A stretch of DNA of 37,271 nucleotides from a virus, in the IMG/VR virus record IMGVR_UViG_3300036870_000026, positions 1 to 37,271 of that record; one strand, written 5' to 3'. The notes beneath the pieces were generated by a model. The model was not told the origin of the DNA and did no database searches. It saw only the letters and a program-made list of their open reading frames with translations. The position numbers were made by a program, and so were the translations under genes. Shown here one piece after another: positions 1 through 37,271 of this stretch; the first letter of the stretch is position 1, and each line of letters starts with the position of its first letter.

Positions 1-177
1 CTTGTAGCTACGCTCGACGTTGGGGATGATGTTGCGCGTGACTAGCTGATAGTAGAGTTGCCGCAGCGTGAGCCGAAGACCCTGCGACTGGTAGTCTTCG
101 ATGATCGCGTTGCACGCCTCGATCAGCTTGAGCGACGCGCCGCGGAAGTTGACGTCCTTGAATGATTCGCGGGCCAT
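1..177 (-). CDS. N-terminal part of conserved phage protein with RQLYYQLV motif (cut by window edge)
   Basis: Fifty-nine codons are visible, from an ATG at 177 to the window edge with no stop. The start has a GAAAGGACAG ribosome site. The motif TLRQLYYQLVTRNIIPN, preceded by a helix (LIEACNAIIEDYQSQG), is typical of a family seen in many phage and plasmid genomes, in some members linked to a Toprim/topoisomerase VI A-like C-terminal region. That region is off the window, so function is not assigned. It is the most distal visible gene of the leftward arm and follows a strong hairpin after the DUF932 gene. Confidence 0.7.
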   Translation of the reverse strand, partial: MARESFKDVNFRGASLKLIEACNAIIEDYQSQGLRLTLRQLYYQLVTRNIIPNVERSYK

Positions 178-212
178 GGGGGCTGTCCTTTCGGATCTCC
201 GGTGGAAGGGGA

Positions 213-241
213 GGGGCGGGCCCGCTATTGGCGCCCGCCCC
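213..241 (-). terminator. Strong hairpin between DUF932 gene and next gene
   Basis: A perfect 9-bp dyad (GGGGCGGGC at 213-221, GCCCGCCCC at 233-241) with an 11-nt loop lies 12 bases beyond the DUF932 stop. No T-tract follows, so it may be a weak terminator or an mRNA-stabilising hairpin rather than a classic intrinsic terminator. Confidence 0.5.
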
Positions 242-252
242 GAGGAGCTTGC

Positions 253-1347
253 CTAGGCCGCGAGGTTGAGGAGGTCGCCGCCCGCCGTCTCGATCTCGAC
301 CCGCTCGTCCATGAAGGGCACGGAGCGAGCGAACGCGGTGACGCCCGTGGTGGCGTCCCACAGCGTCTCGATGGGGCGCCCCTCGTCGGCGAGGTGGGCG
401 GCCTGGATCGCGGCGACCTGGGACTTGGTGAACCGCTCGGCGAGGAGCTTGGTCACGGCGTCGGCGTCGCCGATCTTCTTCGCCTGCGCGGCCTCGATGG
501 CGGCGACGATGTTGGCGGTGGACGACTTCGCGTACATCTCGATCGCCGGGGCGACCTCCTCGATCCAGCGGCGGGGTGCCTGCGAGGTGTGGCGGATCTT
601 GAACTCCTTCACGTCTTCGGCGCCCCAGACGATCCGGTTGCAGCATGCGTAGTCGAAGAGGAAGCTCTTGACGCCGAAGGTCGTCTTGCCGACCTCGGAG
701 TTCCAGACGAAGAAGCCGCGGGCGAGCGAGCCCGACTTGCCGTCGCGCCGGTTGGGGATCTCGATCCGGCGATCCTCGTCGGCGAGGAAGACGAAGAGGT
801 CGCGGTCGCTGGCGTACAGGGTGGTGTTCGCCTTGGTGATCTCGACCCGCTTGCCGAACTCGCCGGGGACGCGGAAGTGGCCGGTGACGCCGTCGCCGAA
901 GCGGTCCACGAGGCCCTTGACGATGTCGCGGTTCCAGACGCGGCCGTAGGCGGGGCCGGTCATGGCGGCGAGGGTGGTCACGCCGTTCTTGCGGAGGAGC
1001 ACGCCGACATCCTCGACCTCGCGGGTGGCGAGCCCGTAGTTGAGGGCGTCGGCCGCGATGGGCGCGGGGAGGGTGCGGAGGTAGCCGGCCGGAGCGCCGG
1101 CCCGCTGCGCGACCTGGCCGAAGGCCCAATGCGTCGGGGTGACCGTGGCGCCGTCGGGGCCGAGGAAGGCGAGGCCGCCGTCGATGCCGGCGACTGGGGC
1201 CGCCTTGATCGCGCGGGTCGGGACGACGGTCGCGCGGCTGTTGGAGTACGCCTGATCGACGTGGGACTGGAGGTCGAGGAGCGAGATGAACCGCTCGTCG
1301 TTCGGCCGCGTCGCCCACTGCCTCGAAGCATCCATGAGATTCGCCAT
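253..1347 (-). CDS. DUF932 (phage/plasmid-like TIGR03299-type) protein
   Basis: The product has 364 residues. The ATG at 1347 is chosen because it has the ribosome site GGGAGAAAT; a longer frame starts upstream but lacks one. The sequence matches the DUF932 pattern: a central alpha/beta domain with FVWNSEVGKTTFGVKSFLFDY and NRIVWG, and a helical C-terminal half (KSSTANIVAAIEAAQAKKIGD). DUF932 proteins are common in phages and conjugative plasmids, and their biochemical role is not established. The gene has its own sigma70-like promoter (1403-1432) and is bracketed by hairpins, so it is probably a single-gene transcript, perhaps made early and abundantly. Confidence 0.8.
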   Translation of the reverse strand: MANLMDASRQWATRPNDERFISLLDLQSHVDQAYSNSRATVVPTRAIKAAPVAGIDGGLAFLGPDGATVTPTHWAFGQVAQRAGAPAGYLRTLPAPIAADALNYGLATREVEDVGVLLRKNGVTTLAAMTGPAYGRVWNRDIVKGLVDRFGDGVTGHFRVPGEFGKRVEITKANTTLYASDRDLFVFLADEDRRIEIPNRRDGKSGSLARGFFVWNSEVGKTTFGVKSFLFDYACCNRIVWGAEDVKEFKIRHTSQAPRRWIEEVAPAIEMYAKSSTANIVAAIEAAQAKKIGDADAVTKLLAERFTKSQVAAIQAAHLADEGRPIETLWDATTGVTAFARSVPFMDERVEIETAGGDLLNLAA

Positions 1348-1402
1348 GTGATTTCTCCCGTTTCGTTTCTGGCCGGGGACCCGTTCCCCGAGCACGAAAG
1401 CG

Positions 1403-1432
1403 AGCCTACTGCCAACCGGGCAGACCTGTCAA
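1403..1432 (-). promoter_or_regulatory. Promoter for DUF932 gene, with dyad over -35
   Basis: Reading leftward: TTGACA (1432-1427), 18-base spacer, TAGGCT (1408-1403), about 55 bases before the DUF932 start. The -35 lies inside a perfect 12-bp dyad, CCTGTTGACAGG, a possible operator. The same TTGnCn / TAGnnT arrangement occurs before three other transcription units in the window. Confidence 0.55.
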
Positions 1433-1441
1433 CAGGGCAGC

Positions 1442-1482
1442 GGCACGATTTCGAGACCCCCGCAGGATCCCGAAATCGTGCC
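1442..1482 (-). terminator. 12-bp dyad after the Rad50-like gene
   Basis: GGCACGATTTCG (1442-1453) pairs perfectly with CGAAATCGTGCC (1471-1482) around a 17-nt loop. It begins 11 bases past the stop at 1494. An alternative 5-bp hairpin (1478-1494) shares one arm, so the two are mutually exclusive. It probably ends the long leftward operon; an operator role for the adjacent promoter is also possible. Confidence 0.5.
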
Positions 1483-1493
1483 ACTTTTCGGCA

Positions 1494-3161
1494 CTAGGCC
1501 CACGGCGGATCAGCGGCGTTGCGCGGCGTCGAAGCCTTCGAGGCTTTCTCGGCTGCACGCCGCGCCTTCTCCTCTTCGGTCATCGGCGGGCGGCCACGAC
1601 CGCGCTTCGCAGCCGGCGGCGCGGGCGGCGCCGTAGCTACACCCGCCGTGACTGCCGGCAGCGCCGCCGACGCGGCCACCTCGCCGCCGCAGCGGATCAC
1701 GGTCCAGCCCGACGGCACGTCGGTCGGCATGACCGGCGAGGTGATGATGACCTGCGACGGGCACGAGTCGAAGGCGAGGAGCGTCTCGAAGAGCGTGCGC
1801 GGATCGAAGGCGCGCTCCTCGGGGACGATGATCGCGTGGGCGTCGGGCGGCGTCGTCGCAGCGGCGAGCGCCGCGGTCACGATCGCCCACTCGGCGCCGG
1901 AGAGCGCGGAGCGGAGCGCGCCGTCGCGGAGCCCGAAGCGGCAGACCTCGCGATCGCCGTCCATGAGGTCGAGGCCGAATTGCATCCCCGACGGCATGAA
2001 CCGCTGCACGCTCTCCTCGAAGGCAACGCGGGACTCGGAGACGAGCCCGCCCATGACGCGCTCGATGGCGTCGGCGAGTTCCTTCCACGCGGCGGCGTCT
2101 CGGTCGGCCGCGACCGCTTCCGCCTCGCGCTCCTGCGAAACGTCGGCGACGACGGCGCCGACCGCGGCCGTGACCGCCGCCGCGGTGGCCTGCGCCGCGC
2201 TCCGAGCGGCCCACGCGAGAGACCGCGCGTTGAGTGCCGTCTGGACCCGCGCTTGGGCTGCCACGCGATCGGCGGCCACCTTCCGGCCGGCGGCGATGAT
2301 GGTCTCGACCGCACGGAGCCGGGTCGGGAAGCGATCCACCGGCCCGTCGAGGCCGCAGCACGCGCACTTCGCGACGCGCGCCGCGATCGTGCCCTTCAAG
2401 ACGGAGACGATCCGCTCGCCCATCTCCGTCTCCGCGGCGTCGTGCCTCGGGAGCGCGTCGAGCGCCTGTTGCGCCGCGCTCACCTCGGCCTCCGTCCGCA
2501 CGGCCGCCGCGTTCAGGGCCGCGAGGTCGGGGACCGCGGCCGGCGGGGGCGCGTGGGTGATGGGGGTCGCGACCGGCTCCCGGAGCGCCTCGGCCTTGGC
2601 GACGGCGGCCCGCCCTTGCCGCTTCGCGGTGTCGAGGGCCACCGGCAACCCGGCCACGGTCCCGCTCGCGAGCGTCGTCACCCGGGCGTGGAGGGCCGGT
2701 GCGATCCGCTTGAGCACTGCATCCCACGTCACCTCCGCGGCGACGAGCCCGAGGAGCCACTTCCGCGCCGTCTCCGGGGACTTGGTGAGGTTCTCGCGGA
2801 CGTCGCGGAGGGGGAAGACGACCTCGGGGGCCGGGGCGGGGACGGCGGCGCGGGTGGCCTTGTGCCCCTTCTCCAGCGACCACGAGACCTGTCGCTCGAC
2901 GGCGTCGGGTAGCTGATCATCGCGCGTGTAAAACGCCCGCGCGAAGACGGACTCGGCGCCGGGCGGCATGAGCGTCGCGAGTTCCGCGTCGAGCGCGAGC
3001 GTCGTCCGTCCCGCGATGTCCGATGCGCGGCCGGTCGTGGCAAGCTCGATCGCGTTCACGATCGTGCTCTTGCCCGAGCGATTTGGACCCACAATGAGCG
3101 TCTTCGGCCCGAGGTCCACCTGGCATCCTGCCTTCACGTTCGATTCGACTCGCCTGATCAC
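1494..3161 (-). CDS. Rad50/SMC-like ATPase with short CxxC hook and AT-hook tail
   Basis: The product has 555 residues. The GTG at 3161 is chosen because it overlaps the stop of the HTH gene (GTGA) and has the ribosome site GAGGAGGAAGCC. Walker A is GPNRSGKST (residues 25-33). Long Ala-rich helical arms surround a central KCACCG motif that resembles a Rad50 zinc hook. An ABC signature-like LSGAEWAIVTAAL lies in the C-terminal half, followed by a degenerate Walker B (AIIVPEERAFD). The tail has GRGRPP, an AT-hook-type motif. The family uses ATP to hold DNA ends, usually with a Mre11/SbcD nuclease partner. No such partner is visible. It is the last gene of the operon. Confidence 0.75.
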   Translation of the reverse strand: MIRRVESNVKAGCQVDLGPKTLIVGPNRSGKSTIVNAIELATTGRASDIAGRTTLALDAELATLMPPGAESVFARAFYTRDDQLPDAVERQVSWSLEKGHKATRAAVPAPAPEVVFPLRDVRENLTKSPETARKWLLGLVAAEVTWDAVLKRIAPALHARVTTLASGTVAGLPVALDTAKRQGRAAVAKAEALREPVATPITHAPPPAAVPDLAALNAAAVRTEAEVSAAQQALDALPRHDAAETEMGERIVSVLKGTIAARVAKCACCGLDGPVDRFPTRLRAVETIIAAGRKVAADRVAAQARVQTALNARSLAWAARSAAQATAAAVTAAVGAVVADVSQEREAEAVAADRDAAAWKELADAIERVMGGLVSESRVAFEESVQRFMPSGMQFGLDLMDGDREVCRFGLRDGALRSALSGAEWAIVTAALAAATTPPDAHAIIVPEERAFDPRTLFETLLAFDSCPSQVIITSPVMPTDVPSGWTVIRCGGEVAASAALPAVTAGVATAPPAPPAAKRGRGRPPMTEEEKARRAAEKASKASTPRNAADPPWA

Positions 3162-3397
3162 GGCTTCCTCCTCGACTTCGTCATGGGCCTTCCCCCGACC
3201 TTCGCCACGAGCTTCCACAGCTTCGAGAGCCCCGCGTCATGCGGCGCGGCCCCCTTCGCCCAACGGTACACGGAACGGTAGGGCAGCTTCGCGCGGCGCG
3301 CGATCTCACGCACCTTCAACCCATTCGCCTTCAAGATGCCGAAGGCCGCCGCCGCCATCCGTCGCCGCACCTCGCGGGCCTTCATCGTCGCTTTCAT
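3158..3397 (-). CDS. Small HTH protein
   Basis: The product has 79 residues, from an ATG at 3397 with the ribosome site GGGAGG. The motif GLKVREIARRAKLPYRSVYRWAKG is a clear helix-turn-helix of the resolvase/Xre type (roughly residues 25-50), with strongly basic ends. It is a probable DNA-binding regulator or a small partner of the ATPase that follows. Both junctions are overlaps (ATGA upstream, GTGA downstream), so its translation is coupled to its neighbours. Confidence 0.65.
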   Translation of the reverse strand: MKATMKAREVRRRMAAAAFGILKANGLKVREIARRAKLPYRSVYRWAKGAAPHDAGLSKLWKLVAKVGGRPMTKSRRKP

Positions 3398-3810
3398 CGA
3401 ACCTCCCAGCCCTGTTGCCAGTCGCGTTCCGCGACACGGACGCATTCCGTGATCACCGAAAGCTCGCCGCTCTCCAAGAGAAGGAGCGCCGGCTTGCCAG
3501 TGTAGAGGAAGCCCTCCACGATCGCCGCGGTGGCCTTGCCCACCCGGGGTGACGGCACCACGATCGTGTGGTAGCGAGGCTCTCGGGTGAGGTAGTCGAT
3601 GCCCTGCGCGACGTCGCGTTGCCACGCCTCCCAGGAGCCGCAGCGGGCGAAGTGAGCCTCCCAATCGACGAGCCCGGAGGTGATGACCACCTTGCGGCCA
3701 TGCGCGACGGGGCGGAGCGCGGCCAGCGTTCGCTGGATCATTTCCTCGATGGCGTCGGGGCTCACGCCCTTAGCGTGCGCGAGGAAGGCGCGGAGATCAG
3801 GGAGTGCCAT
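3394..3810 (-). CDS. Hypothetical protein, possible Rossmann-like nucleotide-binding fold
   Basis: The product has 138 residues. The ATG at 3810 follows the polymerase stop by a few bases, and the gene ends in an ATGA overlap with the HTH gene. The sequence alternates helices and strands (GRKVVITSGLVDWEAHF, RYHTIVVPSPRVGKATAAIVEGFLYTGKPALLLL). The middle resembles proteins that detect a named object in a nucleotide- or sugar-binding fold, but no family can be named. Co-translation with the polymerase suggests a DNA metabolism role. Confidence 0.5.
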   Translation of the reverse strand: MALPDLRAFLAHAKGVSPDAIEEMIQRTLAALRPVAHGRKVVITSGLVDWEAHFARCGSWEAWQRDVAQGIDYLTREPRYHTIVVPSPRVGKATAAIVEGFLYTGKPALLLLESGELSVITECVRVAERDWQQGWEVR

Positions 3811-3812
3811 AT

Positions 3813-6800
3813 CTACACCTCGTTCCAGCGAAAACCGATCTTCGCCTCACCAACGAACTTGACCGGCAAGCCCCACGCGCGGCCGTCCATCGCCATCGCG
3901 AGTTCCATCATTCGAGCGACGTGGTTCGCGCGACACTTGCACTTCGGGGGGCAGTAGCCGAATTCGGCGTCCTTGCCGGTATACCGCGCGTGATCGACGG
4001 GAACCTCGACGACGAGCGAATCGTGCCCTTGCTGGACGAGTCGCGCGCCGTACTTCGGAAGCTCGCGCATGATGATCTCGGTTGCGAGGTGGACGAGCGC
4101 GGAGCCCCCGCTCTGCGCCTTCAAGTTCACTTCCGCGTTCGGATCCTCGCCGTCGAGGAAATCGCGGCGCATCCCGAAGATCGGCTCCGCGAGGAAGCCT
4201 TGACGACGGAACTCGGCTTGCTCCGTCTCCCACCACGTTGCGATCTCGGGGTTGCGGTTGAGCCACTTCGCGGAGAAGGCGACCACCTCACGAAGAGTAA
4301 GATCAGGATAGAGGATGCGGCGCTCGTGGATCGCGCTCGGGTGCTTCTCGCAACGCGCAACGTAGTTGTCGAGCGCAAGGCTGCACTGCCCGCAGACCCA
4401 ACCTTCCGACGAGGTGAGAACGCCGTGCTTCGTGTCGTCTTCCGCGAGGTAGAAAGACGCATAGGTGAACTCCTTCACGAAGCGGCGGAGCGCCTTCTTT
4501 TCGGCCTTGCCCGCCATTCGATAGATGTCACCGAAGAAGTCTTCGCAGAGTACGGCGTGCGGATCCTCGCCCGCGTTCAAGGCCGCGAGGTAGACCTCGG
4601 CCTTGGCGAGCGCGGCGACCATGCGGAGTTCGAGTTGCGCCTCGTCGCAGCCAACGAGCACGTAGCCCGCGGGCGCGGTCACCATGTCGCGGAGGTCGTC
4701 GGGGAAGTTCTGCGCGTTGACCCGCGAGGAAGAGAGCCGCCAGCCGACCGTGCCGTGGGCGCTGTAGTCAGGATGGATCCGGCCGTCGGGGAGCACGAGC
4801 CCGTGGGTGGACTCCAGCTTTTCGATCCGCTTCTTCCTCTCCTCGTCGCTCTCCTCCTCGTCGAAAGCGAGGTCGTCGTCGCTCATTCGCTCGCCGATCG
4901 GACGGAGCTTCAAGACGTAGGTGCCGCGCATCTTGGTGACCGCGCGGAAGCGGCGGACAGCCTTGATCACCGACTTCTTGTGCTCGTCGAGCCGGTAGGA
5001 CGGCCCGAGCATCGCGCGGAGCGTGTCGTCACCCGTGGACGGATCCCCGGCCTCGGTCGGCTTCCCGTGCGGCAGGAGCGCCCACTCGTCGAAGAGAAGG
5101 TCGCGGATCTGGGGCACCGAATTCGGGTTGAAGTGCGAGCGGGCGAGGAGTTCCTGTACCGTCTTCAAGTAGCGGCGCGCGTCCACGAGGAGCCGGCGAT
5201 CCCATTCCTTCCGGCGAGCCTGATCGACGTACATGCCATTTCGGTGAAGCTCGACGCAGAAGCCTTGCACGGTGGGCCAGAACTTCGCGGCGGCCTCCTG
5301 GCCGCGAGCGCGCACGGCGTCGGAGAGCGGCTTCAAGGTGAGTGCCGTGATCGCACAGTCGCGGGCGTTGTAAATCCGCATGTCGCCCTGAGTCTTGATC
5401 GCCTTCGCGTCAAACTCGTCTTTCCACGACGGCGCGTCGGTATGGATCGATCCGACGTACCCGAGCCGGTGAGGCAACTCGGGCTCGACCATCTTGTGCA
5501 GCCCGATTCCATCGACGCTCGGAGCGGGCGTCACGCCGAAGTGGTGCTCGATCACCATGCGATCGTAGTACCCGGAATTCCACCCCGCCTTCGTCCACCG
5601 CGAGTTCGTGAAGAAGTCTTGGATCACCTCGACGAGCGGGGGGCCGCCGCGGGTGTCGTAGGCATAGGCGTTGCTCCCCACGAGGAGGAAGGGGATGCCG
5701 ACCGCGCGCTTGCCGTCGAGCGTCGCGAGCCCAAGGTAGCGGAGCCGGTCGAAGAGCGGGTCGTAGTGATCCACGTCCGGGAAGCCGGGCAAGGTCTCGA
5801 CGTCGTAGATGACGACGCCGCCCGCAGTCTCCAGCCACGCGCGAAGTTGTGCGGCCGTCGGCTGGTAGAGGATCTCGGGATCCTGCCACGCGAGCCCGCT
5901 CGTGAACCACCGGAAGGCCCGCGAGAGGTCGGCGCGGAGAGCGCCTTGCCAACGCCGCGCGTGGAGCACGAAGGAAGGGTGGACGGTGGGTAGAACGTGG
6001 TAGCGCGCGAACGAGCCTTCGTTGCCGACGCCGCTAGGGACCGCGATCTCGCGGGGCCCGCCGCGGACGTCCATGACCGACGAGCGGTCGCCGAGGGCTT
6101 CGAGGGCCGTGCCCCCGAGTGTCACCACGTTCTTCGTGCCCGCGAGGCGGAGGTCGTCGAGGAGCCGTGGCCGGCAACAGTCGAGGGGGTGGAGAAGTGG
6201 GGCATCCCCGAGGGTCTGCCGACGCTTGTTCGCTTTGCGAAGATCAGCCGTCAAGCGAGCCATCTTGTAATCGGGGAGCGGGCAGGCGATCGCGTTCACG
6301 ATCGAGACCGCGTGCCGCCTGACGCCGACGGCGGCGAGGGCGCGAGTGAGTTCGATGCCCGAGGCGCCGCAATTGTGGACAACGAATCCATTCGCGATGA
6401 ACGTGCCAGCCGTCGTCGTGATGTCCACGACTTCCCGAGTTCCCGCAGGCTCGCGCGAAAGCACTCGGGCCGCCATCGGAAGCCGAAGCGACGGCGGATT
6501 TGAAGCGATTGCCATCGCGAAGTCGGTGATCAGCCGCTCCGAACGAACGACACCAAGAAAGTGCATCGACTCGATCAATCCACCCCGAATGTAGCACTTC
6601 GTATTCGTGGATCGCTTGTGGTAGGCGCGTTGATTCTGAGGCGCTCGAATATCGAAGCCGAGGGCGCGAACAGTAGCGATAGCACGATCCAGCGTGGGCC
6701 CAAGATTTTGAGCAAATCCTACGATCCCGCGTGCGTGTGCCCCCCCACCACGAGATCCCGCGACATGCCCCTCTCCGTCCAAGAATCCGGCGAGCCACCC

Positions 6801-7343
6801 GGCAAGGCGATCGTCGTTCATTCTCCACGGGGCCACGCCGATTCCCGCGATGTTAGAAGCGTGTGTCCCACGGCCAACCATCAATTCATCAATGCGACGC
6901 CATCGAGTAGTGCCGCAGGCAGTTCCACGTCCACGGCGACGAGTCAAAACGACATGATCTCCGGTTCCAATCAACTCACCGCCGTCAGTGACTACACGAT
7001 GCGTCGGCGCTGTTCGATGTGTTACGTTAACGACGGTTGCAGCCGTCCACTTCCGAGCCGCCATCTTACTAATTCCAGCGGCCGGTGATCCATTCTCGTC
7101 TACGGTTAGAATTCGATCGCCGACGCAAAGGTCTCCGAGCGAGCGCCAAGACAGATCGAGCATGAGCACGGGAGTCGCAGCGTCGAGGCAAAAGGGCTTG
7201 CCCTCGCGGACCTCGTTTTCGCCGGGGGCCTCACCGACGAGCACGGCGCGGGTGCCGGGCCGCAACTCAGGGGGCACGGGCGGCTGCCCGTTCAGCGCGC
7301 AGACGTCGCACCTAGCATTTTGCTTCCTTGGATCGTAAGTCAC
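3813..7343 (-). CDS. Uracil-DNA glycosylase (family 4-like)-family A DNA polymerase fusion, interrupted by an intein
   Basis: The precursor has 1176 residues, starting at a GTG that overlaps the HNH stop (GTGA). Residues 1-51 plus 325-480 form a UDG-like domain: CDVC near the start, VGEAPGENEVREGKPF, then CGASG, later Cys residues (ACPLPD, LDCCRP), and a VHPSFVL motif. A 3'-5' exonuclease domain follows, with DVE (514-516), WNSGYYD and YNARD. The polymerase part has motif A VGCDEAQLELR, motif B RRFVKEFTYASFY and motif C GHDSLVVEV. Motif C reads H-D-S where family A enzymes usually have H-D-E. Two Cys-rich stretches (WVCGQC...ARCEKH and CPPKCKC) look like small metal-binding insertions. Excision of the 273-residue intein would give about 903 residues. 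This is the likely replicative polymerase. Confidence 0.9.
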   Translation of the reverse strand: MTYDPRKQNARCDVCALNGQPPVPPELRPGTRAVLVGEAPGENEVREGKPFCLDAATPVLMLDLSWRSLGDLCVGDRILTVDENGSPAAGISKMAARKWTAATVVNVTHRTAPTHRVVTDGGELIGTGDHVVLTRRRGRGTACGTTRWRRIDELMVGRGTHASNIAGIGVAPWRMNDDRLAGWLAGFLDGEGHVAGSRGGGAHARGIVGFAQNLGPTLDRAIATVRALGFDIRAPQNQRAYHKRSTNTKCYIRGGLIESMHFLGVVRSERLITDFAMAIASNPPSLRLPMAARVLSREPAGTREVVDITTTAGTFIANGFVVHNCGASGIELTRALAAVGVRRHAVSIVNAIACPLPDYKMARLTADLRKANKRRQTLGDAPLLHPLDCCRPRLLDDLRLAGTKNVVTLGGTALEALGDRSSVMDVRGGPREIAVPSGVGNEGSFARYHVLPTVHPSFVLHARRWQGALRADLSRAFRWFTSGLAWQDPEILYQPTAAQLRAWLETAGGVVIYDVETLPGFPDVDHYDPLFDRLRYLGLATLDGKRAVGIPFLLVGSNAYAYDTRGGPPLVEVIQDFFTNSRWTKAGWNSGYYDRMVIEHHFGVTPAPSVDGIGLHKMVEPELPHRLGYVGSIHTDAPSWKDEFDAKAIKTQGDMRIYNARDCAITALTLKPLSDAVRARGQEAAAKFWPTVQGFCVELHRNGMYVDQARRKEWDRRLLVDARRYLKTVQELLARSHFNPNSVPQIRDLLFDEWALLPHGKPTEAGDPSTGDDTLRAMLGPSYRLDEHKKSVIKAVRRFRAVTKMRGTYVLKLRPIGERMSDDDLAFDEEESDEERKKRIEKLESTHGLVLPDGRIHPDYSAHGTVGWRLSSSRVNAQNFPDDLRDMVTAPAGYVLVGCDEAQLELRMVAALAKAEVYLAALNAGEDPHAVLCEDFFGDIYRMAGKAEKKALRRFVKEFTYASFYLAEDDTKHGVLTSSEGWVCGQCSLALDNYVARCEKHPSAIHERRILYPDLTLREVVAFSAKWLNRNPEIATWWETEQAEFRRQGFLAEPIFGMRRDFLDGEDPNAEVNLKAQSGGSALVHLATEIIMRELPKYGARLVQQGHDSLVVEVPVDHARYTGKDAEFGYCPPKCKCRANHVARMMELAMAMDGRAWGLPVKFVGEAKIGFRWNEV
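6372..7190 (-). mobile_element. LAGLIDADG intein in the UDG domain of the polymerase
   Basis: This covers residues 52-324 of the precursor. It begins with Cys in CLDAATPV (block A), has GTGDHVVLT (block B, TxxH), a homing endonuclease motif LAGWLAGFLDGEGHV (block C), and ends VVDITTTAGTF...GFVVHN (blocks F and G) with Cys as the first downstream extein residue. All residues needed for splicing are present (Cys1, TxxH, His-Asn, Cys+1). Removal restores the continuous UDG motif GKPF-CGASG. Only one clear LAGLIDADG motif is seen; a second could be degenerate. The region is visibly less GC-rich than its surroundings, as expected of a mobile insert. Confidence 0.92.
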
Positions 7344-7930
7344 GCGATCCTCCGCGCACGATCATAGGCGCGCTTATTCGATGCTGCCTTGCAAGCTCGG
7401 CACTCGCTTCGCAGTCCATCGATGTATTTCGATCCACGACCAAAAGCGCTCCGCGGCTTAACTTCACCGCACTTTACGCAAAGACGCATTCCAGTCGGTT
7501 CCACCGATGAAAGATCGAACTTGCGAACTGACAATCCGTGAGATCCCAGCCACACGGCAGACAAGATCAATTCGGGACGTGCGTGCAAAACGGCGTGGGC
7601 TCTAACCGATGTGCAAGCCACGAGATTTTCCGGCCGGTTGTCACGCTTCTTTTCATTAACGTGGTGTGTCTCCCATCCAGCAGGCATGGCACATCCAAGA
7701 GCAGATTCCACAACGCGGACGTGCTCCCTTCGTTCCCCTCCAGCATACTTAGTTTGATCTCCGCGGCTTCGCGTATCTGCCGCGAAGCATGCGGTTGAGC
7801 AAAAACGATCGTAGCCGAGGGCGATTCGATAGGGTCTCGCGTGAAATGGCGTGGCGCAACGCTCGCACGTTGCGTTCGGCGGTCCTTTCCGCCACGTCGA
7901 AGCCCTCTGATCTTGCGGCCGGTAGCTCAT
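7340..7930 (-). CDS. HNH homing endonuclease with zinc-finger-like termini
   Basis: The product has 196 residues. Its ATG overlaps the endonuclease VII stop (ATGA) and its stop overlaps the polymerase start (GTGA). An N-terminal CERCATPF...FCSTAC cluster resembles a treble-clef/zinc ribbon. The HNH core is ETHHVNEKKRDNRPENLVACT (about residues 85-106). A second CxxC pair (CVKCGEVKPRSAFG...CRACKAA) lies near the C-terminus. The layout matches phage group I intron-type or free-standing HNH endonucleases. It sits beside the intein-bearing polymerase gene, which may be its homing target. Base composition is lower in GC than flanking genes. Confidence 0.85.
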   Translation of the reverse strand: MSYRPQDQRASTWRKGPPNATCERCATPFHARPYRIALGYDRFCSTACFAADTRSRGDQTKYAGGERREHVRVVESALGCAMPAGWETHHVNEKKRDNRPENLVACTSVRAHAVLHARPELILSAVWLGSHGLSVRKFDLSSVEPTGMRLCVKCGEVKPRSAFGRGSKYIDGLRSECRACKAASNKRAYDRARRIA

Positions 7931-8406
7931 TCTTCCTTCGGAGGAACCGTGGCCGCCGAGTCGGTTGGAGGTGGCGCGCCATCGACGGCGGCCACGCCTC
8001 GGCGGAGTGAAGGTGGCGGGGCTAGGCGTTCGGGGATCTTCTTCGCCGCCTCCAATTCAGGCAGATACAAGCCGACGAGATAGCTCAAAATAGCGGGATC
8101 GTTCGCCCACCGCACCTTGAGGTGCTCGATCTCCACTTCGATACTCCATGCACGCAATGCCGCAGCACCGCGCCCGAGGTACGACGATCGACCTCTGCGA
8201 GCATGATGCTTATCTAGGTACTTCGTGGCGTTCTCCAAAAGGAATGGATCATCGGCGAATCGCCCGAGCCCAATGTTGCATTCCGCACAAATGATCCCAC
8301 GGAGGCGTCCGGTGTCGTGATCGTGATCAGCGACACCCGGCTTTGCGACGCGGCGAAAGCAAATCGGGCACGTCGTTGTCCAACTCTGTTGGAATTCTCC
8401 GCTCAC
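7927..8406 (-). CDS. Recombination endonuclease VII-like protein
   Basis: The product has 159 residues, starting with GTG at 8406 directly after the stop of the upstream gene. The core CPICFRRVAKPGVADHDHDTGRLRG followed by CAECNIGLGRFADDP has the CxxC...DHDH...CxxCN pattern of T4 gp49-type endonuclease VII, an HNH-superfamily nuclease that resolves branched DNA. It has an extended C-terminal helical region and an acidic, Pro-rich tail (PPPTDSAATVPPKEE) absent from minimal homologues. It could serve as the virus's Holliday junction resolvase or be a homing enzyme. Its regular operon position favours the former. Confidence 0.8.
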   Translation of the reverse strand: MSGEFQQSWTTTCPICFRRVAKPGVADHDHDTGRLRGIICAECNIGLGRFADDPFLLENATKYLDKHHARRGRSSYLGRGAAALRAWSIEVEIEHLKVRWANDPAILSYLVGLYLPELEAAKKIPERLAPPPSLRRGVAAVDGAPPPTDSAATVPPKEE

Positions 8407-8775
8407 TTACAGCCCCTTCACGCCGACGCTCTTGAAAGCGTCCCTGACCTTTTCTTGCCACTCCTCGAATTCGGCGCGCGTGATCGGTGAAGCCTTCCGG
8501 CACCATCCGCACGTTGTGCCTCTACCGTGAGTGCACATGAGCCCCGGCATCGGAAAAGTCGGCCACTCAACTTCCTTGCAGCCTTGCGCCCACCACTCGC
8601 GGAGGCGCGGCTCGATGCAGGCGCGGACGCGCTCGATCTGCGCGCGTCGAGCTTGGCAATCGGTGCAGAACCCGCCCGAGCCGGGTCCATACTCCGCCGT
8701 GTGCCGATGGATCTGCCGCTGCAATTCCGTGATCTCGCCGCGGAGTTCGTCGATCTCCTTCATCGTCACGGGCAT
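8407..8775 (-). CDS. Coiled-coil plus zinc-ribbon-like small protein
   Basis: The product has 122 residues. The ATG at 8775 overlaps the end of the methyltransferase gene. An N-terminal helix (KEIDELRGEITELQRQIHRHTAEY) is followed by GFCTDCQARR, then MCTHGRGTTCGWCRKA, two Cys pairs that suggest metal binding. No family recognised. An alternative start at the internal ATG (8763) would remove four residues. Confidence 0.55.
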   Translation of the reverse strand: MPVTMKEIDELRGEITELQRQIHRHTAEYGPGSGGFCTDCQARRAQIERVRACIEPRLREWWAQGCKEVEWPTFPMPGLMCTHGRGTTCGWCRKASPITRAEFEEWQEKVRDAFKSVGVKGL

Positions 8776-10103
8776 GACTTCTTCTCCTCGGCGTGAGCGA
8801 TGCGACGCCGCGCGATCTCGACGTACTCCGCTTCGCGCTCGATGCCGGCGAAGGTGAAGCCGGCGCGGATCGCCGCGACTCCAGTCGAGCCCGAGCCCAT
8901 GAAGGGGTCGAGCACGAGCCCGTCGGGGGGCGTAATGAGCTTGATCAGGTACTCCATGAGGGAGACCGACTTCACGGTGGGATGATGGTTGCGAGCGCCG
9001 CCGCCCCGGCCAGCGCCAGCCCGCGGCGACTGGAGGCCGGCAGAGCCATCGGTGCGATCGGTCGCCTCGCCACCCGAGCGCGGCGAGAGGTCGTCGCAGC
9101 CGGCGTCCCGTTCCTTCCGGCTCGCCTTCGCGACGTAGAAGAAGCGGGAGGCGCCCTTGCTAGCGTTGACGTGGTTGAATTCGGCGCCCGATCCACGCGG
9201 GGTCATAGCGCCCATTGCCACCGACTCGATCGATAGGGCCGTAGACGGACCCTTGTTCCCCCGATCTAGAAGCGCCCCCGACTGTGCGTCGAGCATCGCG
9301 GCGGCCTCCTCGTCCAACGTTACGTTGGCGGGCCAGCGTCCGGTTGCTGCGTCAAATTCGGATCGGTCGCTACCGGCAAAATTACCCGTCGTCCGATTTC
9401 CGCCGACGGCACCGCCGTCGTCATACTTGCCAGGATGCCGCTTCTCTGTACCAATCCGGCTCGCGTCGATGTTGAGCCCTCCGGTGCCATGCGCGACCAC
9501 GTTGGCGGCCACGGTCCCTTCGAGCGGCTTGCGAACGAGGATCCAGTGCTCCGCGGCGGGCTTGAGGGCCGTGCCCCAACCATCGAACTTGATCGCCTTG
9601 GTGGTCGTCGGCGCCGTGATCGGAATGGTTCCGGCCTTGCCAACCATTCCGGTTCCGTAGTTGTGAACCTTCACGTCTTCGGAATTCAAGACGCGCGTAA
9701 CCTCTTTCTCTCCGACGACGGCACGCACGGCGCCGGCCGCGTCGTCGATCGCCTTCGAGACGTTCAACGACTTCGGGAAGCCGCTCCCGAAAAGGTGCAT
9801 CACGATGTCGCGCACCTCGAAGCCAGCGTCTTCGAGCGCGGTCGCGGTCCAATGCGAGGTCCGCGGGAGCGCCCACACGAGTCCGTGCGCGCCGGGCTTC
9901 ATCACACGGAGGCACTCGACGAAGATCGAGGCGAATGCCTTGACCCACTCGTCGCGGTGCCCATGATCATGGTCCCACTCTTTTCCCATGAAGGAGATCC
10001 CAGCCGGCGGATCGCAAACGAGCGCGTCCACCGACGCGGCCGGCATCTTCGGGAGCCACTCGCGGGCGTCCCCCAGCTTCAAGATGTAACGATCGCCTTC
10101 CAT
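8766..10103 (-). CDS. Class beta DNA (cytosine-N4 / adenine-N6) methyltransferase
   Basis: The product has 445 residues; the ATG at 10103 has the ribosome site GGAAGTAG. Motif IV, near the N-terminus, is DPPAGISFMGKEWD (residues 31-44), and the AdoMet-binding FxGxG motif DPFMGSGSTG lies near residue 400, the order expected of a beta-class N4/N6 methyltransferase. The usual final aromatic or Tyr/Phe of DPPY is Ala here, as in several phage members. The 200-residue middle is Gly/Arg-rich and may hold the target recognition region. Without a restriction partner nearby, protection of viral DNA from host restriction is the likely role. Confidence 0.88.
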   Translation of the reverse strand: MEGDRYILKLGDAREWLPKMPAASVDALVCDPPAGISFMGKEWDHDHGHRDEWVKAFASIFVECLRVMKPGAHGLVWALPRTSHWTATALEDAGFEVRDIVMHLFGSGFPKSLNVSKAIDDAAGAVRAVVGEKEVTRVLNSEDVKVHNYGTGMVGKAGTIPITAPTTTKAIKFDGWGTALKPAAEHWILVRKPLEGTVAANVVAHGTGGLNIDASRIGTEKRHPGKYDDGGAVGGNRTTGNFAGSDRSEFDAATGRWPANVTLDEEAAAMLDAQSGALLDRGNKGPSTALSIESVAMGAMTPRGSGAEFNHVNASKGASRFFYVAKASRKERDAGCDDLSPRSGGEATDRTDGSAGLQSPRAGAGRGGGARNHHPTVKSVSLMEYLIKLITPPDGLVLDPFMGSGSTGVAAIRAGFTFAGIEREAEYVEIARRRIAHAEEKKSCP

Positions 10104-10107
10104 CGGG

Positions 10108-10473
10108 CTACTTCCAGTCTTCGGGGTAGACGATGGGGACGTTCATGCCACTCGCGTAGCCGATCTCTTCGCTCATGCCATCGGAGATGCCGTCCCGACT
10201 CCAGACCCACGCCTCGTCCGCCTTGGCGAGCCACGCGCGGCCCGCCCTCATCCCGAGGCGGCGCTCCTCGGGCTTCCGGTCGTCGAGGAAGAGCGGGTAG
10301 AAGACGTGAGGGGCAAAGGCCGCGTGGCCGTACTTCGTCATCACCTCGTGGCAGAGCGCCTCGGCGTGCTCCATGTTCGTCTGGAGAAGATCGGCGCGAT
10401 CCGCGTCGGTGCGGCACTTCTCCAGTTGCGACGGCGTGCCGCGCAATGGAAAGATGATAAAGACGGTCTTCAT
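10108..10473 (-). CDS. DUF4406/DUF7768-like protein with deoxyribosyltransferase-type fold
   Basis: The product has 121 residues. It begins MKTVFIIFPLRG and ends with SDGMSEEIGYASGMNVPIVYPED, the pattern of small phage proteins related to nucleoside 2-deoxyribosyltransferase (FIxxPxRG at the start, a GM-E-E-Ax--G motif near the end). The middle (HAAFAPHVFYPLFLDDRKPEER) agrees. The family fold binds nucleotides; the real substrate is unknown. It overlaps the upstream gene by ATGA and lies 4 bases before the methyltransferase. Confidence 0.65.
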   Translation of the reverse strand: MKTVFIIFPLRGTPSQLEKCRTDADRADLLQTNMEHAEALCHEVMTKYGHAAFAPHVFYPLFLDDRKPEERRLGMRAGRAWLAKADEAWVWSRDGISDGMSEEIGYASGMNVPIVYPEDWK

Positions 10474-10679
10474 TTCGGCCTCGGAAGTGTGGTGATCTGA
10501 ACGTCTACGACGTCATTGATTCGGAACTCTCCGACGAGGTCAGCATCATCTTCGTTGACGGAGAAAACGATCGGGGCACCATCGGTTTCGATCGTCACTT
10601 CGATCTTGCCTCCGTCGTCCGAACTCGCCAGCTTCGTTACCATGCCCTCGAAGCGGACTTGAGCGCACTTCTTGCTCAT
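10470..10679 (-). CDS. Small beta-rich hypothetical protein
   Basis: The product has 69 residues, overlapping both neighbours by ATGA. Alternating strands (QVRFEGMVTKLASSDDGGKIEVTIETDG, INDVVDVQITTLPRPK) could form a small OB-like or beta-barrel domain. No family recognised. Confidence 0.55.
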   Translation of the reverse strand: MSKKCAQVRFEGMVTKLASSDDGGKIEVTIETDGAPIVFSVNEDDADLVGEFRINDVVDVQITTLPRPK

Positions 10680-10921
10680 CTAACCCCCCGCTCGCGATCC
10701 ACCGCGCGCTCTGCCTGCATTCGACGCACGAAGTCTCCGATCGCGATGTTCGCGCGGTAGTTGACACCGCCGCTGCCGTTCGCGTAGTTAAGCCAACGCG
10801 CCCGCTCGGCGCTCTTCTGCCATCGGACGTAACAGCCGCCGCAGAACGCGAAGCGCGGGTCAACGCCCTCCGTCGAATCCCCGCACACCAAGCAACCCCG
10901 CCACTTCGCGTCCTGCGCCAT
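10676..10921 (-). CDS. Small Cys-rich (zinc-ribbon-like) protein
   Basis: The product has 81 residues. The second ATG (10921) is preferred over that at 10927 because the AAGGGGG site is only correctly spaced for it. CLVCGD...FAFCGGCY gives two CxxC pairs in the first 35 residues, followed by a basic helical tail with RRMQAERAVDRERG. Function unknown. It is part of the replication operon. Confidence 0.55.
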   Translation of the reverse strand: MAQDAKWRGCLVCGDSTEGVDPRFAFCGGCYVRWQKSAERARWLNYANGSGGVNYRANIAIGDFVRRMQAERAVDRERGVR

Positions 10922-10954
10922 GTGCATCCCCCTTCTCGAAGGCTTGCTCGCGAG

Positions 10955-11509
10955 CTACCCGAAGAGCTTCCCGATGGGGGGCTTGCCGGCCCCATTGGCG
11001 GTCTGCGAGGGCGGAGGCACGTTCGAGCCAGCGCCGCCGCTGCCGCCCTGCGCCGCGTTGAACGCCTCGAACTGCGCCGCGGTCGCGAACTCCTTGTCGT
11101 TGAGGTTCTTCTGCCCCTTGGCGTTCACGCCGTCCACGAAGCGGACGATGACGAAGCACGACGCGCCGGTCCCGTCCTTGCCCATGAACCACCGGGGATC
11201 GACCTCGACCTTCCCGAGCGCGGACTCCAGCATCCCACACGAGAGGAGCGCCGTCTTGAGCTTGCGGACGTTGCCGGCCTTCGAGAAGTCGGTGCCGAGG
11301 TAGAGGGTCGTCTCGACGCCGCTCGACAGCATGACGGTGACCGCGATCGACTTCTTGCCGTCGTCCTTGACGTGCAAGCACGAGCCGACGACCTTGCCGG
11401 TGTACGCGCCCGGCTCCGGGTCGGTCATGCCACCCTTCGTCGGGTCCCACGGATCCACGCCCGTGAAGTCCACGGGCACGGAATACTGCGCCTGATCCTG
11501 TGCAGCCAT
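10955..11509 (-). CDS. Probable single-stranded DNA-binding protein
   Basis: The product has 184 residues, with a good ribosome site (GAAGGAGAATCATC). The first 130 residues are beta-rich (GAYTGKVVGSCLHVKDDGKKSIAVTVMLSSG, ASCFVIVRFVDG), followed by a flexible Gly/Pro-rich tail (GGSGGAGSNVPPPSQTANG) ending GKPPIGKLFG. This architecture, and its place between a Sak4-like ATPase and the replication genes, matches phage ssDNA-binding/recombination mediator proteins. The tail is not acidic as in bacterial SSB, so the call is by architecture and context. Confidence 0.55.
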   Translation of the reverse strand: MAAQDQAQYSVPVDFTGVDPWDPTKGGMTDPEPGAYTGKVVGSCLHVKDDGKKSIAVTVMLSSGVETTLYLGTDFSKAGNVRKLKTALLSCGMLESALGKVEVDPRWFMGKDGTGASCFVIVRFVDGVNAKGQKNLNDKEFATAAQFEAFNAAQGGSGGAGSNVPPPSQTANGAGKPPIGKLFG

Positions 11510-11578
11510 GATGATTCTCCTTCGGTGAATGCGTCGATCCCCGACGCGAGGCCCTGCCGACTGACGGTTGAGCTTCTT

Positions 11579-11773
11579 CTAGGCGGAGAGGTGGACGCCC
11601 TCGACGAACGCCGTGACGAGCGGCGTCGCGGCTTCGGCGTGGCGAATGTGGACGGGCGCGACGGAACGCCGGCCGCCGTTGTAACGGCGGGCCTGGCGCG
11701 CTTCGTAGCGGCGCATCTTGGCGGCCTTGCCGATGCCGCCGAGGTAGTGACGGGATTGGACGCGACGGCTCAT
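11579..11773 (-). CDS. Small basic hypothetical protein
   Basis: The product has 64 residues; the ATG at 11773 follows the ATPase stop by a few bases, with an AAGGGGTGA site. The first half is strongly Arg-rich and could bind nucleic acid (MSRRVQSRHYLGG...MRRYEARQARRYNGGRR). The second half is hydrophobic. No family recognised. The 69 bases between it and the next gene (11510-11578) show nothing beyond that gene's ribosome site. Confidence 0.5.
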   Translation of the reverse strand: MSRRVQSRHYLGGIGKAAKMRRYEARQARRYNGGRRSVAPVHIRHAEAATPLVTAFVEGVHLSA

Positions 11774-11777
11774 GTGA

Positions 11778-12713
11778 TCACCCCTTGAAGAAGAACTTGC
11801 GACGGTGCTTCGCGAGCGCGCTGCGGAGGAAGGCGCGATCCCAGGCGTCGCGGCACGCCCACAGCGCGTGGCGGGGGTCCGGGTCACGGCCGAGGCACGC
11901 CTCTTCGAGTTGCCCGAGCACGGCGCGGGCCTGCGTGAGATCGACGACGCCCTTGCCCGACATGATCGCTTGGGCCGCGGTCTCGACCCACGGCTCGTGC
12001 CACTCCAGCGCCGCGAGCCGGCGCGGGGCGAACTTCGGGTTGCCGTTCTCGCGCGCTGCGAGCCGCAGGATCTCCCCGATATTCATCGGGGCCATGTCGG
12101 GCGTCGTGTTCGTCCGGTCCTTGGTGCGCCACTCGGGGTCCGCGGGGTCGCAGCGGTAGACGACCGGCCAGCCGATCGCGGCGGCCATGCCCGAGGGAAT
12201 CGGCTGCGCGCGGAGCACGATGTCAGCCGCCGCGGGGACGTCGTAGGGCAGGGTCTTCCCGGGCAAGGCCGGGCAGCCCGGCAGTCGGATCCCGTTGTCC
12301 ATACGGGGAGGAAGCTCGTGCATCGTGAGGATCCCGTGCATCCCGCATCGGCGCAGGGCTTCGCGGAGGTCGAGCACGTAGCGGTGGACCGCGCCCCACA
12401 GGTCGAAGCCGCCCACGCCACTCCGTTCGAGCGAGCGGACCTGACGCTTCACGTAGAGCGTGAAGTCGTCCACCACGAGGGCGTCGGCTTGACCGGGCTT
12501 GGTCGCCTCGACGATCTTGATCATGTCGGGGATGGTATCGACGTCGCGCACGTCGGCCGGCTCGAAGCCGGCCACGCCCATCGAGGGCTTCAAGGCGCCG
12601 GGCGCGGCGATGAAACGCCCACGAGGGAACGACATGAGGGCGTCGGTGGACTTCCCCGTGCCGATGGCGCCCATGAGAATGACAAAGACCGGCTGATCTG
12701 CGATGGCGCCCAT
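11778..12713 (-). CDS. Sak4/RecA-like P-loop ATPase
   Basis: The product has 311 residues from an ATG at 12713. Walker A is GAIGTGKST (residues 15-23) and Walker B is ADALVVDDF (about 76-84). A conserved LTMHELPPR segment follows. The size and single RecA-type core match Sak4-family ssDNA annealing/recombination ATPases of phages, or the related phage nucleotide-binding AAA_24 family. A probable SSB downstream supports recombination-dependent replication. It has its own promoter (12747-12774). Confidence 0.75.
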   Translation of the reverse strand: MGAIADQPVFVILMGAIGTGKSTDALMSFPRGRFIAAPGALKPSMGVAGFEPADVRDVDTIPDMIKIVEATKPGQADALVVDDFTLYVKRQVRSLERSGVGGFDLWGAVHRYVLDLREALRRCGMHGILTMHELPPRMDNGIRLPGCPALPGKTLPYDVPAAADIVLRAQPIPSGMAAAIGWPVVYRCDPADPEWRTKDRTNTTPDMAPMNIGEILRLAARENGNPKFAPRRLAALEWHEPWVETAAQAIMSGKGVVDLTQARAVLGQLEEACLGRDPDPRHALWACRDAWDRAFLRSALAKHRRKFFFKG

Positions 12714-12746
12714 TGTTCTCCTCGACTCTCGAAACCCGTGCCGCGC

Positions 12747-12774
12747 ACCCTAGCACGGGATCTGAAACTGGCAA
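12747..12774 (-). promoter_or_regulatory. Internal promoter for the recombination/replication operon
   Basis: Leftward TTGCCA (12774-12769), 16-base spacer, TAGGGT (12752-12747), in the short gap between the nuclease stop and the ATPase start. It shares the TTGnCn / TAGnnT pattern of the other three putative promoters. A GCACGGG / CCCGTGC dyad overlaps the spacer. Confidence 0.45.
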
Positions 12775-12781
12775 GTTTTCG

Positions 12782-13600
12782 TCAGGTCCCCCAACGGCAC
12801 TTCTCCACGAAATCGCACGGCCCGTAGGGTGTCATGCAGGTGTATTCGGAGGTCGCCATCGGCCAGAGTGACACATCCCCGGCCGCTTCGAGGTCCCGGA
12901 TCCGGCGCTCCGCGTTCGCCACGTTCTTGGGGAAGCGCCCGAGGGCCCACGGGGACGGGCGCGGTGCGCTGCGCTCGCACTTCCCGTCGTTGCAGCCGAC
13001 CACGTTGATCAGGACGCCGCCGAAGTCGCGGCCGTAGGTCGCGAGCCCGAGGTGATGGAGGCCGAAGAACTGCCCGGAGAGTTGATAGCGCGCGAACGTC
13101 TTGTCTTCGATGCGCCCGACGAACTTGTGGTCGCAGATCCAAATCTTCCCGGTGGACGCGCGCCAGATCAAGTCGGCCCTGGCCGTGTAGAGGAAGCCCT
13201 CGAAGTGCGTCGAGAGCAGCTTCTCGATCCCGATGACCTCGAAGCTCTCCGCCGCGTAGACCTTGCGGTAACGCTCGAACCCGGTCAGGGCCGCACGCCG
13301 GCCCTCGTCTCCGAGCGTCCCATGCCGCTCCGCGACGATCTGCGATGCTTCGAGCGGGCTGTAGAACTGCGCCGGATCCTCGCCGCGCTCGATGCACGCC
13401 CGCTGCGCGTAGTAGTGAGCGAGCATGACGTGACCGAGCGTGCCGCGCACGAGCGGGAAAGTCGGCTCCATGACGACGCCAGCGACGCGGCGCCAATAGT
13501 ATCTCATGGGACAGGTCACGAATGACTCAATCCTGTGCCATCCCCGCGGCGACGGACCCGTGTCGATGAGGATCGGCGTCGTCAAGGTCTCTCCGGGCAT
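12782..13600 (-). CDS. PD-(D/E)XK nuclease with Cys cluster (Cas4/RecB-like)
   Basis: The product has 272 residues. ATG 13600 overlaps the previous gene by 19 bases; a TTG at 13585 inside a TTGA overlap with GGAGAG in front is an alternative start. The catalytic core is YTARADLIWR...IWICDHKFV (Asp, then D-x-K), followed by the QLSGQFFGL helix typical of RecB-family nucleases. Cysteines at SFVTCPMRYYW and CMTPYGPCDFVEKC fit a four-Cys iron-sulfur cluster as in Cas4/AddB. With the Sak4-like ATPase downstream, it probably acts as the recombination exonuclease. There is no CRISPR array here. Confidence 0.82.
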   Translation of the reverse strand: MPGETLTTPILIDTGPSPRGWHRIESFVTCPMRYYWRRVAGVVMEPTFPLVRGTLGHVMLAHYYAQRACIERGEDPAQFYSPLEASQIVAERHGTLGDEGRRAALTGFERYRKVYAAESFEVIGIEKLLSTHFEGFLYTARADLIWRASTGKIWICDHKFVGRIEDKTFARYQLSGQFFGLHHLGLATYGRDFGGVLINVVGCNDGKCERSAPRPSPWALGRFPKNVANAERRIRDLEAAGDVSLWPMATSEYTCMTPYGPCDFVEKCRWGT

Positions 13601-13887
13601 CGAATGGTGTGAAGGAACTGCGCTCGGCACTCCGGGCATTCGTAGCCGTGTGGGACGGGCGGGATGCGCGCCCACGGCGGCGCAGCATCCGAAGAGGCGT
13701 CCCACCAACGGCGCCAGATGAAACCGGCGACGAGATGGTAGATGAGCACGAACACGGCGAGCATGACCGCGGCGCCGTCGTGCCTAGATCCCGTCGCCAT
13801 GCCAAGAGCGAGCGCAAGGATCGCGAGGAAGTAGCGATCCATCTCGCGCATGTATTCTGCGAGCGTGAAGGTGTCGCTCTTGCTCAC
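13582..13887 (-). CDS. Two-span membrane protein with C-terminal CxxC
   Basis: The product has 101 residues. The GTG at 13887 overlaps the previous stop (GTGA) with GAAGAAGCC in front. Two hydrophobic segments (YFLAILALALGMATG and AVMLAVFVLIYHLVAGFIW) are followed by a soluble tail with ECPECRAQFLHTIRC, a zinc-ribbon-like pair. Function unknown. It belongs to a group of four small membrane proteins between the helicase and the nuclease. Confidence 0.55.
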   Translation of the reverse strand: MSKSDTFTLAEYMREMDRYFLAILALALGMATGSRHDGAAVMLAVFVLIYHLVAGFIWRRWWDASSDAAPPWARIPPVPHGYECPECRAQFLHTIRCPERP

Positions 13888-14087
13888 GGCTTCTTCTCCG
13901 CAGGAAGTCCGGGAGCGTAGTGCGTTTGCTGAACGCAAACGAAAGGTGGAAGATCCCACCCGCGCGATAGTTGCATGGTCTGTTTCCCTGCGGCCACGCA
14001 CTCAGCCTGCGAGATGAAGCCGGGGAGAATGACGGGAAGGGGGTCTCCTCCAACCCGAATCACCGTGATCAAGATCCAAGTGATCAT
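13884..14087 (-). CDS. Small N-anchored hypothetical protein
   Basis: The product has 67 residues, with ATGA and GTGA overlaps on the two sides. A hydrophobic N-terminus (MITWILITVIRVGG) could be an anchor or a weak signal sequence. Two Cys residues (AECVAAG and PFVCVQQ) are typical of small exported phage proteins with one disulfide. No family recognised. Confidence 0.5.
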   Translation of the reverse strand: MITWILITVIRVGGDPLPVILPGFISQAECVAAGKQTMQLSRGWDLPPFVCVQQTHYAPGLPAEKKP

Positions 14088-14440
14088 GGCTTTGGCTCCT
14101 CGGCGAGCTTGGTGATGATCGCCCGCCTCGGCAGCGGCTTCACGCCGAGGTTCTCGGTCGGGATGACGGTGATGGTGAGCACGTCCGTCTTGATCGAGAG
14201 GGTCCGTGGTGCGGCGAGCGCGGTGACCTTCTCGTCGATCTCGCGCAAGAGCCGGGTCTGCTCTTCGATGGCGGCGACGAGGGGGTCCGCCTTGGCAGTC
14301 TTCTCGTGCGGGACGAGGGCGTCGATGGCAAAGATGATGGCAAAGATGATCCCGATGATAACGATCATGGCGAGGCCGATGACGATGAGAGTCGCAATCG
14401 TGTCGATCGCCTTGTCGCTGATCTTCCTGGGCTCGGTCAC
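14084..14440 (-). CDS. Single-span membrane protein with coiled coil
   Basis: The product has 118 residues from a GTG at 14440 (GTGA overlap). A very hydrophobic stretch (TLIVIGLAMIVIIGIIFAI) is near residue 25, then a helix with heptad character (LVAAIEEQTRLLREIDEKVTAL) and a short beta-type tail. It resembles a membrane-anchored coiled-coil protein, such as a spanin-like or holin-accessory protein, but no family is certain. Confidence 0.5.
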   Translation of the reverse strand: MTEPRKISDKAIDTIATLIVIGLAMIVIIGIIFAIIFAIDALVPHEKTAKADPLVAAIEEQTRLLREIDEKVTALAAPRTLSIKTDVLTITVIPTENLGVKPLPRRAIITKLAEEPKP

Positions 14441-14988
14441 GGCGCCCTCGGAGGCGGCGCGTCCGCCGGCAACGTCGGCTCGACGACGTAGGCGTCTCTG
14501 TTGAACTGGACCGCCATGTCGGAGCGGAGCCGGGCGGCGAGCATGTTGAGGGGGGCCACGCGGAGCGGCTCCGTGTGATCCTTCGACCGCGCCCGGAGTT
14601 GCGCCGCGATCCAGAGCACGAGCGCCGGGACCAACGCCGTATCCTCGATCCGCGGCTCCCAACGGATCGTGAAGATCGGGAGCTTGCCCGACTTGTAGAT
14701 CGAGGAGGGGTCGAGGCGCGGCTCCACCTTCGAGGGCGATGAGATCGTCCACTCGATGAAGCCGCCCCACGGCAGATCGAGCACGGCTTCGCCGAACGTG
14801 CGGGTCGCCTCGAACCGGATGATCGAGAGGGCTTCGTTGAGCAAGGGCGGCGGGACGCCGACCGACTGCCAGTGGAGTTCCGATCTCTGCTGGAGATCCT
14901 GCATGACCTGTCGGTGCTTCCACCGGGACACCGCGAAGGGGACCGCGAGGATCAGCACCATGACGACGATGACGATTGCGACGATCAT
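14437..14988 (-). CDS. N-anchored hypothetical protein
   Basis: The product has 183 residues. The ATG at 14988 directly follows the helicase stop, with GGAGACGGG as ribosome site. The N-terminal segment IVAIVIVVMVLILAVPFAV is a membrane anchor, followed by a soluble domain with helices and strands (GGFIEWTISSPSKVEPRL, LPIFTIRWEPRIED). The tail is Pro-rich. No family recognised. Confidence 0.5.
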   Translation of the reverse strand: MIVAIVIVVMVLILAVPFAVSRWKHRQVMQDLQQRSELHWQSVGVPPPLLNEALSIIRFEATRTFGEAVLDLPWGGFIEWTISSPSKVEPRLDPSSIYKSGKLPIFTIRWEPRIEDTALVPALVLWIAAQLRARSKDHTEPLRVAPLNMLAARLRSDMAVQFNRDAYVVEPTLPADAPPPRAP

Positions 14989-14989
14989 T

Positions 14990-16798
14990 TTACCCGTCTC
15001 CCTTGACCCGTGTGAGAATCTTCGCGGCCAACCCCGCGAGGAGATCCTTATCATCGACTCCTGACAACTCCCGTGCGAACGATCTCACCTCGTCCTGATC
15101 AACGACGCGCTCCAACGCGGGGAGCTTGGTGAGCAGGATGCCGGCGAGCCGCTCGTCGATCGTGCCCTCGCAAACCGGGTAGACGATCTCGACGGAGCGC
15201 CGTTGCCCGAGGCGCGAGACGCGGCCTTCGGCTTGGATGATCTGGCCGGGCGTGGCCGGCAAGAGTGCCTGATAGAGCGCGTCGCTGTCTTGCAGGTTCA
15301 AGCCCTCACCCCAGGCGTCAGTGGTACCGATGAGGATCGCGGGGCCGGGCGCCGCCATGTAGCGGTCTTTCGTGGCGTCGCGCTCCTCCGCCAAGTGCCC
15401 GCCGTGGCCGCCGACGATGAGGGCGCCGGGCCACTTCGAGCGGCACTTCTCAAGAAGCTCGTCGCACTCCTTCCGGCGGCCGGTGAAGATGACGACCTTT
15501 TGCCCGTCGTCCACCCGCGCCTCGATCTGCCCGAGGAGCCAAGGCCGCTTCCGGGCGCAGGCTTCGAGGAGGAGCACCTCGCGGAGCGCGGTGGGATCGC
15601 CCGACTTCGCGGCGGCCCTGACCTCCTTCGTCATGCCCGACGCCACCTGAATGGCCGCGGGGAGGTAGACGACCGTGCGCCGCTTCGGCGGCAAGCCGGC
15701 ATTGGCCTCCTCGTGGCGAACCCGATGCGTCGAGACGTCGATCCGCACCTTCAACTCGTCGAGGTTGGTGGCGCCCGTGTCGTCCATCCCGCCGAACGTC
15801 TTCTCGACCGCGCCCGTGTAGCGTTTTGCCCAATCCCAATATTTCCCCCACTCATAGGGGTGCGCGAGATCGAGTTGCGCCCACAGATTGCGGACGCGAT
15901 CGCGGATCGGCGTCGCGGTCGTGAGCAGGCGTCGCGCCGCGATCGCCGACAGCCGCATGGCGCCCGCGGCGATGTTGTCGTTCAAGGTGAATTTCACCTT
16001 GGGTGGCGCGATCGGTTCGAGGGGCAAGGCAGTAGGGGAGGAGGGACTCGAACCCCCATCGGCGGATCCAAAGTCCGCGGTCCTGCCATTGGACGACTCC
16101 CCTAGATTCGATGATGCATCCTCTGCGGCGACGTCAACCGTCGCTGTCCACCGCTTCTTACTGCTCACCTTCTGCGATTCGTCGAAGACGACGCTCGGCT
16201 TCACCTTGTACCAATGCGACCACTCCTCGATCGCGGAGATCCATGCGGGCAGGATCTCGTAGGAGAGGATCACGAACTTCGCGTCGCCGAGTCGATGCGG
16301 CTTCTCACCTTCGAGCACGCTTGGCTCGACGAAAGTGATCCTCTTCACCTCCCCAGCCCACTGGTATTTGACCGCGGCCTTCGTGACCACAACGACGCGG
16401 CCAAGGCCGGCGAGCGCCCAAATGATCGCGGCGATAGTTTTCCCCGAGCCCGCCGCCCAGCAAAAAAGCCCCGAGCCGTTCGGCCAGGTGAGCGACTCCC
16501 CGATCCCTTGGAACTGCCACGGCATGAGGTAATCGGGGAACTTCCCGAGGCCGGCGACCTCAGGCCGCAGGAGCGCGACGGCGTGTGTCGCATCCTTGAT
16601 CCGATCGCGGATTGGGTCTTCGGGGAGGAGCACCTCGAAGCGAGTGCCGCGTCCAACGAGCCGGTCACGGACGAGCGAGGCGGCGTTCTCGGGCGCCGTG
16701 ATCTTCCTCGACCATGCCCGCACAGCCGGTAACTCCTCGAAGACCGCGATGCCGCGGTCGTCGAGTGAATCGTGGAGCTTGAAGATCCAACGCGCCAC
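14990..16798 (-). CDS. SNF2-family DNA helicase/ATPase with an in-frame tRNA gene inside
   Basis: The product has 602 residues. The GTG at 16798 overlaps the stop of the upstream gene (TAGTG) and follows GGGGG. Motif I is AAGSGKT (115-121), motif II DESQ (206-209, usually DEAH/DESH), motif III TATP (294-297), and the C-terminal lobe has VVIFTGRRKECDELL, GTTDAWGEGLNLQDSD (motif V) and EGRVSRLGQRRSVEIVYPV (motif VI). All core motifs of an SF2/SNF2 ATPase are present. About residues 232-256, between motifs II and III, are encoded by a complete tRNA-Gln gene read on the same strand. SNF2 helicases of this size are common in phage replication modules. Confidence 0.88.
   Translation of the reverse strand: MARWIFKLHDSLDDRGIAVFEELPAVRAWSRKITAPENAASLVRDRLVGRGTRFEVLLPEDPIRDRIKDATHAVALLRPEVAGLGKFPDYLMPWQFQGIGESLTWPNGSGLFCWAAGSGKTIAAIIWALAGLGRVVVVTKAAVKYQWAGEVKRITFVEPSVLEGEKPHRLGDAKFVILSYEILPAWISAIEEWSHWYKVKPSVVFDESQKVSSKKRWTATVDVAAEDASSNLGESSNGRTADFGSADGGSSPSSPTALPLEPIAPPKVKFTLNDNIAAGAMRLSAIAARRLLTTATPIRDRVRNLWAQLDLAHPYEWGKYWDWAKRYTGAVEKTFGGMDDTGATNLDELKVRIDVSTHRVRHEEANAGLPPKRRTVVYLPAAIQVASGMTKEVRAAAKSGDPTALREVLLLEACARKRPWLLGQIEARVDDGQKVVIFTGRRKECDELLEKCRSKWPGALIVGGHGGHLAEERDATKDRYMAAPGPAILIGTTDAWGEGLNLQDSDALYQALLPATPGQIIQAEGRVSRLGQRRSVEIVYPVCEGTIDERLAGILLTKLPALERVVDQDEVRSFARELSGVDDKDLLAGLAAKILTRVKGDG
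16033..16103 (-). tRNA. tRNA-Gln(UUG)
   Basis: The leftward strand folds into a complete cloverleaf of 71 nt. The acceptor arm AGGGGAG pairs with CTCCCCT. The D arm has GTCC/GGAC, the anticodon stem GCGGA/TCCGC, and the anticodon loop CTTTGGA gives TTG, so glutamine (CAA). The variable region has 5 nt and the T arm GGGGG/CCCTC has one G-U pair around TTCGAGT. No CCA is encoded. It lies inside the SNF2 helicase ORF in the same orientation, where it reads as SSNGRTADFGSADGG. Confidence 0.95.
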
Positions 16799-17022
16799 TA
16801 CGCACCCCCGAGGCACGCCGGATCGCCACAGGGGCAACACGCAGCCCCACGGATCGCGTCCGCGGGCGCCTCCTCGGCCGGCAGGGCGGAGAGGGCGGAG
16901 AGGGCGCGATCCACCCTGTCGCCCTCCGCAACGGACAGCGCGTTCCCGTGCAAATAGGCATCCCACAGAGTACGGATCGCCCACGCTGCCTCCAGCGCGG
17001 CCTGGCGCGCGGGGCTAGTCAT
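16798..17022 (-). CDS. Small hypothetical protein with Cys-rich C-terminus
   Basis: The product has 74 residues. It has a helical N-terminal half (AALEAAWAIRTLWDAYLHG) and a tail with CCPCGDPAC. Start and stop overlap with neighbours. The first residues (MTSPARQAA) repeat the start of the next upstream protein (MTPARQAA), so the two starts share a DNA repeat of about 20 bases. No family recognised. Confidence 0.45.
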   Translation of the reverse strand: MTSPARQAALEAAWAIRTLWDAYLHGNALSVAEGDRVDRALSALSALPAEEAPADAIRGAACCPCGDPACLGGA

Positions 17023-17218
17023 CTTCTCCTCCTTCGACTGGAATGAGTGCCCGAACGAGCGCGGTCGGCGTCCGAAAACGGGCGAAGCTGCCGAGTTCCC
17101 GCCACCGTAGGCAGCGGATGCAGACCTCGGTGGCGAACGATCCCCAGCGGGCCGGAACCCTGGGGCCCTGAACGGTCTGCCGATGACGGCATGGCGCGGC
17201 CTGGCGCGCGGGGGTCAT
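17015..17218 (-). CDS. Small hypothetical protein with CxxC
   Basis: The product has 67 residues, with an ATGA overlap with the preceding gene and an 8-base overlap with the next. It is basic, with one ICRC-like VCIRCLRW pair and an acidic end (EGGEDD) that forms the ribosome site of the next gene. Function unknown. Confidence 0.4.
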   Translation of the reverse strand: MTPARQAAPCRHRQTVQGPRVPARWGSFATEVCIRCLRWRELGSFARFRTPTALVRALIPVEGGEDD

Positions 17219-17400
17219 GGACGGGCTCCCTTGCGCTTACGGGCCGCCTTCTGGATCTCGCTGCGGGCACGTCCAGTCGGCACGCCGATGGAGTAGCAGG
17301 CGGGGCACTCGGGCTGTTCCTTGAGGCCAGGACCAACCCACCAGATCCGTCCGCATGACACGCACTTCACTTCCGCTTCGACGATTCTCGGGCCGTTCAT
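17215..17400 (-). CDS. Small zinc-ribbon protein
   Basis: The product has 61 residues; the ATG at 17400 overlaps the previous stop (ATGA). KCVSCGRIWW...PECPACYS has two well-spaced CxxC pairs, a typical zinc ribbon, followed by a basic tail (ARSEIQKAARKRKGARP). It could bind nucleic acid or a host polymerase. Confidence 0.5.
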   Translation of the reverse strand: MNGPRIVEAEVKCVSCGRIWWVGPGLKEQPECPACYSIGVPTGRARSEIQKAARKRKGARP

Positions 17401-17723
17401 GGCTCTCCCCTGTCCGGCGCCGAGGGGGCGGGCTCGTAGGTCGCCACGAAGATATCGGGCTTGCACGGGTAGAACTCGCCCTTGACGCCCCGGATGATCC
17501 AGTCGCCGGGCTGAGCGGTCATGTCGCCCTCCAAGGTCGGAATCACCAACACGTCGGGACCGTACACGCCGTCAGGCCGAATCGGCGCCGCACCCCATGT
17601 CCGGCGCCACTTGCTCGCGTCCCAATCGGATGGCCACGGGTTGACGCAGGCATTGGTCCTCTCGTCTGAGAACCCGAGGAACTGCACCGCTTCGATCACC
17701 ACCGGCTTCTTGCGGAACTTCAT
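17397..17723 (-). CDS. Conserved phage protein (MKFRKKPVVIEA family)
   Basis: The product has 108 residues. It begins MKFRKKPVVIEAVQFLG and contains TAQPGDWIIRGVKGEFYPC followed by KPDIFVATYEPA, which are the two diagnostic segments of a widespread small phage protein of unknown function. The family is found in the genomes of many unrelated tailed phages. ATGA overlaps on both sides. Confidence 0.75.
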   Translation of the reverse strand: MKFRKKPVVIEAVQFLGFSDERTNACVNPWPSDWDASKWRRTWGAAPIRPDGVYGPDVLVIPTLEGDMTAQPGDWIIRGVKGEFYPCKPDIFVATYEPAPSAPDRGEP

Positions 17724-18730
17724 GTCTTGTCTCCCTTCCCGGACTGCGGCGCGCGCCCGGGTTCATCGTCTGATCCGAAGTGTGGCCCGGCATGCCCTTC
17801 GGGAAGTGAGCATGGCTCCCCTTCAAACCCATCCGGGGGCTCCAGGCCGCAAAGCACCTGCTCACACTCCCAGTCGTCTCCATCTCCCTGCATGTCCGCG
17901 AGCATCTCATTGAGCGCGGCCTCGTCACCCTGCGCCGCCGTCCCCGTGGCCTCGGGAGAGCGCGGGGCGCACGCGCGGATGATGGCGCTTCGGTCGTGAC
18001 CTGGCTCCCCGGGCTTCGTGCTCACTCCTGGGCCACTCATGTAGAAGTCGCGCCTGGCGCTGGCTTCCTCGTAGGTGGCGAACCGCTGCTTGCCGTCCTC
18101 TCGGCCGCAGCAGATGAACGTGACCTCCCAGCGGTCCTGGCACTTCGGACAGGGCCACTCATGCGACCCGTCCGCAGGGTTCACGGCGAAGGCCCGGGTG
18201 ACGATGCCCTCTCCGTTGCACTCGTCGCAGTCCTCGGGCGCCGCCGTCTCCGTCGTGGAGGGGGCCGCGCACACCGAGCATCCAGGCATCGCGCAATCGC
18301 CAGCGGGGTGGGGCGGCGTCGTGGAGGGGGCGCGCGGCGCGGCATCTTCTTCGTGAGGGCCGTGGGGCACGTTCACGCCAGGGCAAAACTCGCAATGCGC
18401 GTCCACGCGCGGCGGCTCTGCGGGAGCGCGGGGCGCGGCGGGGATCTGGCGCAGCAACGTATTCAGCATCGCGGCGCATTCCTCCTCGTTGTCGAGGCGA
18501 GCGCCACCACCGACGATGGCTCGGCCGCTCTTGTTCTCGGGGTAGTCAACCACACAGAACTGCCAGCCCCGCGTCCCCTCCTCCACGGGCAGCGCCGCGT
18601 TGCACGGCGCATAGCCGATCGCGAACTGGCCTGCCGGGACGACGCCCGATCCTTGACATGCACAGGTAGCCGGGTGCCCAACTCGACGCGCTTCCTTCGA
18701 CGCTTGGAGTCTCTTCTCGATCTCGGTCAC
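17720..18730 (-). CDS. Hypothetical protein with several Cys clusters and low-complexity linkers
   Basis: The product has 336 residues. GTG 18730 is chosen because it overlaps the lipoprotein stop (GTGA) and has GAGGAAGCC in front; the longer open frame upstream has no support. Cys-rich segments (TCACQGSG; DCDECNGEGIV...PCPKC) resemble DnaJ-type zinc repeats, separated by Pro/Ala-rich linkers (APRAPAEPPRVD). A central region (WQFCVVDYPENKSGRAIVG) is more ordered. No family recognised. Its length and composition suggest a mosaic of short modules. Confidence 0.5.
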   Translation of the reverse strand: MTEIEKRLQASKEARRVGHPATCACQGSGVVPAGQFAIGYAPCNAALPVEEGTRGWQFCVVDYPENKSGRAIVGGGARLDNEEECAAMLNTLLRQIPAAPRAPAEPPRVDAHCEFCPGVNVPHGPHEEDAAPRAPSTTPPHPAGDCAMPGCSVCAAPSTTETAAPEDCDECNGEGIVTRAFAVNPADGSHEWPCPKCQDRWEVTFICCGREDGKQRFATYEEASARRDFYMSGPGVSTKPGEPGHDRSAIIRACAPRSPEATGTAAQGDEAALNEMLADMQGDGDDWECEQVLCGLEPPDGFEGEPCSLPEGHAGPHFGSDDEPGRAPQSGKGDKT

Positions 18731-18948
18731 GGCTTCCTCGATGGAGGGCACTCTTCCGTGCATACCTTGACGTCGCACTCGCAGGACGTGCCGATGATGC
18801 CCTCGCCTGGACGACACATAGAGACCGCGTAGGGCTTGCAGCGTGTGATGCAGACCTCGCACGTCTCCGCGCAGCCAGTGAGAAGTAAGACAGCGAGAAG
18901 GATGATCAAGACGATCGAAAGCAACAGACGAGCGTGGATCTCTCTCAT
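18727..18948 (-). CDS. Cys-rich exported lipoprotein
   Basis: The product has 73 residues from an ATG at 18948 (GGAGACC upstream). The N-terminal RLLLSIVLIILLAVLLLTGC is a lipoprotein signal with LLTGC lipobox, so the mature protein would start at Cys26. The short mature part holds many more Cys (CEVCITRC, CECDVKVCTEEC) and may be disulfide-bonded. It is the first gene of the leftward arm. Such small lipoproteins in phages can act as spanin or superinfection exclusion factors; no evidence decides between them. Confidence 0.6.
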   Translation of the reverse strand: MREIHARLLLSIVLIILLAVLLLTGCAETCEVCITRCKPYAVSMCRPGEGIIGTSCECDVKVCTEECPPSRKP

Positions 18949-18981
18949 GGACGTGGTCTCCTCGTGCTACCCGTGGCCGGC

Positions 18982-19011
18982 ACGCTAGACGAAAGTGGCA
19001 CACCTCGTCAA
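18982..19011 (-). promoter_or_regulatory. Putative promoter of the leftward arm
   Basis: Leftward TTGACG (19011-19006), 18-base spacer, TAGCGT (18987-18982), about 34 bases before the lipoprotein start. It matches the window's shared TTGnCn / TAGnnT pattern. Confidence 0.45.
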
Positions 19012-19048
19012 GTTGCTGGCGCTTCGCTCGCGCGACGGCCACGAAATC

Positions 19049-19104
19049 TTGCCGGAAAACCGGCACGGGAGTAGTCTCCCGCACCTCGGGCGTTACGGGC
19101 GCCC
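19049..19104 (+). promoter_or_regulatory. Rightward promoter with three tandem hairpins before the rep gene
   Basis: TTGCCG (19049-19054), 17-base spacer and TAGTCT (19072-19077) form a promoter pointing to the rep gene. Three dyads overlap or follow it: TGCCGG/CCGGCA (19050-19065, loop AAAA), CGGGAG/CTCCCG (19066-19081, loop TAGT) and GGGCG/CGCCC (19088-19104). The -35 lies in the first arm and the -10 starts in the loop of the second, a layout that suggests operator sites or antisense/attenuation control of rep expression. The rest of the 18949-19120 gap holds only the leftward promoter and the rep ribosome site. Confidence 0.5.
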
Positions 19105-19120
19105 TTGTCGGGGAGAGCGC

Positions 19121-20674
19121 GTGGCCGATGAACTGCCGTGGGAGCCTGACCTCCTAAGCCGAATCCATCAACCAACGCCGCAACAGGTTACGGCCACCCG
19201 CGATCCCGTCCCCTTCATCTGGGAGAGCCGAATCCCAGCGGAAAAGGTGTCGATCTTCTCGGGGGCTGGCGGCTCGGGGAAGTCTAGCCTCCTCGTCGGG
19301 CTCGTGCTCGCGCGAGCCTGTGGCCGGCGCTTCCTGGGGAAGCTCACCCGACCGGGCGCGACGCTCGTCGTCTCCGCGGAAGACGCGGTCATCGACTACA
19401 TGCGGAAGGTGGACGCCTGGCGCGAGGTCTACCGCGACCTCGACCCCGTCGCCATCGCGCGGAACCTCCAGATCCTTCCGCTCGTCGGCGAAGACTTCCG
19501 GCTCGTGGGCGGCCGTTACGGCGGGTGTTACGTCGAGCGGGAACGGGTGGATCGGCTCTCCGTCGCGGCGCGGGCCATGAACCCGAGGCCCGACCTCATC
19601 ATCTTGGAGACGGCGAGCCGCTTCGGGGTGGGGGACGAGAATTCCAACGAGTCGGCGGCGGCCCTGATCGCCGCGTGCGAGAGGCTTTCCAGCAACGCGC
19701 AGGCCGCAGTGACGCTCGTCGCCCACGTCGGGAAGGCCGCCGCGAGAGAGCAAACCGTGGACGCCTACTCGGCCCGCGGCGCCTCTGCCTTCACCGACAA
19801 CGCGAGGTCCGCCCTCGTGCTCGGCACCATTTCACCCGACCGCGCGAAGCGGCTCGCGCTCACGGCCGACGAGGCGCGGGACCTCCTGATCGTGGCCTGC
19901 CCGAAGGCGAACCTCGCCGGCCGCTCCGCTGACATCGTGGTCGAGCGGGTCGAGACCGTCCACGGGCTCGTCCTGCGGCCCTTCGAGGGCGGCGGGATGA
20001 CCATGGAGGATCGGGTCACGGCCGGGCGCGTGGCGGCGATGGCGAAGCGGGAGGAGCGCGGCCGGCTCCTGCGAGCCCTTGTGCTCGACCTGACCCAAGC
20101 GGGGACAGTGGTGACCCCTCGGTTGCTCCGCGACGAGCAAAGGGTGGCGCTGCGGAATATTCCCGTCCGGGAAATTCCCGAGGTCGTCGAGCAAGCCGTA
20201 GCCGACGGATGGCTCGCCGTGGGGGACATCGCGAAGAAGGGCGGCGGCAAGATCCTCCTCCCGGGCTCGGGAAAGCGTGATCAAGTGGGATCAAGTGGGA
20301 TCGCGTTACCACTTGAGGTCGGATCCCACTATAAAAATGCGGAATCACAAGGGAATGGCGAAGTGGGATCAAGTGGTGTCAGACGACAGAGTGATCCCCA
20401 CTCTCAAGTGGGATCACAGTCTCTTTCTCTTAAGGAAACCACTTCCGATGTTACCACTTCGTTTCCCAGTGAGATCAACGCTTTAGGCCAGAATGGCGTC
20501 CGAAGTGGTAACACGGGCTCTGTTACCACTTCCACGGTTGCCTCGAACGGATTATTTCCGAATATTCCGCCGGGCGGGAACGGCGTCCCGAAAATTCCCC
20601 CGAATAATTCCCCGGCGGAGCCCGAAAATAAATCCCCGAATATTCCGGCGGCGAACGTCCCGCCGTGGGCCTAA
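19121..20674 (+). CDS. RepA/DnaB-type replicative ATPase with iteron-bearing C-terminal region
   Basis: The product has 517 residues. GTG 19121 is preferred because GGGGAGAG lies directly upstream; a longer frame from 18995 would cross the promoter region. Walker A is GAGGSGKSS (48-56), Walker B RPDLIILETAS (about 156-166), with AAA_25/RepA-type features (VVSAEDAVIDYMRKVDAW, VTLVAHVGKAA). This fits hexameric RepA-like helicases or helicase-loading ATPases. Residues 388-471 are a low-complexity linker encoded by the iteron array, and the tail is Asn/Pro-rich (NIPPGGNGVPKIPPNNSP). As in lambda O, the origin may lie within the gene of its own initiator. Confidence 0.8.
   Translation: MADELPWEPDLLSRIHQPTPQQVTATRDPVPFIWESRIPAEKVSIFSGAGGSGKSSLLVGLVLARACGRRFLGKLTRPGATLVVSAEDAVIDYMRKVDAWREVYRDLDPVAIARNLQILPLVGEDFRLVGGRYGGCYVERERVDRLSVAARAMNPRPDLIILETASRFGVGDENSNESAAALIAACERLSSNAQAAVTLVAHVGKAAAREQTVDAYSARGASAFTDNARSALVLGTISPDRAKRLALTADEARDLLIVACPKANLAGRSADIVVERVETVHGLVLRPFEGGGMTMEDRVTAGRVAAMAKREERGRLLRALVLDLTQAGTVVTPRLLRDEQRVALRNIPVREIPEVVEQAVADGWLAVGDIAKKGGGKILLPGSGKRDQVGSSGIALPLEVGSHYKNAESQGNGEVGSSGVRRQSDPHSQVGSQSLSLKETTSDVTTSFPSEINALGQNGVRSGNTGSVTTSTVASNGLFPNIPPGGNGVPKIPPNNSPAEPENKSPNIPAANVPPWA
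20283..20531 (+). repeat. Iteron array: ten AAGTGG cores in both orientations, inside the rep gene
   Basis: Forward cores begin at 20283, 20293, 20361, 20371, 20406 and 20503; reverse cores (CCACTT) at 20309, 20439, 20454 and 20526. Two longer forms recur: AAGTGGGATC (20283, 20293, 20361, 20406) and AAGTGGTAAC (20503 and, reversed, 20309, 20454, 20526). Ten hits to one hexamer in 249 bases is far above chance. This is probably a replication initiator-binding region. Confidence 0.8.
20551..20656 (+). repeat. AT-rich palindromic repeats next to the iterons
   Basis: CCGAATATTCCG(C)CGG-type units recur near 20558 and 20636, with a related CCCGAATAATTCCCCGGCGG between them; the palindrome GGAATATTCC also occurs earlier at 20154-20163. 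The block is clearly more AT-rich than its surroundings and could be an unwinding element of an origin. Confidence 0.5.
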
Positions 20675-20738
20675 GTTGAGAGGGACGCCCTCGAACGGCT
20701 AAGTTGCGGGTGGGGCGCCCCTGCGGTAGAGGGTCCCG

Positions 20739-21059
20739 GTGGCCCAACGCCCCCGCCGCCTCGTGCAACTCAACCTCTCCGACGAGCGGTGGGACGGCGT
20801 CTGCCGCTTCGCGGCCGAGGCGTACCCGGGTCAGCCCCTCGCCTTCGGCATCCGTGAGATCCTTCTCCTGGCAAGCGGCCTCGATCCCCCCGAGGCGGCG
20901 GCGATCGCCGCGCGCCAAGCGGCCTACACCACCATGACGAACATGCTGCGGCAACGGGTGCTCTCCGCGCTCGGGCCGCTCTTGGATACGCTGCAAGGTG
21001 AAGCGGCACGGGCCGCGATCACAGCCCCGTCAGATCACGTCGAGGAGAAAGCCGCATGA
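20739..21059 (+). CDS. Small hypothetical protein
   Basis: The product has 106 residues from a GTG at 20739 and ends in an ATGA overlap with the next gene. LVQLNLSDERWDGVCRFAAEAYPGQP followed by helices may form a small DNA-binding or dimerisation domain (ribbon-helix-helix-like start), but no family is recognised. It directly follows rep, so a replication or copy-control role is possible. Confidence 0.5.
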   Translation: MAQRPRRLVQLNLSDERWDGVCRFAAEAYPGQPLAFGIREILLLASGLDPPEAAAIAARQAAYTTMTNMLRQRVLSALGPLLDTLQGEAARAAITAPSDHVEEKAA

Positions 21060-21640
21060 AGAACTTGGGCGAGACGATCTCGATCGGGCACGGCGCCCGC
21101 GAGGAAGACGGCACCAAGCTCGAACCCGAGTTGCAGCCTGTGATCCGACGCATCGAGAGCGAGTCAGGTGTCAGCCTCGGGAACGATCATGTCGGCACGC
21201 CGATCGGGCGCTCCCTCCCGCTTCGGATCGTCTCCGAGATGCCAGCGATCGAAGCCGCCGAGGTGATGTCCCGACGCTGCGAACTGTGCGCGCACTTCCG
21301 CACCGATCTCTGGCCGTCGATGCAACGCGAGTTCGAGTCCACGCACGAAGGCCGCGTCGAGATGGACAAGATCCGCGGCCACCTCCTCGGCCTCGGCGCC
21401 AACGTCATCCCGTCCATGATCAACGGAGAGGAGATTCACGACGTCGAGCACGCCCTTTCGCGCATGGGCGTCTGTGACGCTCTCTCGACGAAGGAGCGGC
21501 CGATCATCCCGCTCCCCGAGTCATGCTGCCCCGAGGGCTACGAAGACACCTTCCAACCCAAGGCCGGCGGCACCGCGCGCCGCGCCGTGACCAGTATCCG
21601 CGATCGGATCCTCAAGGCCGCCTCGCGGCGCTTCCGGTAA
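21056..21640 (+). CDS. Hypothetical protein with CELC motif
   Basis: The product has 194 residues. The N-terminal third is disordered and acidic; the middle (MSRRCELCAHFRTDLW) has a CxxC and further Cys occur later (GVCDALS, ESCCPEG), a spacing that could bind metal. The end is Arg-rich. No family recognised. Overlaps the preceding gene by ATGA. Confidence 0.5.
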   Translation: MKNLGETISIGHGAREEDGTKLEPELQPVIRRIESESGVSLGNDHVGTPIGRSLPLRIVSEMPAIEAAEVMSRRCELCAHFRTDLWPSMQREFESTHEGRVEMDKIRGHLLGLGANVIPSMINGEEIHDVEHALSRMGVCDALSTKERPIIPLPESCCPEGYEDTFQPKAGGTARRAVTSIRDRILKAASRRFR

Positions 21641-21676
21641 CCGGAAGATCCCCCGCAGTCGAAAGGAGCATCGTCC

Positions 21677-22015
21677 ATGGCCGATCCCACCTCCGTCACC
21701 AACCCGCTCGCCCCCGGCGGCACTACCTCCGAGGGCGCCGGCTCCAAGGTCGTCGTCATCATCGCCTCGGTGATCGCCGCGCTCGGCACCATCACCACCG
21801 TTCTGGAGTCCGTCTCCGCCGTGGTCCCCGCCTCGACCAAGGGCCTCGGGCTGTGGCTCGCCATCGGCGGCGCGGTCGTCGCCGGCCTCACGCAGATCGC
21901 GTACACGGTCCAGCGCGGGCTGATCAAGGTCGCCGCGATCAAGGCCGGCGGCGCAGTTCCCCCCGATCCGACGCCGGCCGCCGCCTCGACCGCCGCCGCC
22001 AACCTCGGGAAGTAG
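21677..22015 (+). CDS. Holin-like membrane protein
   Basis: The product has 112 residues, with GAAAGGAGCATCGTCC before the ATG. A polar N-terminus is followed by two hydrophobic spans (VVVIIASVIAALGTITTVL and GLWLAIGGAVVAGLTQIAY) and a polar Pro/Ala-rich tail. Size and layout match class II or phage-type holins. It abuts the exported protein gene, a common lysis cassette arrangement, but no endolysin is recognised next to it. Confidence 0.5.
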   Translation: MADPTSVTNPLAPGGTTSEGAGSKVVVIIASVIAALGTITTVLESVSAVVPASTKGLGLWLAIGGAVVAGLTQIAYTVQRGLIKVAAIKAGGAVPPDPTPAAASTAAANLGK

Positions 22016-22408
22016 ATGCGCCGCGCCCTCGCCGCCTTGGCGGCCTCCCTCCTCCTCTCCGCTCCCGCGGCGAGGGCCGGCGATTCGCTCCTGCCGACGA
22101 CCGTCCCCCCTCCCATCGCCGTCATCACCGTCCCCCCGAAGCCCGCCCCCGACCGCTACATCGAGGTCCCCTGGCGGAACCCCGACGGCACCATGATCGA
22201 CGGGTGGTGGTACTCCTCTCCCCAGGTGACCCGCATCGACGCGCGAATCCGCTACCTCGAAACGGCGGCGGCGAAGGAGTGCGTCGATCAGCAAGTGGCC
22301 GCCGCGAAGGCGACCGGACCGTGGGTGAAGGTCATCGGCGGCGTGCTCGCCGGGGCCGCCATCGGCTACTGCGCCGCTGCCCCGAAGCACTGCGGCATCA
22401 CAAAGTAG
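22016..22408 (+). CDS. Exported protein with C-terminal hydrophobic segment
   Basis: The product has 130 residues; the ATG directly follows the holin-like gene stop. A Sec signal peptide with an AxA site is clear (LAALAASLLLSAPAARA). The mature part is Pro-rich, then a helix (RIRYLETAAAKECVDQQVAAAK) and a short hydrophobic stretch (VIGGVLAGAAIGYCAAA). A spanin-like role is possible by position. No family recognised. Confidence 0.55.
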   Translation: MRRALAALAASLLLSAPAARAGDSLLPTTVPPPIAVITVPPKPAPDRYIEVPWRNPDGTMIDGWWYSSPQVTRIDARIRYLETAAAKECVDQQVAAAKATGPWVKVIGGVLAGAAIGYCAAAPKHCGITK

Positions 22409-22412
22409 CGCC

Positions 22413-22442
22413 CGGCGTCGAGGTGCTGTAGCCTCGGCGCCG
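22413..22442 (+). terminator. Hairpin after the exported protein gene
   Basis: GGCGTCGAGG (22414-22423) pairs with CCTCGGCGCC (22432-22441) with one T-G pair around an 8-nt loop, and one more base pair closes it (22413/22442). The weak CTTGT that follows is not a full T-tract. It is a probable transcript end between the lysis-like genes and the thioredoxin gene. Confidence 0.5.
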
Positions 22443-22471
22443 CTTGTAGCTCTCCACCTCGCGCGTGGGCC

Positions 22472-22756
22472 ATGACGATCGCCGAATCCCTCGAATGCCT
22501 CTACTTCATCGCAGCCAAAGGTTGCGAAGCGTGTGAATCTACGATCCCCGAGGTCGATCGCTTCATCGCGAAGCACCCCCGCACCATGGTGATCCGGCTC
22601 GACGCATCTGGGCCGGTGCCCGCGAGCCTCGGGATCAAGGTGAAGCTGACCCCGACCTTCGCGTTCCGCCGTGGGACTGAGATCGTGACGTGGGTCGGCA
22701 TGACGAAGGAGAAGGAGATCGAATCGCGCTTGAAGAAGATGGGGGCGCAACTGTGA
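22472..22756 (+). CDS. Thioredoxin-fold protein
   Basis: The product has 94 residues. Strand ECLYFIAAKGCEACESTIPEVDRF has the active-site pair CEAC (residues 18-21), followed by a helix, VIRLDASG, and KLTPTFAFRRGTEIVTWVG with the cis-Pro (TPTF) that marks thioredoxin folds. There is no signal peptide, so it is cytoplasmic. A redox partner for a viral reductase or a virion assembly role cannot be decided. Confidence 0.8.
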   Translation: MTIAESLECLYFIAAKGCEACESTIPEVDRFIAKHPRTMVIRLDASGPVPASLGIKVKLTPTFAFRRGTEIVTWVGMTKEKEIESRLKKMGAQL

Positions 22757-23073
22757 CGCTCGCATTCTATTCGATCGCGGTCTTCGGCTTCGTCTACGTC
22801 GTTGGACACGGCGTCATCACGCTGTCGATCCGTGAGGGGATCGCCGACGCTGACTCGCGCGTCGGAGACGCCTTCCTTGCCCTCATCGAGTGCCCCGCGT
22901 GCTTCTCGTGGTGGGTGGGCCTCGTCGCGGGCGCCCTCGGCACCTTCCAACCCACCGCGCCGCCGATCCCGTGGTACGGATGGGCCTTCATCCTCGCGTT
23001 CTACTCCGCCGGTTCGAGCTACATCCTCGCGCGCCTGACCGGCATCACCCCCAAGCCTGGAGATCCGTCGTGA
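22753..23073 (+). CDS. Membrane protein with ECPACxxxW motif (DUF1360-like)
   Basis: The product has 106 residues from a GTG overlapping the thioredoxin stop (GTGA). Hydrophobic spans are FYSIAVFGFVYVVGHGVI, ACFSWWVGLVAGAL and YGWAFILAFYSAGSSYIL. ECPACFSWWVGL resembles the CPYCxGxW motif of DUF1360 membrane proteins, a family of unknown function. Translational coupling to a thioredoxin suggests the Cys pair could be a redox target. Confidence 0.55.
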   Translation: MTLAFYSIAVFGFVYVVGHGVITLSIREGIADADSRVGDAFLALIECPACFSWWVGLVAGALGTFQPTAPPIPWYGWAFILAFYSAGSSYILARLTGITPKPGDPS

Positions 23074-23366
23074 GCAAGTTCGGAATCTGCATGTTCCAGC
23101 CGCGTCCCGAAGCCTCGTCAGTGATCGCGTTGCGTTCCGTCGATCCCAGCGACGTGAAGCCCGCCTCGAACGACTGCGTCGAGGAGTGCCGCGCGTTCAT
23201 CCGGGTCATGGAAGGGCAGCGCGTCACCGGGCACGCCTGCGCGCTCGTGCTCGGCTGCACCGCGGTCGCCAATCTGGAGATGTCGGTGCGGAACCTCGTC
23301 GCGATGATCGCGGCGCAGCAAGAGAAGCCGCTCGCACAACCCCCCGTCCCGCCGCCCCCGCAGTAG
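23070..23366 (+). CDS. Small hypothetical protein
   Basis: The product has 98 residues from a GTG overlapping the previous stop (GTGA). A helix-rich core (NDCVEECRAFIRVMEGQRVTGH, LGCTAVANLEMSVRNLVAMIAAQQ) contains several Cys. The tail is Pro-rich (PPVPPPPQ). No family recognised. Confidence 0.45.
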   Translation: MSKFGICMFQPRPEASSVIALRSVDPSDVKPASNDCVEECRAFIRVMEGQRVTGHACALVLGCTAVANLEMSVRNLVAMIAAQQEKPLAQPPVPPPPQ

Positions 23367-23398
23367 TAGCGCGCAAGCCTAGCAGTAGGAGATCCGCC

Positions 23399-24874
23399 AT
23401 GGCATTCGATACCGCTGGAGAGATGGAGAGGTTGAAGGCAGTCGCGGACGAGAAGGGCGACGACTTCATCATCCAAGTGTTCCGGCAGGACACGATGACG
23501 TCGGCGCAGCAAGATCGCGCCGCGACCTTCGGCAGCGCGACCGTCGCCCACTTCGCGACCCCCGAGACGTGGATCCCGGAGATCCTCGGCGGTGGCTACT
23601 ACCGACTCGCCGCGCTCCACGCGACCGACACCTCGAAGGTGATCGCGATGATCTCGGGGATCTCGATCCAGGCCCCGCGGAAGAACCCCCCGAACTTCGC
23701 CGCGGTCGATCGCGACGACTGGCAGGGGCCGAAGGTGCTCAAGTACCCCAAGCGCGAATCCCAGCAGGCCGCAGCGGCGATCGGGCCGTTCGTCGGCTCC
23801 CCTGGCGCTGGGACTGCCCCTCAGGTTGGCTCCGGTGCGCGAGACCAGAGCCCCGGGGGCGGTTCCGGCGCCTCTTCCATCGAGGCGCAACTCGCGTTGA
23901 TCAACTTCCAGCGACAGCATGACGCGGAGGCCTTGCGGCTGACCTTGGAAGCACAAGCGAAGGCGCAGGAGCGGCAGTTCTCGGCGTTCATGGAGATGGT
24001 GAAGGCGATCTCCTCCAAGCCGGCGGCCCCGCCGCCTCCCCCGGACAAGCCGCTGATCGATCAGATCGTGCCCCTCGTGGCCGCCTTCACTCCGCTCGTC
24101 ACCGTCATCATGGGCCAGCGGAAGGATGACGCGAAGGCCGCGCTCGAACGCGAGGCGAAGCGCGAGGAGCGCGCCGCGCTCGACCGCGCCGAGTCGATGA
24201 AGATGCTCCTCTCGATGAACGAGAAGGCGTCCGCGGCCTCGGGCGACTTGCTCAAGGTCGTCTCGCCGATGGTGGACGCGGTCGCGCAGATGGGCCGCAC
24301 CGTGCTCCAGAACGTGACCATGCTCCGCGAGATCCAGGGCGAGCCCCCCGAGGAGGAGGGCTTGACCGGCGTGCTCAAGGAAGGCATCCGAGCCCTCGGG
24401 CCCGCCCTCGGCGATTGGCTCGCCGCGAAGGAGGCTGCTAAGGCCGGCGCCACGCCCGCGCCACAGCCGCCTCGCCAGCTTCCCCCCGGCCAGCCCCCGC
24501 AGAACGGTGCCACGGCTCCGCAGGCGCCGGCCCCCGAGGCCGGCGACCCCGACGATCCCACCGACGAGGCTGCCCCACCCGACTTCGCCACGGTCCCCGC
24601 CGCGGATCTCCTGAACGGGATCGAGACCGCGGTGCGCGAGCACATCGGCACCGACGAGCTTGCCGGCGCCTACCTCGACTCGCTCACCAAGAACGCGGGC
24701 GTCCGCGACGCGGTGAACGCGGCCGGCGGCACCCTCCCGTTCTTCCAGAAGCGCCTCGGGCCCTGGATCATGGACCCGAAGCCGGGCAAGGATGGAGTCC
24801 TGAACTCGACGTACCTGCGGTCGCTCGTGGGGGCGTTGAAGACCGCCGCGCAGCAACGCGGGATTCAGGTGTAG
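23399..24874 (+). CDS. Large coiled-coil/linker protein, possible internal virion protein
   Basis: The product has 491 residues; ATG 23399 has the site AGTAGGAGATCC. An ordered N-terminal domain (about 1-130; DDFIIQVFRQDTM, PEILGGGYYRLAALHA) is followed by a low-complexity linker, a long charged helix (QRKDDAKAALEREAKREER), a second Pro/Gln-rich linker and a C-terminal helical domain (about 400-491). No family recognised. It precedes the structural block and could be an assembly or DNA-associated virion protein. Confidence 0.6.
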   Translation: MAFDTAGEMERLKAVADEKGDDFIIQVFRQDTMTSAQQDRAATFGSATVAHFATPETWIPEILGGGYYRLAALHATDTSKVIAMISGISIQAPRKNPPNFAAVDRDDWQGPKVLKYPKRESQQAAAAIGPFVGSPGAGTAPQVGSGARDQSPGGGSGASSIEAQLALINFQRQHDAEALRLTLEAQAKAQERQFSAFMEMVKAISSKPAAPPPPPDKPLIDQIVPLVAAFTPLVTVIMGQRKDDAKAALEREAKREERAALDRAESMKMLLSMNEKASAASGDLLKVVSPMVDAVAQMGRTVLQNVTMLREIQGEPPEEEGLTGVLKEGIRALGPALGDWLAAKEAAKAGATPAPQPPRQLPPGQPPQNGATAPQAPAPEAGDPDDPTDEAAPPDFATVPAADLLNGIETAVREHIGTDELAGAYLDSLTKNAGVRDAVNAAGGTLPFFQKRLGPWIMDPKPGKDGVLNSTYLRSLVGALKTAAQQRGIQV

Positions 24875-24911
24875 CGACATGCCGTTTCTACGGATCACAA
24901 CGGGAGAGACA

Positions 24912-25271
24912 ATGCCGACGCCGAACGAAGAGCAGAAGACGCCGAACGTGATCATCGAGATGATCAAGCTCGCCGCCGTGATGAAAGGCGGGATGAAGCC
25001 CGAGATCGCGGAGGCGATCGGGAATAGCATCGACGCCGTGATCTCGAAGCTCGACGCCGTGTGCAACTCCACGATCGTCGCGAACGAGACCGCCGCGGTG
25101 CGGAGCCTCCTCGACTCCGCGAGGCTCGCGGCCGAGGTCGGCAAGACCGAGCTTGCCGCCGTGCTCATCGAGCAAGCCGGCGACATGGTCATGGACGACG
25201 AGGAAGACGACGGCGAGGAGGGGCCCGAGGAGATCATCGGCCTCCCGGAGCCCGAGCCGGCGAAGGCGTGA
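24912..25271 (+). CDS. Small acidic helical protein
   Basis: The product has 119 residues. ATG 24912 is preferred (GGGAGAGACA upstream); an in-frame ATG at 24879 would add 11 residues. Helices (NVIIEMIKLAAVMKGGMKPEIAEAIG, ARLAAEVGKTELAAVLIEQAG) are followed by a very acidic tail (MDDEEDDGEEGPEE). It could be a scaffold or DNA-mimic type protein, though no family is recognised. Confidence 0.5.
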   Translation: MPTPNEEQKTPNVIIEMIKLAAVMKGGMKPEIAEAIGNSIDAVISKLDAVCNSTIVANETAAVRSLLDSARLAAEVGKTELAAVLIEQAGDMVMDDEEDDGEEGPEEIIGLPEPEPAKA

Positions 25272-25272
25272 T

Positions 25273-25333
25273 CGACTGAAATTCTCAGTCGTTCCGCACT
25301 TCGAGGCCGCTTCGCCTGCCGGCGGGGCGGCCT
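25273..25333 (+). terminator. Two consecutive hairpins before the transglutaminase-like gene
   Basis: CGACTGA/TCAGTCG (25273-25291, loop AATTC) and AGGCCGC/GCGGCCT (25304-25333, 16-nt loop), followed by TCGTCTTT, a partial T-rich run. A third smaller hairpin GGGGC/GCCCC is near 25356. The 155-base gap 25272-25426 holds only these hairpins and the ribosome site of the next gene. Confidence 0.5.
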
Positions 25334-25426
25334 TCGTCTTTCCAGTAACTTGACGGGGCTCCCGCCCCGGGATACTCACCACGACATCGCGCACCGGAGC
25401 CCTGACGACAGTCGGGAGCGCCGCGC

Positions 25427-25981
25427 GTGTCACTCAGCCTCGCCGAAGTCGAAGACCAGGCCACCGCGCTTCGCAAGATCCGCTCCCTCATCGACAAGGG
25501 GATGCGGTCCCAGGGCATCGTCCGGGCTGCCCGAGCGATCACCGCCGACTGCGACGCCCGCGACGATCTCGCCGAACTCGAAGCCATCTACGACGCGGTC
25601 AAGAACGGCACCGACGCCGTGCCCGGCTTGAAGCGCGGCCTCCGCTACGTCTCCGATCCACGGAACGTGGATTGGTACCAGGGTGCGGACCGTACCTTGA
25701 AGGAGTGCGCCGCCGGTTCCTGCGCTGGGGACTGCGACGAGCATACCGTGCTCGTAGCCTCGCTCGCGGGCGCCCTCGGCTTCAAGGTCGGCGCGCGAGC
25801 CTGGGGCCCGAAGCCCGGCACGAAGGAGTACGTCCACGTCTACGCGGTGGTTTGCGTACCAAAGCGCGGCCCTTGGCGTTCGGAACGGGACAACGTTAGG
25901 GGCCTTGATACCACGGTCGATCAATATGTGGGATGGCAACCTCCGGTGGGAGAAGTTCTGACGGATTGGGGCCGGGACTGA
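25427..25981 (+). CDS. Transglutaminase-like cysteine peptidase/transferase
   Basis: The product has 184 residues from a GTG with GGGAG 8 bases upstream. The transglutaminase triad is visible: Cys103 in GSCAGDCDEHTVLV, His137 in EYVHVYAVV and Asp161 in GLDTTVDQYVGW. The domain fills the whole protein with a short helical start. The family includes peptidases, cross-linkers and virion-associated enzymes. Next to structural genes it may process or cross-link virion proteins, or attack the cell wall. The 3' end is duplicated beyond the adjacent endonuclease gene. Confidence 0.75.
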   Translation: MSLSLAEVEDQATALRKIRSLIDKGMRSQGIVRAARAITADCDARDDLAELEAIYDAVKNGTDAVPGLKRGLRYVSDPRNVDWYQGADRTLKECAAGSCAGDCDEHTVLVASLAGALGFKVGARAWGPKPGTKEYVHVYAVVCVPKRGPWRSERDNVRGLDTTVDQYVGWQPPVGEVLTDWGRD

Positions 25982-25985
25982 GATG

Positions 25986-26624
25986 CTACTCCTTCCCCCA
26001 CTTTTTCAAGTAGGCGAGCAACGCGCGCAGCCGCTTGGGATCCTCTCGAAGTTGACCGAGCGTAACGTTGCACTCGTGGCAGAGCAAGTCTCGGCGTTGA
26101 CCCGTCGCGTGATCATGATCGGCGTGCAAGGCACGATCCGACGCCTGCTTGCACGCGGCGCACTTGTTACCTTGGGCGGCGCGCTTCGCTCGGTACTCTT
26201 CAAGCGTGAATCCGGTGCTGCGTCGCCGCCCGCGCCCAGAATTCACTTCGTAGCACTCTTCGCAACGCTTGCCGTGCTTGGGATGGGGAACAGTTTCGCC
26301 GCAGTCGATGCACAACCCGGCGGCTACACGCGCGTCTCTGGGACGTTGGGCAGCGTCAAGGCATCTTTGGCAGCACCGATGGTTGGGCGCCCGGATGCCG
26401 CCGCACTTGCATCTCCCGGCTTCTACGTTCCGCATGCACTTAGTGTTGATCAAGTCGCGGCATCGCGCGCAAAGCTTGAAGCCTTCGATGCGTTCGGATC
26501 CGCATCGACAGCGACCGGCCGCCGCGTTCTTCTCACGGAACGCCCGACTTCGACAGGCGGCGCAAAGGGTCCTCTTCTTCGGAGCTACGCGGACGCGGCA
26601 TTCGGTGCAAAGCGGTCGATCCAT
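25986..26624 (-). CDS. Endonuclease VII-like homing endonuclease, inserted opposite to its neighbours
   Basis: The product has 212 residues, on the strand opposite all flanking genes. The C-terminal core is KCAACKQASDRALHADHDH followed by LLCHECNVTLGQLREDP, the CxxC...DHDH...CxxCN pattern of endonuclease VII. The N-terminal part has five or more CxxC-type pairs (CTECRV, CAACRS, CARCRD, CQRCLD, CIDCGE), a repeated zinc-knuckle array that could provide sequence-specific DNA binding. The insertion is flanked by two copies of the transglutaminase-like 3' end, the typical mark of a free-standing homing endonuclease that replaced the end of its target gene. Confidence 0.85.
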   Translation of the reverse strand: MDRPLCTECRVRVAPKKRTLCAACRSRAFREKNAAAGRCRCGSERIEGFKLCARCRDLINTKCMRNVEAGRCKCGGIRAPNHRCCQRCLDAAQRPRDARVAAGLCIDCGETVPHPKHGKRCEECYEVNSGRGRRRSTGFTLEEYRAKRAAQGNKCAACKQASDRALHADHDHATGQRRDLLCHECNVTLGQLREDPKRLRALLAYLKKWGKE

Positions 26625-26648
26625 GGCTGCGACTCTACCACAAACCTT

Positions 26649-26699
26649 GGGTGGCAGCCGCCGCGCGGCGAAGTGCTCACCGATTGGGGAAAGGACTAG
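26649..26699 (+). pseudogene. Displaced 3' end of the transglutaminase-like gene
   Basis: The 51 bases encode GWQPPRGEVLTDWGKD plus a stop. The genuine gene ends 25931-25981 with GWQPPVGEVLTDWGRD. Fourteen of 16 residues agree while many DNA differences are at third codon positions. It is not attached to a start codon and is most simply the original end of the gene before the endonuclease insertion. Confidence 0.8.
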
Positions 26700-26704
26700 C
26701 GCCC

Positions 26705-26869
26705 ATGTTCGTCAAGGTCCCTCCGCGCTTCGGTGACACGACACCCGACGGATCTCCCACCGTCGGCGTGACCATCTCACCATGGGTGATCGGCCTCATC
26801 GCGCTCGTCTTCGTCGCCCCCAAGCTCGTCCACGCATGGCGCTCGACGTCGAAGCGCGAGGAGAAGTAG
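26705..26869 (+). CDS. Small single-span membrane protein
   Basis: The product has 54 residues. It has a polar N-terminus, one hydrophobic span (ISPWVIGLIALVFVAPKLV) and a basic cytoplasm-type tail (RSTSKREEK). It is the first of several such proteins in the structural block, which could be components of a virion membrane. Confidence 0.5.
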   Translation: MFVKVPPRFGDTTPDGSPTVGVTISPWVIGLIALVFVAPKLVHAWRSTSKREEK

Positions 26870-26871
26870 CC

Positions 26872-27159
26872 GTGGCCTACGTCACCGTGCCCGCCTTCGG
26901 CAACTGGCTCTCCGACATCGCGGGAGCCGTGATCCCGAAGAAGACCATCGTCGGCAAGCTCCTCGCCGGGAACACGCAGGGCGCCCTCGCCGCGATCCAG
27001 GGATCGGTGGCGGCCCCCGTCGCGAAGCCCGTACCCACACCGATCGCCTCGCCCTTCGCGCCCGGCGGCTGGGTCGATCGGAATTCCACCCTTCTCCTCG
27101 GCGGCGCCGCCGCCCTCGCCGCAGTTCTCGTGCTCAAGCGCCGTTCGGCGCGGAGGTAG
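26872..27159 (+). CDS. Small protein with C-terminal membrane span
   Basis: The product has 95 residues from a GTG at 26872. An amphipathic N-terminal half (AFGNWLSDIAGAVIPKKTIVGK), a Pro-rich linker and a C-terminal span (LLLGGAAALAAVLVLKRRSARR). The last codons CGG AGG TAG double as the ribosome site of the next gene. Function unknown. Confidence 0.55.
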   Translation: MAYVTVPAFGNWLSDIAGAVIPKKTIVGKLLAGNTQGALAAIQGSVAAPVAKPVPTPIASPFAPGGWVDRNSTLLLGGAAALAAVLVLKRRSARR

Positions 27160-27162
27160 CCC

Positions 27163-27618
27163 ATGGCGTACTTCATGAAGCCAATGCGTCGGCGCGGTCT
27201 CCCTGGCCTCTTCGGCGACGATGGTGGCGACGAGAGCGTCTCGGCATCGTCCCCGATCGTGTCGGGTGGGTTCATCGGCCCCCTCCTACCGACCTCCGCG
27301 CCCGACACGACCATCGACTACAGCGCGAAGGCGGACGCGGCCATCGCAGCGGCCAAGGCCGCCCGCGCCGGGCAGCCGGAACCCGTCTACTCGCTCCCGG
27401 CCGCGCAGGCGCAGCCGGCCGCGCAGGCGTCCCCGTGGAGCACCTTCGCAGCGAACGTCATCGGCGCCGCCGCCGCGCGGATCACCACCAAGCCGCAGTC
27501 GGGGATCGTGAAGACGCCTCCGCCCGTCTCCTCGACCACCTCGATGCTCCTGCCGGTCGCGCTCGTCGGAATCGCGGCCTTCTTCCTCCTCCCCGCGCTC
27601 ATGCGGAAGCGGGCGTAA
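27163..27618 (+). CDS. Protein with C-terminal membrane span
   Basis: The product has 151 residues; the ATG follows GGAGGTAGCCC. It has a basic start (MKPMRRRGLPGLFG), a long Ala/Pro-rich low-complexity middle and a C-terminal span (MLLPVALVGIAAFFLLPALM) with a basic end. Same topology as the preceding protein. Function unknown. Confidence 0.5.
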   Translation: MAYFMKPMRRRGLPGLFGDDGGDESVSASSPIVSGGFIGPLLPTSAPDTTIDYSAKADAAIAAAKAARAGQPEPVYSLPAAQAQPAAQASPWSTFAANVIGAAAARITTKPQSGIVKTPPPVSSTTSMLLPVALVGIAAFFLLPALMRKRA

Positions 27619-27622
27619 CGTC

Positions 27623-27820
27623 ATGGCCCGCAAGTCGATGGATCTCGACGTGGACGCGCCCGACAAGGTCGCGCAGATCCTTCGCAACGCCTCCGATGCC
27701 TACTACGAGGGGGCAGCGGAACTCGAATCCGCATGGCAAGACAGCAAGGCGGGGGCCCCATGGATCCGGATCGCCCGGATCCTCGACTCCGCCGCCGACA
27801 AGATCGACAAGATCAAGTAG
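27623..27820 (+). CDS. Small helical hypothetical protein
   Basis: The product has 65 residues starting 2 bases after the previous stop. It is mostly helical and charged (APDKVAQILRNASDAYYEGAAELE, IARILDSAADKIDKIK) with no hydrophobic span. No family recognised. Confidence 0.5.
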   Translation: MARKSMDLDVDAPDKVAQILRNASDAYYEGAAELESAWQDSKAGAPWIRIARILDSAADKIDKIK

Positions 27821-27883
27821 CTCGTCTCACCGGCCCGCGTGTGAGCCGCTGATCACCGCAACGCAGTAAGGAGGTCAGTTCAC

Positions 27884-28087
27884 ATGCCGATGTCGATCGC
27901 GGTTCTCGAAGGATACCGCGCGCCGTCGTCTCGGAGGTCCACCATGGCCCGTCGTCGCCGTCGTCGCGTCGTCCACCGGAAGGGCGGGAAGCGCGCCCTG
28001 CGGAAGAAGATGAAGTCCTGCGCCAAGCGGCACAAGGTCACGTCCCGGTCGTTCTGGGCGTGCGTCCGCCGGGGCCGCCGGAAGTAG
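27884..28087 (+). CDS. Very basic small protein, possible DNA-condensing virion protein
   Basis: From ATG 27884 (AAGGAGGT upstream) the product has 67 residues; a second ATG at 27944, with GGAGGT 5 bases before it, would give 47 residues of extreme basicity. The body is RRRRRRVVHRKGGKRALRKK. Two Cys are present. The composition resembles protamine-like or core virion proteins. Confidence 0.55.
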   Translation: MPMSIAVLEGYRAPSSRRSTMARRRRRRVVHRKGGKRALRKKMKSCAKRHKVTSRSFWACVRRGRRK

Positions 28088-28113
28088 CCGGCGCTCCACC
28101 TCTTCTCAACCCC

Positions 28114-28129
28114 GGTAGCTGGCCGCGCC
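28114..28129 (+). repeat. 16-bp direct repeat, copy 1
   Basis: GGTAGCTGGCCGCGCC lies 30 bases before the start of the basic membrane-type protein gene. An exact second copy is at 29560-29575. Confidence 0.7.
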
Positions 28130-28158
28130 GGCTCACTTCTCCAACGAAAGGAAACACC

Positions 28159-28686
28159 ATGGCTCGTCACCGTCGCCGGCACCGCCGGCACCGCCGCTCG
28201 AAGGGGTTCGGGGACTACGTCTCCATTCCCTCGCTCGGCGGCCTCAAGGACTACAACCCCCTCGGCAAGCACGTCTCCTCCACGGACGTGATCGTCGGCG
28301 CCGCGCTCGGCATGGCCGGCGGCTCCTTCGTCAAGATGGGGCTCGGGCAGGTGGACGTGATGACCGGCGGGAAGGTCCCCGCGGTCGTCAAGTCCTACAT
28401 CGGCCCGATCTCCACCTTCCTGGCCGGCGTGCTCCTCTACGTCTTCCAGCGGAAGCACAAGAAGGCGCGGGCGGAGGGGCACCTCATCGGCGCGACGCTC
28501 GCCGCGCTGGCCCCGGTCTACTGGCAGACCCTCCAGTCGATCGCTCCGCAGTTCTTCTCCGACTACGTGACGGTCTCGCCCTACGGCGTGCTCACGGCCG
28601 ACGCCCGGCAGATGTCGGGCTACGGCGTCCTGACCGCGGACGCGGCCATGGCGGGCCTCGGGGAGAGCATCTTCGACGCGCCGTAG
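28159..28686 (+). CDS. Basic-headed membrane-associated structural protein
   Basis: The product has 175 residues. It starts MARHRRRHRRHRRSKG, has hydrophobic segments (VIVGAALGMAGGSFVKMG, YIGPISTFLAGVLLYVF, LIGATLAALAPVYW) and ends with two copies of YGVLTADA separated by 8 residues. The layout (basic head, several spans) fits a protein joining DNA and a membrane or shell. Function not recognised. The gap to the next gene (28687-28769) holds no other feature. Confidence 0.5.
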   Translation: MARHRRRHRRHRRSKGFGDYVSIPSLGGLKDYNPLGKHVSSTDVIVGAALGMAGGSFVKMGLGQVDVMTGGKVPAVVKSYIGPISTFLAGVLLYVFQRKHKKARAEGHLIGATLAALAPVYWQTLQSIAPQFFSDYVTVSPYGVLTADARQMSGYGVLTADAAMAGLGESIFDAP

Positions 28687-28769
28687 CGTCGAGCAACGGA
28701 TTCACGAAGCGCGACGAAGTGGTGCAGTAAACCAAGCGCACTCAGCGCGACAGAAGAAAGAGGTTCATC

Positions 28770-29462
28770 ATGTCCGTTCCCGGCTTCCTCCTCCCCGCTC
28801 CCAACCGGCCGTCCACCGCCCTCGCGGGCGTCGGCGACCTCCACGACGACAACATCTACTCGGCGCTCGTCGCCGCCCACGGCGGCGTCGGCACCATCAA
28901 GACGTTCGTCTCGGGTCAGGGCTCTCCCATCCCGGCCCTGACCGGCACCGCGATCCTCGCGGCCTCGGTCCCCACCACGTACGTCACCTACTCGCCGCTG
29001 ACCACGGTGATCGAGCAGTCGGGGCAACTCGGCAACTCGATCGGTGACGCGACCGTCCGCGCCATCGGCGTGACGATCGACCAGGCCGCGGTCACGACCG
29101 GCACCCCGCGGTCCTGGGGCGCGACCTCCTTCGAGGTGAAGGATCTTCTCTCGAAGACCCGCGTCGAGGTCAAGGTCTCGAACAAGCGGCGCATCCTCGG
29201 CCCGACGTGGAGCTACCCGCAGACGGGCGGCGCCATCGGCTTCACCACCGCGACCGGCGAGTCGTTCGCCCAGAACGGGTTCCCGACCGGCCGGAAGCTC
29301 CGGAGCCCGATCGAGATCGCCCGCACCGACGTCATCGTGTGCGAGTTCACCGCGGACGCCGCCCTGGCGTTCTCGGACACCTCGTTCGCGGCGTCGCACG
29401 ACGGCCAGGCGTCCCTCGTCTGGATCAACATGATCGGCACGCTGCGGAGCGACGTGCGGTAG
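28770..29462 (+). CDS. Candidate major structural (capsid) protein
   Basis: The product has 230 residues, with GAAAGAGG before the ATG. It is neither basic nor hydrophobic and is rich in short strands (TYVTYSPLTTVIEQSGQLGN, RVEVKVSNKRRILGPTWSY, ASLVWINMIGTLRSDVR). It starts with Pro/Gly-rich coil. It is followed by two strong tandem hairpins, as expected for a highly expressed gene. No capsid family is recognised by eye (no HK97-type features). Assignment is by position, composition and expression signals. Confidence 0.45.
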   Translation: MSVPGFLLPAPNRPSTALAGVGDLHDDNIYSALVAAHGGVGTIKTFVSGQGSPIPALTGTAILAASVPTTYVTYSPLTTVIEQSGQLGNSIGDATVRAIGVTIDQAAVTTGTPRSWGATSFEVKDLLSKTRVEVKVSNKRRILGPTWSYPQTGGAIGFTTATGESFAQNGFPTGRKLRSPIEIARTDVIVCEFTADAALAFSDTSFAASHDGQASLVWINMIGTLRSDVR

Positions 29463-29468
29463 TCGTCA

Positions 29469-29536
29469 GACGAGGGTCGATGCCCTCGTCACGCTGACAG
29501 AGCCCTCGACGGCGAATGGAAGGTCGTCGAGGGTTC
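29469..29536 (+). terminator. Two tandem strong hairpins after the candidate capsid gene
   Basis: GACGAGGG/CCCTCGTC (29469-29490, 6-nt loop) and GAGCCCTCGACG/CGTCGAGGGTTC (29500-29536, 12 bp with one G-T). The two stems share the CCCTCG core, so alternative pairings are possible. No T-tract follows; they may stabilise the upstream mRNA or attenuate downstream transcription. Confidence 0.55.
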
Positions 29537-29559
29537 GATCAGCGGCACGGTAGAAACAA

Positions 29560-29575
29560 GGTAGCTGGCCGCGCC
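29560..29575 (+). repeat. 16-bp direct repeat, copy 2
   Basis: Exact copy of 28114-28129, here 16 bases before the ATG of the next structural gene. Confidence 0.7.
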
Positions 29576-29590
29576 TTGGAGGAAGTCAAA

Positions 29591-30592
29591 ATGCCGATCT
29601 TCTCGTACCTGTCGCCGAAGACGACTCCGAAGCCCGTCATCGTTGAGTCGCGAGAGGCGAAGACGCCCGGCGTTGCCCAAGGGGCTCCGATCCTTCTCTA
29701 CGATCGCGTGACCGTTCTGCCGAACGGCGAGCAACCTCTCAAGTCGAAGTCGTTCACGAACAACCGGAGCCGGCGCATCCAGCTTCACGAGATGCGGATC
29801 GCCGGCACGATCACCGCCACGACCGGGCACGTCGTCCCCCCGATGTTGCTGGCGTTGCAACTCGTGCTCCGAAAGAAGAGCGGGAAGTCGATTCCGATCA
29901 CGCGCGGCTACGTCCCCGTGCCGATGATCTGCAAGTCCACGAACCGCGACGCCGAACTCTTCGGGTTCATCATCACTCTCGCCCCGGCCGACGTGACGGT
30001 CGGCGCGATGGCATGGAAGTTCTCTTACCCCGTCGATCTCGCGCCTGGAGACTTCATCGAGGCACAAGTCAAGAACGTCGGCCTTTACAACGCTTCCGTC
30101 GTGGTCGATCTCTCCTTCGCGGGCGCCGACGCCGCGGATCTTCCGTCGTATCGCGTGCCCTACGTCATGCACTGGCAATCGCGCGACTTCGCCTACGCGG
30201 AAACCGCGGTGGATTCGTCCCCGCCGGATCAACTTGCCAACGGGCTCGGGACCGATCTCCACGTCGATCGAATCATCGGCCGCTTCCTCTCCCGGAATCC
30301 GAAGGGGACCGGGGACGAGGTCGCCGACTTCGCGGACCTGTCCGACCAATCTGTCTTCAACGCCAACCTGAGGATCGGCACTGCCCAGAAGTTCCCGATC
30401 CTTCGTTCCTACGCTCCGTTCCGCGGCGTCTTCGGGCAGGACGCGGCGATCGAGACCGACTTCCTCCTCGCTTCGGGTGACTACCTCACGGTGGATGTCC
30501 AGCACACCGCGGGGCCGACTCTCACGACGCCGTTCACCTACTTCTTCGGCCGCGGACTCATCTCGCTCGTCGGCTGGCGGGAGGTCGCATGA
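29591..30592 (+). CDS. Beta-rich two-module structural protein 1 (candidate double-barrel capsid-type)
   Basis: The product has 333 residues; ATG 29591 has TTGGAGGAAGTCAAA upstream. Two halves of similar plan can be seen: an entry strand (RIQLHEMRIAGTI; DLHVDRIIGRFLSRN), a long beta-rich middle, and a closing strand region with L-x-PGD or L-x-SGD plus V-x-V (LAPGDFIEAQVKNVG; LASGDYLTVDVQHTAG). It ends GRGLISLVGWREVA. This is inferred to be a double beta-barrel type virion protein. Start and stop overlap the next gene by ATGA. Confidence 0.5.
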   Translation: MPIFSYLSPKTTPKPVIVESREAKTPGVAQGAPILLYDRVTVLPNGEQPLKSKSFTNNRSRRIQLHEMRIAGTITATTGHVVPPMLLALQLVLRKKSGKSIPITRGYVPVPMICKSTNRDAELFGFIITLAPADVTVGAMAWKFSYPVDLAPGDFIEAQVKNVGLYNASVVVDLSFAGADAADLPSYRVPYVMHWQSRDFAYAETAVDSSPPDQLANGLGTDLHVDRIIGRFLSRNPKGTGDEVADFADLSDQSVFNANLRIGTAQKFPILRSYAPFRGVFGQDAAIETDFLLASGDYLTVDVQHTAGPTLTTPFTYFFGRGLISLVGWREVA

Positions 30593-31491
30593 CCGCGACT
30601 CGCGATACGGCGCCGTTCATCCTCTTCGGGACGACCCCGAACCTCACCGTGAACGCCTCAGGGGCTTCGGTTCTCCTTCCCGCGGAAGGATTGACGAACC
30701 CGTTCAACGAGCCCATCGAGGTCACCGAGATCGAATTTCTCGTCCAGGCGCAGAGTAGCGCGGTCTGGATTTACGATGTCATGCTGCGCGCGGGCCGGCA
30801 TGATCTCACGAATGGATTCTGTCCAATCCCCGCGGTCGCTCCGAGGTACGACGCGGAGGAAGAGGTAGGCGTGCTCGCCGCGGGTGTCGTGACTGGCATC
30901 GGCTCTTCGACCGTTCGGTGGATCCTGCCCCGGCCGATGATCTTGCCGGCCGGCTCTGCAATCACGGGGGCGTTCCGCGTGAACCCGGCGGCTCCAGGGA
31001 ACACGGGCCCCGGAGTGAATAACACGACCTCGACCCTCACGGTGGTCGCGATTGCTCGTCGGATCGCGCCTGGCACTCCCAAGGCACGGACGACATGCAT
31101 TCCCTTCGTGTCCGGGGCGCTCTACACGGCCGCGCAAGCCTCCGCTGCGGGCGGCTCCATCGGACCCGCTCCGAATGATCTCCAACTGATGAATACCTTC
31201 GCGGCCCCTCTGTACGTCAACCAGATCGTTGGCGCTCCGATCGGCAGCGGCGCGGGATTTGGGGTGCTCGCCCTGACTTCCGTGGTCATCACGGGTCCTG
31301 GCGGCATTCTCGGAACGCCGAGGCGTACCGTGGCGGACGGCATCCCGCAAGGCTTCCTCGGAGCCCGTTCCGCGATCGAGGTTGGGCACGTCTTGAATCC
31401 TGGGGAGAGCTACAGGGCCGTGCTCTCTGGATTCCTCAACGCAACCGGGATGGCGGTCGCGATCGCTGGATATCGTGAGGAGGCACTGTGA
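30589..31491 (+). CDS. Beta-rich two-module structural protein 2
   Basis: The product has 300 residues, start overlapping the previous stop (ATGA). The plan repeats that of its neighbours: LTNPFNEPIEVTEIEFLVQAQ as entry strand, LPAGSAITGAFRV as closing part of module 1, APLYVNQIVGAPIGSG as entry of module 2 and LNPGESYRAVLSGFLN plus AIAGYREEAL at the end. Gly- and Ala-rich, no Cys pattern and no membrane span. No catalytic motif. Confidence 0.5.
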   Translation: MTATRDTAPFILFGTTPNLTVNASGASVLLPAEGLTNPFNEPIEVTEIEFLVQAQSSAVWIYDVMLRAGRHDLTNGFCPIPAVAPRYDAEEEVGVLAAGVVTGIGSSTVRWILPRPMILPAGSAITGAFRVNPAAPGNTGPGVNNTTSTLTVVAIARRIAPGTPKARTTCIPFVSGALYTAAQASAAGGSIGPAPNDLQLMNTFAAPLYVNQIVGAPIGSGAGFGVLALTSVVITGPGGILGTPRRTVADGIPQGFLGARSAIEVGHVLNPGESYRAVLSGFLNATGMAVAIAGYREEAL

Positions 31492-32363
31492 TCCCCCGCA
31501 CCGCTCCAGTAGTTCTCACGGCTGATACGATGTCGATCACGAACGCCGCTGCAAGCGGTGTCACGGTCGCGGCGCCGAATGGGCTTCGTAACAACGATGC
31601 CGTCGGCGTGATCATCGATCGGTTGACGTTCACGTCCCCGGTTAACAACTCGCAAGTTACCGGACGCAACTGCCTCCACGTTTCGCTTCGATACAAGGGG
31701 CTGCCCCTCACGAACGGGTGGGTTCCAGTCGGCGCCTTCTGTCCGGTCGTCAACGAACGGCTCGATACGAAGGTGAACGCGGTCACCCTCTCGAAGCCGC
31801 TATACCTCGGGCCGAATGAGTGGATCGACGTCTCGGTCACTAATCCGCTTGGCGTCGGCATCGCGGCCACGACCGGCTTCGTCGTCAACGCGCAAGGGCA
31901 CTTCGCTGACCCGCCAAGGGAGAAGTGGCTTCCGTATTTCAGTCACTTCATGGGGGCTGCGCGAGACGGCAGTTCCAATGCCGTCTTCGCCGAGGCGTCC
32001 ACGCCTCAAGACCTCGGCAACCCCTTCCCCGATCGGCCGCTCATCATCGAGCGACTCATCGGGCGCGTGGCGCTGGCGACGGCTGCCGCTGGCCCCTACA
32101 CCCTGTTCTCGCCGAACGCCGGGTGGCTGCCGTTCAACCTGCGGATCTCCGATGACCAGTCGAGGTGGTGGATCCAGACGCCCGCGCCGATTCACATCGC
32201 GATGAACTCCCTCACGCGGGCGTGGCGGCTCAACTACGCTCTCCCGCCGTCGAGCTTCCTCCGTGTCGAGGTGGAGGGCACCGCGACGTGGACGAGCAAC
32301 GCGAACGTGCCTCAATTCGGGATCCCGATCGTGGGCATGGTCGGCTATCGCAGGATCGGGTGA
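31488..32363 (+). CDS. Beta-rich two-module structural protein 3
   Basis: The product has 291 residues from a GTG overlapping the previous stop (GTGA). It repeats the plan: GVIIDRLTFTSPVNNSQVTG, LGPNEWIDVSVTNPLG closing module 1, then LGNPFPDRPLIIERLIGRVAL, LPPSSFLRVEVEG and PIVGMVGYRRIG at the end. The shared NPFxxxPxxIxxI and closing VGxRR or GYREE elements link it to its two neighbours. The ATG of the next gene follows by a few bases. Confidence 0.5.
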   Translation: MIPRTAPVVLTADTMSITNAAASGVTVAAPNGLRNNDAVGVIIDRLTFTSPVNNSQVTGRNCLHVSLRYKGLPLTNGWVPVGAFCPVVNERLDTKVNAVTLSKPLYLGPNEWIDVSVTNPLGVGIAATTGFVVNAQGHFADPPREKWLPYFSHFMGAARDGSSNAVFAEASTPQDLGNPFPDRPLIIERLIGRVALATAAAGPYTLFSPNAGWLPFNLRISDDQSRWWIQTPAPIHIAMNSLTRAWRLNYALPPSSFLRVEVEGTATWTSNANVPQFGIPIVGMVGYRRIG

Positions 32364-32367
32364 GACC

Positions 32368-33207
32368 ATGACCTACGACAAGGCAATCACCCAAGTCAGC
32401 ACGAGCTACCAGTTTCAAAGCTACTTCGACTCGGCGTTGCTTCACACCGCGATCCAGTTGCAGTCGCCGGGTGACGCGATCGTCGCCTCGACGAAGCAAT
32501 TCTCGCAGTCGAAGGGCTACGGCATCGCGGTTCATCCGCAAGCGGACTGCCCCATGGCGTTCCGCTTCCGCGGCGGGTCCGCCGATGGCGCCACGCTGAT
32601 CGTGTGCCCGGGGCAAGTCTTCTACCCGGGCTCCTTCGACACCTTCGAGTACGGGCTCCCCTTCGGGTGGCTCGGCGGTGGCTCGGCGCTCTTCTACATC
32701 CTCCATCACCCCGAGGCTCGGGTGGACTTCTCGGGTGCCGGGCGCGCGCCGATCGTTTGCCACCGCGCCCGCTTCATCATCGAGGGCGCCTTTCCTGGCA
32801 CCGTCTCTCGGAACTGGCCCCGGACGTTCCCGTGGCCGGCTGCGGCCATGGGCGCGGGGCCGGCGCCGCAGGATGGCGCTCCGCTCATCGACTTCGAGCC
32901 CGAGATCGCGATCATGCGGCTTCGGTCGTCGATCGCGAACCCGGCCACCCTCACTTTCCAGTGGCATGGCGTGGACGATCTCGACCTCACGGGCGCGAAC
33001 CCGCCCGTGCTCACCCTCACCGACTACACCGACACCGACATCTCGTTCCCGGCGGTCCCGGCAGGCTCGGGCGGCTTCCCCTTCGTGACCATGCCGCCTG
33101 AGATCCATCGGCTCGGGTGCTCGACGGGCGGGCTCAACATCATCGATCCGACGACCGCGCTCAATGGGGTTTACATCGACATCGTGCGGTACTGCCGTCT
33201 GGGCTAG
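32368..33207 (+). CDS. Beta-rich structural protein, less similar
   Basis: The product has 279 residues. Aromatic- and Gly-rich (VCPGQVFYPGSFDTFEYGLPFGWLGGG), with a PGS-type turn and several Cys (ADCPMAF, IVCPGQ, VCHRARF, LGCSTGG, RYCRLG). The two-module plan is not clear here; it could be a vertex or minor shell protein. No family recognised. Confidence 0.5.
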   Translation: MTYDKAITQVSTSYQFQSYFDSALLHTAIQLQSPGDAIVASTKQFSQSKGYGIAVHPQADCPMAFRFRGGSADGATLIVCPGQVFYPGSFDTFEYGLPFGWLGGGSALFYILHHPEARVDFSGAGRAPIVCHRARFIIEGAFPGTVSRNWPRTFPWPAAAMGAGPAPQDGAPLIDFEPEIAIMRLRSSIANPATLTFQWHGVDDLDLTGANPPVLTLTDYTDTDISFPAVPAGSGGFPFVTMPPEIHRLGCSTGGLNIIDPTTALNGVYIDIVRYCRLG

Positions 33208-33215
33208 GAGGCGCC

Positions 33216-33671
33216 GTGGGCTACGCATTCGGAGGTCTCGACGCAAGCCAAGTCGCGCGGCTCGATGCCGTCGTGGCTCAAGCGGCGCAGGCTGCCGCGC
33301 AGGCACAGGCCCTCGTGGATTCGACCTCCTCGACGTGGTCTTCGATCATCGGCGCGGATTCGTCATACAACGCCATGGTAACCGACGCGAAGGCGTCGGC
33401 GACGTTGCGCGACACGCTCCAGGCGAAGCGCGACCGGCTCGTGTCGGACCCCAACGCCAGCGAAGCCGACGTCATGGTGATGGAAGGCGCCACGTCTTCG
33501 CTGGGCAACGAGGCTCTCACCGCCGCCTCGAAGCAACTCTCGATCTCCGAGGCTCTTCGGGAGACGGCGAAGCCACCCAAGCTCACGGACATCCCGTGGT
33601 GGGCGTGGGCAGCCGGCGGAATCGTGGTGCTCGCGGTGGTCTCGCCGTACATCAACCGTGGTCGGAGGTAA
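33216..33671 (+). CDS. Helical protein with C-terminal membrane span
   Basis: The product has 151 residues from a GTG with TAGGAGG in front. Ala/Gln-rich helices (VVAQAAQAAAQAQALVDS; ATLRDTLQAKRDRL) are followed by a clear C-terminal span (IPWWAWAAGGIVVLAVVSPYI) and NRGRR. Stop-proximal codons GTC GGA GGT AA form the next ribosome site. This is another membrane-anchored protein of the structural block. Confidence 0.55.
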   Translation: MGYAFGGLDASQVARLDAVVAQAAQAAAQAQALVDSTSSTWSSIIGADSSYNAMVTDAKASATLRDTLQAKRDRLVSDPNASEADVMVMEGATSSLGNEALTAASKQLSISEALRETAKPPKLTDIPWWAWAAGGIVVLAVVSPYINRGRR

Positions 33672-33675
33672 GGTC

Positions 33676-34011
33676 ATGGCACGTCGCAAGAAGAGGTCGC
33701 GGAGCTTCGGGGAGCGCGCTCACAAGGGCCGCAACGTGCTCAAGGCGATCAGGCGCGCAGTGGGCGCCCGTGGTGAGACGCACCACCGGAGGGCCACCAT
33801 CGGGATCAAGGTTCACGTCGGTCGCTTCACCGATGCTGGCACCGGCCGGGGGCGCTTCTACGCGACGGCGTGTGTCATGGGCAGCGACGCCCGCGGGGTC
33901 CGCGCCAGCCAAGGCCGGCGGTGTGGACCTGACGGCTACGGGAACACGCCCACCCGCGCGGTCGAGTCGGCGCTCGTCGCGCTCGCCAAGTCCCACAACC
34001 TTCGGAAGTAG
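33676..34011 (+). CDS. Basic MARR-type protein 1
   Basis: The product has 111 residues. N-terminus MARRKKRSRSFGERAHKGRN, then a compact domain with FYATACVMGSDARGVRASQG, CGPDGYGNTPTRAVESALVALAKS. The second half is similar to the next protein (ACVxG, RCG, TPTxA motifs). This is probably a nucleic-acid-associated virion protein family present in several copies. Confidence 0.55.
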   Translation: MARRKKRSRSFGERAHKGRNVLKAIRRAVGARGETHHRRATIGIKVHVGRFTDAGTGRGRFYATACVMGSDARGVRASQGRRCGPDGYGNTPTRAVESALVALAKSHNLRK

Positions 34012-34021
34012 GAGATCGGCC

Positions 34022-34321
34022 ATGGCTCGACGCTCGAAGCGGTTCGGCGACATGAAGCACCGGAAGTGGTTCAAGGGGAAGTCGGGCGGCGCGGCCGGCT
34101 GGAAGTCCATCGCCGCCAAGATCCAAGTGGCCCGCGTCGGCGACACAGGAGAGGGCGGACGGCCGAAGCCCTACCGCGCCATCGCATGCGTGGGCGGGGG
34201 TCCGAAGCGCGGCGGATTCTACCCACGGCACGCTGGGACGAGGTGTGGCAACGGCCGCGGGAGAACGCCGACGCTCGCGATCCGCAACGCCTTCAAGGAT
34301 CTCGGGAAGAACTTCAAGTAG
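34022..34321 (+). CDS. Basic MARR-type protein 2
   Basis: The product has 99 residues. MARRSKRFGDMKHRKWFKGK, then YRAIACVGGGPKRGGFYPRH, RCGNGRGRTPTLAIRNAFKDLGKNF. Paralogous in its second half to the protein before it. The ATG follows GGAGATCGGCC. Confidence 0.55.
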   Translation: MARRSKRFGDMKHRKWFKGKSGGAAGWKSIAAKIQVARVGDTGEGGRPKPYRAIACVGGGPKRGGFYPRHAGTRCGNGRGRTPTLAIRNAFKDLGKNFK

Positions 34322-34336
34322 GAGAAGGAGCGATGG

Positions 34337-34666
34337 GTGCCTCGTTTCTCGAAATCTTCGCCAAGAGGCTCGCCTCCGATCGACGCGGAGTTCCGAGAGA
34401 TCAAGGCGGGGGATCCGGTGACGCCGGCTTCACCGGACAGACCTCCGGTACGCTTGCAGGTTCGTCGCGTGCGCGTCGGTACGGCGGTGGCAGCGCGAAG
34501 CCGGCCGCGCCCTGCAAGTGCGACGGGACAAGGGTGCCCGTTCTGCGGGGAGCCGGCAACGGGAAGCGTCGAGGTACTTAGCGGCGTGTCGGTGAAGGCG
34601 TGTCAGCGGTGCGGTGCGATCGGGCGGTTCGCGTTGAAGTTCGGGAGCTACTTGCTGCGGAGGTAG
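34337..34666 (+). CDS. Protein with C-terminal zinc ribbon
   Basis: The product has 109 residues from GTG 34337, which is better spaced from AAGGAG than the out-of-frame ATG at 34333. The first half is Pro/Arg-rich and probably flexible; the second holds CPFCGEPAT...ACQRCGAIGRFALKFG, a zinc ribbon. The final CGG AGG TAG forms the ribosome site of the next gene. No family recognised. Confidence 0.5.
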   Translation: MPRFSKSSPRGSPPIDAEFREIKAGDPVTPASPDRPPVRLQVRRVRVGTAVAARSRPRPASATGQGCPFCGEPATGSVEVLSGVSVKACQRCGAIGRFALKFGSYLLRR

Positions 34667-34669
34667 GTC

Positions 34670-34993
34670 ATGGCGAGACGCAAGCGCAAGCGGTTCGGCG
34701 ACCCGACCGAGGTCCACTCGGAGCGGGCGAAGAGCACCCTCCGGGAGATCCGTCGGCTCATGGGCGCCGTGAAGCGGCACCTGCGGGCGCCGGCTGACTG
34801 CGCGACCGCATCGAGGCTCGCGATCTCGCTCGCGCAACAGCAAGGCGCCTACCTCATCGACCGCGCCTCGGGGCGGGGCCGCGCCCGCTTCGTGAAGGGC
34901 GCGAGTGCCGTGATCGACAAGGTGCTCCGCGAGTGCGTGCTCAAGCCGCGCTCCGAGGCCCACAAGCGGAAGATCCACGCGGTCTGGAGGTAA
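34670..34993 (+). CDS. Basic MARR-type protein 3
   Basis: The product has 107 residues. MARRKRKRFGDPTEVHSERA start, then helices (STLREIRRLMGAVKRHLRA, SRLAISLAQQQGAYLI). N-terminus resembles the other MARR-type proteins while the rest differs. Probably a nucleic-acid-binding virion or assembly protein. Confidence 0.5.
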   Translation: MARRKRKRFGDPTEVHSERAKSTLREIRRLMGAVKRHLRAPADCATASRLAISLAQQQGAYLIDRASGRGRARFVKGASAVIDKVLRECVLKPRSEAHKRKIHAVWR

Positions 34994-34997
34994 CGGC

Positions 34998-35171
34998 GTG
35001 GCACTCCACTTCGACAACCCGCGTCGCCCGGCTGCCCTCGGGCAGATCGATCCCGGCGTCGAGATCGGTGCGACCACGATGCCGCTGTCACCCTTCGTCT
35101 TCTTCCTCGTCGCGGTCGCTGCCGGGATCACGACGTGGTACGTCACCTCGAAGCTCTCGTCTCGGAGGTAG
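34998..35171 (+). CDS. Small single-span membrane protein
   Basis: The product has 57 residues from a GTG at 34998, after GGAGGTAACGGC. A polar start (LHFDNPRRPAALGQIDPG) is followed by one span (SPFVFFLVAVAAGITTWYV) and SSRR. The final CGG AGG TAG forms the ribosome site of the next gene, which supports it as real. Confidence 0.55.
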   Translation: MALHFDNPRRPAALGQIDPGVEIGATTMPLSPFVFFLVAVAAGITTWYVTSKLSSRR

Positions 35172-35173
35172 AT

Positions 35174-35605
35174 ATGTCTCGTTTCGCTCGCGTTCTTCTC
35201 GTCGTCGCTGCGATCGTCGCCGTCGCATCCATTCCTGCCGCCTTCGCTGGCACCGTCGTCGATCAGGGATCCGGCTCCACGCGCGTGATCGATTGGAGCG
35301 TTTCGACGGCCGCGAAGTACGCCGGGAAGACCACCGAGGTCGCGGTGGTTCACACGGCCGGTGGCACGGCCGTTCCTGCAACCGCGCTCGCCGGGCGCAA
35401 GGCGATTGAGATCCAGAACAACGGACCGAATACGATCTATTGCACCGTGGACGGCACCGCGCCGGTTGCGACGACCAACGGGCGGTGGATCCTCACAGGC
35501 AACGCATGGTCGATCGACCTCGGTCCCTCGATCGTCGTCACCTGCATCGCTGGAGTTGCCGATCAGGTCTCGGGTGCCGCGACGATGGTCACGGAGTTGA
35601 GGTAA
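35174..35605 (+). CDS. Exported small beta-rich protein (fibre/spike-like domain)
   Basis: The product has 143 residues. A clear Sec signal peptide (RVLLVVAAIVAVASIPAAFA) precedes a beta-rich mature part with RKAIEIQNNGPNTIYCTVDG, an element seen in phage fibre and decoration domains, and SIVVTCIAGVADQ (two Cys, possible disulfide). An exported signal on a virion-like protein is unusual for a phage. Confidence 0.6.
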   Translation: MSRFARVLLVVAAIVAVASIPAAFAGTVVDQGSGSTRVIDWSVSTAAKYAGKTTEVAVVHTAGGTAVPATALAGRKAIEIQNNGPNTIYCTVDGTAPVATTNGRWILTGNAWSIDLGPSIVVTCIAGVADQVSGAATMVTELR

Positions 35606-35608
35606 CTC

Positions 35609-37271
35609 ATGCGCCGGATTTCTCTCGTCGTCGCCCTCGTCATCATCGGACTCTCCTGCGACGCTGACGCCGCACCGATCATCCGATCTCTCGGTCCTGG
35701 GACCGGCGCTTCTGGTGGTGCGGTGACTCCACCGAATCAGAATGCGGTGCTCTTCGCGCCGTTCAACGTTCCCGGATGCTATGCCAACGGTTCCACGGCA
35801 CTGGCAACGAACGGCGCCGCGGTAGTCTTCACGCGGGGATCTACCGCGAACTATCAAGACAACCCCGGGGCCGGCTGGTCGTCCTGCGCGTCGGGGCAAG
35901 CCCGCGTCTCGGGGTGGACAGGCTATATCTCGGAGCGCGCTGCCTCGCAGCAACTCACGGCGAGCACCGATTCACCAGCGAACGGCGGTGGGTGGGCACT
36001 CATCGCCGCCGGGCCTACTGTCACGCCGAACAACGGCACGATCCCTTGGATCGATGGCACGAGCACGGCAACTCAGATCGTGACGTCGGCCGCGACGTTG
36101 AGTGGCCTCAAGCAAGCGATCACGGAGGGCGCTGTCACCTACGGGTTCGGCGGCTTCTTCCAAGGCAACATGGGGAATGGCAATCAGTATTGCATCGGGC
36201 TGAGCACGGACGGCACGAACGTGGATTGCAAGTTCACGATCTACCCTCCAGCCCTCACCTACCAGACATTGTCTGGTACCACTTCGCGTTGCGGCGTTGA
36301 ACTCGCTGGCGCCGATTGGGTTCGTGCGTGGACCGAATCGACGGTAGCCGGCGGGGCGAGCACGCCGCGCTTCTTCCTCGATGAGAATTGCACCAACGGC
36401 ACGATGACGGGGACCACAAACAACGCGCTGATCTACTATGTCGCGCGCATGTTTATGTACCATCCAAACAACTCGCCGGTATCGACCTACATCTCGGCTG
36501 CCACCTCGCGGGCCGCCGACCGCATGAGTTTCCCGATCTCGGTGACTGGCGGGAACGTCTGCCTTTCCGTGAAGGCGAATCCGATGGGCCTGCCGTGGTC
36601 GGTGCGGCACAACGTGGCTGCTAACATCAACACGCCGCTGGCCGGCGCTTACTCTTCTGGTACGACGGCCGGATCCGCGAACTCGATGTATATGTACCAA
36701 GGCGGCGGCGGAATGGTGTGCAACGTCTATGACAACGCTGTTGGAGTCAAGACGATCACGATCCCCACCGCCATCGATGACAACCTTTCGCACGTCTTCA
36801 AGTGCTGCGCGTCGTCGGCCGGCGTCGTGAGCGCCGGAATGGACGGAGGCATTACCACGAAGACGACTGGCGCTGGTACGGGAATCATCGGTGCGACGCT
36901 CACGTCCGTTTACGTGGGTGAAATCGACTCCGCCGAGACTGCGTGGACCGGCCCGATTGGCGTGAGCGACTTCGCCGTGTGCAACCTTTCCGATCCCACA
37001 CAGTGTGGCGATTGGAGCATCCCAGCTTCCACTTGGGATATGGCTTTGGGCGACTCGATCACTCAGAGCAACTTGTCTTATGTCCTTCCATCAAATACTT
37101 GGACCGTGACTGCCGCCAGCTTGAGCGGCCACCGCGTGATCAACTACGCTTGGGATGGAGCCAAGGCCGCCGATCTCCTCGCAGCGTGGCCGAACATGGG
37201 CGCGATGCAGCGGGCCGGGAAGGTGGCCGTGCTCGTCGGGATCAACGACCTCGAAGCTCCGCTGACCGCCG
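35609..37271 (+). CDS. Exported protein with lectin-like domain and SGNH/GDSL esterase domain (cut by window edge)
   Basis: At least 554 codons stay open from ATG 35609 to the window edge, in one frame throughout. The start is a signal peptide (RRISLVVALVIIGLSC, cleavage near ADA). A beta-rich Cys-containing region of about 430 residues, with GWSSCASGQARVSGW and sandwich-like repeats of strands, resembles a LamG/concanavalin fold. Then ALGDSITQSN (Asp482-Ser483) and VLVGINDL (Asn546) give blocks I and III of an SGNH hydrolase; the catalytic His lies off the window. Such enzymes deacylate surface polysaccharides. It is probably a receptor-binding depolymerase-like protein. Confidence 0.75.
   Translation, partial: MRRISLVVALVIIGLSCDADAAPIIRSLGPGTGASGGAVTPPNQNAVLFAPFNVPGCYANGSTALATNGAAVVFTRGSTANYQDNPGAGWSSCASGQARVSGWTGYISERAASQQLTASTDSPANGGGWALIAAGPTVTPNNGTIPWIDGTSTATQIVTSAATLSGLKQAITEGAVTYGFGGFFQGNMGNGNQYCIGLSTDGTNVDCKFTIYPPALTYQTLSGTTSRCGVELAGADWVRAWTESTVAGGASTPRFFLDENCTNGTMTGTTNNALIYYVARMFMYHPNNSPVSTYISAATSRAADRMSFPISVTGGNVCLSVKANPMGLPWSVRHNVAANINTPLAGAYSSGTTAGSANSMYMYQGGGGMVCNVYDNAVGVKTITIPTAIDDNLSHVFKCCASSAGVVSAGMDGGITTKTTGAGTGIIGATLTSVYVGEIDSAETAWTGPIGVSDFAVCNLSDPTQCGDWSIPASTWDMALGDSITQSNLSYVLPSNTWTVTAASLSGHRVINYAWDGAKAADLLAAWPNMGAMQRAGKVAVLVGINDLEAPLTA

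Follow-up and report, generated by a model that had tools for sequence, protein, structure and literature searches.

Three consecutive genes of a virus with tailed-phage-like replication genes probably encode double jelly-roll capsid proteins

Gene content of the record

The window that we analyzed is the whole IMG/VR record IMGVR_UViG_3300036870_000026, which is 37,271 bases long and has a GC content of 66%. Because genes run off both ends, the first and the last being cut, the record is incomplete, and the absence of a gene from these 37 kb is therefore little proof on its own. The left half of the record, on the minus strand, is devoted to replication and repair; in addition to the DNA polymerase in Table 1, it encodes HNH and endonuclease VII proteins, a DNA methylase, a Sak4-like AAA protein, a Cas4-like nuclease, an SNF2-type helicase, and an SbcC-like protein. 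In the right half, on the plus strand, the AAA_25 protein comes first, followed by a structural-looking module in which almost no protein matched Pfam or PHROGs. An assembly chimera was rejected, as an independent contig is 100% identical to the record over 16.4 kb of its left half and the gene order across both halves is the same in an independent genome, here called G002.

Table 1. Selected features of the window. Percentages are identities to the orthologue in G002; DJR, double jelly-roll; TM, transmembrane.
Feature	Coordinates	Strand	Remarks
UDG-PolA DNA polymerase, intein at about residues 51-324	3813..7343	-	Marker leading to relatives
AAA_25 primase/helicase-like protein, P-loop, replication not packaging type	18995..20674	+	
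Low-complexity protein, ~490 aa, opens structural module	23399..24874	+	Start codon inferred
Transglutaminase-like protein, 184 aa	25427..25981	+	Pfam 3.9e-4, just under cut-off; 62%
Extremely basic protein, 48 aa, net +23	27941..28087	+	Homologous frame in G002
Protein with arginine-rich N terminus and hydrophobic center, 175 aa	28159..28686	+	58%
Protein M, 230 aa, candidate vertex or further shell protein	28770..29462	+	73%
Protein A, 333 aa, putative DJR capsid paralogue 1	29591..30592	+	hhalign homology to C
Protein B, 300 aa, putative DJR capsid paralogue 2	30589..31491	+	Start overlaps stop of A (ATGA)
Protein C, 291 aa, putative DJR capsid paralogue 3	31488..32363	+	Start overlaps stop of B (GTGA); AlphaFold model
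Protein D, 279 aa, conserved structural-module protein	32368..33207	+	About 44-45%
Basic protein, 111 aa, net +21	33676..34011	+	Paralogue of 34019..34321 protein
Basic protein, 100 aa, net +21	34019..34321	+	63%
Basic protein, 107 aa, net +19	34670..34993	+	
Single-TM protein, 57 aa	34998..35171	+	
Secreted spike- or fiber-like protein	35609..37271	+	Cut by contig end

A preliminary description of this DNA had remarked on many small membrane proteins around genes A to C, and small TM proteins do lie there, together with strongly basic ones. Among the neighbors, the 175-aa protein is probably a membrane-associated virion protein, the low-complexity protein may be a scaffold, and M (whose AlphaFold model had a pLDDT of 26) and D are candidates for a single jelly-roll vertex protein. 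D has no detectable similarity to A, B, or C, and neither profile comparison nor shuffling supported M or D as additional paralogues of them. Two of the basic proteins (33676-34011 and 34019-34321) form with one from G002 (18623-18943) a small family that has a conserved GRTPTxAI motif and several copies per genome. The C-terminal segment of the transglutaminase-like protein, VGWQPPVGEVLTDWGRD, reappears as LGWQPPRGEVLTDWGKD where the next ORF (25983-26699) ends, possibly a partial duplication.

A, B, and C are paralogues

The preliminary description gave A, B, and C as adjacent ORFs of 333, 300, and 291 residues, and its coordinates and lengths are right; all three are on the plus strand, and their GC content by codon position resembles that of coding sequence. 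The stop/start overlaps ATGA (A/B) and GTGA (B/C) suggest coupled translation, and in G002 such overlaps are found between B and C and between C and D. BLASTP aligned A with C at E=1e-9, and hhalign profile comparison gave 1.6e-12 for A and C, 8.8e-5 for B and C, and 2.6e-4 for A and B, the alignments being collinear over most of the length. Shuffling yielded Z scores of 15.9 (A and C), 6.2 (A and B), and 5.8 (B and C) for the proteins of the record; in G002 the pairs with B were weak (2.2-3.4). By these sequence comparisons, A, B, and C are full-length paralogues of one family.

Common motifs and a plan of two similar modules per protein had also been proposed. The closing motifs are present (VGWREV, GYREEAL, and VGYRRIG) and NPF occurs in B and C, but the L-x-PGx strand is only partly conserved, as LAPGDF in A and LNPGES in B, with LGPNEW and LPPSSF instead in C. 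Comparison of half with half within the proteins revealed no detectable sequence similarity (p of 0.07 to 0.6; best hhalign value, 0.028), so the two-module claim needed structure, and its support comes from the structure predicted for C.

The predicted fold of C

We modeled C with AlphaFold from an alignment of six sequences, namely A, B, and C from the record and from G002. The resulting model is all-beta and of middling confidence (pTM of 0.74; mean pLDDT of 68). A Foldseek search of the PDB with this model retrieved GH172/DUF2961 enzymes, PM2 P2, iridovirus and PBCV-1 capsid proteins, PRD1 P3, and the STIV major capsid protein (MCP). VIA-align, with which models lacking a clear match usually peak at a best Z of 7-8, gave Z scores of 12.7 for the STIV MCP (236 residues aligned), 10.9 for the FLiP MCP, 10.7 for PRD1 P3, 10.0 for PM2 P2, and 9.7 for phiCjT23, and these DJR matches span about residues 10-291. 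Among all PDB chains, the best matches to the model were thus DJR capsid proteins and cellular DJR homologues, so that the structure comparison proposed in the preliminary description did find barrels. Foldseek against BFVD returned giant-virus MCPs and CRESS capsids and no closer named virus, and sequence profiles found no match in the PDB.

The DJR fold predicted for C is well supported because of these Foldseek and VIA-align matches, including those to DUF2961 proteins, which in cells are the known homologues of DJR capsid proteins and whose trimers are of the same type (PMC8812541). The model of C has the capsid fold that defines the DJR viruses (Varidnaviria, Bamfordvirae), and A and B would inherit it through their homology to C. 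A pair of one-barrel capsid proteins, as in Helvetiavirae, does not fit, since C aligns over its full length to two-barrel proteins.

Enzymes with the same fold count against a capsid assignment, as GH172/DUF2961 reached a Z of 12.3 with the C model, PHM 9.2, and PNGase F 8.3, the last two in the range of Z 8-9. A to C could on this basis be GH172/DUF2961, PNGase F, or PHM-type enzymes carried by a phage or plasmid. Despite the similar fold, none of the three proteins had a Pfam match at E up to 1, which speaks against membership in the GH172/DUF2961 sequence family. Bacterial DUF2961 genes, moreover, sit in carbohydrate loci without viral genes (PMC8812541), whereas the three paralogues here lie within a conserved viral structural operon. 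We therefore regard an enzymatic role as extremely improbable.

A probably complete relative

Since searching directly with the capsid candidates gave no match, we sought relatives with an alignment of PolA from the record and three phages. This search recovered three close records: a 20-kb contig of the same virus, which is the contig with 100% identity over 16.4 kb; a 15.6-kb fragment (78% identity in PolA); and G002 (L006; 56,226 bases; 58%). The two ends of G002 have 198 bases in common at 98.5% identity, which indicates that this genome is probably complete, circular or terminally redundant, and about 56 kb in size. G002 carries A, B, C, and D in the order of the record, and the homologous genes are collinear throughout. 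Its orthologues of A and B are 40% and 39% identical to those of the record, and the identities for A to C lie at about 33-40%.

Beyond G002, no sequence relatives of the capsid genes were found. IMG/VR searches with C, A, D, M, and the transglutaminase-like and basic proteins returned only G002 or nothing; M and the transglutaminase-like protein had no match in GTDB genomes; tblastn yielded nothing convincing in phages and plasmids; and profile A3 matched none of 47 other PolA-bearing records. The scans for relatives rely on a few short peptide patterns and therefore reach close relatives only.

Head, tail, and packaging genes

The preliminary description saw no portal, terminase, or HK97-type protein in the 37 kb. 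This is correct, though the record is incomplete, and the near-complete G002 offers a stronger test. None of its 73 proteins had a Pfam match to terminase, portal, HK97 capsid, or FtsK, and targeted searches of G002 gave no TerL, portal, or FtsK match over the cut-off. Hence no portal/terminase set adjoins A to C or lies anywhere in this probably complete genome, and the Caudoviricetes hallmarks are missing from it.

An A32/FtsK-type packaging ATPase, which the preliminary description proposed to look for, was likewise searched for and not found. A P-loop motif scan of G002 yielded four convincing proteins, of the SbcC-like, Sak4-like, SNF2, and AAA_25 families, which judging from their sequences look like replication and repair enzymes. 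A FtsK/HerA-type (A32-like) ATPase is a usual, though not strictly defining, feature of DJR viruses; that none was found is unusual at this genome size and counts against the capsid reading. G002 may possess a strongly diverged packaging ATPase.

PHROG comparison of G002 (best 25 of 93 families plus selected proteins) identified replication enzymes, an integrase, and endolysin-like domains. One fiber-like protein matched the 'tail protein' family phrog_5939 at 1.5e-17, and a 409-aa protein (L094, 19435-20664) matched the 'virion structural protein' family phrog_1645 at 3e-29. Both matches probably represent fibers or spikes, and L094 may be a spike that tailed phages have as well. G002 also encodes a lytic transglycosylase, along with a peptidoglycan-binding protein that has a TM segment at one end; both would fit a membrane-containing phage.

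These two PHROG matches, the tailed-phage-like replication genes, and the incompleteness of the record would suit a tailed phage with its head and packaging genes beyond the contig and with A to C as tail, fiber, or decoration proteins. But the syntenic G002, closed by its terminal overlap, lacks a terminase, a portal, and an HK97 protein, which makes such a phage very unlikely.

Interpretation and proposed assembly

Taken together, the predicted fold of C, the homology among A, B, and C, and the lack of a portal or terminase in G002 support the tandem double-barrel capsid paralogues proposed in the preliminary description. We consider it highly likely that A, B, and C are three paralogous DJR capsid proteins of a large, tailless, probably membrane-containing bacterial virus. 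Their virion role, trimerization, and the internal membrane are inferred, as is the bacterial host, which is an assumption of ours. The arrangement may also amount to a new capsid geometry.

M might instead be the true major capsid protein because its conservation far exceeds that of the other structural proteins, at 73% identity against about 33-40% for A to C. In that case the same tailless virus would have A to C as minor, vertex, or spike proteins with a DJR fold, and vertex or spike proteins may be beta-barrels too. Yet A to C are three tandem full-length proteins with a predicted fold typical of major capsid proteins, and surface-exposed capsid proteins may diverge fast. On balance, we find this arrangement unlikely.

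If A to C are the capsid proteins, they would be produced together from one translationally coupled operon and, like other DJR proteins, would assemble as pseudo-hexagonal trimers, the tiles of an icosahedral shell. This shell would overlie a membrane bearing many small TM proteins. The capsomers could be homotrimers at different lattice positions or mixed trimers of A, B, and C, and the very basic small proteins (48-111 residues, net +19 to +23) may condense the genome in place of a motor. A more specific version, which we put forward tentatively and hold to be rather doubtful, combines an obligate mixed A/B/C capsomer of six barrels, a ~56-kb genome that is condensed and enclosed without a motor of its own, and a tailed-phage replication module joined to a DJR shell.

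Relation to known DJR viruses

The capsid proteins of STIV, FLiP, PRD1, PM2, and phiCjT23 have the same double-barrel fold as C over the whole chain (Z of 9.7-12.7) and are of similar length, with small membrane proteins alongside, and A to C have no detectable sequence similarity to them. Unlike these viruses, the present one has three tandem paralogues and a 56-kb PolA-replicating genome. Several DJR paralogues in one virus are also found in the chlorovirus PBCV-1, whose MCP and five variants are 26-43% identical and build homotrimeric capsomers as well as, for some of them, heterotrimers (PMC9617893), but PBCV-1 is a 331-kb eukaryotic giant virus with another gene repertoire. The FLiP and Odin groups resemble the present virus in having a DJR capsid and no packaging ATPase, and assembly around the genome has been proposed for them; their genomes are small compared with about 56 kb, and the paper speaks of no capsid paralogues in these groups, against three here (PMC5894146). 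The tailless viruses of ANME-1 (Coyopavirales: Chaacviridae, Ixchelviridae) likewise have DJR proteins recognizable only by predicted structure; chaacviruses are archaeal, with genomes of 10-11 kb, a protein-primed PolB, and two capsid variants across the family (PMC9894754).

The DJR fold, multiple DJR paralogues (in giant viruses), and DJR viruses without an ATPase are thus already known. What looks new is that a ~56-kb, presumably bacterial virus genome combines three DJR genes in tandem with a tailed-phage-like PolA module, which turned up neither in the papers nor in the sequence collections that we searched. We assign the virus to none of the DJR virus families. The open-licence literature that we searched describes no phage with three tandem DJR genes, and to our knowledge no prokaryotic DJR virus has three DJR capsid genes in a row. 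If confirmed, this would be a lineage with three consecutive DJR capsid genes that sequence-based surveys have overlooked. It would also offer a small genetic system for studying how several subunits are used in a DJR shell, as in giant viruses, and for asking how a ~56-kb genome is enclosed without the usual ATPase.

The replication genes

The genome appears to pair a tailed-phage style replication kit with no recognizable DNA-packaging motor, and its capsid and replication genes seem to derive from different virus realms. Microcystis phage Mel-JY34 and vir526 (Caudoviricetes) likewise have UDG-PolA modules, with PolA (phrog_17), and one or both encode Sak4, a Cas4-like exonuclease, and a DNA methylase. 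They differ in being tailed phages with annotated capsid genes, and tblastn detected no structural genes common to them and the record.

Two peculiarities of these genes were seen in passing. A complete tRNA-Gln (TTG) is predicted at 16032-16103, on the minus strand, in-frame inside the ORF of the SNF2-type helicase (14990-16984); it is missing from the G002 helicase, and the other contig of this virus has it in identical form. An intein seems to be present both in the PolA of the record and in that of G002 (36540-40097), with insertion sites that differ (the UDG domain versus a polymerase motif), and the intein of the record resembles one in Mycobacterium phage LinStu.
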